A stretch of DNA of 33,303 bases, taken from IMG/VR virus record IMGVR_UViG_3300005737_000059, positions 1 to 33,303 of that record; one strand, 5' to 3'. The notes beneath the pieces were generated by a model. The model was not told the origin of the DNA. It saw nothing but the letters and a program-made list of their open reading frames with translations, and searched no databases. Numbering within the stretch: the first letter of the stretch is position 1; every line of letters starts with the position of its first letter. This document shows positions 1 through 33,303 of the stretch, piece by piece. Both the position numbers and the translations under genes were made by a program. Source of the DNA: a virus.

Positions 1-1
1 A

Positions 2-823
2 TTTTCAGATGAAGAAAAAGATGAAAAATTAGAAGGTGTAGCTTTAGCATATCAAGATATTATTACTGAGCACTATGATAATCTAGCTAAAGATTGTTTT
101 AATATTAAACAATTTGATTGGTTTGATAAACCCCATTGGCTTGAGATGAAAACAGAGTGTGTTATTCGTTCTGCTTATTTTAGGGCTACAAGAAGATATG
201 CTCAATGGATTACTAAACAAGAAGGTATTGCTAAAGAAACTTTAGATATTAAAGGTTTAGAGTTTATGAAAGCAAATTTCCCACCTATTTTGGGGGATTT
301 CTTTAATGATATTCTACAACAAGTACTAAAAGGTGAACAACATAAAAGCATTATAGACCAAATTAAAGTATTTAAAAAACAAATATTAGATGGTACTATC
401 CCTTTAGCCAAATTAGGTAATCCTACAGCTGTTAAAAAATTAGAAAAATATAGTGGTAAAAATGCTCGTGCAGGTGAAATGTTTACTGAAATATTAAAAG
501 GTGCACCTGCACCCGTTCGTGCCGCTATCCGTTACAATGATTTACTTAGATTGTGGCAATTAGATAGAAAATATAACCTAATTACGATGGCAGATAAAGT
601 AAAATGGATTTATTTAAAAGATAACCCGTATAAAATAGAAGCATTAGCATTTTTTGATTATGACATTCCTGAAAAAATTCAAGATTTTTTAGATAGATAT
701 GCTGATAGACAAAAAGTATTTGATTCAATATTATTAAATAAATTAGAAGGATTCTTTAGTGATTTACAATGGTCATTAGATTTAAATCCTTACACAAATG
801 CATTAAGTTCGTTTGAAATTTAA
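2..823 (+). CDS. 43: T4-like DNA polymerase gp43, C-terminal part (5' truncated)
   Basis: The frame is open from base 2, so this is the last ~273 residues of a longer protein cut by the window edge; the first internal ATG (146) is not the true start. The pattern follows the T4 gp43 thumb and tail: a KRYA-like segment (RRYAQW), a KGLEFMKANFP stretch equivalent to T4 KIMGLETQKSSTP, a long amphipathic helix, APAPVRAAIRYNDLL matching the T4 HIRGILTYNRAI region, and KWIYLKDNPY matching VLPLREGNPF. The final residues LSSFEI resemble the gp43 C-terminal peptide that docks on the sliding clamp. That clamp gene follows immediately. Polymerase and exonuclease catalytic motifs lie upstream of the window, so activity cannot be judged. 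Family assignment is by remembered motif alignment. Confidence 0.88.
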   Translation, partial: FSDEEKDEKLEGVALAYQDIITEHYDNLAKDCFNIKQFDWFDKPHWLEMKTECVIRSAYFRATRRYAQWITKQEGIAKETLDIKGLEFMKANFPPILGDFFNDILQQVLKGEQHKSIIDQIKVFKKQILDGTIPLAKLGNPTAVKKLEKYSGKNARAGEMFTEILKGAPAPVRAAIRYNDLLRLWQLDRKYNLITMADKVKWIYLKDNPYKIEALAFFDYDIPEKIQDFLDRYADRQKVFDSILLNKLEGFFSDLQWSLDLNPYTNALSSFEI

Positions 824-840
824 AATAAAATTCGTATATT
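812..840 (+). promoter_or_regulatory. Bacteroidetes-type promoter upstream of gp45
   Basis: TTTG (812-815) and TATATT (835-840, within TTCGTATATT) are separated by 19 nt, matching the Bacteroidetes -33 TTG / -7 TAnnTTTG layout. The box is one of six near-identical intergenic copies in the window. It ends only 6 nt before the gp45 ATG, so the transcript would be leaderless or nearly so. The upstream half overlaps the end of gp43. Confidence 0.6.
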
Positions 841-846
841 ACAGTT

Positions 847-1569
847 ATGATAAATAAGAGTACACTCACATCGGTTATTTCCAAATATTACTTAAATGGT
901 TTAAATAATCAGGTAAAATGGAGAATTAAAGATAATCAACTTACTATTTACGCAGGTGAATCAGGTAGAGTATGTAAAATAGAACATAGTAATTTTCCAC
1001 TAGAAGACGCTGAATTAGGTGTATTTGATACACACAAATTAAGTAAGTTAATATCTATTACTAATGGTGATTTAATGGTTTCATTAGAGAAGATTAAAGC
1101 AGTTTATACTAAAATACATTTTGCTGATGCTAACTTTGATTTAACTTATTCATTAGCTGATATTCTTATTTTAGGTAAAAATACATACTATGAAGATCCT
1201 GATTCTTTTGAAATGGAGCTTGATTTGACTAGAGAAGATATTGACCATTTAATTAAAGCTAAAAGTGCTTTAGCTGATGTAAATAATATGTTAATTACAA
1301 GTACTACAGATATGGATGGCACAAATGTTTGTGAATTTATATTTGGTGATAATACTGGATTTTCAAACAAAATTACATACCAAATTCAGGGTAATATATC
1401 TAAAAGTGGTATTGAAATTCCTTTTGATTCTGATATATTTAAAGATATTTTAAATTCTAATAAAGATATGGATAGTGGCACACTAAAATTATCAGAACAA
1501 GGGATGCTAAAATTAAACTTCTATTCAGAAGAAGTAAATAGTGAATATTTTATAGCTAGGAATGAGTAA
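847..1569 (+). CDS. 45: Sliding clamp (T4 gp45-like DNA polymerase processivity factor)
   Basis: At 240 aa it is close to T4 gp45 (228 aa). Gp45 trimerises into a ring around DNA, tethers the polymerase, and in T4 also activates late transcription. The N-terminal half shows the clamp pattern: a helix followed by strands reading KWRIKDNQLTIYAGE, then LGVFDTHKLSKLISITNGD, equivalent to the T4 AIYDLNGFLGILSLVNDD segment. The second half repeats the helix-plus-sheet organisation (LTREDIDHLIKAKSAL, later a strand-rich C-terminus). The position directly after gp43, and upstream of the clamp loader genes gp44 and gp62, supports the call. A promoter-like box ends 6 nt before the ATG. The 3' end overlaps the next gene by 8 nt. 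Confidence 0.88.
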   Translation: MINKSTLTSVISKYYLNGLNNQVKWRIKDNQLTIYAGESGRVCKIEHSNFPLEDAELGVFDTHKLSKLISITNGDLMVSLEKIKAVYTKIHFADANFDLTYSLADILILGKNTYYEDPDSFEMELDLTREDIDHLIKAKSALADVNNMLITSTTDMDGTNVCEFIFGDNTGFSNKITYQIQGNISKSGIEIPFDSDIFKDILNSNKDMDSGTLKLSEQGMLKLNFYSEEVNSEYFIARNE

Positions 1570-1936
1570 GAAACCAGATATGTACGCTGAAAATAAGGCG
1601 ATAATGCCTTATGGCGATAGTGTGGCTGCTCCTAAAATAGAAGTAGAAGATACTAATGCTTGGGTAGCAAAACAAGCAGTGGATATAAATAATTATCTAG
1701 CAACTAAATTTGCTGAATTAAAAGAAGAATATGCTAAGCTTATTGCCTTATATAAATGGAATGAGCTAGTTAATAAAGCTGATTTTAGTTTCATACCCGT
1801 TAAAGGTCATATTTATTTTTTATATCAACGAAAAGATGAAAATTTATTTTTATCTCTAATAGAACCTGAATATTGGAATGAACTATTTGTTGGAGCAGTT
1901 AAACTAGATTCAGATAATAAATGGGTACAAGTTTAA
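1562..1936 (+). CDS. DUF2452 family protein
   Basis: A 124-aa protein with the hallmarks of the uncharacterised DUF2452 family: an N-terminal N-x4-PYG/H-S-x-AAP-like stretch (NKAIMPYGDSVAAPKIE), a central helix of about 45 residues, then a strand-rich core with FIPVKGHIYFLYQRKD, LFLSLIEPEYWN and a terminal V-x-L-D-x-D-x-x-W motif. Members occur in bacteria and in T4-like phages; no function is established to my knowledge. It overlaps the end of gp45 by 8 nt, so it is probably co-transcribed and translationally coupled with the clamp. The 103-nt gap after it holds the hsp20 promoter. Confidence 0.7.
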   Translation: MSKKPDMYAENKAIMPYGDSVAAPKIEVEDTNAWVAKQAVDINNYLATKFAELKEEYAKLIALYKWNELVNKADFSFIPVKGHIYFLYQRKDENLFLSLIEPEYWNELFVGAVKLDSDNKWVQV

Positions 1937-1966
1937 ACTTTAACATATGTATAATAAAACATAATA

Positions 1967-1996
1967 TTGTAGAGCTAGGGCATGCTGTTATGTTTA
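1967..1996 (+). promoter_or_regulatory. Bacteroidetes-type promoter upstream of hsp20
   Basis: TTG (1967-1969), a 19-nt spacer and TATGTTTA (1989-1996) match the -33/-7 consensus (TTG, TAnnTTTG) well. It sits in the 103-nt gap between the DUF2452 gene and hsp20 and would give a leader of about 40 nt containing GAGAGCTACGGCCTC. The same TATGTTTA box recurs at 29194-29201. Prediction only. Confidence 0.55.
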
Positions 1997-2039
1997 AATT
2001 AAATTAACCGAGAGCTACGGCCTCACAAAACTAAATGAT

Positions 2040-2456
2040 ATGAGTACATTATTCAATGAACGTACACCGTTCGACTTACTATTCCGTAACTTTTTTAAAG
2101 CAGACGGATCTTTTCAACCAACAACGTTTGACAACAAACAACCTCACCCACTAGATATTTTTTATGACGAAGAAGGGCTTCACTTTGAGATTGCCTGCAC
2201 TGGTCTAACTAAAAAAGACATTCAACTAGAAATAGATGGAGATCTTTTAAAAATCATCTATGATAAACCCAAAGAAGAAGAAGATTACTCTGGTTACATC
2301 TATAAAGGATTAGCTAAACGATCTTTTAACTTAGGTTATAAAGTAGCAGCTAAATTTGAACTTGAAAGTTTAACAGCTGAAATGAAGGATGGCTTACTTC
2401 ATATTTTTATTCCAATTGCCGAATCTAAAAAGCCAAAAACAATTAAAATTAAGTAA
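2040..2456 (+). CDS. hsp20: Small heat shock protein, Hsp20/alpha-crystallin family
   Basis: A 138-aa protein with a short N-terminal arm (FNERTPFDLLFRNFF), a complete alpha-crystallin domain (residues ~37-130), and a lysine-rich tail ending PKTIKIK that includes an I-x-I-like element. Within the domain, HPLDIFYDEEGLHFEIACTG, LTKKDIQLEIDGDLLKI and the closing TAEMKDGLLHIFIP (the A-x-x-x-n-GvL motif) are typical. Such proteins hold unfolding clients without ATP and are known in T4-like cyanophages. Here it lies beside phage groES and groEL, suggesting a proteostasis block. It has its own predicted promoter and a free-standing 5' region, so it may be expressed separately. Confidence 0.92.
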   Translation: MSTLFNERTPFDLLFRNFFKADGSFQPTTFDNKQPHPLDIFYDEEGLHFEIACTGLTKKDIQLEIDGDLLKIIYDKPKEEEDYSGYIYKGLAKRSFNLGYKVAAKFELESLTAEMKDGLLHIFIPIAESKKPKTIKIK

Positions 2457-2494
2457 TAAGTTTTATTAAAAAAGCGTGTCCTAGCGCAATATTA

Positions 2495-2504
2495 TTCGTA
2501 TATT
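2495..2504 (+). promoter_or_regulatory. TTCGTATATT promoter-like box before the groES operon
   Basis: An exact copy of the window's recurrent TTCGTATATT element, 24 nt before the ATG at 2529. No TTG lies at the expected -33 distance (GTG is present instead), so the upstream element is weak. It would drive the short gene at 2529 plus groES and groEL. Confidence 0.5.
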
Positions 2505-2528
2505 CACGTCTAAATAAATAAGTTATAT

Positions 2529-2849
2529 ATGGCTAGAAAAGCAAAATCACTCACAACAATCTCCGATCCTTTAATGGAACCCTATTTTATCACAAAAGAT
2601 GAAATGTGTTTTACAGTTAACGAAAGAATAACTCCTAATAAAGACCATTTCAGATCAAAGGGGAACGGGACTGAGTATTCAAAACCTCAAGGATTTTATC
2701 CTGAATTTCAACAGGCACTTATTAAAGTTGCTAAGGAAAAATTACACACTCGAAAGGACTATGAATCTCTTTCTGAGTTTTTAAATGAATTTAAATTAAT
2801 AGAAACCAATATTAAAAATTATACAGATGGCCTTAGAAGCACTATTTGA
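2529..2849 (+). CDS. Hypothetical protein preceding groES
   Basis: A 106-aa protein with a basic N-terminus followed by a conserved-looking body: DPLMEPYFITKDEMCFTV, then TPNKDHFRSKGNGTEYSKP, a helix QQALIKVAKEKL, and a C-terminal helix SLSEFLNEFKLIETNIKNYT. I do not assign a function, although the arrangement resembles small conserved proteins of T4-like phages. There is no signal peptide or membrane segment. It follows a TTCGTATATT box by 24 nt and its 3' end overlaps groES by 23 nt, so it is the first gene of a tightly packed three-gene run with groES and groEL. Confidence 0.75.
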   Translation: MARKAKSLTTISDPLMEPYFITKDEMCFTVNERITPNKDHFRSKGNGTEYSKPQGFYPEFQQALIKVAKEKLHTRKDYESLSEFLNEFKLIETNIKNYTDGLRSTI

Positions 2850-3195
2850 TGCGGTTATAGTTAAACCGATTGAAATTGAAGAAACTACTTATGGGAATAT
2901 TATTGTTCCTGATGTAGGAAAAGAAAAAAATGAAACAGGAGAAGTTATAGCTGTAGGACCAGGAAAACCAACAATTAGTGGAACATTTATTCCTACACAA
3001 CTAAAAATAGGAGATAAAGTAGTTCTACCAACAATGGGTTTTACTAAACTACCCTATGATGGGGAAGAGTATTATGTGGGTCCTGAAAACCAAATCCTCG
3101 CTAAAATTACTGAAACTATTGATGTTACAGAAATATTAGAAGAAACTAAAGAATCATTAACCGAAGAAGAAATTAAAGATTTATCGCATGAGTAA
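2827..3195 (+). CDS. groES: Co-chaperonin GroES (phage-encoded Hsp10)
   Basis: A 122-aa protein whose first ~95 residues form a Cpn10 domain. LEALFDAVIVKPIEIEETTYG corresponds to the first strands. NIIVPD is the tip of the mobile loop that binds GroEL (IVL/IIIP in hosts). ETGEVIAVGPG is the classic GroES strand, and KIGDKVVLPTMGFTKL with YYVGPENQILAKI closes the barrel. The extra ~25-residue acidic tail (TEILEETKESLTEEEIKDL) is longer than in host GroES, which is about 92-97 aa. It forms the lid of the chaperonin chamber. The start overlaps the preceding gene by 23 nt and the end overlaps groEL by 8 nt, arguing for a coupled operon. It parallels T4 gp31 in role but looks like a bacterial GroES rather than gp31. 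Confidence 0.93.
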   Translation: MALEALFDAVIVKPIEIEETTYGNIIVPDVGKEKNETGEVIAVGPGKPTISGTFIPTQLKIGDKVVLPTMGFTKLPYDGEEYYVGPENQILAKITETIDVTEILEETKESLTEEEIKDLSHE

Positions 3196-4810
3196 ACAAG
3201 TTATTTTAGGTTCTGAAGCAAGAACTAATTTAGTAAAAGGAATTGATACATTAGCTAATGCAGTAGTATCAACATTAGGACCAAATGGTCGAAATGTAGT
3301 AATAGCAAATGAACAAGGTGCACCACAATCAACAAAAGATGGTGTTACTGTTGCTAAATCAATTACATTAAAAGACCCCAATCAAGAATTAGGGGTACAG
3401 TTAGTAAAACAAGCTGCAATTAAAACAGCTGAAAAAGCAGGAGATGGGACAACTACTTCTACTTTACTAGCTAGAGAAATGATTAAAGCAGGATTAACCG
3501 CTTTAAATAATAATGAAAATGCAGTCCAAATTAAAAGAGATATTGATATTACTGTTAAAGAAGTAATAAATAATCTTAAAAATAAAATTTCAGAAGACAT
3601 TTCAGGTGAAGAACAATTAGAACAAATTGCAACAATTTCTGCTAATAATGATCCTGAAACTGGGAAGTTAATTGCTACCGCAATTGAAAAAGTTGGAATG
3701 GAAGGGGTTGTTCATATTGAGGAGTCTAAAACAGGTGAAACGTATTTAGAAACTGTTGAAGGGTTACAGTTTGATAGAGGATATAAATCACCTTATTTTG
3801 TTACTAATAATAACACAATGACTTCTACATTAGAAAACCCCTTAATTCTAATCGCTGACCAGAAATTAACTCAAGTAAAAGAGTTATTACCTATTCTAGA
3901 AAGTGTATCTACTCAAGCCAGGTCACTTTTAATTATTGCTGAAGATATTGATAATGAAGCTTTAGCTACTCTTATTGTTAATAAAATGAGAGGTACAATG
4001 AAAGTATGTGCTGTAAAGGCACCTGATTTTGGAGATAGACGTAAATTGGTTCTAGAAGATATTGCCATCACAACTGGAGGTGTAGTTTTTGATAAACAAA
4101 AAGGAATGAAACTAGATAAATTTAGTTGGGATTGGTTTGGTGAAGCTCGAACAATAACAATAGGAAAAGAACAAACAACAATTGTAGATGGAAAAGGAGG
4201 AATTGAACCAATTGAAGCACGTATTGAAGAGTTACAACAACAAGTCAGTAAAGCAACAACGGCGTTCGAAACAGAAAAACTTCAAGAAAGACTCGCGAAA
4301 TTCACAGGAGGAGTAGCGATTATTCATGTAGGTGGAAACACTGAAACAGAAATGAAAGAGAAAAAAGATAGGGTTGATGATGCATTACACGCAACCAAAG
4401 CTGCTATCGAAGAAGGAATAGTACCCGGAGGAGGAACAGCATTATTATATGCATCCTCAGGTCTAGAAGCTAAATCAACAGGAGCCCAAATTGTAGTAGC
4501 TGCTTGTGCTAAACCATTTAGCCAAATTTTAGTAAATGCTGGTTGGGATGAAGTTGATGGTAGAATTATGGCTGATAATTTAGTTAATTCTGGTAATGAT
4601 ACTTGGACAGGGTTTAATATTAAAACTGCTAAAAAAGTTAATATGAAAAAAGCTGGTATTATTGATCCAACTAAAGTAGCTAGAACAGCACTACAAAATG
4701 CAGCATCAGTTGCGGGCACAGTATTACTTACAGAATGTACAGTAGTAAATGAACCAAGTGAAGATAACAATCAATCTCAAATGGATCCATCCATGATGGG
4801 GATGATGTAA
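3188..4810 (+). CDS. groEL: Chaperonin GroEL (phage-encoded Hsp60)
   Basis: At 540 aa it is essentially full length (E. coli 548). The equatorial domain has LGPNGRNV, the KDGVTVAK loop and nucleotide-binding GDGTTT (residues 85-90). The ATPase aspartate is kept in RVDDALHATKAA (D398, same number as E. coli), followed by EEGIVPGGGTALL. The apical domain is complete, with YLETVEGLQFDRGYKSPYF and KVCAVKAPDFGDRR. The segment after GGGTALL appears about 10 residues shorter than in E. coli. The C-terminal tail ends MMGMM, a short version of the GGM repeats that line the cavity floor. Start ATG 3188 lies inside the end of groES. All catalytic positions I can check are intact, so a working chaperonin is expected. 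Full GroEL genes are unusual in phages. Confidence 0.97.
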   Translation: MSKQVILGSEARTNLVKGIDTLANAVVSTLGPNGRNVVIANEQGAPQSTKDGVTVAKSITLKDPNQELGVQLVKQAAIKTAEKAGDGTTTSTLLAREMIKAGLTALNNNENAVQIKRDIDITVKEVINNLKNKISEDISGEEQLEQIATISANNDPETGKLIATAIEKVGMEGVVHIEESKTGETYLETVEGLQFDRGYKSPYFVTNNNTMTSTLENPLILIADQKLTQVKELLPILESVSTQARSLLIIAEDIDNEALATLIVNKMRGTMKVCAVKAPDFGDRRKLVLEDIAITTGGVVFDKQKGMKLDKFSWDWFGEARTITIGKEQTTIVDGKGGIEPIEARIEELQQQVSKATTAFETEKLQERLAKFTGGVAIIHVGGNTETEMKEKKDRVDDALHATKAAIEEGIVPGGGTALLYASSGLEAKSTGAQIVVAACAKPFSQILVNAGWDEVDGRIMADNLVNSGNDTWTGFNIKTAKKVNMKKAGIIDPTKVARTALQNAASVAGTVLLTECTVVNEPSEDNNQSQMDPSMMGMM

Positions 4811-4843
4811 TAATTAATAATTAATAAATAAAAAAGTAAAAAA

Positions 4844-5011
4844 ATGACAAAAAATGAAATCTTTGAGATTATTGAAGAAAACTTTAATATCTTAGCAGCA
4901 GAGCATGTAGGAACTACAAAAGCAAGTCAAGCACGAGCTAGAAAAGCAGCACAAGCTATTAAACGTGTAATCACAGATTATAAGAAAGCATCTGTGGCTG
5001 AGTCTAAATAG
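4844..5011 (+). CDS. Small histone H1/Hc1-like basic protein
   Basis: A 55-aa ORF, MTKNEIFEIIEENFNILAAE at the N-terminus, followed by TTKASQARARKAAQAIKRVI and a final YKKASVAESK. The second half matches the core of the Hc1-type histone-like family, where a KAAGTRARKA-like stretch and a helix ending in YRKxS(V/L) are typical in Bacteroidetes and their phages. Such proteins are thought to bind and compact DNA. It is separated from groEL by a 33-nt AT-only spacer and has an A-rich leader (AAAAAAATG). It is followed at once by a TTCATATATT box. The family call is by pattern only. Confidence 0.65.
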   Translation: MTKNEIFEIIEENFNILAAEHVGTTKASQARARKAAQAIKRVITDYKKASVAESK

Positions 5012-5012
5012 T

Positions 5013-5022
5013 TTCATATATT
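5013..5022 (+). promoter_or_regulatory. TTCATATATT promoter-like box before the gp44 run
   Basis: One mismatch from the recurrent TTCGTATATT box. It lies exactly 6 nt before the ATG at 5029, the same spacing and AC continuation as the gp45 box (831-840, ATG 847). This would make a leaderless or nearly leaderless mRNA for the clamp-loader run. The upstream -33 element is weak (TGTGG near 4993-4997). Confidence 0.5.
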
Positions 5023-5028
5023 ACCACA

Positions 5029-5301
5029 ATGAAGACAGAATTAATTGAAGGTAAAATATTAATTGCTAATAGAAAGCCACCTGGTGACAGGTGGCAATTA
5101 GCAGATGAACCAGAAGGTAGAATTTATAAAAGTATAACAGATACCTTAGAAGCATATATGCATAAAACAGGATTTAAAGGTCATTATAGATTAGAACCTC
5201 TAAACAGTAAATTGTATATTATAGAACAACAAGAAATAGAAATCAAACCAGAACCAATTAAAACATATAATATATATGGGGAGTTCTCACAAGACGCATA
5301 G
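5029..5301 (+). CDS. Hypothetical protein upstream of clamp loader gp44
   Basis: A 90-aa protein with no family I recognise. It starts MKTELIEGKILIANRKPPGD and contains a short beta-rich section, the stretch YRLEPLNSKLYIIEQQE, and an acidic C-terminus. There are no cysteines, membrane segment or signal peptide. The coding sequence contains a perfect GC-rich hairpin (5076-5095) in an otherwise AT-rich region. The 3' end overlaps gp44 by 26 nt, so it is very likely the first gene of the clamp-loader transcript. Confidence 0.7.
   Translation: MKTELIEGKILIANRKPPGDRWQLADEPEGRIYKSITDTLEAYMHKTGFKGHYRLEPLNSKLYIIEQQEIEIKPEPIKTYNIYGEFSQDA
5076..5095 (+). other. Perfect 8-bp RNA hairpin with GUGA tetraloop inside the gene
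   Basis: GCCACCTG and CAGGTGGC flank GTGA, giving a perfect 8-bp stem closed by a GNRA-class loop. It starts 48 nt after the A of the ATG at 5029. No T-run follows, so it is not an intrinsic terminator. Candidate roles are transcript protection, a protein-binding operator or a translation modulator. It may also be only a coding coincidence (residues RKPPGDRWQ). Confidence 0.45.
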
Positions 5302-6226
5302 TTTATTAGTCGAACGTTATAGGCCTACTAAATTAGAAAATTATGTTGGTAATGAAAATATCAAAAAGTCTATATCTAAATATTTAGAACAGAATGATAT
5401 TCAAAATCTAATATTTTATGGACCCGCTGGTACAGGAAAAACTACTTTGGCAAAACTTTGTGTTCAAAATCTTGATTGCGATTATCTTTATATCAATGCC
5501 TCTGATGAAAGAGGTATTGAAACAATTAGAGATAAAGTACAAAGTTTTGCGAGCGTGGCTTCATTTAAACCACTTAAAGTGGTTATTTTGGATGAAGCTG
5601 ATTTTCTTACTATTCAGGCGCAGGCTTCACTCCGTAATATTATCGAAACTTTCTCACGTACAACGCGTTTTATTTTAACGTGTAATTATGTAGAACGTAT
5701 TATTGATCCTTTACAGTCAAGATGTCATGTACTTAAAATTGTTCCTCCCACTAAAATAGATGTGGCAAAACATTTAGCTTGGATTTTAAATCAAGAAGAT
5801 ATAGGTTATAATCCTGAGGATATAAAGCTAGTAGTTAATCAATATTATCCTGATTTACGTAAATGTATTAATACTTTACAATTAGCTAATGCTAAAGTAG
5901 AAGATGAATTGCATCCTACAAATTATATGAATGTAATTCGTTTAGATAAATCAACTTTAGTATCATCTAATTATATAGATAAAGTTATTACTGAATTAAA
6001 AGGTAAAGCTGATTTTAAAACGATTCGTCAAATTATAGCTGATGCTAATGTAGATGATTTTGATGAGTTATTTAAAGCATTATACGAACGTGCATCTGAA
6101 TACTTACCAGGTAAAGAGGGCACAGCATCTATTTTAATAAATGAACATCAATATAAAGCTAATTTCCGAATCGATAAGGAAATAAATACAATGTCGTTAA
6201 TCCAAAACTTAATAAATAATAAATAA
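5276..6226 (+). CDS. 44: Clamp loader ATPase subunit gp44 (RFC-like)
   Basis: At 316 aa it is close to T4 gp44 (319 aa). It opens the gp45 ring and loads it on primer-template DNA, acting with gp62. AAA+ motifs are in order: VERYRPTKLENYVGNE (the RFC box), Walker A GPAGTGKT (residues 49-56), Walker B VVILDEAD (102-109, DEAD at 106-109), sensor 1 around LTCNY, and the SRC arginine-finger motif (148-150). The C-terminal third carries the collar helices (TLVSSNYIDKVITELKGKAD onward) of RFC-type subunits. The start at 5276 overlaps the upstream gene by 26 nt and is the only ATG that keeps the RFC box. Confidence 0.95.
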   Translation: MGSSHKTHSLLVERYRPTKLENYVGNENIKKSISKYLEQNDIQNLIFYGPAGTGKTTLAKLCVQNLDCDYLYINASDERGIETIRDKVQSFASVASFKPLKVVILDEADFLTIQAQASLRNIIETFSRTTRFILTCNYVERIIDPLQSRCHVLKIVPPTKIDVAKHLAWILNQEDIGYNPEDIKLVVNQYYPDLRKCINTLQLANAKVEDELHPTNYMNVIRLDKSTLVSSNYIDKVITELKGKADFKTIRQIIADANVDDFDELFKALYERASEYLPGKEGTASILINEHQYKANFRIDKEINTMSLIQNLINNK

Positions 6227-6228
6227 TT

Positions 6229-6471
6229 ATGCAACAACAACAAAAAACCCCTCAAATTGATTTAAAAAATACTACTGAGGTAAAAAACTTTAACGGGGGA
6301 TCAATTTTTCAACAAGGGGTTATTTTACGTAAAGTATCTCGTTTTGTAGCAGGAACAGATGAAGATGCACTTATGCCTATACCAGTATTTTATGATCCTG
6401 AAACTAATAAAATTTTAACAGATTCAGTCCCAAAAGATTTAAGGGAAGAAATGAAAGATGAGCTTTGTTAA
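6229..6471 (+). CDS. Small conserved protein between gp44 and gp62
   Basis: An 80-aa protein with a Gln-rich start and a core reading VILRKVSRFVAGTDEDALMP followed by IPVFYDPETNK. I recall small T4-like cyanophage proteins with the same LRKVSKFLTG and PIPVF blocks plus zinc-ribbon cysteine pairs. In this copy the only cysteine is the last residue, so a metal site would be lost. The homology is from memory and not checked. It starts 3 nt after gp44 and its TAA abuts the gp62 ATG, placing it firmly inside the clamp-loader operon. Confidence 0.75.
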   Translation: MQQQQKTPQIDLKNTTEVKNFNGGSIFQQGVILRKVSRFVAGTDEDALMPIPVFYDPETNKILTDSVPKDLREEMKDELC

Positions 6472-6885
6472 ATGAAGAATATCTTTGATTGGTTAAAATG
6501 TATTAATACTACTAAACCTCCTGTCGAGTCATTTTCTGATAAAGATTGGGAGGTTTGGAATAGTTATATGATCCACAGATTCATCTCAATGAATCCAGAT
6601 TATTTAGAGATAGTAAATTATGTACAAGATTTTCCACCACAAGAAAAGAGAATGATATATTCTATTTACAAAGAATTTATCCCTAAAAATAATAAATGGA
6701 ATAAGTACATTAAATCTAAGGTAAAACAACCAAACAAAGATTTAGTAGACCACATCAAAGATTATTTTGAATGTTCAAGTAAAGAAGCAAAAGAATATAT
6801 AAATATATTGGCTACCCCAGAAATAAATCGTATATTAGCGAATAGAGGATTAGATAAAAAGGAAATAAAACCATTATTAAAATGA
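6472..6885 (+). CDS. 62: Clamp loader small subunit gp62
   Basis: A 137-aa protein, shorter than T4 gp62 (187 aa) but close to cyanophage forms. Gp62 has no ATPase motif and bridges the gp44 ring. The N-terminus NIFDWLKCINTTK, then the WNSYMIHRFISMNPDYLE block, the IPKNNKWNKYIK block and a helical C-terminus CSSKEAKEYINIL correspond to blocks in cyanophage gp62 (FDWLxxI, FMVNRxLS, IPKKKRxxKWxK, YSxxKAREAL). The start codon directly follows the stop of the previous gene, and it overlaps the next gene by 4 nt (ATGA). No RegA gene was found around it, unlike T4, where regA follows gene 62. Confidence 0.82.
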   Translation: MKNIFDWLKCINTTKPPVESFSDKDWEVWNSYMIHRFISMNPDYLEIVNYVQDFPPQEKRMIYSIYKEFIPKNNKWNKYIKSKVKQPNKDLVDHIKDYFECSSKEAKEYINILATPEINRILANRGLDKKEIKPLLK

Positions 6886-7109
6886 CAAAAGAATTATACA
6901 CTATGCTAAAAACATCTGCAGAAGCAGATAAAGCAAAAGCGTTACTATCACTTGAATTATTAGGTAATAAAGCAGTTGGTATTGGAGATCACTCAACAGA
7001 AGATTTTTATAAGAATGCTGAAGAAGCACTTATTATGTTAGTTGACGCCGATGATAGATTAGGAGCATTACATAAGTATTTCGACATTACAAGACAATTA
7101 AATGGGTGA
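6882..7109 (+). CDS. Small conserved hypothetical protein
   Basis: A 75-aa, mainly helical protein with the block ELLGNKAVGIGDHSTEDFYK followed by AEEALIMLVDADDRLGAL. I do not recognise a named domain; similar short acidic proteins occur near gp62 in T4-like phages as far as I recall. It is joined to gp62 by an ATGA overlap and overlaps the Nmad1 gene by 8 nt, so it belongs to the same transcript. There are no membrane segments or cysteines. Confidence 0.72.
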   Translation: MTKELYTMLKTSAEADKAKALLSLELLGNKAVGIGDHSTEDFYKNAEEALIMLVDADDRLGALHKYFDITRQLNG

Positions 7110-7518
7110 TACGATAACTAAATACCACGAAATGATGAGTGATAGAGAAATTATGGATGCCAAAAGAGGTGTATCATCAAAATTAGGTGTACAAGTATTC
7201 GAAAAAGAGTACCCTGAATTATCTAAGGAATTTAAAAAAATCCAAAAAGAAATGTATGAAATGTTTGCTCGTAAGCATATGGACTACGGTTTAAATAACA
7301 TTGCTTTAGGTGGAGATATCGTTAATAACAGCGATGATAAGAAATTCTCATTAACTGGGTTGTGTATTAGATTAACCGACAAAATATCACGTTTAAAAAA
7401 TTTATTAATTAATGGTAGATCATTTGTTGAAGGTGAAGGTATGCAAGATACATTTATTGATATTGCCAATTATGGAATAATCGGTCTTTTAGTAGGTCGG
7501 GATAAATGGAAAAAATAG
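7102..7518 (+). CDS. Nmad1/DUF1599 family protein (nucleotide-modification associated)
   Basis: A 138-aa protein with the DUF1599 signature, also called nucleotide modification associated domain 1: a helix EFKKIQKEMYEMFARKHMDY, GLNNIALGG, LTGLCIRLTDKISRLKNLL, a glutamate-containing GEGMQDTFIDIANYGIIGLL, then GRDKW. The conserved D-x-x-x-R and E-x4-D-x2-N-Y-G acidic residues on paired helices resemble the MazG/dUTPase-type all-alpha pyrophosphatase arrangement. It could act on nucleotides or accompany DNA base modification; the true substrate is unknown. It overlaps its neighbour by 8 nt and precedes the nuclease gene by one base. Confidence 0.72.
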   Translation: MGDTITKYHEMMSDREIMDAKRGVSSKLGVQVFEKEYPELSKEFKKIQKEMYEMFARKHMDYGLNNIALGGDIVNNSDDKKFSLTGLCIRLTDKISRLKNLLINGRSFVEGEGMQDTFIDIANYGIIGLLVGRDKWKK

Positions 7519-7519
7519 T

Positions 7520-8491
7520 TTGGCTAAAAAAATCCCAAAGATTATAAAGGAGATTAGAAATAACCCTCCAACACCCATTAATTATGCATATCAAAAGAAT
7601 ATATCATATTCTCAGATGTCTATATTTAGAGGGTGTCCTCATAGATGGAAATTACAGTATAAGGATAAAATTAAACGTTTTACTTCTTCAATTCATACTG
7701 TATTTGGAACAGCCATTCATGAAGTTATGCAGCATTATTTAGATGTAGCATACGACCAATCATTTTCAGTTGCTGATAGGGAGATTAATATGGAAGAATT
7801 CTTCCAAGAAAAATTTATAGGTGAATACCAAAACCAATATAAAAAAAATAATAACCAACATTTCTCTTCGGCTGAAGAAATGAGAGAATTTTTTGAGGAT
7901 GGAATTGGTATATTAAATTGGTTTAAGAAAAAAAGATCTAGATACTTCCAAAAACGAGGCTGGCACTTAGTTGGCTGCGAAATACCATTAGTAATAGCAC
8001 CAAATAAAATGTATAACAACATATTATACGCGGGCTTCTTAGATGTTGTAATGTACCATGAACCAACAGAGACATTTAAGATAATCGATATTAAAACTAG
8101 TACTCGGGGATGGAGGGAACAAGATAAGAAAAATGAAGATAAACAATATCAACTACTTCTATACAAACAATACTTTAGTGAACAATATGGAATCCCATTA
8201 AGTAATATTGATATTGAGTTTTTTATTGTTAAAAGAAAAGTAATGGATTGGGATGATGAAAAAATAATGTCACCCCATCAAGCATATAGAGTACAACAAT
8301 TTAGCCCACCAAGTGGAAAAATAAAATTAGGACGAGCTAAGAAAGCTATAAATAGTTTTATAAACGAATGTTTTAACTCTAATGGAGATATTAAGGAATT
8401 AGAATACCCAAAGTCTGTTTCAAAATGGAATTGTATGTTCTGTCCTTATAAAGAAGATAAAGAAAATTGTGGGGAAGGTATAATCTACTAG
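7520..8491 (+). CDS. PD-(D/E)XK exonuclease, Cas4/RecB-like, with Fe-S cysteines
   Basis: A 323-aa nuclease with the full motif series. SYSQMSIFRGCPHRWKLQY carries C39. FGTAIHEVM has H67, GFLDVV has D175, IIDIKTST gives D190-x-K192, and YQLLLYKQY has Q211. At the C-terminus, C305-x2-C308-x8-C317, with C39, makes the four-cysteine set that binds a 4Fe-4S cluster in Cas4, AddB and Dna2. It probably degrades or trims DNA ends, in recombination, replication or host-DNA breakdown. The start must be TTG at 7520: the previous stop is at 7516-7518 and the first in-frame ATG (residue 33) would remove part of motif 1. Similar RecB-like genes sit near gp62/gp43 in T4-like cyanophages. Confidence 0.85.
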   Translation: MAKKIPKIIKEIRNNPPTPINYAYQKNISYSQMSIFRGCPHRWKLQYKDKIKRFTSSIHTVFGTAIHEVMQHYLDVAYDQSFSVADREINMEEFFQEKFIGEYQNQYKKNNNQHFSSAEEMREFFEDGIGILNWFKKKRSRYFQKRGWHLVGCEIPLVIAPNKMYNNILYAGFLDVVMYHEPTETFKIIDIKTSTRGWREQDKKNEDKQYQLLLYKQYFSEQYGIPLSNIDIEFFIVKRKVMDWDDEKIMSPHQAYRVQQFSPPSGKIKLGRAKKAINSFINECFNSNGDIKELEYPKSVSKWNCMFCPYKEDKENCGEGIIY

Positions 8492-8538
8492 AATCCCCAT
8501 ATATGTATATAAAATTAAATGTTACTAAAATAAAGATT

Positions 8539-8727
8539 ATGAGCGCAAAAAAAGATATGACACTTACTAGTGTAAAAATCAAAAGCGATTTATTCGAGAA
8601 CTTTAAAATTGAATGCGTCAAAAGAAAGTTCAGTTTCCAAAAACTGGCCGATCGAGCTATTTATTTGTATCTTACAGATGAAGAATTTCGTAAAGCAGTT
8701 ACCAATCAAACTAATCTCGAACTATAA
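8539..8727 (+). CDS. Ribbon-helix-helix DNA-binding protein
   Basis: A 62-aa protein from the ATG at 8539. The open frame extends upstream to 8467, but that extension overlaps the nuclease gene and adds an unrelated hydrophobic stretch. MTLTSVKIKSDLFENFKIEC is the ribbon strand plus first helix. FSFQKLADRAIYLYLTDEEF gives the second helix of an Arc/ParD/CopG-like fold. Such dimers bind operators in the major groove through the strand, here T-S-V-K-I. I infer a small phage transcription regulator; its targets are unknown. It marks the boundary between the replication block and the glycosylation island and could control either. Confidence 0.72.
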   Translation: MSAKKDMTLTSVKIKSDLFENFKIECVKRKFSFQKLADRAIYLYLTDEEFRKAVTNQTNLEL

Positions 8728-8739
8728 ATTGTAAATTAA

Positions 8740-10179
8740 ATGAATAAAAGTTTTAAATATCTTCCTAAAGATCAAAGGAAGAAAATACTCCTAATATGTG
8801 ATGATATTAGAGTACACTCTGGAGTTGCTACAGTGGCAAAAGAAATTGTACTGCATACATCACACCACTTTAATTGGGTACAAATGGCAGGGGCAATTAA
8901 ACACCCTGATGTTGGGAAAAGATTAGATTTATCTGAAAGTATTAATAAAGAGACAAATACATTAGACAGTTCAGTTACATTATATCCCATTAATGGTTAT
9001 GGGGATCAAAATTTAATAAGACAGGTAATAGAAATTGAAAATCCTGATGCTATATTATTAATAACGGATCCTAGATATTTTATTCATATTTTTAATATGG
9101 AAGTTGAATTAAGGAAAAAAATTCCTATTTCTTATTTAAATATATGGGATGATTACCCTGCCCCAATGTATAATAAACCTTATTATAAAGCGTGTGATCT
9201 ATTGATGGGCATTTCTAAACAAACAGTAAATATTAATAATATAGTATTAGGAGAAGATGCTAAAAATAAAGTAATTAGGTATGTACCTCATGGGTTAAAC
9301 CATAATATTTATAAACCTTTAGATAAAAATGATGAGGGATTATTAAAGTTTAAAAAAGACTTTTTTAATAATAATATACCTGAATTTATAGTATTTTTCA
9401 ATTCAAGGAATATTAGACGTAAACAAATTCCTGATACAATGTTAGCTTTTAGGGCATTTTTAGATTCACTTCCTGAAGAAAAAGCTAATAAATGTAAATT
9501 AATAATGCATACTGAAGCAGTTACTGATGCTGGTACTGATTTATATAAAGTAAAAGAATACTTTTTTGATGAAAAATACCCAAATGTTATTAAATTTTCC
9601 CATAATAAATTAGAATTACACCAACTAAATTATTTATATAATATAGCAGATGTTCAAATTCTTATTACTTCAAATGAAGGGTGGGGGCTTACTATTACTG
9701 AAGCAATTTTAGCAGGTACTCCTATTATTGCTAATGTTACTGGTGGGATGCAAGATCAAATGCGTTTTATAGATGAAAATGGAAAATGGTTTACCCCATC
9801 TCCAGAAATTCCTTCTAACCATAGGGGTACTTATAAAGAACATGGTGAATGGGCATTTCCAGTTTACCCCACTTCAAGATCAATTCAAGGGTCACCCCCA
9901 ACACCTTATATATTTGATGATAGATGTAAATGGGAAGATGTAACTAAAAGATTAATTGAGGTTTATAATTTATCTCCTGAAGAGAGACAAACTCGTGGGT
10001 TAAAGGGAAGAGAATGGGCTTTAAGTAATGAAGCAGGTTTTACAGCAGAATATCAAGCTGTTAGAGTAATGGAAGCATTTGATACTTTATTTAAAACTTG
10101 GAAACCCAGAGAAAAATATAATATCATCAATGCTACAGAATATAAAGGAAATTTTTTAAAACATAAAATATATTATTAA
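8740..10179 (+). CDS. GT-B glycosyltransferase, GT4-like
   Basis: A 479-aa two-Rossmann-domain glycosyltransferase. The N-terminal domain opens KKILLICDDIRVHSGVATVA, the glycine-loop start of GT4 acceptors, and has WDDYPAPM and VPHGLNHNIYKPL at the domain junction. The donor domain contains FFNSRNIRRKQIPD, and the nucleotide-sugar motif SNEGWGLTITEAILAGTPII with the E-x7-E pair. The sugar and acceptor cannot be deduced. The protein ends one base into the next gene (TAATG overlap), forming a tandem pair with another GT-B gene. It is the first gene of the 8.7-20.3 kb sugar island and follows the RHH gene by 12 nt. There is no membrane anchor, so it is probably cytosolic. Confidence 0.85.
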   Translation: MNKSFKYLPKDQRKKILLICDDIRVHSGVATVAKEIVLHTSHHFNWVQMAGAIKHPDVGKRLDLSESINKETNTLDSSVTLYPINGYGDQNLIRQVIEIENPDAILLITDPRYFIHIFNMEVELRKKIPISYLNIWDDYPAPMYNKPYYKACDLLMGISKQTVNINNIVLGEDAKNKVIRYVPHGLNHNIYKPLDKNDEGLLKFKKDFFNNNIPEFIVFFNSRNIRRKQIPDTMLAFRAFLDSLPEEKANKCKLIMHTEAVTDAGTDLYKVKEYFFDEKYPNVIKFSHNKLELHQLNYLYNIADVQILITSNEGWGLTITEAILAGTPIIANVTGGMQDQMRFIDENGKWFTPSPEIPSNHRGTYKEHGEWAFPVYPTSRSIQGSPPTPYIFDDRCKWEDVTKRLIEVYNLSPEERQTRGLKGREWALSNEAGFTAEYQAVRVMEAFDTLFKTWKPREKYNIINATEYKGNFLKHKIYY

Positions 10180-11456
10180 TGAGTAAACCAGTTTTTGTAA
10201 TCAGTTGCCCATTTGATACCTACTCGGGGTATGGGGGGAGATCAAGAGATTTAGTTAAAGCTATTATTGAATTAGATAAATATGATGTTAAATTAGTATC
10301 TCAAAAATGGGGGGGTACTTCATGGGGATTTTGTAAAGACCACCCAGAATGGGGATTTTTATACAATCATCAAATAAAACAACTTACTCAACGACCTGAT
10401 ATTTGGATGCAAATAACAATCCCTAATGAATTCCAACCCCAAGGAAAATATAATATTGGTTGTACAGCAGGAATTGAGGCTACAGTATGTAAACCTGAAT
10501 GGATAGAAGGATTAAATAGAATGGATGTTAACTGGGTTTCTTCTACTTTTGCTAAAGGGATGTTTGAATCTATTAGTTTTCAAAAACAAGATAAAAAAAC
10601 TAACCAAGTTATTGGGGAAATAAAAGTAGAAAAACCTATTGAAGTAATATTTGAAGGAATTAATTTAGATGTTTATAAACATTTATCCCCTAATAAAATT
10701 AAAACTGTAGATTTAAAAGGTATTAAAGAATCTTTTTGTTTTTTAAGTGTAGGACATTGGATGCAAGGAGATTATGGACATGATAGAAAAAATTTAGGGG
10801 TATTAGTAAGAACTTTTTATGAAACTTTTAAAGGATATAAATCATCAAAACCAGCTTTAATATTAAAAGCTTCTAAAGGGGTAGCTTCATATATAAGTGA
10901 ACAAGAAATTTTAAACCAAATTAAACAAATTAAAGGGACGATTAATTCTAGAAATTTACCAAATATTTACTTATTAAGTGGAGAATTTACTGATGAAGAA
11001 ATGAATGAATTGTATTACCACCCTAAAGTAAAAACAATGGTATCTTTTACTAAAGGTGAAGGATATGGCAGACCTCTACTAGAATTCAGCTTAACAGGCA
11101 AACCCGTTATAGCATCAGGGTGGTCAGGCCATCTAGATTTCTTAAAACCCAGTATGAGTACTTTATTAAATGGGGAATTAGAAAATGTTCACCCAAGTGC
11201 TGCTAATAATTGGTTAATTCAAGAGGCTCAATGGTTCAAAGTAGATATTACATCCGCTCATCGTCATTTAAAAGACTGTTACAAAAAATATAAACAATAC
11301 CAAAATAAAAGTAAACTGCAGAAAAAATTTAGTAAAGATAATTTCAATTGGGATAAAATGAAAGAGTTAATAAATAACAGCCTAACTACTAATCTTCCTA
11401 AATTTCCAAAACAAGTAGAACTTACATTACCTAAATTAAATTTACCTAAATTATAA
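10179..11456 (+). CDS. GT-B glycosyltransferase (GT4/GT1-like)
   Basis: A 425-aa protein. The start VFVISCPFDTYSGYGGRSRD is a GT4-type N-terminal loop; FEGINLDVYK marks the inter-domain linker. The donor-site region reads GEGYGRPLLEFSLTGKPVIA then SGWSGHLDFL, where the second acidic residue of the E-x7-E pair is E in LLEF. The C-terminal ~35 residues are Lys/Leu/Pro-rich repeats (LPKL-like units), an unusual tail. The gene has G-runs, including seven Gs at 10309-10315 (Trp-Gly-Gly codons). It overlaps the preceding GT by one base. Substrate unknown. Confidence 0.82.
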   Translation: MSKPVFVISCPFDTYSGYGGRSRDLVKAIIELDKYDVKLVSQKWGGTSWGFCKDHPEWGFLYNHQIKQLTQRPDIWMQITIPNEFQPQGKYNIGCTAGIEATVCKPEWIEGLNRMDVNWVSSTFAKGMFESISFQKQDKKTNQVIGEIKVEKPIEVIFEGINLDVYKHLSPNKIKTVDLKGIKESFCFLSVGHWMQGDYGHDRKNLGVLVRTFYETFKGYKSSKPALILKASKGVASYISEQEILNQIKQIKGTINSRNLPNIYLLSGEFTDEEMNELYYHPKVKTMVSFTKGEGYGRPLLEFSLTGKPVIASGWSGHLDFLKPSMSTLLNGELENVHPSAANNWLIQEAQWFKVDITSAHRHLKDCYKKYKQYQNKSKLQKKFSKDNFNWDKMKELINNSLTTNLPKFPKQVELTLPKLNLPKL

Positions 11457-11475
11457 CATATTTTACAAATAAAAA

Positions 11476-12102
11476 ATGTACCAATACTCAGAAAAATATA
11501 AATTCACACAAACTTGGTTTGATCCCTTTATCTCCCCTTGGACTAAATTGTTGACAATCCATTTAAAATCCTATCAAATTAATTCAGTCTTGGAAATAGG
11601 ATGTTTTGAGGGTAGGTCAACAGTTTTTTTAGCAGATAATTTTTTACAAAAAAATACAAATTATGACATCGTAGATACTTTTAAGGGTTCCGCTAGTGAA
11701 CCTGGAATGAAGAAGGCAACTGAGAAATTAAAAGAAAAAGATTTTATTTATGAAAATTTTCTCCATAATATTTCTTTTTTTCCCCAAATTAATTTTAATA
11801 TTAATAGAGGAATTTCACAAGAAATTTTACCTAATCTTTCTCAACAAAATAAAAAATATGATTTTATTTATATAGATGCCTCCCATAGATCAGATGATAC
11901 ATTTGTAGATGCTTATTACGCTAATAAAATGTTGAATCCTGGGGGGTTAATTATATTTGATGATTTTAGATGGAAAGATCCGACAAACTCTCATCCTATT
12001 GTTTCTCCTGAGGTAGGGATTAATGTGTTTTTTCATTTATATAATACTGAGTATAAAATAATAATGAAAGGCTATCAAATAGCAGCTATAAAAATAAAAT
12101 AA
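11476..12102 (+). CDS. Class I SAM-dependent methyltransferase (Methyltransf_24-like)
   Basis: A 208-aa Rossmann methyltransferase. SVLEIGCFEGRSTVFLAD is the SAM-binding motif I, YDIVDTFKGS the acidic motif II, YDFIYIDASHRSDDTFVDA the post-I/motif IV block with the D-A-S-H signature of this family, and LNPGGLIIFDDFRW motif VI. Members methylate sugars or small molecules; the island context suggests O-methylation of a glycan, as an inference. It is free-standing by 19 nt from the GT upstream and 1 nt from the zinc-ribbon gene downstream. Confidence 0.82.
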   Translation: MYQYSEKYKFTQTWFDPFISPWTKLLTIHLKSYQINSVLEIGCFEGRSTVFLADNFLQKNTNYDIVDTFKGSASEPGMKKATEKLKEKDFIYENFLHNISFFPQINFNINRGISQEILPNLSQQNKKYDFIYIDASHRSDDTFVDAYYANKMLNPGGLIIFDDFRWKDPTNSHPIVSPEVGINVFFHLYNTEYKIIMKGYQIAAIKIK

Positions 12103-12103
12103 T

Positions 12104-12520
12104 ATGAACTTTGATGAATTAACAGAATGTACCCGTTGTGGTTCCGATGCTTGTTACAAACAAGAAGTAACTAAAGATATTTCAATTGAGATGTGTTATG
12201 GGTGTGGTTTTCAATCCAACTCCTTAATGAAAAGTGGATCAGAATTTTTTAACGAACAATTAGAATTACTCCCCGAATTATATAAGGTATTAATGGATGA
12301 AGAAGAAGAAACTGGTAAAGTTTGGATGCCTTCTACTATTAATCTAAAAGAAAAAGGAATGGTATTTGCCGAAGGTACATCTAGAAGTAATTGGAAATGG
12401 GCAGGAGTTAAAGCTATTCCTGATGAAGAAAAAGAGTATAAAACTGATATGACTACAAAAAAACATTTTGAAGAACGTGATTTTATGGAGGCTTTATCGT
12501 ATATTGAAGTATTACCATGA
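12104..12520 (+). CDS. Zinc-ribbon conserved phage protein
   Basis: A 138-aa protein with an N-terminal zinc ribbon, C9-x2-C12 and C31-x2-C34, in ECTRCGS and MCYGCGF. The rest is acidic and contains LLPELYKVLMDEEEETGKVW and the strand-rich MPSTINLKEKGMVFAEGTS. I recall very similar proteins in T4-like cyanophages but know no function. Sitting inside a sugar island, it may be an ordinary phage gene around which sugar genes accumulated. The next gene overlaps by 4 nt (ATGA). Confidence 0.72.
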   Translation: MNFDELTECTRCGSDACYKQEVTKDISIEMCYGCGFQSNSLMKSGSEFFNEQLELLPELYKVLMDEEEETGKVWMPSTINLKEKGMVFAEGTSRSNWKWAGVKAIPDEEKEYKTDMTTKKHFEERDFMEALSYIEVLP

Positions 12521-12957
12521 GGCTAGGAGATCTAACAGAAAAATTAATATCTATAATTACCTTAGGACAAGGTAAAAAAATTGCTACTTACATAGCTAAA
12601 CTAAGAGGGAAAGAAGATTGTGGGTGTAATAAAAGAAAAACAATACTAAATAACCTAAATACTAAATCCATGTCAGTACCTGAAACATCCTTTGCCTTAG
12701 ATTGGGATAAAAAATGGCAAGAAATAAGAAGCCAAGTATCATGTGCTTGTAAATTTGATTATGCTATTTTATTAGTTAAAGATAAAATGGGAGGAGTTCT
12801 TTATGAAGAAAAATTATCTGCTGCCCCCTATATGAATGGTCAAGCAAGAAATAAAACGGTATCACTTCCTACTTTTTTTACCCCTCATTCTTATAGTTTA
12901 AAATTCCATAAAAAGGAAGAAAACGAGTTTATAAACCCCATAGAGATAGAATTATAG
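12517..12957 (+). CDS. Hypothetical protein with CGC-x-KRK motif
   Basis: A 146-aa protein of unknown function. The first ~45 residues, with LTEKLISIITLGQGKKIATY and then DCGCNKRKTILNNLN, resemble the short Cys-Gly-Cys-x-Arg/Lys motif found near the N-terminus of various phage proteins. A further C-x-C pair occurs mid-protein (SCACKF). The C-terminal half is beta-rich. The cysteines could bind zinc. It is coupled to the zinc-ribbon gene (ATGA) and its TAG shares a base with the GTG start of the next gene. Confidence 0.68.
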   Translation: MRLGDLTEKLISIITLGQGKKIATYIAKLRGKEDCGCNKRKTILNNLNTKSMSVPETSFALDWDKKWQEIRSQVSCACKFDYAILLVKDKMGGVLYEEKLSAAPYMNGQARNKTVSLPTFFTPHSYSLKFHKKEENEFINPIEIEL

Positions 12958-13580
12958 TGAAAATAAGTTATGCAATAACAGTTTGTAACGAAAAAAAAGA
13001 AGTTAAACAGTTAGTTGATTTTCTTTTACATTACAAACGTCAACAAGATGAAATAGTTGTTCTTTATGATCAAAAGAATGGTGATGAAGAAGTGATTAAT
13101 ATGCTTACTAAATTAAACAAACTTCCTAACTTCCAAGTATGGAGAGGATTCTTTGAAGGACATTTTGCTGATTGGAAGAATAAATTAACAGAATATTGCT
13201 CCGGTGATTATATTTTTCAGATAGATGCAGATGAAATTCCTAATCAAGCCTTACTAGAAAATTTACCCCTTATATTAGAACAAAACCCAGATAACGAAGT
13301 TTATTTAGTCCCTAGAATTAATACAGTAGAAGGACTAACCCAAGAACATATCAACAAATGGAGGTGGAATATTGATGATGAAGGAAGAGTCAACTGGCCT
13401 GATTATCAATGGAGAATCTGGAAAAATAAACCAGAAATCAAATGGGTTAATAAGGTACATGAAAGATTAGAAGGTTTTGAATCATATACTCTACTACCAG
13501 CCTTACATGACTTAGCTCTACAGCACCCCAAAACAATAGAGAGACAAGAAAAACAAAACTCATATTATGACACATTATAA
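12957..13580 (+). CDS. GT-A family 2 glycosyltransferase
   Basis: A 207-aa GT2-type protein. It opens with ISYAITVCNEKKEVKQLV, has EIVVLYDQKNGD, the acidic metal-binding DAD in FQIDADEIPN, and the C-terminal WVNKVHERLEGFESY signature common in this subgroup. The start is GTG at 12957, whose first base is the last base of the preceding TAG; no ATG would keep the first strand. The 3' end overlaps the dehydrogenase gene by 14 nt. Donor and acceptor unknown. Confidence 0.8.
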   Translation: MKISYAITVCNEKKEVKQLVDFLLHYKRQQDEIVVLYDQKNGDEEVINMLTKLNKLPNFQVWRGFFEGHFADWKNKLTEYCSGDYIFQIDADEIPNQALLENLPLILEQNPDNEVYLVPRINTVEGLTQEHINKWRWNIDDEGRVNWPDYQWRIWKNKPEIKWVNKVHERLEGFESYTLLPALHDLALQHPKTIERQEKQNSYYDTL

Positions 13581-14391
13581 AGTAGGAATTATAGGGAATG
13601 GTTTTGTAGGGGAATCACAATCGTTTGCTTTTTCTCCAACAAATGAGATTAGAATCTATGATGTAGACCCTTTAAAAAGTACCCATACTCTTAATGAAAT
13701 TAATGAATGTGATTTTATATTTGTGTGTGTGCCCACTCCTATGGGTAAAGATGGTTCACAAGATATATCATTTATAGATGAAGTATTTGAAAAAGCTATA
13801 GAATACCCTATCTATATTATTAAATCTACAATACTACCTGGTACTACAAAAAAACTTTCTAAGAAATACCCCCACCTTAATATAGTCTTTAGTCCCGAAT
13901 TTTTAACTGAAAGAACTGCTAAGCTAGATATGCTAACCCAAGCAAGGATTATTTTTGGGGGTAAAAAAGAAGATACAAAAAAGGTAAGAAAGTTATATGA
14001 AAATAGGTTTATGAATCGTCATATAATTGAAACCGATTCAACTACAGCTGAATTAATTAAATATATGAATAATACTTTTTTTGCAACCAAAGTTAGTATT
14101 ATAAACGAATTTAAGCTACTATCAGACAAATTAGGAACCAATTGGAAAGATGCATTGTATGGATTTGCTTCAGACCAACGTGTAAGTGATAGTCATTTAC
14201 ATGTACCTGGTCCGGATGGTAAATTAGGGTACGGTGGTACTTGCTTCCCTAAAGATGTTAATGCCCTAATTATATTAGCTAAAGAACTAAACACACCTCT
14301 TAATACAATAGAAGGGGGGTGGAAGACAAATTTAATAGTAAGGCCTGAAAAAGAATGGGAATTAGATAAGGGTAGAGCAGTAAGCGAATAA
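13567..14391 (+). CDS. UDP-glucose/UDP-sugar dehydrogenase family, short form
   Basis: A 274-aa NAD-dependent UDP-sugar 6-dehydrogenase homologue. VGIIGNGFVG (6-15) is the NAD-binding loop, VCVPTPMGKDGSQD and KSTILPGTT are family blocks, SPEFLTE matches SPEFLREG, and ELIKYMNNTF gives K165 and N169. GYGGTCFPKD (221-230) carries catalytic Cys226. The family is usually ~390-450 aa; this protein stops 48 residues after the cysteine and lacks the C-terminal UDP-binding domain. It may be a phage-specific compact form or a partly decayed enzyme. If active it would make a UDP-hexuronate such as UDP-GlcA or, using the nearby 2-epimerase product, UDP-ManNAcA. Confidence 0.82.
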   Translation: MTHYKVGIIGNGFVGESQSFAFSPTNEIRIYDVDPLKSTHTLNEINECDFIFVCVPTPMGKDGSQDISFIDEVFEKAIEYPIYIIKSTILPGTTKKLSKKYPHLNIVFSPEFLTERTAKLDMLTQARIIFGGKKEDTKKVRKLYENRFMNRHIIETDSTTAELIKYMNNTFFATKVSIINEFKLLSDKLGTNWKDALYGFASDQRVSDSHLHVPGPDGKLGYGGTCFPKDVNALIILAKELNTPLNTIEGGWKTNLIVRPEKEWELDKGRAVSE

Positions 14392-14405
14392 AAAATAGAA
14401 AAAAT

Positions 14406-15338
14406 ATGATTAAAGGAGAAAAAATCTTCATTACAGGGGGTGCAGGATATTTAGGAAAAAATTTAGTTGAAAGGTTATATAAGGATAATGAAATAACTAT
14501 TTTTTCTAGAGATGAGGCTAAACATTATTTTCTTAAAAAGAAGTTTCCAAATATTAAGTGTATTATTGGAGATGTCCGTAATTACCCCCTTTTAAAAAAG
14601 TCTTCAATTGGTCATTCTATAGGTATATTTGCTGCTTCTATTAAACATATTCAAACTGTAGATCAAAATGTTCAAGAAGGATTAGAAATTATTATTAATG
14701 GAGCGATTAATTCAAGAAAAGCAGCAGAGGAAAATAATATGAAAGCTGCTTGTTTTATATCTACTGATAAATCTAGAGCAGCTACTACTTTATATGGTTC
14801 AATGAAATTTGTAGCAGGAGAATCATTTATTGTTAATTCTGAAGATTCTTCCGTAAATTTATCAACAGCGATTTATGGAAATGTTCTTAATTCAACCGGA
14901 AGCATTATTCCCCTTATTTGGGATTCAATAAATAACAACTATCCTCTTACACTGTATTCAGATAAAATGAGTAGATTTATGATTACAATTGATGAAGCTA
15001 TAAAACTAATAGAACATAGTCTTGAAGTTAATGGGTATAATATTATTCCAAATATTAAATCATTTTTAGTAAAAGATTTATTTGAAATATATTTTGAAAA
15101 ATTCGGATTAAAATATAATTTAGGAGTCCCTCGGGTTTCAGAAAAACTCCATGAAATGATGATTTCACCTGAAGAAGTTCCAAGAACTTATTTTGATAAA
15201 AATAAAAATATATACCTTATGCATTATTCAAAACTAGCAGATAACCCTATTAAAAACGAATATGTGAGTGATAATTCATTAATAACTAAAAAAGAACTTG
15301 AAATAATATTAAAACAATATAACTATTTTACACCATGA
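14406..15338 (+). CDS. capE: UDP-GlcNAc 4,6-dehydratase/5-epimerase-like (CapE/FnlA/WbjB, PseB relatives)
   Basis: A 310-aa extended SDR of the Polysacc_synt_2 family. Motifs: TGGAGYLG (10-17) binds NADP, GDVRN (55-59) is the adenine-site aspartate, AASIKHIQTV carries the conserved K-H, STDKSRAAT gives the STDK block (119-122), and Y130-x3-K134 is the catalytic pair. Family members convert UDP-GlcNAc to a 4-keto-6-deoxy sugar, with C5 inversion in CapE and PseB. The assignment to the CapE branch rests on the adjacent CapF homologue, joined by an ATGA overlap, and on the CapG homologue 2.4 kb downstream. Alternatives are PseB-like or FlaA1-like dehydratases. It probably acts in the host cytosol. 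Confidence 0.8.
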   Translation: MIKGEKIFITGGAGYLGKNLVERLYKDNEITIFSRDEAKHYFLKKKFPNIKCIIGDVRNYPLLKKSSIGHSIGIFAASIKHIQTVDQNVQEGLEIIINGAINSRKAAEENNMKAACFISTDKSRAATTLYGSMKFVAGESFIVNSEDSSVNLSTAIYGNVLNSTGSIIPLIWDSINNNYPLTLYSDKMSRFMITIDEAIKLIEHSLEVNGYNIIPNIKSFLVKDLFEIYFEKFGLKYNLGVPRVSEKLHEMMISPEEVPRTYFDKNKNIYLMHYSKLADNPIKNEYVSDNSLITKKELEIILKQYNYFTP

Positions 15339-16381
15339 CCATAGCAATTACAGGAGAAAAGGGTTTTTTAGGGTATCATTTAACCCAATATTACAAATGG
15401 ATAAAAAAATATCAAATAATAAGTTTAGGTAAAAATTATTTAGATAATATAGGTTTATTGAGTAAATGTGATTTACTTATTCATTGTGCTGGGGTTAATA
15501 GAGGAGATTCAGTGTATGAAGGTAACATTAAATTAGCTTCGGATTTAGTTGAGGCATTAAAAAACAATAATATTAAAATAAATATTAAATTTACTTCATC
15601 AACCCAAGTTAATAAAAATAATGAATATGGGAATTCTAAATTAGAGGCAGAAAAAATACTATTTGATTATTGTACCAAAAGTAATACCCAATTAAATACA
15701 TTTTATATTCCTAATTTATTTGGTCCTTTTGGGAAACCTAATTATAATTCTTTTATTTCTACTTTTTGTTATAACCTAAACAATAATATAGAATGCAAAC
15801 ATAATACTAATTTAGTAGAATTATGCCATGTATATGATGCAATAAAAGCTATTGATTTGGATATTCCTTTTATTACTAATGATATAACTGTTGAAGATGT
15901 TTATTTAAAACTACAATCTTTTCAAGAAGACTATTCCCAAGGGATCATCCCCAACCTAACCTCTAAATTTGATCTTGATTTATTTAATACTTTTAGAAGT
16001 TATAGTAATAATCTTTTTAAATTTAAAAGACATTCAGATGATAGAGGACATTTAGTTGAACTTGTAAAAGGCAAAGGTAGTCAAACTCAAGTATTTTTTT
16101 CTACAACCAAACCAAATATAACAAGAGGTGACCATTTTCATTTTGGTAAAGTAGAAAGATTTTGTGTATTATATGGAAAAGCTTTAATTAAAACCAGAAA
16201 AATAGATTCAGAAGAAATAAATGAATATATTATTTCTGGGGATGATAATAAAGTAATTGATATGCCTGTTTTATTTACCCATAATATTACTAATGTTGGA
16301 AATGAAGATTTAATCTGTGTATTTTGGGTCAATGAAGTATTTAATGTAGATAACCCTGATACCTATTATATAAAAGTATAA
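15335..16381 (+). CDS. capF: CapF/FnlB/WbjC-like bifunctional SDR reductase-cupin epimerase
   Basis: A 348-aa two-domain protein very close in layout to S. aureus CapF (369 aa). The N-terminal SDR has ITGEKGFLG (5-13), HCAGVNRGD, Y98-x3-K102 and the strongly diagnostic NLFGPFGKPNYNSFISTFCY. From about residue 230 the cupin follows: DDRGHLVELVK, KPNITRGDHFHFGKVERF with H267 and H269, the SGDDNKVIDMPVLFTHNI strand with H316, and a C-terminus WVNEVFNVDNPDTYYIKV almost identical in pattern to CapF. CapF epimerises C3 through the cupin and reduces C4 through the SDR to give UDP-6-deoxy-L-talosamine derivatives. Both active sites look intact. Confidence 0.9.
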   Translation: MTIAITGEKGFLGYHLTQYYKWIKKYQIISLGKNYLDNIGLLSKCDLLIHCAGVNRGDSVYEGNIKLASDLVEALKNNNIKINIKFTSSTQVNKNNEYGNSKLEAEKILFDYCTKSNTQLNTFYIPNLFGPFGKPNYNSFISTFCYNLNNNIECKHNTNLVELCHVYDAIKAIDLDIPFITNDITVEDVYLKLQSFQEDYSQGIIPNLTSKFDLDLFNTFRSYSNNLFKFKRHSDDRGHLVELVKGKGSQTQVFFSTTKPNITRGDHFHFGKVERFCVLYGKALIKTRKIDSEEINEYIISGDDNKVIDMPVLFTHNITNVGNEDLICVFWVNEVFNVDNPDTYYIKV

Positions 16382-16383
16382 TT

Positions 16384-17112
16384 ATGATTACTAATTCTTT
16401 TAGAGGGGATATAGAATTTATCCATACTAAATTAAAAAATAAAGAAAAGTTTGCGTTTAGTAAATATGCTGATGGTGAATTTCGTATCTTAGCCAACCAA
16501 CATATTAATCTATTAGCCAAAGCCAATGGAGAATTTAAATACGATCCTAATGATATCAGTGATTCACTTTATAGACAAGAATTAGTCCATTCATTCCAAT
16601 ACCAACATCAAAATTATTATGTAGGGATAGGATGTAAGTGTTGTATGGGTGATACTTCTTTTAACTGGATGAAAGACAACAGTGGTCAACCCCCCCTGAA
16701 TTTAACTTGGGCTAATATATTTGTAAACGGAAATTATAAATATTATCAAAAAAATATAATTCCCCTTTATAGTAATTATGAAGTAGTAATGGTGGTAAAT
16801 CATAAAGCAAAACTAGATAGTTTACCATTTAATGTTATTAAAGACTTTAGAGTAGGTACAAATGCCTATAAAGAAGATTATAATTTGTTTAAAGAAATAA
16901 ATTATTGGGTGAATGAAAATAACATAAAAAATAAGTTATTTTTATTTTGTGCTGGACCTTATGGTAATATTTTGACTTGGAAGCTCCATCAAAATTCCCA
17001 AAATAATACTTATATAGATGTGGGTTCAACTTTAGACCCATATTTAGAGTTAGGTAAAACACGTGGTTATCTTAAAGGAGCTGATACATTAAGTAAAATG
17101 TGTATTTGGTAA
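16384..17112 (+). CDS. GT-D fold glycosyltransferase-like protein (DUF1792-like)
   Basis: A 242-aa protein. FAFSKYADGEFRIL near the N-terminus has the D-x-E motif (D30-G-E32) that marks GT-D type transferases related to DUF1792. Supporting blocks are YYVGIGC, TWANIFVNGNYKYY, and LFLFCAGPYGNILTWKLHQN followed by YIDVGSTLDPYL. In characterised GT-D enzymes the D-x-E binds the metal and nucleotide sugar. Clustered cysteines (CKCC, residues 79-82) are odd for this fold. It lies between capF and capG homologues, so it could use the FucNAc donor they make; this is inference from position only. Confidence 0.68.
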   Translation: MITNSFRGDIEFIHTKLKNKEKFAFSKYADGEFRILANQHINLLAKANGEFKYDPNDISDSLYRQELVHSFQYQHQNYYVGIGCKCCMGDTSFNWMKDNSGQPPLNLTWANIFVNGNYKYYQKNIIPLYSNYEVVMVVNHKAKLDSLPFNVIKDFRVGTNAYKEDYNLFKEINYWVNENNIKNKLFLFCAGPYGNILTWKLHQNSQNNTYIDVGSTLDPYLELGKTRGYLKGADTLSKMCIW

Positions 17113-17121
17113 AATTAAAAA

Positions 17122-17763
17122 ATGAAAGAAATGAATATTACTGGAATTGTAGGTACTTGTGATTCTTATTTGGATCTAGTTCCTAATTATATAAAATTAT
17201 TTACTAAATATAGCAGTTTAAATCCATTTCTTATTATAGGAGAAACCCAAACCCTGGAGTCCATAGAAGTTTTTACACCTGGTAAAAAACCCTGGGGAGA
17301 AAGGTTATTAAATGGATTAGAACATATCAATACTAAATATATATTATTTACTTTAGAGGATTATTATCTTCAAACTCCCATAGACTCCTATATTAAACAT
17401 AGTATAGATATTATGGAAAATAATGATCTAGATAAAATTAGTTTTATATCTAATAGCCATTTTAGAAATTATAAATTAAATCCTACTAATATTGATAATT
17501 TTTATTTAATGGATTCTGATTGTAGCTGGTTAGCTACTTTACAAATGGGGATATGGAAAACCCAAATATTTAAAGATACTTTAAAACCTTCTTATAGTCC
17601 ATGGGATTTTGAGTTTAAAGGTAGAAATTATTTGATGGATAAAAAATGTGGAGTTTTAGATCCCAATTGTGAATTAGTATTTAATTTTGCCAGAAGGGGC
17701 AAAACCCTATCTCAAGGATGGGAAGAATTTCTTAATAGTGAAAATTTAACATATAAACCATGA
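17122..17763 (+). CDS. Putative GT-A-like glycosyltransferase
   Basis: A 213-aa protein with a nucleotide-diphospho-sugar transferase-like layout. It opens with an N-terminal strand ITGIVGTCDSYLDLVPNYI, followed by the WGERLLNGLEHINTKYILF block, then an acidic ED in TLEDYYLQTPID. This places an E-D pair where GT-A enzymes have D-x-D. The C-terminal part has PWDFEFKGRNYL. Similar stand-alone phage and bacterial proteins carry LxLDDYFL in this position. No substrate can be named. It overlaps the 2-epimerase gene by 4 nt (ATGA). Confidence 0.68.
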   Translation: MKEMNITGIVGTCDSYLDLVPNYIKLFTKYSSLNPFLIIGETQTLESIEVFTPGKKPWGERLLNGLEHINTKYILFTLEDYYLQTPIDSYIKHSIDIMENNDLDKISFISNSHFRNYKLNPTNIDNFYLMDSDCSWLATLQMGIWKTQIFKDTLKPSYSPWDFEFKGRNYLMDKKCGVLDPNCELVFNFARRGKTLSQGWEEFLNSENLTYKP

Positions 17764-18743
17764 TACTATTTTGTTTTGGAACCCGGCCTGAATGGTTAAA
17801 AATAAAACCCATAATTAAACTTCTAGATAAATCCCAATATAAACTTTTATTCACGGGACAACATACGGATTTACTTAAGGATATAAAAGTAGATTACAAA
17901 ATTACTATTCCCCCACATGAAAATAGACTAGATGCTATAATTAGTGCCTGTATATTACAATTTCCTGAAGGGGAATTTGGTAGTGTATTAGTACAAGGTG
18001 ATACTGCTTCTGCCTTTGCTTGTGGTTTAGCAGCTTTTAATAGACAATTAAAAATTTATTATTTAGAAGCCGGATTACGTAGTTATGATATGCAGCACCC
18101 CTACCCAGAAGAGGCATATAGGCAAATGATTGCTCGTATTGCAGATATTAACTTTTGCCCTACAGAATTATCAGCTAAAAATTTAAAGAATGAATTAGTA
18201 CATGGTAAAATTCATGTTGTAGGGAATAGTGTATTAGATAATTTATTATCCTATAAAGATAAATGTGAATATACTAATAAAGTATTAGTTACTTTACATA
18301 GAAGAGAAAACCACCATTGGATGGGTAAGTGGTTTACTCAAATAAACCAATTAGCAATTAATAACCCAGATTTAGAATTTATTTTACCTTTACACCCTAA
18401 CCCAAAAGTTCAAAAACATAAACATCTATTAACTAATATTAAGGTTGTTAAACCCTTAACCCATTCTGAATTATTGGGTATTTTAGTAAAATCTAAATTT
18501 GTGATTAGTGATAGTGGTGGATTACAAGAAGAAGGGACATTTTTTAATAAAAAGGTAATTGTGTGTAGAAAAACAACAGAACGACCAGAAGCAATCCCTA
18601 CAGGACATTTATATTTATGTAAATCCCCTGAAGATTTATATAGCTTATTTGGAGAAATAAATCAAAATTACTATATTAATAACAAATGTCCTTATGGAGA
18701 GGGAGATACTAGTAAAAAAATAAAAAATATTATATGCATATAA
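17760..18743 (+). CDS. capG: Non-hydrolysing UDP-GlcNAc 2-epimerase family (CapG/FnlC/WbjD/WecB-like)
   Basis: A 327-aa GT-B-fold epimerase, slightly short (usual ~370-380). Motifs present: FGTRPEWLKIKP (R9, E11), QGDTAS (D81), YLEAGLRS (E103), PYPEEAYRQMI (E117/E118, R121), TLHRRENH (H180) and SDSGGLQEE (251-258) with ERPEA. All residues I know to matter for WecB-type chemistry are present. In the CapE-CapF-CapG pathway this enzyme does the last C2 epimerisation to UDP-L-FucNAc. A plain WecB role, giving UDP-ManNAc for the nearby dehydrogenase, is the main alternative. The start is ATGA-coupled to the preceding gene. Confidence 0.85.
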   Translation: MILFCFGTRPEWLKIKPIIKLLDKSQYKLLFTGQHTDLLKDIKVDYKITIPPHENRLDAIISACILQFPEGEFGSVLVQGDTASAFACGLAAFNRQLKIYYLEAGLRSYDMQHPYPEEAYRQMIARIADINFCPTELSAKNLKNELVHGKIHVVGNSVLDNLLSYKDKCEYTNKVLVTLHRRENHHWMGKWFTQINQLAINNPDLEFILPLHPNPKVQKHKHLLTNIKVVKPLTHSELLGILVKSKFVISDSGGLQEEGTFFNKKVIVCRKTTERPEAIPTGHLYLCKSPEDLYSLFGEINQNYYINNKCPYGEGDTSKKIKNIICI

Positions 18744-18814
18744 AAAATTATAATTTAGGCAACTATATAGTACCTGATAACACAAAAGGTGGAATAATAA
18801 TAATATTTAATTGA
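18734..18814 (+). pseudogene. Possible remnant of an FkbM-type methyltransferase N-terminus
   Basis: A 26-aa reading frame starting 10 nt before the end of the capG homologue contains YNLGNYIVPDNTKGG then a hydrophobic IIIIF and a stop. VPDNTKG followed by a hydrophobic strand is how many FkbM methyltransferases begin, just before their D-I-G-A-N SAM loop, which is missing here. It may be a deletion scar, a real tiny peptide or chance. The following bases up to 18830 are AT-only and hold no other gene. Confidence 0.3.
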
Positions 18815-18830
18815 TATATAATTTATTAAT

Positions 18831-19547
18831 ATGATTACAGTAATACTTAATAGCTATAAAAGAGCTACATACCTAACAGAACAAATTCAGGCAATAGAAA
18901 ATCAAACGGTTAAACCTAAGGACATAATGGTTTGGTCTAATAGACCTGAGGAAGGTAAACAGTATAATTTAGATGATTTGGGGGTAAAGGCAGCTTATGC
19001 TAATCATAACTTTAAATTTCATGCCCGATTTGCTTTTGGTCTTTTAGCTAAAACTGAATATGTAGCTTTTTTTGATGATGATACCATCCCAGGTCCTAAA
19101 TGGTTTGAAAATTGTATGAATTATTTAAAAAATGACAATTTAATTTTAGGGAGCACAGGAGTATTATTTAAAAGAGATGAGTATGATGGAGCCACAAAAA
19201 TAGGATGGAATGGTATTCATAATTCTAAATTAGAGTATGTAGATTTAGTGGGACATGCTTGGTTTATGAGAAGAAACACATTAAAATACCTTTGGGAAAA
19301 TTATCCTTTATCTTGGGATAATGGAGAAGACATCCAACTATCAGGATGGGCTTATCAATATGGAGGGATAAAAACTGCAGTTCCCCCTCACCCTAAGGAT
19401 GATGTAAGTCTTTGGGGTAGTACAAAAGGGTGGGAGTATGGGAATGATAAGAATTCTTCTTGGAGAAAAAACAACCATTTTCCCCTTAGAAACCAAATAG
19501 TAAGGGATATTATAGACCAAGGTTATATTAGAGTTGAAAAAAGATAA
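18831..19547 (+). CDS. GT-A family 2-like glycosyltransferase (DDD motif)
   Basis: A 238-aa GT-A protein. It begins MITVILNSYKRATYLTEQIQ, typical of GT2/GT64-like proteins. VAFFDDDTIPGPKW provides the metal-binding aspartates, and a GEDIQLS block in the C-terminal half is the usual ED acceptor/catalytic-base motif. DLVGHAWFMRR lies between them. There is no membrane segment. It is preceded by 87 nt with no intact gene and followed directly by the next gene (ATG right after TAA). Confidence 0.82.
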   Translation: MITVILNSYKRATYLTEQIQAIENQTVKPKDIMVWSNRPEEGKQYNLDDLGVKAAYANHNFKFHARFAFGLLAKTEYVAFFDDDTIPGPKWFENCMNYLKNDNLILGSTGVLFKRDEYDGATKIGWNGIHNSKLEYVDLVGHAWFMRRNTLKYLWENYPLSWDNGEDIQLSGWAYQYGGIKTAVPPHPKDDVSLWGSTKGWEYGNDKNSSWRKNNHFPLRNQIVRDIIDQGYIRVEKR

Positions 19548-20297
19548 ATGAAATTAGTAGTATACACTGCATTATTTGCTGATCCTGAGTTACCATTAGA
19601 AGAGGTAGGTAGATTTTTTCCATTTAAACATGAAAAAAATGATGTAAAATATATAGCATTTACAAACAGAAAGGATTTAAAATCAGATTATTGGGAAGTG
19701 CGCCATTTAGATAAATGGGATAATTATTCTTATAGAATGATGTCTCGATTTTTAAAATGGAATCCTGATAAAGCATCACTTCCCGAACATACACATTCTT
19801 TATGGATGGATTCACAATGTTATTTTAAATTTGAACCTACTGCCATAATAAATCACTATTTACAAAGTAAATACCACACGGCTATACACCATCATACTGA
19901 TTTACAAAGTGCTTATGTAGAAGGAATGGTTACATCTTATGTTTATTTTAACGATAAACCTTCTATAGTTAATAGACAGTTAGAAGGATATTTTGAAGAA
20001 GGAATGCCCTATCAATATGATCATTTTGAAACTGGTATATTAATTAGAAAAAATTGTAAAGAATCTATAAAATTATCCAATAGGATATTCACAGAATTAG
20101 AAAACAAAAGTATTAGAGACCAAATATGTACCCCTTATGTTGTCTGGAAATCCAGACAAGAGGGAGATAAGGGTATATTAACTATAAAAGAATCATTCAC
20201 CGCTCATAAGGGACAATTACCACTACCCAAATCCCAGATATTTTTTACTGAACCAAAACCTAGTGAAAAGCTTAAAGAAAACTTGGATAATCGCTAA
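19548..20297 (+). CDS. DUF616-like putative glycosyltransferase
   Basis: A 249-aa protein with the features of DUF616/TOD1-type proteins. It opens KLVVYTALFADPELPLEEVG, then has YIAFTNRKDL, a SYRMMSRFLKWNPDKASLPE block where family members keep R-x-x-K-x-x-P, and SLWMDSQCYF, the usual SxWxD metal-site element. AIHHHTDLQS resembles the family's HP.R-DC block. It probably transfers a sugar. It ends the first sugar island; a TTCGTATATT promoter box overlaps its end and starts a new unit. Confidence 0.7.
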   Translation: MKLVVYTALFADPELPLEEVGRFFPFKHEKNDVKYIAFTNRKDLKSDYWEVRHLDKWDNYSYRMMSRFLKWNPDKASLPEHTHSLWMDSQCYFKFEPTAIINHYLQSKYHTAIHHHTDLQSAYVEGMVTSYVYFNDKPSIVNRQLEGYFEEGMPYQYDHFETGILIRKNCKESIKLSNRIFTELENKSIRDQICTPYVVWKSRQEGDKGILTIKESFTAHKGQLPLPKSQIFFTEPKPSEKLKENLDNR

Positions 20298-20311
20298 AAT
20301 GTTCGTATATT
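20283..20311 (+). promoter_or_regulatory. Bacteroidetes-type promoter after the sugar island
   Basis: TTG (20283-20285), a 20-nt spacer, and TATATT (20306-20311) within an exact TTCGTATATT. The ATG at 20342 follows 30 nt later after an AAAAGGTTATAT leader. It would start transcription of the small-gene block. Good match to the TTG/TAnnTT layout. Confidence 0.6.
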
Positions 20312-20341
20312 CCATCCTAATTTTTAAAAGGTTATATATTT

Positions 20342-20701
20342 ATGCTACAGACTATTAAAAAACCAATTCAAGTGAAAATGATTCCATGTTCTAAGTGTGG
20401 TAACGATATGCCGGAACTTAGAAAAATAAAATTTGGCTATGATTTCTGTGTCCATTGTTCAGAAGGATTAAATTTAGTGGGTAAAAAACGTGCTTTACCA
20501 GTGCAAATGGGAGAAGGCGACCACTCTTGGACAGAAACCATTATCATGGAAGAAAACGAGTATCTACAGTATGAAATGATGGAAGCTATTAATTCTAAAT
20601 CTAAAAAGAAAAATAAAGCTGAAATACTAAATTTTGAATCTGAAGAAAGAAATCTTCAAGGACCTTTTAAAATCATAAATAACCCTACAGAAGAAGACTA
20701 G
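20342..20701 (+). CDS. Zinc-finger protein, DksA/TraR-like spacing
   Basis: A 119-aa protein with C16-x2-C19 and C36-x2-C39 separated by MPELRKIKFGYDF, the C4 zinc-finger spacing found in DksA/TraR-like proteins (C-x2-C-x~17-C-x2-C). It lacks the long coiled coil of DksA. The rest contains MGEGDHSWTETIIMEENEY and a charged C-terminus. It may touch host RNA polymerase or simply be structural; neither can be shown here. It heads a transcript from the promoter at 20283-20311 and lies 2 nt before the HNH-like gene. Confidence 0.68.
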   Translation: MLQTIKKPIQVKMIPCSKCGNDMPELRKIKFGYDFCVHCSEGLNLVGKKRALPVQMGEGDHSWTETIIMEENEYLQYEMMEAINSKSKKKNKAEILNFESEERNLQGPFKIINNPTEED

Positions 20702-20703
20702 TT

Positions 20704-21321
20704 ATGCCCAAACCAAAACCATTATCAAAAGAAATGATAGTGGCGGCTCAAGCAAATACTAAATCAAATATGGCCGCTAGCAGGTACTTGCATGTTTCTT
20801 ATCAACATTATAAGAGATATGCTAAGTTATATGGTTTGTTTGAAGACCATAAAAATCAAAGCGGTAAAGGTATACCCAAATTTTTAAAAGGTAAAGGCAA
20901 AGAACCCGCTCTTTTGGATATAATTGAAGGAAGAGTATCAGCCGCTCATTTTACTCCTGCAAAAATAAAGTATCGTTTAATAGAAGCTGGATATTTATTA
21001 GAGCAATGCTCAATGTGTGGTTTTCAAGAACGACGGGTACTAGATTATAAAATGCCCTTATTGTTGCACTTCAAAGATAATAACAAGTCTAATTATAGTA
21101 AAGAAAATATAGAATTACTATGTTATAACCACTATTTCCTTACAGTAGGGGATATTTTTACTGAAAAGGATGTAAAACAAATTGAGTCACATCAAGAACA
21201 TCATGGCACAAGTGAAAAAATTGAATTTGAAGTAGATGATTACCACTTACAGCGCCTAAGAGAATTAGGATTAGCAGATGATGATGAAGATGATGTTAAC
21301 CAATATATTTCAAGAATATGA
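20704..21321 (+). CDS. HNH-endonuclease-like protein with N-terminal helix-turn-helix
   Basis: A 205-aa protein. Residues ~10-45 (IVAAQANTKSNMAASRYLHV followed by YQHYKRYA) look like a helix-turn-helix. The C-terminal half has C102-x2-C105 (CSMCGF), then LLLHFKDNNKSNYSKENIEL with H122 and N135, and C140-x2-H143 in LLCYNHYF. This follows the HNH order (H-x-N...N-x3-LC-x2-H) though the first element differs from a typical HxDGNxxNN. It may be a free-standing homing-type nuclease or a repurposed DNA-binding protein. An acidic tail ends the protein. Confidence 0.65.
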   Translation: MPKPKPLSKEMIVAAQANTKSNMAASRYLHVSYQHYKRYAKLYGLFEDHKNQSGKGIPKFLKGKGKEPALLDIIEGRVSAAHFTPAKIKYRLIEAGYLLEQCSMCGFQERRVLDYKMPLLLHFKDNNKSNYSKENIELLCYNHYFLTVGDIFTEKDVKQIESHQEHHGTSEKIEFEVDDYHLQRLRELGLADDDEDDVNQYISRI

Positions 21322-21488
21322 GAAAAGGCAAATCATATATAAAAAAACATAATCGAATAGTCAAAGATTATGACAATCAAAAATCAAAGCATTTAGAAAA
21401 ACTTACAGATAAAATGCTTAAAAATGATGAAAAAGCCAATAAATTAAAATCCAAACCTATTAAAGGTGATTTTCTTAAAAATTTTTAA
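21318..21488 (+). CDS. Small highly basic protein
   Basis: A 56-aa ORF with MRKGKSYIKKHNRIVKDYDN at the start and KSKPIKGDFLKNF at the end. About one third of residues are Lys or Arg, and the predicted structure is helical. Its ATG overlaps the stop of the preceding gene (ATGA) and it ends 2 nt before the next ATG, so position supports a real gene. Nucleic-acid binding is plausible; the family is unknown. Confidence 0.6.
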   Translation: MRKGKSYIKKHNRIVKDYDNQKSKHLEKLTDKMLKNDEKANKLKSKPIKGDFLKNF

Positions 21489-21490
21489 TT

Positions 21491-21796
21491 ATGAAATTTG
21501 AACACAACTGGGTATATGATACCACAGAAGAAATGAATGATGCCTTTAGGGGCGGACAAAAAAAGTTGCATGACTTAATTGTTGATACTGCTCTAGCTAA
21601 TTTAAAAACCAAAAGAAAACAAATCCCAGTAGTATCAATTTATACTAAAGATGAAGATATAACTTATGATATTATGATCGATAGGGTTGATATGGTTGAA
21701 ACCTTGGAACAAAATCTCCTATCCATGGAAGATTTTGAAGATTATGAGCGATGTCAAAAAATTGTTAATGCTTTAGATTATCTTAAAAACAAATAA
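21491..21796 (+). CDS. Hypothetical protein with UVR-like C-terminal motif
   Basis: A 101-aa acidic protein of unknown function. The C-terminal segment LLSMEDFEDYERCQKIVNAL resembles the UVR motif (E-D-Y-E-x-A/C-x-x-I/L-R-D) of UvrB/UvrC and ClpC partners, and the same pattern reappears in the protein at 26734-26988. There is no signal peptide or membrane segment. It is closely packed between the basic protein and the lytic-transglycosylase-like gene. Confidence 0.62.
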   Translation: MKFEHNWVYDTTEEMNDAFRGGQKKLHDLIVDTALANLKTKRKQIPVVSIYTKDEDITYDIMIDRVDMVETLEQNLLSMEDFEDYERCQKIVNALDYLKNK

Positions 21797-21797
21797 T

Positions 21798-22376
21798 ATG
21801 AAAAATTATATAACAATTGTTATATGTGGACTTGGTTTAAGTGCTTTAATGGCATTTACAACTATAAACAAAACAAAAATTACCCCTATACCCTTAAAAC
21901 TTAACACAACTTCAGTAATTGAATCTGAGATTAAATTTGAAGAAGTAAAAATTGAAATTAAAGGACATGATCAATTTTTAGAAGCAATTGGGCATAGAGA
22001 ATCTGGTAATAGGTATAATATTGTAAACAAATATGGATACATGGGTAAGTATCAATTCGGTAAATCTACCCTAAGGGGATTAGGATTTAAAGTTACCCAA
22101 GATGAATTTTTAAATAGTCCTTATATTCAAGAAAAGGCAATGCAATCCTTATTAGAACATAATTATAAAAAATTAAAAAAACAAATTGAAAAATATTGTG
22201 GGAAAACAATAAATGGAGTGTATATTACTGAATCAGGGGTACTTGCAGCAGCCCATTTAGCTGGCCAGGGCAATGTTAAAAAATTCTTTAGAAGAGGATA
22301 TGAATTTGAAGATGGATTTGGAACTAAAATGACAACCTATATGGAACAATTTGGTGGTTATCATTTAGACTTATAA
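21798..22376 (+). CDS. Exported lytic-transglycosylase-like (SLT) protein, probable endolysin
   Basis: A 192-aa protein. Residues 1-22 (MKNYITIVICGLGLSALMAF) form a signal peptide or N-terminal anchor, followed by a ~35-residue linker. The SLT-like domain starts near residue 58: FLEAIGHRESGNRY with E68 as the candidate catalytic acid, YGYMGKYQFGKSTLRGLGF, the LNSPYIQEKAMQSLL helix, GVLAAAHLAGQGNVKKFF, and YMEQFGGY. The order E-S-G, G-x-Y/M-Q-F and A-A-H-x-x-G is that of soluble lytic transglycosylases. It would cleave peptidoglycan in the periplasm, either for lysis without a classic holin or during infection. Confidence 0.8.
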   Translation: MKNYITIVICGLGLSALMAFTTINKTKITPIPLKLNTTSVIESEIKFEEVKIEIKGHDQFLEAIGHRESGNRYNIVNKYGYMGKYQFGKSTLRGLGFKVTQDEFLNSPYIQEKAMQSLLEHNYKKLKKQIEKYCGKTINGVYITESGVLAAAHLAGQGNVKKFFRRGYEFEDGFGTKMTTYMEQFGGYHLDL

Positions 22377-22398
22377 TATGTATAAGCAAAAATAGATT

Positions 22399-22536
22399 AT
22401 GGCTAAAAAAGGTTTACACGGAGAAGTTATTCAAAAGCATAAGAAAAAAAGACCTGGTATTCATGCAAAATCAAAATCATCAAAACTGAAGCAAAGTAAA
22501 AATTATGTTAAACAATATAGAGGACAGGGAAAATAA
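22399..22536 (+). CDS. Very small basic conserved phage protein
   Basis: A 45-aa ORF starting KKGLHGEVIQKHKKKRPGIH and ending SKNYVKQYRGQGK. Lys/Arg-rich with a C-terminal KxYRGQG motif that I recall in other phage mini-proteins. It starts 22 nt after the lysis-like gene and ends 1 nt before the next ATG. Function unknown; it may bind nucleic acid or ribosomes. Confidence 0.6.
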   Translation: MAKKGLHGEVIQKHKKKRPGIHAKSKSSKLKQSKNYVKQYRGQGK

Positions 22537-22537
22537 A

Positions 22538-22690
22538 ATGAATATAACAGTAACATCATTATTTAATTCAATGACTGATAAAGACTTTATGATATTACAT
22601 GAAGCAGGTCAATTAAAACAGTTTTGTTATGTCCTATCTTTAGATTTAAATTCAAAACATGATGAAAAAGATAACACTTACACAGCATGA
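22538..22690 (+). CDS. Small hypothetical protein
   Basis: A 50-aa product from the ATG at 22538; the open frame reaches back to 22505 but that part overlaps the previous gene in another frame. The protein begins MNITVTSLFNSMTDKDFMIL and is weakly hydrophobic without a clear membrane helix. Position after a TAA by one base supports expression. No family recognised. Confidence 0.5.
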   Translation: MNITVTSLFNSMTDKDFMILHEAGQLKQFCYVLSLDLNSKHDEKDNTYTA

Positions 22691-22811
22691 ATGGTTTGAT
22701 GCCTTAAAGGTTCCTACACCTCATAGGAACAAGAAAAAATATAGACGAAAAGAAAAACATAGAGCTGCTTGGAAAAGCGGCTCTTCTTTATTATATTTAC
22801 AAAGTAAATAA
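22659..22811 (+). CDS. Small basic protein overlapping a terminator-like hairpin
   Basis: A 50-aa ORF, MMKKITLTQHEWFDALKVPT then PHRNKKKYRRKEKHRAAWKS, very basic in its middle. A second ATG at 22662 is an alternative start. It overlaps the previous gene by 32 nt, more than usual here. Its last third is encoded by a perfect stem-loop followed by a T-rich run (22761-22792). The composition resembles small phage proteins with a TPHRNKKK motif. Moderate certainty that it is real. Confidence 0.48.
   Translation: MMKKITLTQHEWFDALKVPTPHRNKKKYRRKEKHRAAWKSGSSLLYLQSK
22761..22792 (+). terminator. Intrinsic terminator inside the 3' end of a small gene
   Basis: AGAGCTGCTT (22761-22770), loop GGAA, and AAGCGGCTCT (22775-22784) form a 10-bp stem with one G-U pair and a GNRA-type tetraloop. 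TCTTTATTATATTT follows. The stem is GC-rich for this genome. It would end the transcript begun at 20283-20311, within the coding region of the last small ORF. Confidence 0.6.
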
Positions 22812-22821
22812 AGGTTATATT

Positions 22822-23259
22822 ATGGCACTCTGGGAATTTAGAAATTTAAACAAACACGGTAATTACAGAAAACGAATTATCCATACTAAAGGTGCATTAA
22901 GCATACCTGGTAGTGGGTTTGGTCCATCTGTAATGGTAAATAGGTTCAAGTACAAATATGAACACCCACTTATGCCTCCTATGATTTGGAAAAATAATGG
23001 TAAAACATATTTGATGCCATTATGGCAAGAGGTAGTTGATGGTACTACAGTTGATGATATAGAATGGGTTAAACCTAAACCTAGGGTTAAACAAGAACCT
23101 GTTATTGAAACTCATACTAGCAGTAGTAGTGCTGATAAAACATATAAAACAGTATATTATCCAGATTCAGGTAAGTTTTACTGTGATTGTCCAGGCAGAT
23201 GGAGAGCGTTTGATAATCGTTGTAAACACATAAAAGAATTAGAAAAAAAAGTAAAGTAA
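22822..23259 (+). CDS. SWIM zinc-finger protein
   Basis: A 145-aa protein whose C-terminus carries a SWIM finger: VYYPDSGKFYCDCPGRWRAF then NRCKHIKELEKK, giving C121-x-C123-x10-C134-x-H136. The N-terminal part includes GALSIPGSGFGPSVMV and a linker rich in Pro and Ser. SWIM fingers mediate DNA or protein contacts in several recombination and repair proteins; the role here is not known. A leader AAAGGTTATATT precedes the ATG, similar to the one before 20342. Confidence 0.75.
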   Translation: MALWEFRNLNKHGNYRKRIIHTKGALSIPGSGFGPSVMVNRFKYKYEHPLMPPMIWKNNGKTYLMPLWQEVVDGTTVDDIEWVKPKPRVKQEPVIETHTSSSSADKTYKTVYYPDSGKFYCDCPGRWRAFDNRCKHIKELEKKVK

Positions 23260-23290
23260 TGTGCGAGAAATTTCTTTACCTGAAGGAAGG

Positions 23291-23300
23291 GTCGTATATT
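23291..23300 (+). promoter_or_regulatory. GTCGTATATT promoter-like box
   Basis: Nine of ten bases match the recurrent TTCGTATATT. It lies in the 65-nt gap between the SWIM gene and the ATG at 23325, 24 nt upstream of that ATG. No convincing TTG at -33 (TTTC only). Confidence 0.48.
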
Positions 23301-23324
23301 GGAGTATAATTAAAAATAGTGGTT

Positions 23325-23759
23325 ATGAATTATAATTTTAAATTTAAAACAGTTTTTTATTTAAAAAAAATAGGGGATGAAGAAATATTAGTTCCTTCTG
23401 TACCTAAAGAATTTCGTTTTAAAAATGGAGTTTATCTTTGGATTTACCAAAACAAAGTAATTAAAGTTGGTATTTTTGGAGAGGGAGTTTCGAGTAACTC
23501 AAACTCAAGATATTCTACTTATAAAACTGTAGGTAAACACCTTTGGAAATATATAGCTAAAATTAATAAATCAAATGGTAGTGTTAAACCATTACAAACT
23601 TTATGTGAAAAAATTAAAGTAGGAGATAAAGTAGAAGTACAATTTGTTGAATTGCCTAAAGAAGTTAAATACGTAAATGGCCTTCCTTATCGTTTAGACC
23701 TTTATACATTAGAAGAATATTTTAAAAATCAACATAAAGAAAATCTTTGGTTAAATTAA
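23325..23759 (+). CDS. GIY-YIG-like nuclease domain protein, divergent
   Basis: A 144-aa protein; start placed at ATG 23325 rather than the GTG two codons earlier. GVYLWIYQNKVIKVGIFGEG resembles the GIY...YIG strands (G-V-Y ... K-V-G), followed by SRYSTYK where family members have an Arg, and a C-terminal helix LYTLEEYFKNQHKENLWLN with a candidate metal-binding Glu. The motif is much degenerated, so nuclease activity is doubtful. Phages often carry GIY-YIG homing or host-DNA degrading nucleases. Unknown role here. Confidence 0.55.
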   Translation: MNYNFKFKTVFYLKKIGDEEILVPSVPKEFRFKNGVYLWIYQNKVIKVGIFGEGVSSNSNSRYSTYKTVGKHLWKYIAKINKSNGSVKPLQTLCEKIKVGDKVEVQFVELPKEVKYVNGLPYRLDLYTLEEYFKNQHKENLWLN

Positions 23760-23771
23760 AAAATAAAAAGT

Positions 23772-24146
23772 ATGAGCAGAGGTAGACCAAGTGAACAAGT
23801 AGAAAAATTAGAACAATGGACTTTAAATACAGATGATGCTGTATGGAAATACGATGTAAATAAAAATCCAAATGGATGCTATTCAGTAGAAACTAAATTT
23901 AAAGCAGGTGATAAGGTAAAACCTAAAATTGATCAAAAAACTTATGGTGGGCACCCAGTTGTAATGGTATTTAAAACATCAAATCGTTCAAATGCTAAAA
24001 CTAAAATTAAAATATTCAATAAAAATATTGATTATATTATTAGCGCTAAAAAGTTACCTGGTGTGCCAGAAAAGGCAGTAATACTTGATTTAGCTGTTGG
24101 TAAGTCATTTATTAACAAATATAGGCAAAAATATAATTTAGCTTAG
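23772..24146 (+). CDS. Hypothetical protein
   Basis: A 124-aa basic protein with no family recognised. The N-terminus MSRGRPSEQVEKLEQWTLNT contains an AT-hook-like RGRP. The middle is beta-rich (ETKFKAGDKVKPKI), perhaps a small barrel, and the C-terminus is helical. It follows the GIY-YIG-like gene by 12 nt and is probably co-transcribed with it. Confidence 0.62.
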   Translation: MSRGRPSEQVEKLEQWTLNTDDAVWKYDVNKNPNGCYSVETKFKAGDKVKPKIDQKTYGGHPVVMVFKTSNRSNAKTKIKIFNKNIDYIISAKKLPGVPEKAVILDLAVGKSFINKYRQKYNLA

Positions 24147-24152
24147 TCTTTA

Positions 24153-24160
24153 TATATTTA
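24153..24160 (+). promoter_or_regulatory. Possible promoter -7 box TATATTTA
   Basis: TATATTTA fits TAnnTTTG at seven of eight positions and lies 29 nt before the ATG at 24190, in a 43-nt AT-rich gap. No TTG is visible at the expected upstream distance, so this is weak and may be mere base composition. Confidence 0.3.
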
Positions 24161-24189
24161 TAACAAAATATTAATTAATTAATTATCAA

Positions 24190-24465
24190 ATGAAAACAAT
24201 CCTAGTTATTTTAGTTTTATTAGTAGCAGCTGCTGCAGTTTATTATTTCGGATTTTATAAAAAAGGAAAAATTAATGATCGTGATGGAGATTTTATTCCT
24301 GATGAAGTTGAAGATGCAGTAGAAGATGTTAAAGAAGTTGCTAAAGAAGTAAAACGTAGAGCCAAAAACGTTAAAAAAGAACTTAAAGATGTAGCTGAAC
24401 AAGCTAAAGATGTAGTTGATGCTGCAAAAGGTAAAAAACGTAGAGGTAGAAAACCCAAAAAATAA
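24190..24465 (+). CDS. Membrane-anchored protein with Ca-binding-like loop and long charged helix
   Basis: A 91-aa protein. Residues 3-22 (TILVILVLLVAAAAVYYFGF) form one membrane helix. Directly after comes DRDGDFIPDEVED (30-42), matching the D-x-D-x-D-x3-D calcium-binding loop of thrombospondin type 3 / EF-hand-like repeats. The remainder is an alternating-charge helix (EVAKEVKRRAKNVKKELKDV) ending in KGKKRRGRKPKK, an AT-hook-like basic tail. If the N-terminus is the anchor, the basic tail may face the cytoplasm and contact DNA, or the periplasm and contact the wall. It precedes an acidic protein by 3 nt. Confidence 0.65.
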   Translation: MKTILVILVLLVAAAAVYYFGFYKKGKINDRDGDFIPDEVEDAVEDVKEVAKEVKRRAKNVKKELKDVAEQAKDVVDAAKGKKRRGRKPKK

Positions 24466-24468
24466 AAA

Positions 24469-25488
24469 ATGAGCAAATACAATTTAATAGACATTTACGA
24501 ACAATTCAAACCAGGAGATAAATTTTCAACTGACTTTGATTATGATGAAATGTTAAGAGCAGGTTTAAAAACAGGAGTTGACACCGATCTTAATACCTTA
24601 AAAGCCCTATCAGATTCTTTTGAAGATGTTAATTATCATACAGAAAACCATCATTTACAAAATGCTATTGAGGCGTTAGAAGATGGTGCTGAAAAAGAAG
24701 CAGCTATGTTTTTTGGAGATTTCCATGCTGAAATTAAAGCAACAATAGAAAAACAAGGTATGGACATTGAACCAACAGTAGGACAATTTATGGCTTCTAA
24801 AATGGAAGAAGGTGAAGAAGTAGAAGAAGTAACTTCACGTGAAGGTTCTCGTATGGAAAGTTTAGTAGACCAACGTATGAAAGCTAAATTTTTAGAAGTG
24901 TTTGCTGATTTGTATTTTAATTTAACAGATAAGGATCCATTCCAAGCTGAAGATGTAGTTGATTATTTAGGTATTGAAATGTTAAAACATTTAGATGCTA
25001 TTCAGGCTCAAGGCGATATATTAAATAGTACAAACACAGATGCTGACTTTGAAAGAGAGCAAAGAATGCAAATGGATATGAGAGAAGAAGAAATGTCTTT
25101 AAAAGATATAATTAAGTCAACTAAAGTTGATGGTAATATGATTGATTTAGAAAAAGCAGTAATGGCTAAAGCTAAAAAATCAGGTTTAGATGTTACTGAT
25201 AAAGAAGTCGAAGATGCAGTTGAAAAACATGCTGACATGGCTTTAGGTTTAATGGAAGAACTAGCCCCTACTGGAATTGCAATATCACAAAAACAACTTG
25301 ATGATCTTAAAAAACTTGGAGCCATTTCAGGATTAGAAGTAATGGTTCAAGACAAAGATGGATCAAACGTAAGAAAAGTAGATTATACTTTAACTAATAC
25401 AGACTTTGAAAAAGGTGATGATGATTATGATTATCTAGATGAAAATCTAAAAGAACACTTTGGTCGTTTCATGAAGGATTATCAATAA
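24469..25488 (+). CDS. Large acidic protein of unknown function
   Basis: A 339-aa, strongly acidic, mostly helical protein; many Asp/Glu/Met residues and few aromatic clusters. Segments such as GQFMASKMEEGEEVEEVTSR and REQRMQMDMREEEMSLKDII suggest coiled coils. It ends in GDDDYDYLDENLKEHFGRFM. No domain recognised. Size and acidity would fit a phage scaffolding, internal or structural-accessory protein, but no virion gene is nearby. It is the last gene before a strong bidirectional terminator. Confidence 0.7.
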   Translation: MSKYNLIDIYEQFKPGDKFSTDFDYDEMLRAGLKTGVDTDLNTLKALSDSFEDVNYHTENHHLQNAIEALEDGAEKEAAMFFGDFHAEIKATIEKQGMDIEPTVGQFMASKMEEGEEVEEVTSREGSRMESLVDQRMKAKFLEVFADLYFNLTDKDPFQAEDVVDYLGIEMLKHLDAIQAQGDILNSTNTDADFEREQRMQMDMREEEMSLKDIIKSTKVDGNMIDLEKAVMAKAKKSGLDVTDKEVEDAVEKHADMALGLMEELAPTGIAISQKQLDDLKKLGAISGLEVMVQDKDGSNVRKVDYTLTNTDFEKGDDDYDYLDENLKEHFGRFMKDYQ

Positions 25489-25510
25489 GATAAATTTAAA
25501 TATAAAAGAA

Positions 25511-25540
25511 AAGAGAGCTATTTAGCTCTCTTCTTTTGTT
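25511..25540 (+). terminator. Bidirectional intrinsic terminator between convergent genes
   Basis: AAGAGAGCT (25511-25519) and AGCTCTCTT (25524-25532) form a perfect 9-bp stem with loop ATTT, followed by CTTTTGTTTT. On the other strand the stem is followed by TTCTTTTATATTTAAA, so it can end transcription from both sides. It sits between the acidic-protein gene (plus) and the minus-strand gene, whose TAG lies inside the stem. Confidence 0.82.
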
Positions 25541-25718
25541 TTGGGCAACAATGTAAATATGCTTTCCACATTTTTTGGGCGGTTTCAACATCAATTTTTC
25601 CCTCGTTTAATTGCTGTTTAATAGTAGCATAAACTGCTCTTTTATCTGCTTCTGTTTTTTCATGAGCGAAGCTGAGAGTACTGATCAACATTAAACCGAT
25701 TAAGACTAATCTTTTCAT
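25518..25718 (-). CDS. Small secreted protein, lone minus-strand gene
   Basis: A 66-aa protein with a clear signal peptide, MKRLVLIGLMLISTLSFAHE, with cleavage likely after SFA. The mature ~47 residues include YATIKQQLNEGKIDVETAQK and HCCPKQKKRAK, a basic cysteine-containing tail. It would act in the periplasm or be surface exposed. It is the only gene on the minus strand, bounded by a bidirectional terminator downstream and by a plus-strand terminator upstream. That isolation is typical of a moron, an acquired gene with its own control signals. Candidate roles are superinfection exclusion or host envelope change; no evidence favours one. Confidence 0.72.
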   Translation of the reverse strand: MKRLVLIGLMLISTLSFAHEKTEADKRAVYATIKQQLNEGKIDVETAQKMWKAYLHCCPKQKKRAK

Positions 25719-25760
25719 AATAGTAAATTTAATGTTCGGTTATACATATGTAATATTTTA

Positions 25761-25797
25761 GTCATATTAACGTCATCAATATGACGCCTTTTTTTAT
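25761..25797 (+). terminator. Plus-strand terminator upstream of the DUF3820-like gene
   Basis: GTCATATT (25761-25768) pairs with AATATGAC (25778-25785); an alternative stem CGTCAT/ATGACG (25771-25776/25781-25786) with loop CAAT competes. GCCTTTTTTTATT follows. It would stop read-through from the left and insulates the minus-strand gene. The intergenic stretch 25719-25810 otherwise shows no gene. Confidence 0.6.
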
Positions 25798-25810
25798 TAT
25801 ATTTAACTAT

Positions 25811-26041
25811 ATGAGATTTCCAAGAGGTAAATACAAAGGTAGATTAATATCTGAAGTTGAAAGATATGATCCTAGTTATATTAGATGGTGTAAAGAAAAT
25901 ACACCTTGGATGTTAAAATCTACTACTCCTAAGGTAAATAGAGCAGAACAAGAATTTGTTAGTGATTACAAAGAACAACAAAAATTGACAGAATATTTAA
26001 GAAATAATCCTGGAACATTAGAAGAAGCTTTCGGCGATTAG
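25811..26041 (+). CDS. DUF3820/ExoX-C-like small protein
   Basis: A 76-aa protein starting at ATG 25811; the upstream ATG at 25781 lies inside the terminator and adds an unlikely hydrophobic leader. MRFPRGKYKGRLISEVERYD followed by PSYIRWCKENTPWML matches the F-G-K-Y-K-G-x-x-I-x-E...P-x-Y-x-x-W motif seen in DUF3820 proteins and the ExoX C-terminal domain. This domain usually accompanies exonucleases or stands alone; its biochemical role is unclear. Confidence 0.68.
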   Translation: MRFPRGKYKGRLISEVERYDPSYIRWCKENTPWMLKSTTPKVNRAEQEFVSDYKEQQKLTEYLRNNPGTLEEAFGD

Positions 26042-26043
26042 AT

Positions 26044-26072
26044 TTGGTTACCTGAAATAGAGTTCGTATATT
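26044..26072 (+). promoter_or_regulatory. Bacteroidetes-type promoter
   Basis: TTG (26044-26046), 20-nt spacer and TATATT (26067-26072) in an exact TTCGTATATT. It begins 2 nt after the stop of the DUF3820-like gene and lies 20 nt before the ATG at 26093. One of the best matches in the window; it would drive the run of small genes up to thyA. Confidence 0.62.
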
Positions 26073-26092
26073 TACAGAGTAAAATTGAGGTT

Positions 26093-26200
26093 ATGTTTAA
26101 AAAGTACAAAAAAGAGTTTGACACAGTAGCAGGATTTTTATTTATTGCTGCTATATTTTATTTATTATATTTCACATTATGGGTTGTTTGCCCATGCTAA
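26093..26200 (+). CDS. Tiny single-pass membrane protein
   Basis: A 35-aa ORF: a basic N-terminus MFKKYKKEFD then one hydrophobic helix VAGFLFIAAIFYLLYFTLWV ending CPC. The promoter 20 nt upstream and the GAGGTT leader support expression. The shape suits a small holin-like, spanin-like or membrane-targeting peptide, but no family is recognised. Confidence 0.5.
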   Translation: MFKKYKKEFDTVAGFLFIAAIFYLLYFTLWVVCPC

Positions 26201-26211
26201 AATTAAAGATT

Positions 26212-26499
26212 ATGAAAACATTTGACGATTTAAAATTCACAAAACATAAAGCTACTAAAAAAGCCATTATGGCATCACTTGAACTTAAACCTAATGTGTT
26301 TATATCAGTAGTTGCAGGTGAAGGAATGTACAGTACATCTAGAAAAGGTGTTAAAGCAGAATGTACTAAAGTTGAAGATGCTGCTACATTTGAAGTTGCT
26401 ATTATAGATGAAAACCTGCCTGAAGATGAACAACAATGGGATGTGGTTGGTTGGCAAACAAGAGAAGATATTAATAAACTAATAATTGAGAACTCATGA
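26212..26499 (+). CDS. Hypothetical protein
   Basis: A 95-aa product from ATG 26212; the frame is open from 26179 but that part overlaps the membrane peptide and adds no conserved sequence. MKTFDDLKFTKHKATKKAIM followed by FISVVAGEGMYSTSRKGV and a strand FEVAIID suggests a compact alpha/beta protein. The layout resembles small phage proteins beginning with MKTFxDLxF that I cannot name. The next gene overlaps by 4 nt. Confidence 0.62.
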   Translation: MKTFDDLKFTKHKATKKAIMASLELKPNVFISVVAGEGMYSTSRKGVKAECTKVEDAATFEVAIIDENLPEDEQQWDVVGWQTREDINKLIIENS

Positions 26500-26732
26500 G
26501 TAAAGATAAAAGATATGTAGTTACATTTGAAGCATATGTTTATGCTCCTAATGATTATATGGCTCGAAAACGAGCACATGCAATTAATGATTCAATTAAT
26601 GCTATTATGAACGTTCAGGATTCAGAAGTAAATGGTATTATTGAACAACCATTTGGTACTATTGGTAATAGAAAATTAGATGATATTTCGAAACCAACTA
26701 GTAAAGATAAAGATGAACCCTTACCTTTTTAA
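26496..26732 (+). CDS. Small protein with SSB-like acidic C-terminal tip
   Basis: A 78-aa protein. The N-terminal half is a beta-strand then helix (KRYVVTFEAYVYAPNDYMAR). The C-terminus is a disordered linker ending KDKDEPLPF, very like the bacterial single-stranded DNA-binding protein tip (D-D-D-I/L-P-F) that recruits replication and repair enzymes. The protein lacks an OB fold in its length, so it is not an SSB. It may dock on SSB-tip-binding proteins; this is inference. Confidence 0.6.
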   Translation: MSKDKRYVVTFEAYVYAPNDYMARKRAHAINDSINAIMNVQDSEVNGIIEQPFGTIGNRKLDDISKPTSKDKDEPLPF

Positions 26733-26733
26733 T

Positions 26734-26988
26734 ATGGAAGGACAAATATTATTAGGTAAAGCAATGGATATTAGCTATAAAATGTTAATGGGTGAAGATA
26801 TAGAATTTGAACCTAATGACAGTAATAAAATAGAAGATATGATTTTCATTCCTGACCCGGAAATAAGTGAGTTAGAAATGGCTAGTAATTTACTTGAATA
26901 TTTTGAATCAACTGAAGAATATGAAAAGTGTACTAATATAAAAAATATTATTAAATTAAATAAAATTATAAACAAATGTCTAAAATAG
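26734..26988 (+). CDS. Hypothetical acidic protein with UVR-like motif
   Basis: An 84-aa product with ATG at 26734; an upstream ATG (26680) would overlap the preceding gene by 53 nt and is rejected. The segment LLEYFESTEEYEKCTNIKNI has the E-x-Y-E-K/R-C-x-x-I pattern also present at the C-terminus of the protein at 21491-21796, suggesting a shared short helix-turn motif. Function unknown. It overlaps the next gene by 13 nt. Confidence 0.58.
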   Translation: MEGQILLGKAMDISYKMLMGEDIEFEPNDSNKIEDMIFIPDPEISELEMASNLLEYFESTEEYEKCTNIKNIIKLNKIINKCLK

Positions 26989-27206
26989 AAAAACAAGTAT
27001 TACACCATTGCTTTGCTAAGGCAAAAGAATTTCGTAAATTGGGGGATGATGATAAAGCCCGAGATTATTTAGATTTTGGGATAGCACGAGTAGCACATAT
27101 GAAAGAAGATGGCTATGGAGGTGAAGATTTAGTTGAAGGAGTTAAAATTAATCTTTGGTTAGAAAGATTTTGGATGAAATTAGAAAATTGGGATTTAATG
27201 TTATAA
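26976..27206 (+). CDS. Hypothetical helical protein
   Basis: A 76-aa protein, all-helical in appearance: KQVLHHCFAKAKEFRKLGDD, then KARDYLDFGIARVAHMK, which resembles a TPR-like helical hairpin. Trp-rich end (LWLERFWMKLENWDLML). No family named. It overlaps the previous gene by 13 nt and the next starts 3 nt on. Confidence 0.58.
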   Translation: MSKIEKQVLHHCFAKAKEFRKLGDDDKARDYLDFGIARVAHMKEDGYGGEDLVEGVKINLWLERFWMKLENWDLML

Positions 27207-27209
27207 GTT

Positions 27210-27428
27210 ATGGGATTAAGGTTTGACAGTGAAAATACAGGAAAATGGTGGGAATTACTATTAGCATGGAAATGGCCACATGAAGGATTTACTTTAGGAT
27301 ATGATTTTGTTCAGCCTAATGAGGACCAAAACCCAGAAATATTATTCTTTGCTATTTTAATTTATTTAGGACCTCTTTCAATTATTTACAATTGGGGGGA
27401 TGAAAATTGGAGATTAGAAGATGGGTAG
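27210..27428 (+). CDS. Small Trp-rich protein with one hydrophobic segment
   Basis: A 72-aa protein with six tryptophans, four of them in GKWWELLLAWKWPHE near the N-terminus. One hydrophobic stretch (ILFFAILIYLGPLSIIYNWG, ~45-64) could be a membrane helix with an internal proline. Function unknown. Its end overlaps the next ORF by 8 nt. Confidence 0.55.
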   Translation: MGLRFDSENTGKWWELLLAWKWPHEGFTLGYDFVQPNEDQNPEILFFAILIYLGPLSIIYNWGDENWRLEDG

Positions 27429-27573
27429 AATTGAAGAATTAGTATATAGTGCTTATGAGTATGGTAAACGTGAAGTTTTATTTGAAAAAGTTAACAAAAT
27501 AAGACAACAATATCCTACTAAATCATTAGATGAGGTTTATGATCAAGCATATCAAGAAATAATGAACACATAA
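27421..27573 (+). CDS. Small hypothetical protein
   Basis: A 50-aa ORF, MGRIEELVYSAYEYGKREVL then KVNKIRQQYPTKSLDEVYDQ, helical and charged. It fills the space exactly between two genes, overlapping the first by 8 nt and sharing one base with the next start (TAATG), which supports coding. Unknown function. Confidence 0.55.
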   Translation: MGRIEELVYSAYEYGKREVLFEKVNKIRQQYPTKSLDEVYDQAYQEIMNT

Positions 27574-27842
27574 TGAGTGAAAAAAAAGGCAATACTGTTA
27601 AACTACAATATGATTTTGATACTGCTCGAAATTTAGAAGTATATCTACCTACTTTAAATAATTGGGTTAGAGTTACATCTAGAGAATTTAGATCATTTAA
27701 TGGTAAACGAAGAATTCAAGGTAAAGAGTATAAAGGTAGCCTTTACTTATTTGGTACTAATAAATTAACTGATGGTATCGAATATGAGCCTAATAAAATT
27801 GTAGAACATAAGTGGAAATCAATTAGAAGACCTGGAGAATGA
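27573..27842 (+). CDS. Hypothetical basic protein
   Basis: An 89-aa beta-rich basic protein: VKLQYDFDTARNLEVYLPTL followed by NWVRVTSREFRSFNGKRRI and a second sheet-like half (GSLYLFGTNK). No domain recognised. One-base overlap before and 4-nt ATGA overlap after place it in the same transcript as its neighbours. Confidence 0.6.
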   Translation: MSEKKGNTVKLQYDFDTARNLEVYLPTLNNWVRVTSREFRSFNGKRRIQGKEYKGSLYLFGTNKLTDGIEYEPNKIVEHKWKSIRRPGE

Positions 27843-28186
27843 GATTTAATGATTTATTTATAGGTGTTCTAGCTTTTATTGTAGCTCACACATTAACATT
27901 TATCCAACTAAATGGTCAGTTTATTTGGAAGTCTTTTCAAAAATATGAATGGGTAGTAGCATTATTTGGAGCTATATTATCCTTTTTTTATATTTGGGGG
28001 ACTAAGTATACAGTAAATGGTATGGGGGGTTTATTTTGGCCTACTCGATTTATTGGTTTTGCTATTGGTATAGCTACCTATGCTATAGGAGTTAGTTATT
28101 TTTTTAATGAAGGAATTACAACTAAAACTTTTATTAGTTTAATTTTATGTTTAATATTAATTTTTATTCAGATATTATGGAAATAA
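27839..28186 (+). CDS. Four-helix integral membrane protein
   Basis: A 115-aa protein with four hydrophobic helices at about residues 6-24 (LFIGVLAFIVAHTLTFIQL), 38-56, 69-88 (TRFIGFAIGIATYAIGVSYF) and 95-114. The loop KYTVNGMGGLFWPTRF joins helices 2 and 3. Topology suggests an inner-membrane protein; similar conserved hypothetical membrane proteins occur in T4-like cyanophages, as I recall. It overlaps thyA by 10 nt, so the two are probably made together, though no functional link is evident. Confidence 0.68.
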   Translation: MRFNDLFIGVLAFIVAHTLTFIQLNGQFIWKSFQKYEWVVALFGAILSFFYIWGTKYTVNGMGGLFWPTRFIGFAIGIATYAIGVSYFFNEGITTKTFISLILCLILIFIQILWK

Positions 28187-29160
28187 ACCGTTTAGACGAA
28201 CAGTATAGAGGATTATTAGCAGAAATTCTGTATAACGGAACCGAAAAATCAGATAGAACTGGAACAGGTACTATTAGTAGGTTTGGTCATCAATTTAAAC
28301 ACAATATGAAAGATGGGTTTCCTCTTCTTACTACAAAGAAGATGGCAATCAAATCTATTATGACTGAACTTAAATGGTTCTTAAAAGGAGATACCAACAT
28401 TAAGTATTTGGTAGATAATGGTTGTAACATTTGGAATGGAGATGCTTACAAAAACTACTGTAAGTTACAAGTTCCTCATGACCATTTTGAAACTCAAGAA
28501 GAGTTTATAGAGTTAATCAAAACTAATGATGAGTTTGCTGAAGAGTGGGGTGATTTAGGCCCAATTTATGGTGCACAATGGAGAAAATGGGATGGGATTG
28601 ATCAAATACAAGAAGTAATTGATACTCTTAAAAACAACCCAGATTCTAGAAGAATGTTAGTTTCTGCTTGGAATGTAAATTATTTGGATGAAATGACTTT
28701 ACCTCCTTGTCATTATGGATTTCAAGTTTATACTAGAGAGTTAAATTTAGATGAACGAATAGATTATTATAACCAAGGTAGTATATCTAAATCATCAGAT
28801 TATTTTCATGAACATTTAGATGATATGGGTGTACCTAGAAGAGCCATATCATTAAGTTGGAATCAACGTTCAGTAGATACATTCTTAGGTTTACCATTTA
28901 ATATTGCTTCATATGCTATGTTATTATCTTTAATAGCTAAAGAAGTAAACATGGTGCCTGGTCAACTAATTGGTAATTTAGGTGATGTTCATTTGTATAA
29001 AAACCATATTGAACAAGCTAAAGAACAAATTAGTAGAGAACCTAAACCACACTTACCCAAATTAAAATTAGGTAAAGTAGATATTTTAAATGGTGAATTT
29101 GAATATGAGATTTTACATTACCATTCACACCCAGCTATTAAAGCACCTTTAAGTAATTAA
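28177..29160 (+). CDS. thyA: Thymidylate synthase ThyA
   Basis: 327 aa from ATG 28177 (the frame opens at 28147, but the first ten codons lie inside the membrane-protein gene and are not ThyA-like). It makes dTMP from dUMP using methylene-tetrahydrofolate. Motifs: RTGTGT (27-32), FPLLTTKK, the folate-site WNVNYLDEM, catalytic Cys178 in LPPCHYGFQVY, R231 in NQRSVD, and FLGLPFNIASY with the dUMP-binding Asn, then GDVHLYKNH. Compared with E. coli, about 36 residues (187-224) are inserted between the catalytic Cys strand and the QRS-D motif. A second insert follows the GDxY region. The catalytic set is intact. Confidence 0.95.
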   Translation: MEINRLDEQYRGLLAEILYNGTEKSDRTGTGTISRFGHQFKHNMKDGFPLLTTKKMAIKSIMTELKWFLKGDTNIKYLVDNGCNIWNGDAYKNYCKLQVPHDHFETQEEFIELIKTNDEFAEEWGDLGPIYGAQWRKWDGIDQIQEVIDTLKNNPDSRRMLVSAWNVNYLDEMTLPPCHYGFQVYTRELNLDERIDYYNQGSISKSSDYFHEHLDDMGVPRRAISLSWNQRSVDTFLGLPFNIASYAMLLSLIAKEVNMVPGQLIGNLGDVHLYKNHIEQAKEQISREPKPHLPKLKLGKVDILNGEFEYEILHYHSHPAIKAPLSN

Positions 29161-29169
29161 TAAAAATTA

Positions 29170-29201
29170 TTGGGATACTTAAAATAAATTTTGTATGTTT
29201 A
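29170..29201 (+). promoter_or_regulatory. Bacteroidetes-type promoter for the second glycosyltransferase pair
   Basis: TTG (29170-29172), a 21-nt spacer, and TATGTTTA (29194-29201), which fits TAnnTTTG at seven of eight positions. The ATG at 29220 follows 18 nt downstream. The same -7 octamer appears before hsp20. Confidence 0.55.
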
Positions 29202-29219
29202 ACTATATAATAAATTAAT

Positions 29220-30887
29220 ATGAATAATAAAAAACTTACGTTTCATGTGTTAGGTTTACCCCATACAATAACAAGTAAAGAATTTGTTGCATGTGCTTAT
29301 ACTCAAAAAGCATGGAAATTTTGTAAAATGATGGGTGAGAGGGGTCATACCATATACCACTACGGACATGAAGACAGTAATGCTCCTTATGCTGAAAATA
29401 TTACAGTTATTACAAATAAAGTATGGAAAAAAGTATATGGCACTCATGATTATAAAAGTAAACTTTTTACATACAATGTTCAAGATGAAGCATACCAAAC
29501 CTTTTATAAAAATGCTATAAAAGAAATAAGTAAAAGAAAACAAAAAAATGACTTTATACTCCCATTTTGGGGTTCAGGTGTTAGACCTATATGTGACGCT
29601 CACCCAGATCTTATAACAGTAGAACCTGGAATTGGTTATGCAGCGGGGCATTGGGCTAATTGGAAAATATTTGAATCGTATGCTATATACCATGCTTATT
29701 GTGGGTTGGAGGCAGTAGGAACATGCAAACAAAATAACTATGATGTTGTTATACCTAACTATTTTGATTTAGATGAATTTGAATTTAACGATAAAAAAGA
29801 AGACTATTTCTTATTTTTAGGTAGAGTATATGATGGTAAAGGAGTAAACATAGCTATACAAGCTACAGAACACTTAGGGTATAAATTAAAAATAGCAGGA
29901 CAAATAGACGATAATGGGCCTTACGCCCACAAAACTTTCCCACCCCATGTAGAATTTGTTGGGTATGCTGATGTAGAAAAAAGAAAAGAATTAATGAAAA
30001 ATGCCAAAGGATCATTTTTAGCATCTCAATATGTAGAACCCTTTGGTGGTGTGCAAATTGAAAATTTGTTATGTGGAACCCCTACAATAACTTCAGATTG
30101 GGGGGCATTTACTGAAAATAATATTAATGGTGTTACAGGTTATAGATGTAGAACATTTGATGATTATTTACAAGCAGCAATAAAAATTAAGAATGGAGAT
30201 ATTGATTATAAAACTTGTAGGGAACATGGTGAAAAGTTTTCATTAGAATCTATAGCTCCTAAATATGAAAAATTTTTCCAAGATGTATTAAATGTATATG
30301 AAAGTAATGGGTGGTATAAAACAGAAATACCTAGAGGAAAAACTGATGACTTCAATTATGAAGCAATGGATGAAGAAGAAAGACCCTTTTCTATTAATTT
30401 AGCCAAATGGATTAAAAAACATTTTAACCCTTCAGAAGCTATAGATATAGGATGTGGTTCTGGTCTTTATGTAAATTCACTTAGGGATCAAGGGATATTA
30501 GCTTATGGATTTGATATTAATCCTATTGTTAAAGATAAAGATTATCTACATGAACAAAGTATTTTTGATATAGACCACCCCTCAGAATTAATTATTTGTT
30601 TAGAAGTAGCAGAACATATAGAAACTAAATTTAATGATGAAATAGTAAAAAGTTTATATAACAATTTAAAACCTGGGGGGACATTAATTTTTACAGCAGC
30701 ATTTCCAGGCCAACAAGGAATAGGTCATATTAATTGTCAACCCAAAGAATATTGGGAAAACAAATTTAGTAATTTAGGATTAGTTAGAAATTTAGAAGCA
30801 GAAAATAATTGGGATAAAAATATGTCCCAAAAACAACATATGGGGTGGTTTAGAATTAACAAATTAATTTTCACTAAAAATGTCTAG
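29220..30887 (+). CDS. Fusion: GT4-like glycosyltransferase plus SAM methyltransferase
   Basis: 555 aa with two catalytic modules. Residues 1-~360 are a GT-B transferase: N-terminal LTFHVLGLPHTITSKEFVAC, VEPGIGYAAGHW, then the donor domain FLFLGRVYDGKGVNIAIQAT, and YVEPFGGVQIENLLCGTPTI with the E-x7-E pair (E273 and E281). Residues ~385-555 are a class I methyltransferase: AIDIGCGSGLYVNSL (408-421), FDIN, CLEVAEHIE and LKPGGTLIFTAAF. The fusion suggests a sugar is added and then methylated, or that one product feeds the other. There is no anchor or signal peptide. It overlaps the next gene by 8 nt. Confidence 0.85.
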   Translation: MNNKKLTFHVLGLPHTITSKEFVACAYTQKAWKFCKMMGERGHTIYHYGHEDSNAPYAENITVITNKVWKKVYGTHDYKSKLFTYNVQDEAYQTFYKNAIKEISKRKQKNDFILPFWGSGVRPICDAHPDLITVEPGIGYAAGHWANWKIFESYAIYHAYCGLEAVGTCKQNNYDVVIPNYFDLDEFEFNDKKEDYFLFLGRVYDGKGVNIAIQATEHLGYKLKIAGQIDDNGPYAHKTFPPHVEFVGYADVEKRKELMKNAKGSFLASQYVEPFGGVQIENLLCGTPTITSDWGAFTENNINGVTGYRCRTFDDYLQAAIKIKNGDIDYKTCREHGEKFSLESIAPKYEKFFQDVLNVYESNGWYKTEIPRGKTDDFNYEAMDEEERPFSINLAKWIKKHFNPSEAIDIGCGSGLYVNSLRDQGILAYGFDINPIVKDKDYLHEQSIFDIDHPSELIICLEVAEHIETKFNDEIVKSLYNNLKPGGTLIFTAAFPGQQGIGHINCQPKEYWENKFSNLGLVRNLEAENNWDKNMSQKQHMGWFRINKLIFTKNV

Positions 30888-32457
30888 AGTACAAATTCAT
30901 ACAATTAACCAACCAGATTCTGATACTACATGTTTTATTTTAAGTTGCAATAGAATGGATGAGTTAGACAAAACGTTGAACTCTTTCCTTGATACTAGAG
31001 ATTATGTAACTAAGATGGTTATAGTAGATGATTCTGCAGAAGAAGGTGTATTTGAAACTTTAGTAGATAAATATGGACATATCTCTGATGTTATTTGTTT
31101 TCCCCGCAACAGATCACAATGGTGGGCAATGGATTTCATGGTGTCTTATTGTGACTCTGAATATATCTTTTATTTAGAAGAAGATTGGGAATTGCTTCAA
31201 AAAGGATACCTTAACCAATCAAAAGAGATATTACAGAAGTATAGAGATATAGGTACAGTAGATATTTCTTGGAGAACTTTTGAATGGCAGGGTATAGATT
31301 CATATGAAAAAGAACTTATAGATAACCAGTTTTACTATAAAAAATATTGGCAAATCTCAGACTATCATTTAGGATGGTACGGTTGGATTGGTAGTCCTAA
31401 TCTTAAACGTAGAGATGACTTAATTTTATTAGGTAGAATAGAAAAATGGCATAATGAATGGAACATAGATAGAAAATTTAGGGCATTAGGGTTTAAAGGA
31501 TGTTTTCTTAAGGATAAATATGCCAAACATTTAGGGGATCATAATTCTAGAATGGCGGGTAAACGCCCTGATGATTCAACTGTCCCTGAAAACTACTTCC
31601 CAGAAGAACTAAAAAAAGATAGGATAATGCCTGTATTAGATTATTATTTTTTAGATAAACATTATAGGTCCCCATCTGATATTTGTTTAGTTAGTATGTT
31701 AGTAAATATTAATAGAGATGATAGAAATTTTAAAGAACATTATCTTAATAGTATATCTAAATTGCTTAAAACTAGACACCCCATAGTTTTATTTGCAGAA
31801 GAAAAATATTTTGAAGAATTAAAAAGTATAAGAGGTAATAGTCCTATGACTTTAATTCCTTTTTCTGTAAAAGATATAGAATCTTTTGATTTTTTTCCTC
31901 AAATTCAAGAAATAACCCAAAAAGATAAGTGGAAAAATCAGGCAGAATGGATGAAAAATTCTATTATATCTTCTAAACATTATATTTCTTTAACCTTGCA
32001 TAAACAAAAAATGCTTAATTCTGCTATGGAAAAATATAATAGTTCATATTTTTATTGGGTTGATGCTGGGATGTTTAGTTCTTTTAATGTACCACATAAT
32101 ATAAATAATTATTATTTTACCAAAATCCCAAAAAATAATTTTTATATGTCAGCTTTTCCTTATAACCCCATTAAGGAGATACATGGGTATAATACAAAGG
32201 GATTAGAAGAACAATGTGGGGTTATTCCTAATAGAGTTTTAAGGGCAACTATTTTTGGGGGCAGCAGGGACAACATAAAAAAAATAACAAAACAATTTTA
32301 CCAACAAGTAAAAACATCATTAGATTTAGGTTATATTGGTACAGAAGAAGCCATTTATACTATACTTACATATTCAGATAAATCAGAAATTGAATTTTTA
32401 TTGATGGAAAATGGTGACATAAATAATTTTTTAAAAACTACTTTATGTTTACGGTAA
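30880..32457 (+). CDS. Fusion: GT2-like glycosyltransferase plus HtrL/YibB-like domain
   Basis: 525 aa. The N-terminal module (~14-240) is GT-A: CFILSCNRMDELDKTLNSFL, MVIVDDSAEE, and YLEEDWELL (E100-E101-D102) as the metal site, with WYGWIGSPNLKRRD following. From about 265 to 525 a second domain begins DICLVSMLVNINRDDRNFKE and has HPIVLFAEEKYFEELKSIRG, NSSYFYWVDAGMF (WxDAG) and FGGSRD. This is the pattern of the HtrL/YibB (WlaTC-like) putative glycosyltransferase family. Two transferases in one chain suggests successive additions. Overlaps the previous gene by 8 nt. Confidence 0.78.
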   Translation: MSRVQIHTINQPDSDTTCFILSCNRMDELDKTLNSFLDTRDYVTKMVIVDDSAEEGVFETLVDKYGHISDVICFPRNRSQWWAMDFMVSYCDSEYIFYLEEDWELLQKGYLNQSKEILQKYRDIGTVDISWRTFEWQGIDSYEKELIDNQFYYKKYWQISDYHLGWYGWIGSPNLKRRDDLILLGRIEKWHNEWNIDRKFRALGFKGCFLKDKYAKHLGDHNSRMAGKRPDDSTVPENYFPEELKKDRIMPVLDYYFLDKHYRSPSDICLVSMLVNINRDDRNFKEHYLNSISKLLKTRHPIVLFAEEKYFEELKSIRGNSPMTLIPFSVKDIESFDFFPQIQEITQKDKWKNQAEWMKNSIISSKHYISLTLHKQKMLNSAMEKYNSSYFYWVDAGMFSSFNVPHNINNYYFTKIPKNNFYMSAFPYNPIKEIHGYNTKGLEEQCGVIPNRVLRATIFGGSRDNIKKITKQFYQQVKTSLDLGYIGTEEAIYTILTYSDKSEIEFLLMENGDINNFLKTTLCLR

Positions 32458-32467
32458 TACATTTAAT

Positions 32468-32815
32468 ATGAAAAGGAAATGTAACGTTTGTAAACAAAAA
32501 CGTTCCGATTGGATGTTTAAAACCAAAAAGAAGAAAACATGCCGCAAATGCGAGTATAGGTGGTGGCGTAATGTTCTTCGAATGATGGTTAGAGATAGAA
32601 AACTAACTCCACTTGAAAGAATGGGTACTAGAATTGGGTATATGGGTGTTGGTTTTCTTATAGGAGGTCAATGGACCGTAAACCCCATTTTATTTATTAT
32701 GGGATTTATTTGTGTATTAATTCAGGTTACAATTAGAAGACAGTGGAACCTAGTAGCATTACAATTAAACGGCTTAATAGCTTGGACAATTCATTTTATT
32801 AATTCATTAGGATGA
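32468..32815 (+). CDS. Zinc-ribbon membrane protein
   Basis: 115 aa. An N-terminal ribbon C5-x2-C8 and C25-x2-C28 lies in a strongly basic stretch (SDWMFKTKKKKTCRKCEYRW). Two hydrophobic segments follow, about residues 56-90 (GYMGVGFLIGG and NPILFIMGFICVLIQVTI) and 95-113. The ribbon is probably cytosolic. No named family. Its end overlaps the Smr gene by 4 nt. Confidence 0.65.
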   Translation: MKRKCNVCKQKRSDWMFKTKKKKTCRKCEYRWWRNVLRMMVRDRKLTPLERMGTRIGYMGVGFLIGGQWTVNPILFIMGFICVLIQVTIRRQWNLVALQLNGLIAWTIHFINSLG

Positions 32816-33078
32816 ACCATAAAATAGATTTACACGGTATGTCTCATAGAGAGGCTGTTTCTAAAGTTGAAGATGAATTAGTTAAAATTTCATTATCTAA
32901 ATTTTGGGAAGTAGAAATTATAACAGGCAAATCTAAGTACATGCAACATAGAATTATTACAGAAGTACTTGAACCAATGAATTTTTTTTATTATATTCCC
33001 CCCACTAACTTAGGTACAATAATTGTATTGCAAGATGAATTGTTAAGTCAATATGAAAAAAGGAGTTATAGCAGGTAA
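32812..33078 (+). CDS. Smr-domain-like small protein
   Basis: An 88-aa protein with the Smr (MutS2 C-terminal) pattern: IDLHGMSHREAVSKVEDELV with the D-L-H-G motif (6-9), then WEVEIITGKSKYMQHRIITE in place of the usual V-x-I-I-T/H-G-K-G-x-x-S/R element. Smr domains nick or bind branched DNA or RNA. The usual HG-G loop is shortened, so activity is uncertain. It overlaps the next gene by 26 nt. Confidence 0.72.
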   Translation: MNHKIDLHGMSHREAVSKVEDELVKISLSKFWEVEIITGKSKYMQHRIITEVLEPMNFFYYIPPTNLGTIIVLQDELLSQYEKRSYSR

Positions 33079-33303
33079 TTTTGATGTTTTACATCCAGGT
33101 TACATCAAAATGTTTAAAGAAATGAATGAAAACTGTACTGTGTTAATAGTACTACTTCATACTGACCCATCAATTGAAAGGCCTCATAAATTAAAACCTA
33201 TACTATCAGTAGAAGAAAGAAAGGAAATATTATTGTCTCTTAAATATGTTGATGATGTAATTAGATACACATATGAAGAACAATTATATAATTTACTTAA
33301 AAT
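33053..33303 (+). CDS. Cytidylyltransferase-like nucleotidyltransferase (3' truncated by window)
   Basis: The first ~83 residues only; the gene continues past the window. MKKGVIAGNFDVLHPGYIKM is the nucleotide-binding start of the TagD/GCT/RfaE-C family; then TVLIVLLHTDPSIERPHKLK, PILSVEERKEILLSLKYVDD follow as in small phage and bacterial members. The signature H-x-G-H is H14-P-G-Y17 here, with Tyr replacing the second His, which is catalytic in characterised enzymes. A CDP- or ADP-sugar or alditol activating role is plausible, in line with the glycan genes nearby, but the change may have altered it. Confidence 0.75.
   Translation, partial: MKKGVIAGNFDVLHPGYIKMFKEMNENCTVLIVLLHTDPSIERPHKLKPILSVEERKEILLSLKYVDDVIRYTYEEQLYNLLK

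What the first reader, a model, noticed from the sequence alone, without database searches (positions are those of the whole stretch)
14406..18743. Phage-encoded CapE/CapF/CapG set for UDP-N-acetyl-L-fucosamine
Three genes match, motif for motif, the enzymes that convert UDP-GlcNAc to UDP-L-FucNAc: the SDR dehydratase/epimerase, the SDR-cupin CapF (diagnostic KPNYNSF and C-terminal WVNE...NPDTYY), and the 2-epimerase. Catalytic residues are intact in all three. Complete nucleotide-sugar pathways of this type belong to bacterial capsule and O-antigen loci; having one in a T4-like replicon, interleaved with two glycosyltransferase genes, suggests the phage builds a FucNAc-containing glycan on its virion or on the host surface.
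Basis: partly seen in the sequence, partly recalled or inferred. Interest (0 to 1): 0.8.

Follow-up and report, generated by a model that had tools for sequence, protein, structure and literature searches.

The report
Phage rare-sugar cassette, not FucNAc
A virus of bacteria carries enzymes that should turn a common cell sugar into a rare 6-deoxy amino sugar, but the third enzyme of the claimed three-step pathway belongs to a different enzyme group and a different gene cassette, so the virus probably makes L-pneumosamine and N-acetylmannosamine rather than L-fucosamine.

Summary
CapF (15335-16381) is sound. The other two are not CapE and CapG proper. The dehydratase is an inverting type from a viral clade with a Tyr active site (36/36 viral; 78 of 79 bacterial partners of CapF have Met); it should still feed CapF. 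The 2-epimerase is WecB/MnaA-type: tree support 100/100, AU test against CapG p=0.0024, no CapG motif. Linkage agrees: 78/80 bacterial CapF loci carry CapG, but none of 18 other viral CapF records holds any 2-epimerase, and none of 14 records with the window's 2-epimerase type holds a CapF cupin. Five of those show nearly the window's cassette without CapE-CapF. The window is a mosaic of two modules. Most likely CapE+CapF stop at UDP-L-pneumosamine (6-deoxy-L-TalNAc), and the 2-epimerase separately makes UDP-ManNAc. UDP-L-FucNAc would need a host CapG or a changed specificity. Products and the glycosylated target are untested. Virus-encoded 6-deoxy-L-HexNAc synthesis is known from Megavirus; this is a new variant.

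The parts
13567..14391 (+). short nucleotide-sugar dehydrogenase (UDP-Glc/GDP-Man DH family, 274 aa, no C-terminal domain match); edge of the backbone cassette
   Evidence: PF03721+PF00984 only, TIGR03026 174 bits, below its cut-off; next to p16384 in L131-L134 and L139, 69-76% identical
14406..15338 (+). [quoted passage not shown]
   Evidence: PF02719 3e-41; best PDB match 4tqg = Megavirus Mg534; residues equivalent to CapE D125, K126, K138, E257 kept, M134 is Tyr; tree
15335..16381 (+). CapF-like bifunctional enzyme: N-terminal SDR 4-reductase plus C-terminal Zn-cupin 3-epimerase
   Evidence: PF14667 2e-43; PDB 2zkl/3st7 CapF 3e-62 over full length; Y98, K102, H267, H269, E274 kept
16384..17112 (+). 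glycosyltransferase, GT-D (DUF1792) fold, partner of the 2-epimerase
   Evidence: AF2 model pLDDT 70; Foldseek top three all DUF1792 glycosyltransferases, prob 0.99/0.99/0.93, next hit 0.15; present in 13 of 14 other records with the 2-epimerase
17122..17763 (+). 213-aa protein, unidentified; one homologue at 39% in L127
   Evidence: no family at useful E-value, no PDB match; L127 homologue
17760..18743 (+). compact WecB/MnaA-type UDP-GlcNAc 2-epimerase (predicted product UDP-ManNAc)
   Evidence: tree 100/100 with WecB; AU against CapG p=0.0024; WecB state in 19, CapG in 4 of 42 diagnostic columns
18831..19547 (+). family-2 glycosyltransferase, same cassette as the 2-epimerase
   Evidence: PF00535 1e-8; present in 14 of 14 other records with the 2-epimerase
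19548..20297 (+). TOD1/MUCI70-type glycosyltransferase, same cassette
   Evidence: PF04765 8e-11; 71-77% identical in L131-L134, L139

Best explanation
The stretch is a mosaic of two independent nucleotide-sugar modules in the variable glycan slot of a T4-like phage. Module 1 (CapE-like + CapF): the dehydratase takes UDP-GlcNAc to the 4-keto-6-deoxy-L sugar by 4,6-dehydration and C5 epimerisation; the CapF cupin epimerises C3 and its SDR domain reduces C4 with NADPH, giving UDP-2-acetamido-2,6-dideoxy-L-talose (UDP-L-pneumosamine), where the phage pathway stops. Module 2 (WecB-type 2-epimerase + GT-D + GT2): UDP-GlcNAc to UDP-ManNAc. Phage glycosyltransferases without membrane segments then place these sugars, most likely on virion proteins. 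Shown here: gene content, residues, phylogeny, linkage. Inferred: both products, and the acceptor.
For: CapF is full length with its active sites kept. The dehydratase keeps the residues matching CapE D125, K126, K138 and E257, and its best solved relative, Mg534, has shown activity (PMC9614988). CapF's product before CapG is UDP-L-TalNAc (PMC5393024), named UDP-PneNAc in pneumococcus, where serotype 5 uses it (PMC4838161). The 2-epimerase groups with WecB, 100/100, and AU rejects CapG, p=0.0024. 0 of 18 other viral CapF records hold any PF02350 and 0 of 14 2-epimerase records hold PF14667, against 78/80 bacterial CapF loci with CapG. L131-L134 and L139 show the backbone cassette without CapE-CapF. 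CapE and CapF have the lowest GC of the 16 genes at 8740-21321, 26.8% and 25.1%, as a later insertion would. No TM-like segment in the cassette genes and no Wzx/Wzy-like protein seen.
Against: No assay. The phage 2-epimerases sit on a long branch (2.26) and 19 of 42 diagnostic columns match neither type, so a changed substrate cannot be excluded. The 18 viral CapF records are mostly fragments, so a CapG could lie outside them, though one is 349 kb and one 126 kb without any PF02350. A host with CapG could finish the pathway; the host is unknown. The 4-reduction stereochemistry of this CapF is inferred from homology at about 36% identity.
Confidence: 0.62

Rival explanations
1. One reading: the three enzymes form one pathway to UDP-L-FucNAc, the WecB-type enzyme having taken over the CapG step.
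For: All three genes lie within 4.3 kb in one direction; the 2-epimerase is intact and diverged from typical WecB, so a new substrate is possible.
Against: It groups with WecB and not CapG; its 64-72% relatives occur in 14 records without CapF, so its function does not need CapF; viruses that carry a C2 epimerase for 6-deoxy-L sugars carry the CapG type.
Confidence: 0.13
2. The phage supplies UDP-L-pneumosamine and a host CapG converts it to UDP-L-FucNAc; CapE-CapF only boosts a host pathway.
For: CapE-CapF-CapG operons are common in Bacteroidota, and the phage GroEL is nearest to Flavobacterium phages (59%), which fits such a host.
Against: The host is not known; such a host would already have its own CapE and CapF, which makes carrying just these two hard to explain.
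Confidence: 0.17
3. The dehydratase feeds another product, such as the 4-keto sugar used directly or UDP-L-RhaNAc/QuiNAc as in Megavirus.
For: The same dehydratase clade is followed by an RmlD-like reductase instead of CapF in 16 of the loci fetched with it; the best PDB match is Megavirus Mg534.
Against: In the window no RmlD-like gene follows and CapF is complete; CapF and a dehydratase are adjacent in 17 other viral records.
Confidence: 0.05
4. The genes are decaying passengers without function.
For: Hypervariable slot; in some other viral CapF proteins the SDR Tyr/Lys pair is lost.
Against: In the window all catalytic residues and reading frames are intact, and all three have conserved relatives in other viruses.
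Confidence: 0.03

Closest known systems
CapE/CapF/CapG (FnlA/B/C, WbjB/C/D), UDP-L-FucNAc synthesis
   Same: CapF has the same architecture and active sites; a dehydratase adjacent to it performs the expected first step
   Different: Dehydratase is Tyr-type and outside the FnlA clade; no CapG-type 2-epimerase; in a phage
Megavirus chilensis Mg534/Mg535/Mg536 (UDP-L-RhaNAc/QuiNAc)
   Same: Virus-encoded synthesis of a UDP-6-deoxy-L-HexNAc starting with a Tyr-type inverting dehydratase; virion fibrils carry the sugars (PMC9614988, PMC10117803)
   Different: Mg535 (270 aa) is RmlD-like, and Mg536 is about half identical to WbvD/WbjD, i.e. CapG-type; the window uses CapF and a WecB-type enzyme; giant virus of amoebae, not a phage
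Pneumococcal serotype 5 capsule (UDP-PneNAc, the FnlB product, used as a capsule sugar)
   Same: The predicted CapE+CapF product is used there as a building block (PMC4838161)
   Different: Serotype 5 also has FnlC and makes FucNAc
WecB/MnaA UDP-GlcNAc 2-epimerase
   Same: Catalytic residues, EAGLR..PxPEE pattern, tree position
   Different: About 50 residues shorter, long branch, linked to a GT-D gene in phages

Membership tests
CapE/FnlA subfamily (PMC3699295: MxxxK active site and latch) | Met in place of the SDR Tyr (MxxxK) | tested here: not met
   Window has YGSMK; 36/36 viral Tyr, 78 of 79 bacterial Met, one not read
CapE/FnlA subfamily (PMC3699295: MxxxK active site and latch) | Latch loop 287-309 | tested here: inconclusive
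   Loop of similar length in the aligned columns, but the conserved R[IV]PADxRDLNY segment just before it is missing
CapE/FnlA subfamily (PMC3699295: MxxxK active site and latch) | Groups with FnlA in a tree; high TIGR04130 score | tested here: not met
   Own viral clade, 100/100, apart from FnlA; 104 bits, where S. aureus CapE itself scores 559 (cut-off 730)
Inverting UDP-GlcNAc 4,6-dehydratases (FlaA1/PseB/Mg534 kind) | SDR with the D, K, Y, K residues | tested here: met
   STDK...YGSMK; D, K, Y, K and E257 equivalent kept
Inverting UDP-GlcNAc 4,6-dehydratases (FlaA1/PseB/Mg534 kind) | Inverting 4,6-dehydration in vitro | not testable with these tools
   no assay
CapF/FnlB/WbjC | N-terminal SDR plus C-terminal cupin in one chain | tested here: met
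   PF01370 at 3-175 and PF14667 at 233-344; full-length match to 2zkl
CapF/FnlB/WbjC | Y/K of the SDR and His/His/Glu of the cupin | tested here: met
   Y98, K102, H267, H269, E274
CapF/FnlB/WbjC | NCBIfam NF047837 over its curated cut-off | tested here: not met
   222 bits against 500: a diverged relative; the cut-off is a naming threshold of one library, not a functional feature
CapG/FnlC/WbjD | Groups with CapG in a tree | tested here: not met
   Groups with WecB 100/100; AU p=0.0024
CapG/FnlC/WbjD | EAGNR[CS]FDxxVPEE signature | tested here: not met
   Window EAGLRSYDMQHPYPEE; signature in all 26 CapG rows
CapG/FnlC/WbjD | Linked to CapF | tested here: not met
   Relatives of the window's enzyme never with CapF, 0 of 14 records; the window itself is the sole juxtaposition
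WecB/MnaA UDP-GlcNAc 2-epimerase | Tree position and catalytic D, E, E, H | tested here: met
WecB/MnaA UDP-GlcNAc 2-epimerase | TIGR00236 over cut-off | tested here: inconclusive
   222 against 210 bits, but S. aureus CapG scores 250 too, so the model does not separate the two
WecB/MnaA UDP-GlcNAc 2-epimerase | UDP-GlcNAc/UDP-ManNAc interconversion | not testable with these tools
   no assay

The most novel reading that the evidence does not exclude
A group of uncultured phages has a shortened pathway, CapE plus CapF without CapG, that ends at UDP-L-pneumosamine and decorates the virion with it; and related phages keep the dehydratase while exchanging the downstream reductase (CapF against RmlD-like) and epimerase, switching the stereochemistry of their surface sugar as a form of surface variation.
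Probability: 0.3. Interest if true: 0.65.

Novelty: new variant of a known kind. Interest (0 to 1): 0.42.

Why it matters
It corrects a pathway call that annotation by best family name would repeat: the NCBIfam wecB model rings for both WecB and CapG, so only the tree, the signature and linkage separate them. It also shows that uncultured phages carry several versions of 6-deoxy-L-HexNAc synthesis (dehydratase + CapF; dehydratase + RmlD-like, with or without CapG; Met-type dehydratase + separate cupin + CapG). If the products are as predicted, phages build rare surface sugars from exchangeable modules, which could be tested with four or five purified proteins.

Tried and rejected
(1) Pseudaminic acid: I first read the genes after the dehydratase in L004-L006 as possible PseC/F/I from their lengths; the sequences show a methyltransferase-like protein and an RmlD-like reductase instead, so this was dropped. 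(2) NCBIfam wecB (TIGR00236) as a discriminator: useless, it rings for CapG too. (3) Phage isolates: no CapE+CapF pair in INPHARED except two unannotated 'Staphylococcus phage' records that hold the S. aureus capsule locus, evidently host DNA; I used that locus as a reference only. (4) AF2 model of the 2-epimerase is weak (pLDDT 66, TM 0.4), though its Foldseek hits are all 2-epimerases, WecB/MnaA types on top; not used as main evidence. (5) Reductase swaps on the dehydratase tree: 4 changes, bootstrap 3-4, but firmly supported branches force only 1 and shuffled labels do about as well, so repeated swapping is suggested, not shown. (6) Latch of CapE: alignment in that loop is too loose to decide. 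(7) Rfam and tRNA scans empty. (8) Papers on phage-borne UDP-FucNAc pathways: none found in the held library; absence there is not proof.
Full report
OBSERVATION. The ORFs are where the finding says: 14406-15338, 15335-16381 and 17760-18743, all +, intact, with 16384-17112 and 17122-17763 between CapF and the epimerase. Neighbouring genes overlap or nearly touch. The replicon is T4-like: polymerase C-terminus, clamp loaders gp44 and gp62, GroES/GroEL, ThyA. G000 is a 33.3 kb virus record; IMGVR_UViG_3300005733_000032 (L001) is the same virus or its copy and not independent. GroEL is nearest to Flavobacterium phages at 59%, and the gene starts lack obvious Shine-Dalgarno sites, which fits a Bacteroidota host; this is inference.

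CAPF IS SOUND. It has the SDR and the C-terminal cupin, matches S. aureus CapF over its full length, and keeps Y98 and K102 of the SDR and H267, H269 and E274 of the cupin. The 222-bit NCBIfam score against a cut-off of 500 says it is diverged.

THE DEHYDRATASE IS CAPE-LIKE BUT NOT CAPE. CapE was defined as a subfamily by MxxxK and a latch loop (PMC3699295). The window and all 36 readable viral homologues have Tyr (a few of the 36 are the same contig fetched twice); 78 of 79 bacterial dehydratases in CapF loci have Met, one was not read. In the tree the viral proteins form clades of their own, apart from FnlA. Best solved relative: 4tqg, Mg534 of Megavirus (identity of 4tqg from PMC10117803), an inverting 4,6-dehydratase/5-epimerase with shown activity. 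FlaA1, also Tyr-type, is likewise inverting, so CapF's substrate should be made.

THE 2-EPIMERASE IS WECB-TYPE. It has EAGLRSYDMQHPYPEE; all 26 CapG rows have EAGNR[CS]FDxxVPEE. The tree puts it with WecB at 100/100, and the AU test rejects a clade with CapG, p=0.0024. Of 42 diagnostic columns it has the WecB state in 19, the CapG state in 4. Caveat: long branch, and 19 columns with neither state. PDB matches: MnaA/WecB types first, CapG (7ya2) far below.

LINKAGE. In bacteria 78 of 80 CapF loci carry a CapG-type gene; the two exceptions are L089, a 3.5 kb contig, and L069, whose CapF my ORF picker did not keep and whose genome has a WecB-family gene close by. In viruses, whole-record searches found no 2-epimerase of any type in 18 other CapF records (Fisher p 9e-18 against bacteria, a comparison of kinds of record rather than of independent samples) and no CapF cupin in 14 other records with the window's 2-epimerase type. 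In those 14 the 2-epimerase lies near GT18831 in all and next to p16384 in 13. L131-L134 and L139 read dehydrogenase, p16384, 2-epimerase, GT18831, GT19548: the window's order without CapE, CapF and p17122. One of the 14 (L127) does hold a PF02719 dehydratase and a p17122 relative, but no CapF. CapE and CapF also have the lowest GC of the genes at 8740-21321. The window thus joins two modules.

OTHER VIRAL VERSIONS. CapG-type genes do occur in viruses: 77 IMG/VR loci. Forty-five have a Tyr-type dehydratase and an RmlD-like reductase; eight have a Met-type dehydratase and a separate 122-125 aa CapF-type cupin; L198 has a Met-type dehydratase and a CapF cut by the contig end, possibly bacterial DNA. 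So viruses that use a C2 epimerase beside such a dehydratase use the CapG type, which speaks against the window's WecB-type enzyme as a stand-in.

MECHANISM. CapE-like and CapF should give UDP-L-6dTalNAc, the product before the CapG step (PMC5393024), called UDP-PneNAc in pneumococcus, where serotype 5 uses it as a capsule sugar (PMC4838161). The WecB-type enzyme should give UDP-ManNAc. p16384 is a GT-D glycosyltransferase by fold. No membrane assembly protein was seen among the cassette genes, so soluble glycosyltransferases acting on phage proteins are more likely than a capsule or O-antigen; the acceptor is unknown.

NOVELTY. Virus-encoded 6-deoxy-L-HexNAc pathways are known from Megavirus (PMC9614988). 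A phage CapE-CapF pair without CapG is, as far as the held library and INPHARED show, not described: a new variant of a known kind.

Noticed in passing
L114-L124 (CapF at about 10001-11065; L120 3318-4394): Nine viral CapF proteins keep the cupin His/His/Glu but have lost the SDR Tyr and/or Lys (for example YGQWR, FGVYR, NGNQR): possibly only the C3 epimerase remains.
   Followed up: partly
L010 9262-9906: CapF-like protein with only the SDR half (214 aa), no cupin, followed by the RmlD-like reductase.
   Followed up: no
L200-L202, L209-L211, L213, L214: Stand-alone CapF-type cupin of 122-125 aa next to a Met-type dehydratase and CapG in viral contigs: a split CapF.
   Followed up: partly
L004-L024, about 210-250 aa after the dehydratase: Family of short RmlD-like reductases with an invariant Cys (GTDC/SSDC) before YxxSK, where GDP-fucose synthase has its epimerising Cys (by recall); Pfam hardly sees it.
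   Followed up: partly
13567-14391; also L002, L008, L022, L131: Nucleotide-sugar dehydrogenase of 265-290 aa without a match to the C-terminal domain, conserved in many of these phages.
   Followed up: no
19548-20297: Phage protein matching TOD1/MUCI70, a glycosyltransferase-like domain known from plants.
   Followed up: no
29220-32457: A second glycosyltransferase pair outside the slot, one fused to a methyltransferase-like domain as read by eye.
   Followed up: no
OR849864.1, OR844989.1: INPHARED 'Staphylococcus phage' records hold the S. aureus capsule locus: host DNA in a phage collection.
   Followed up: yes
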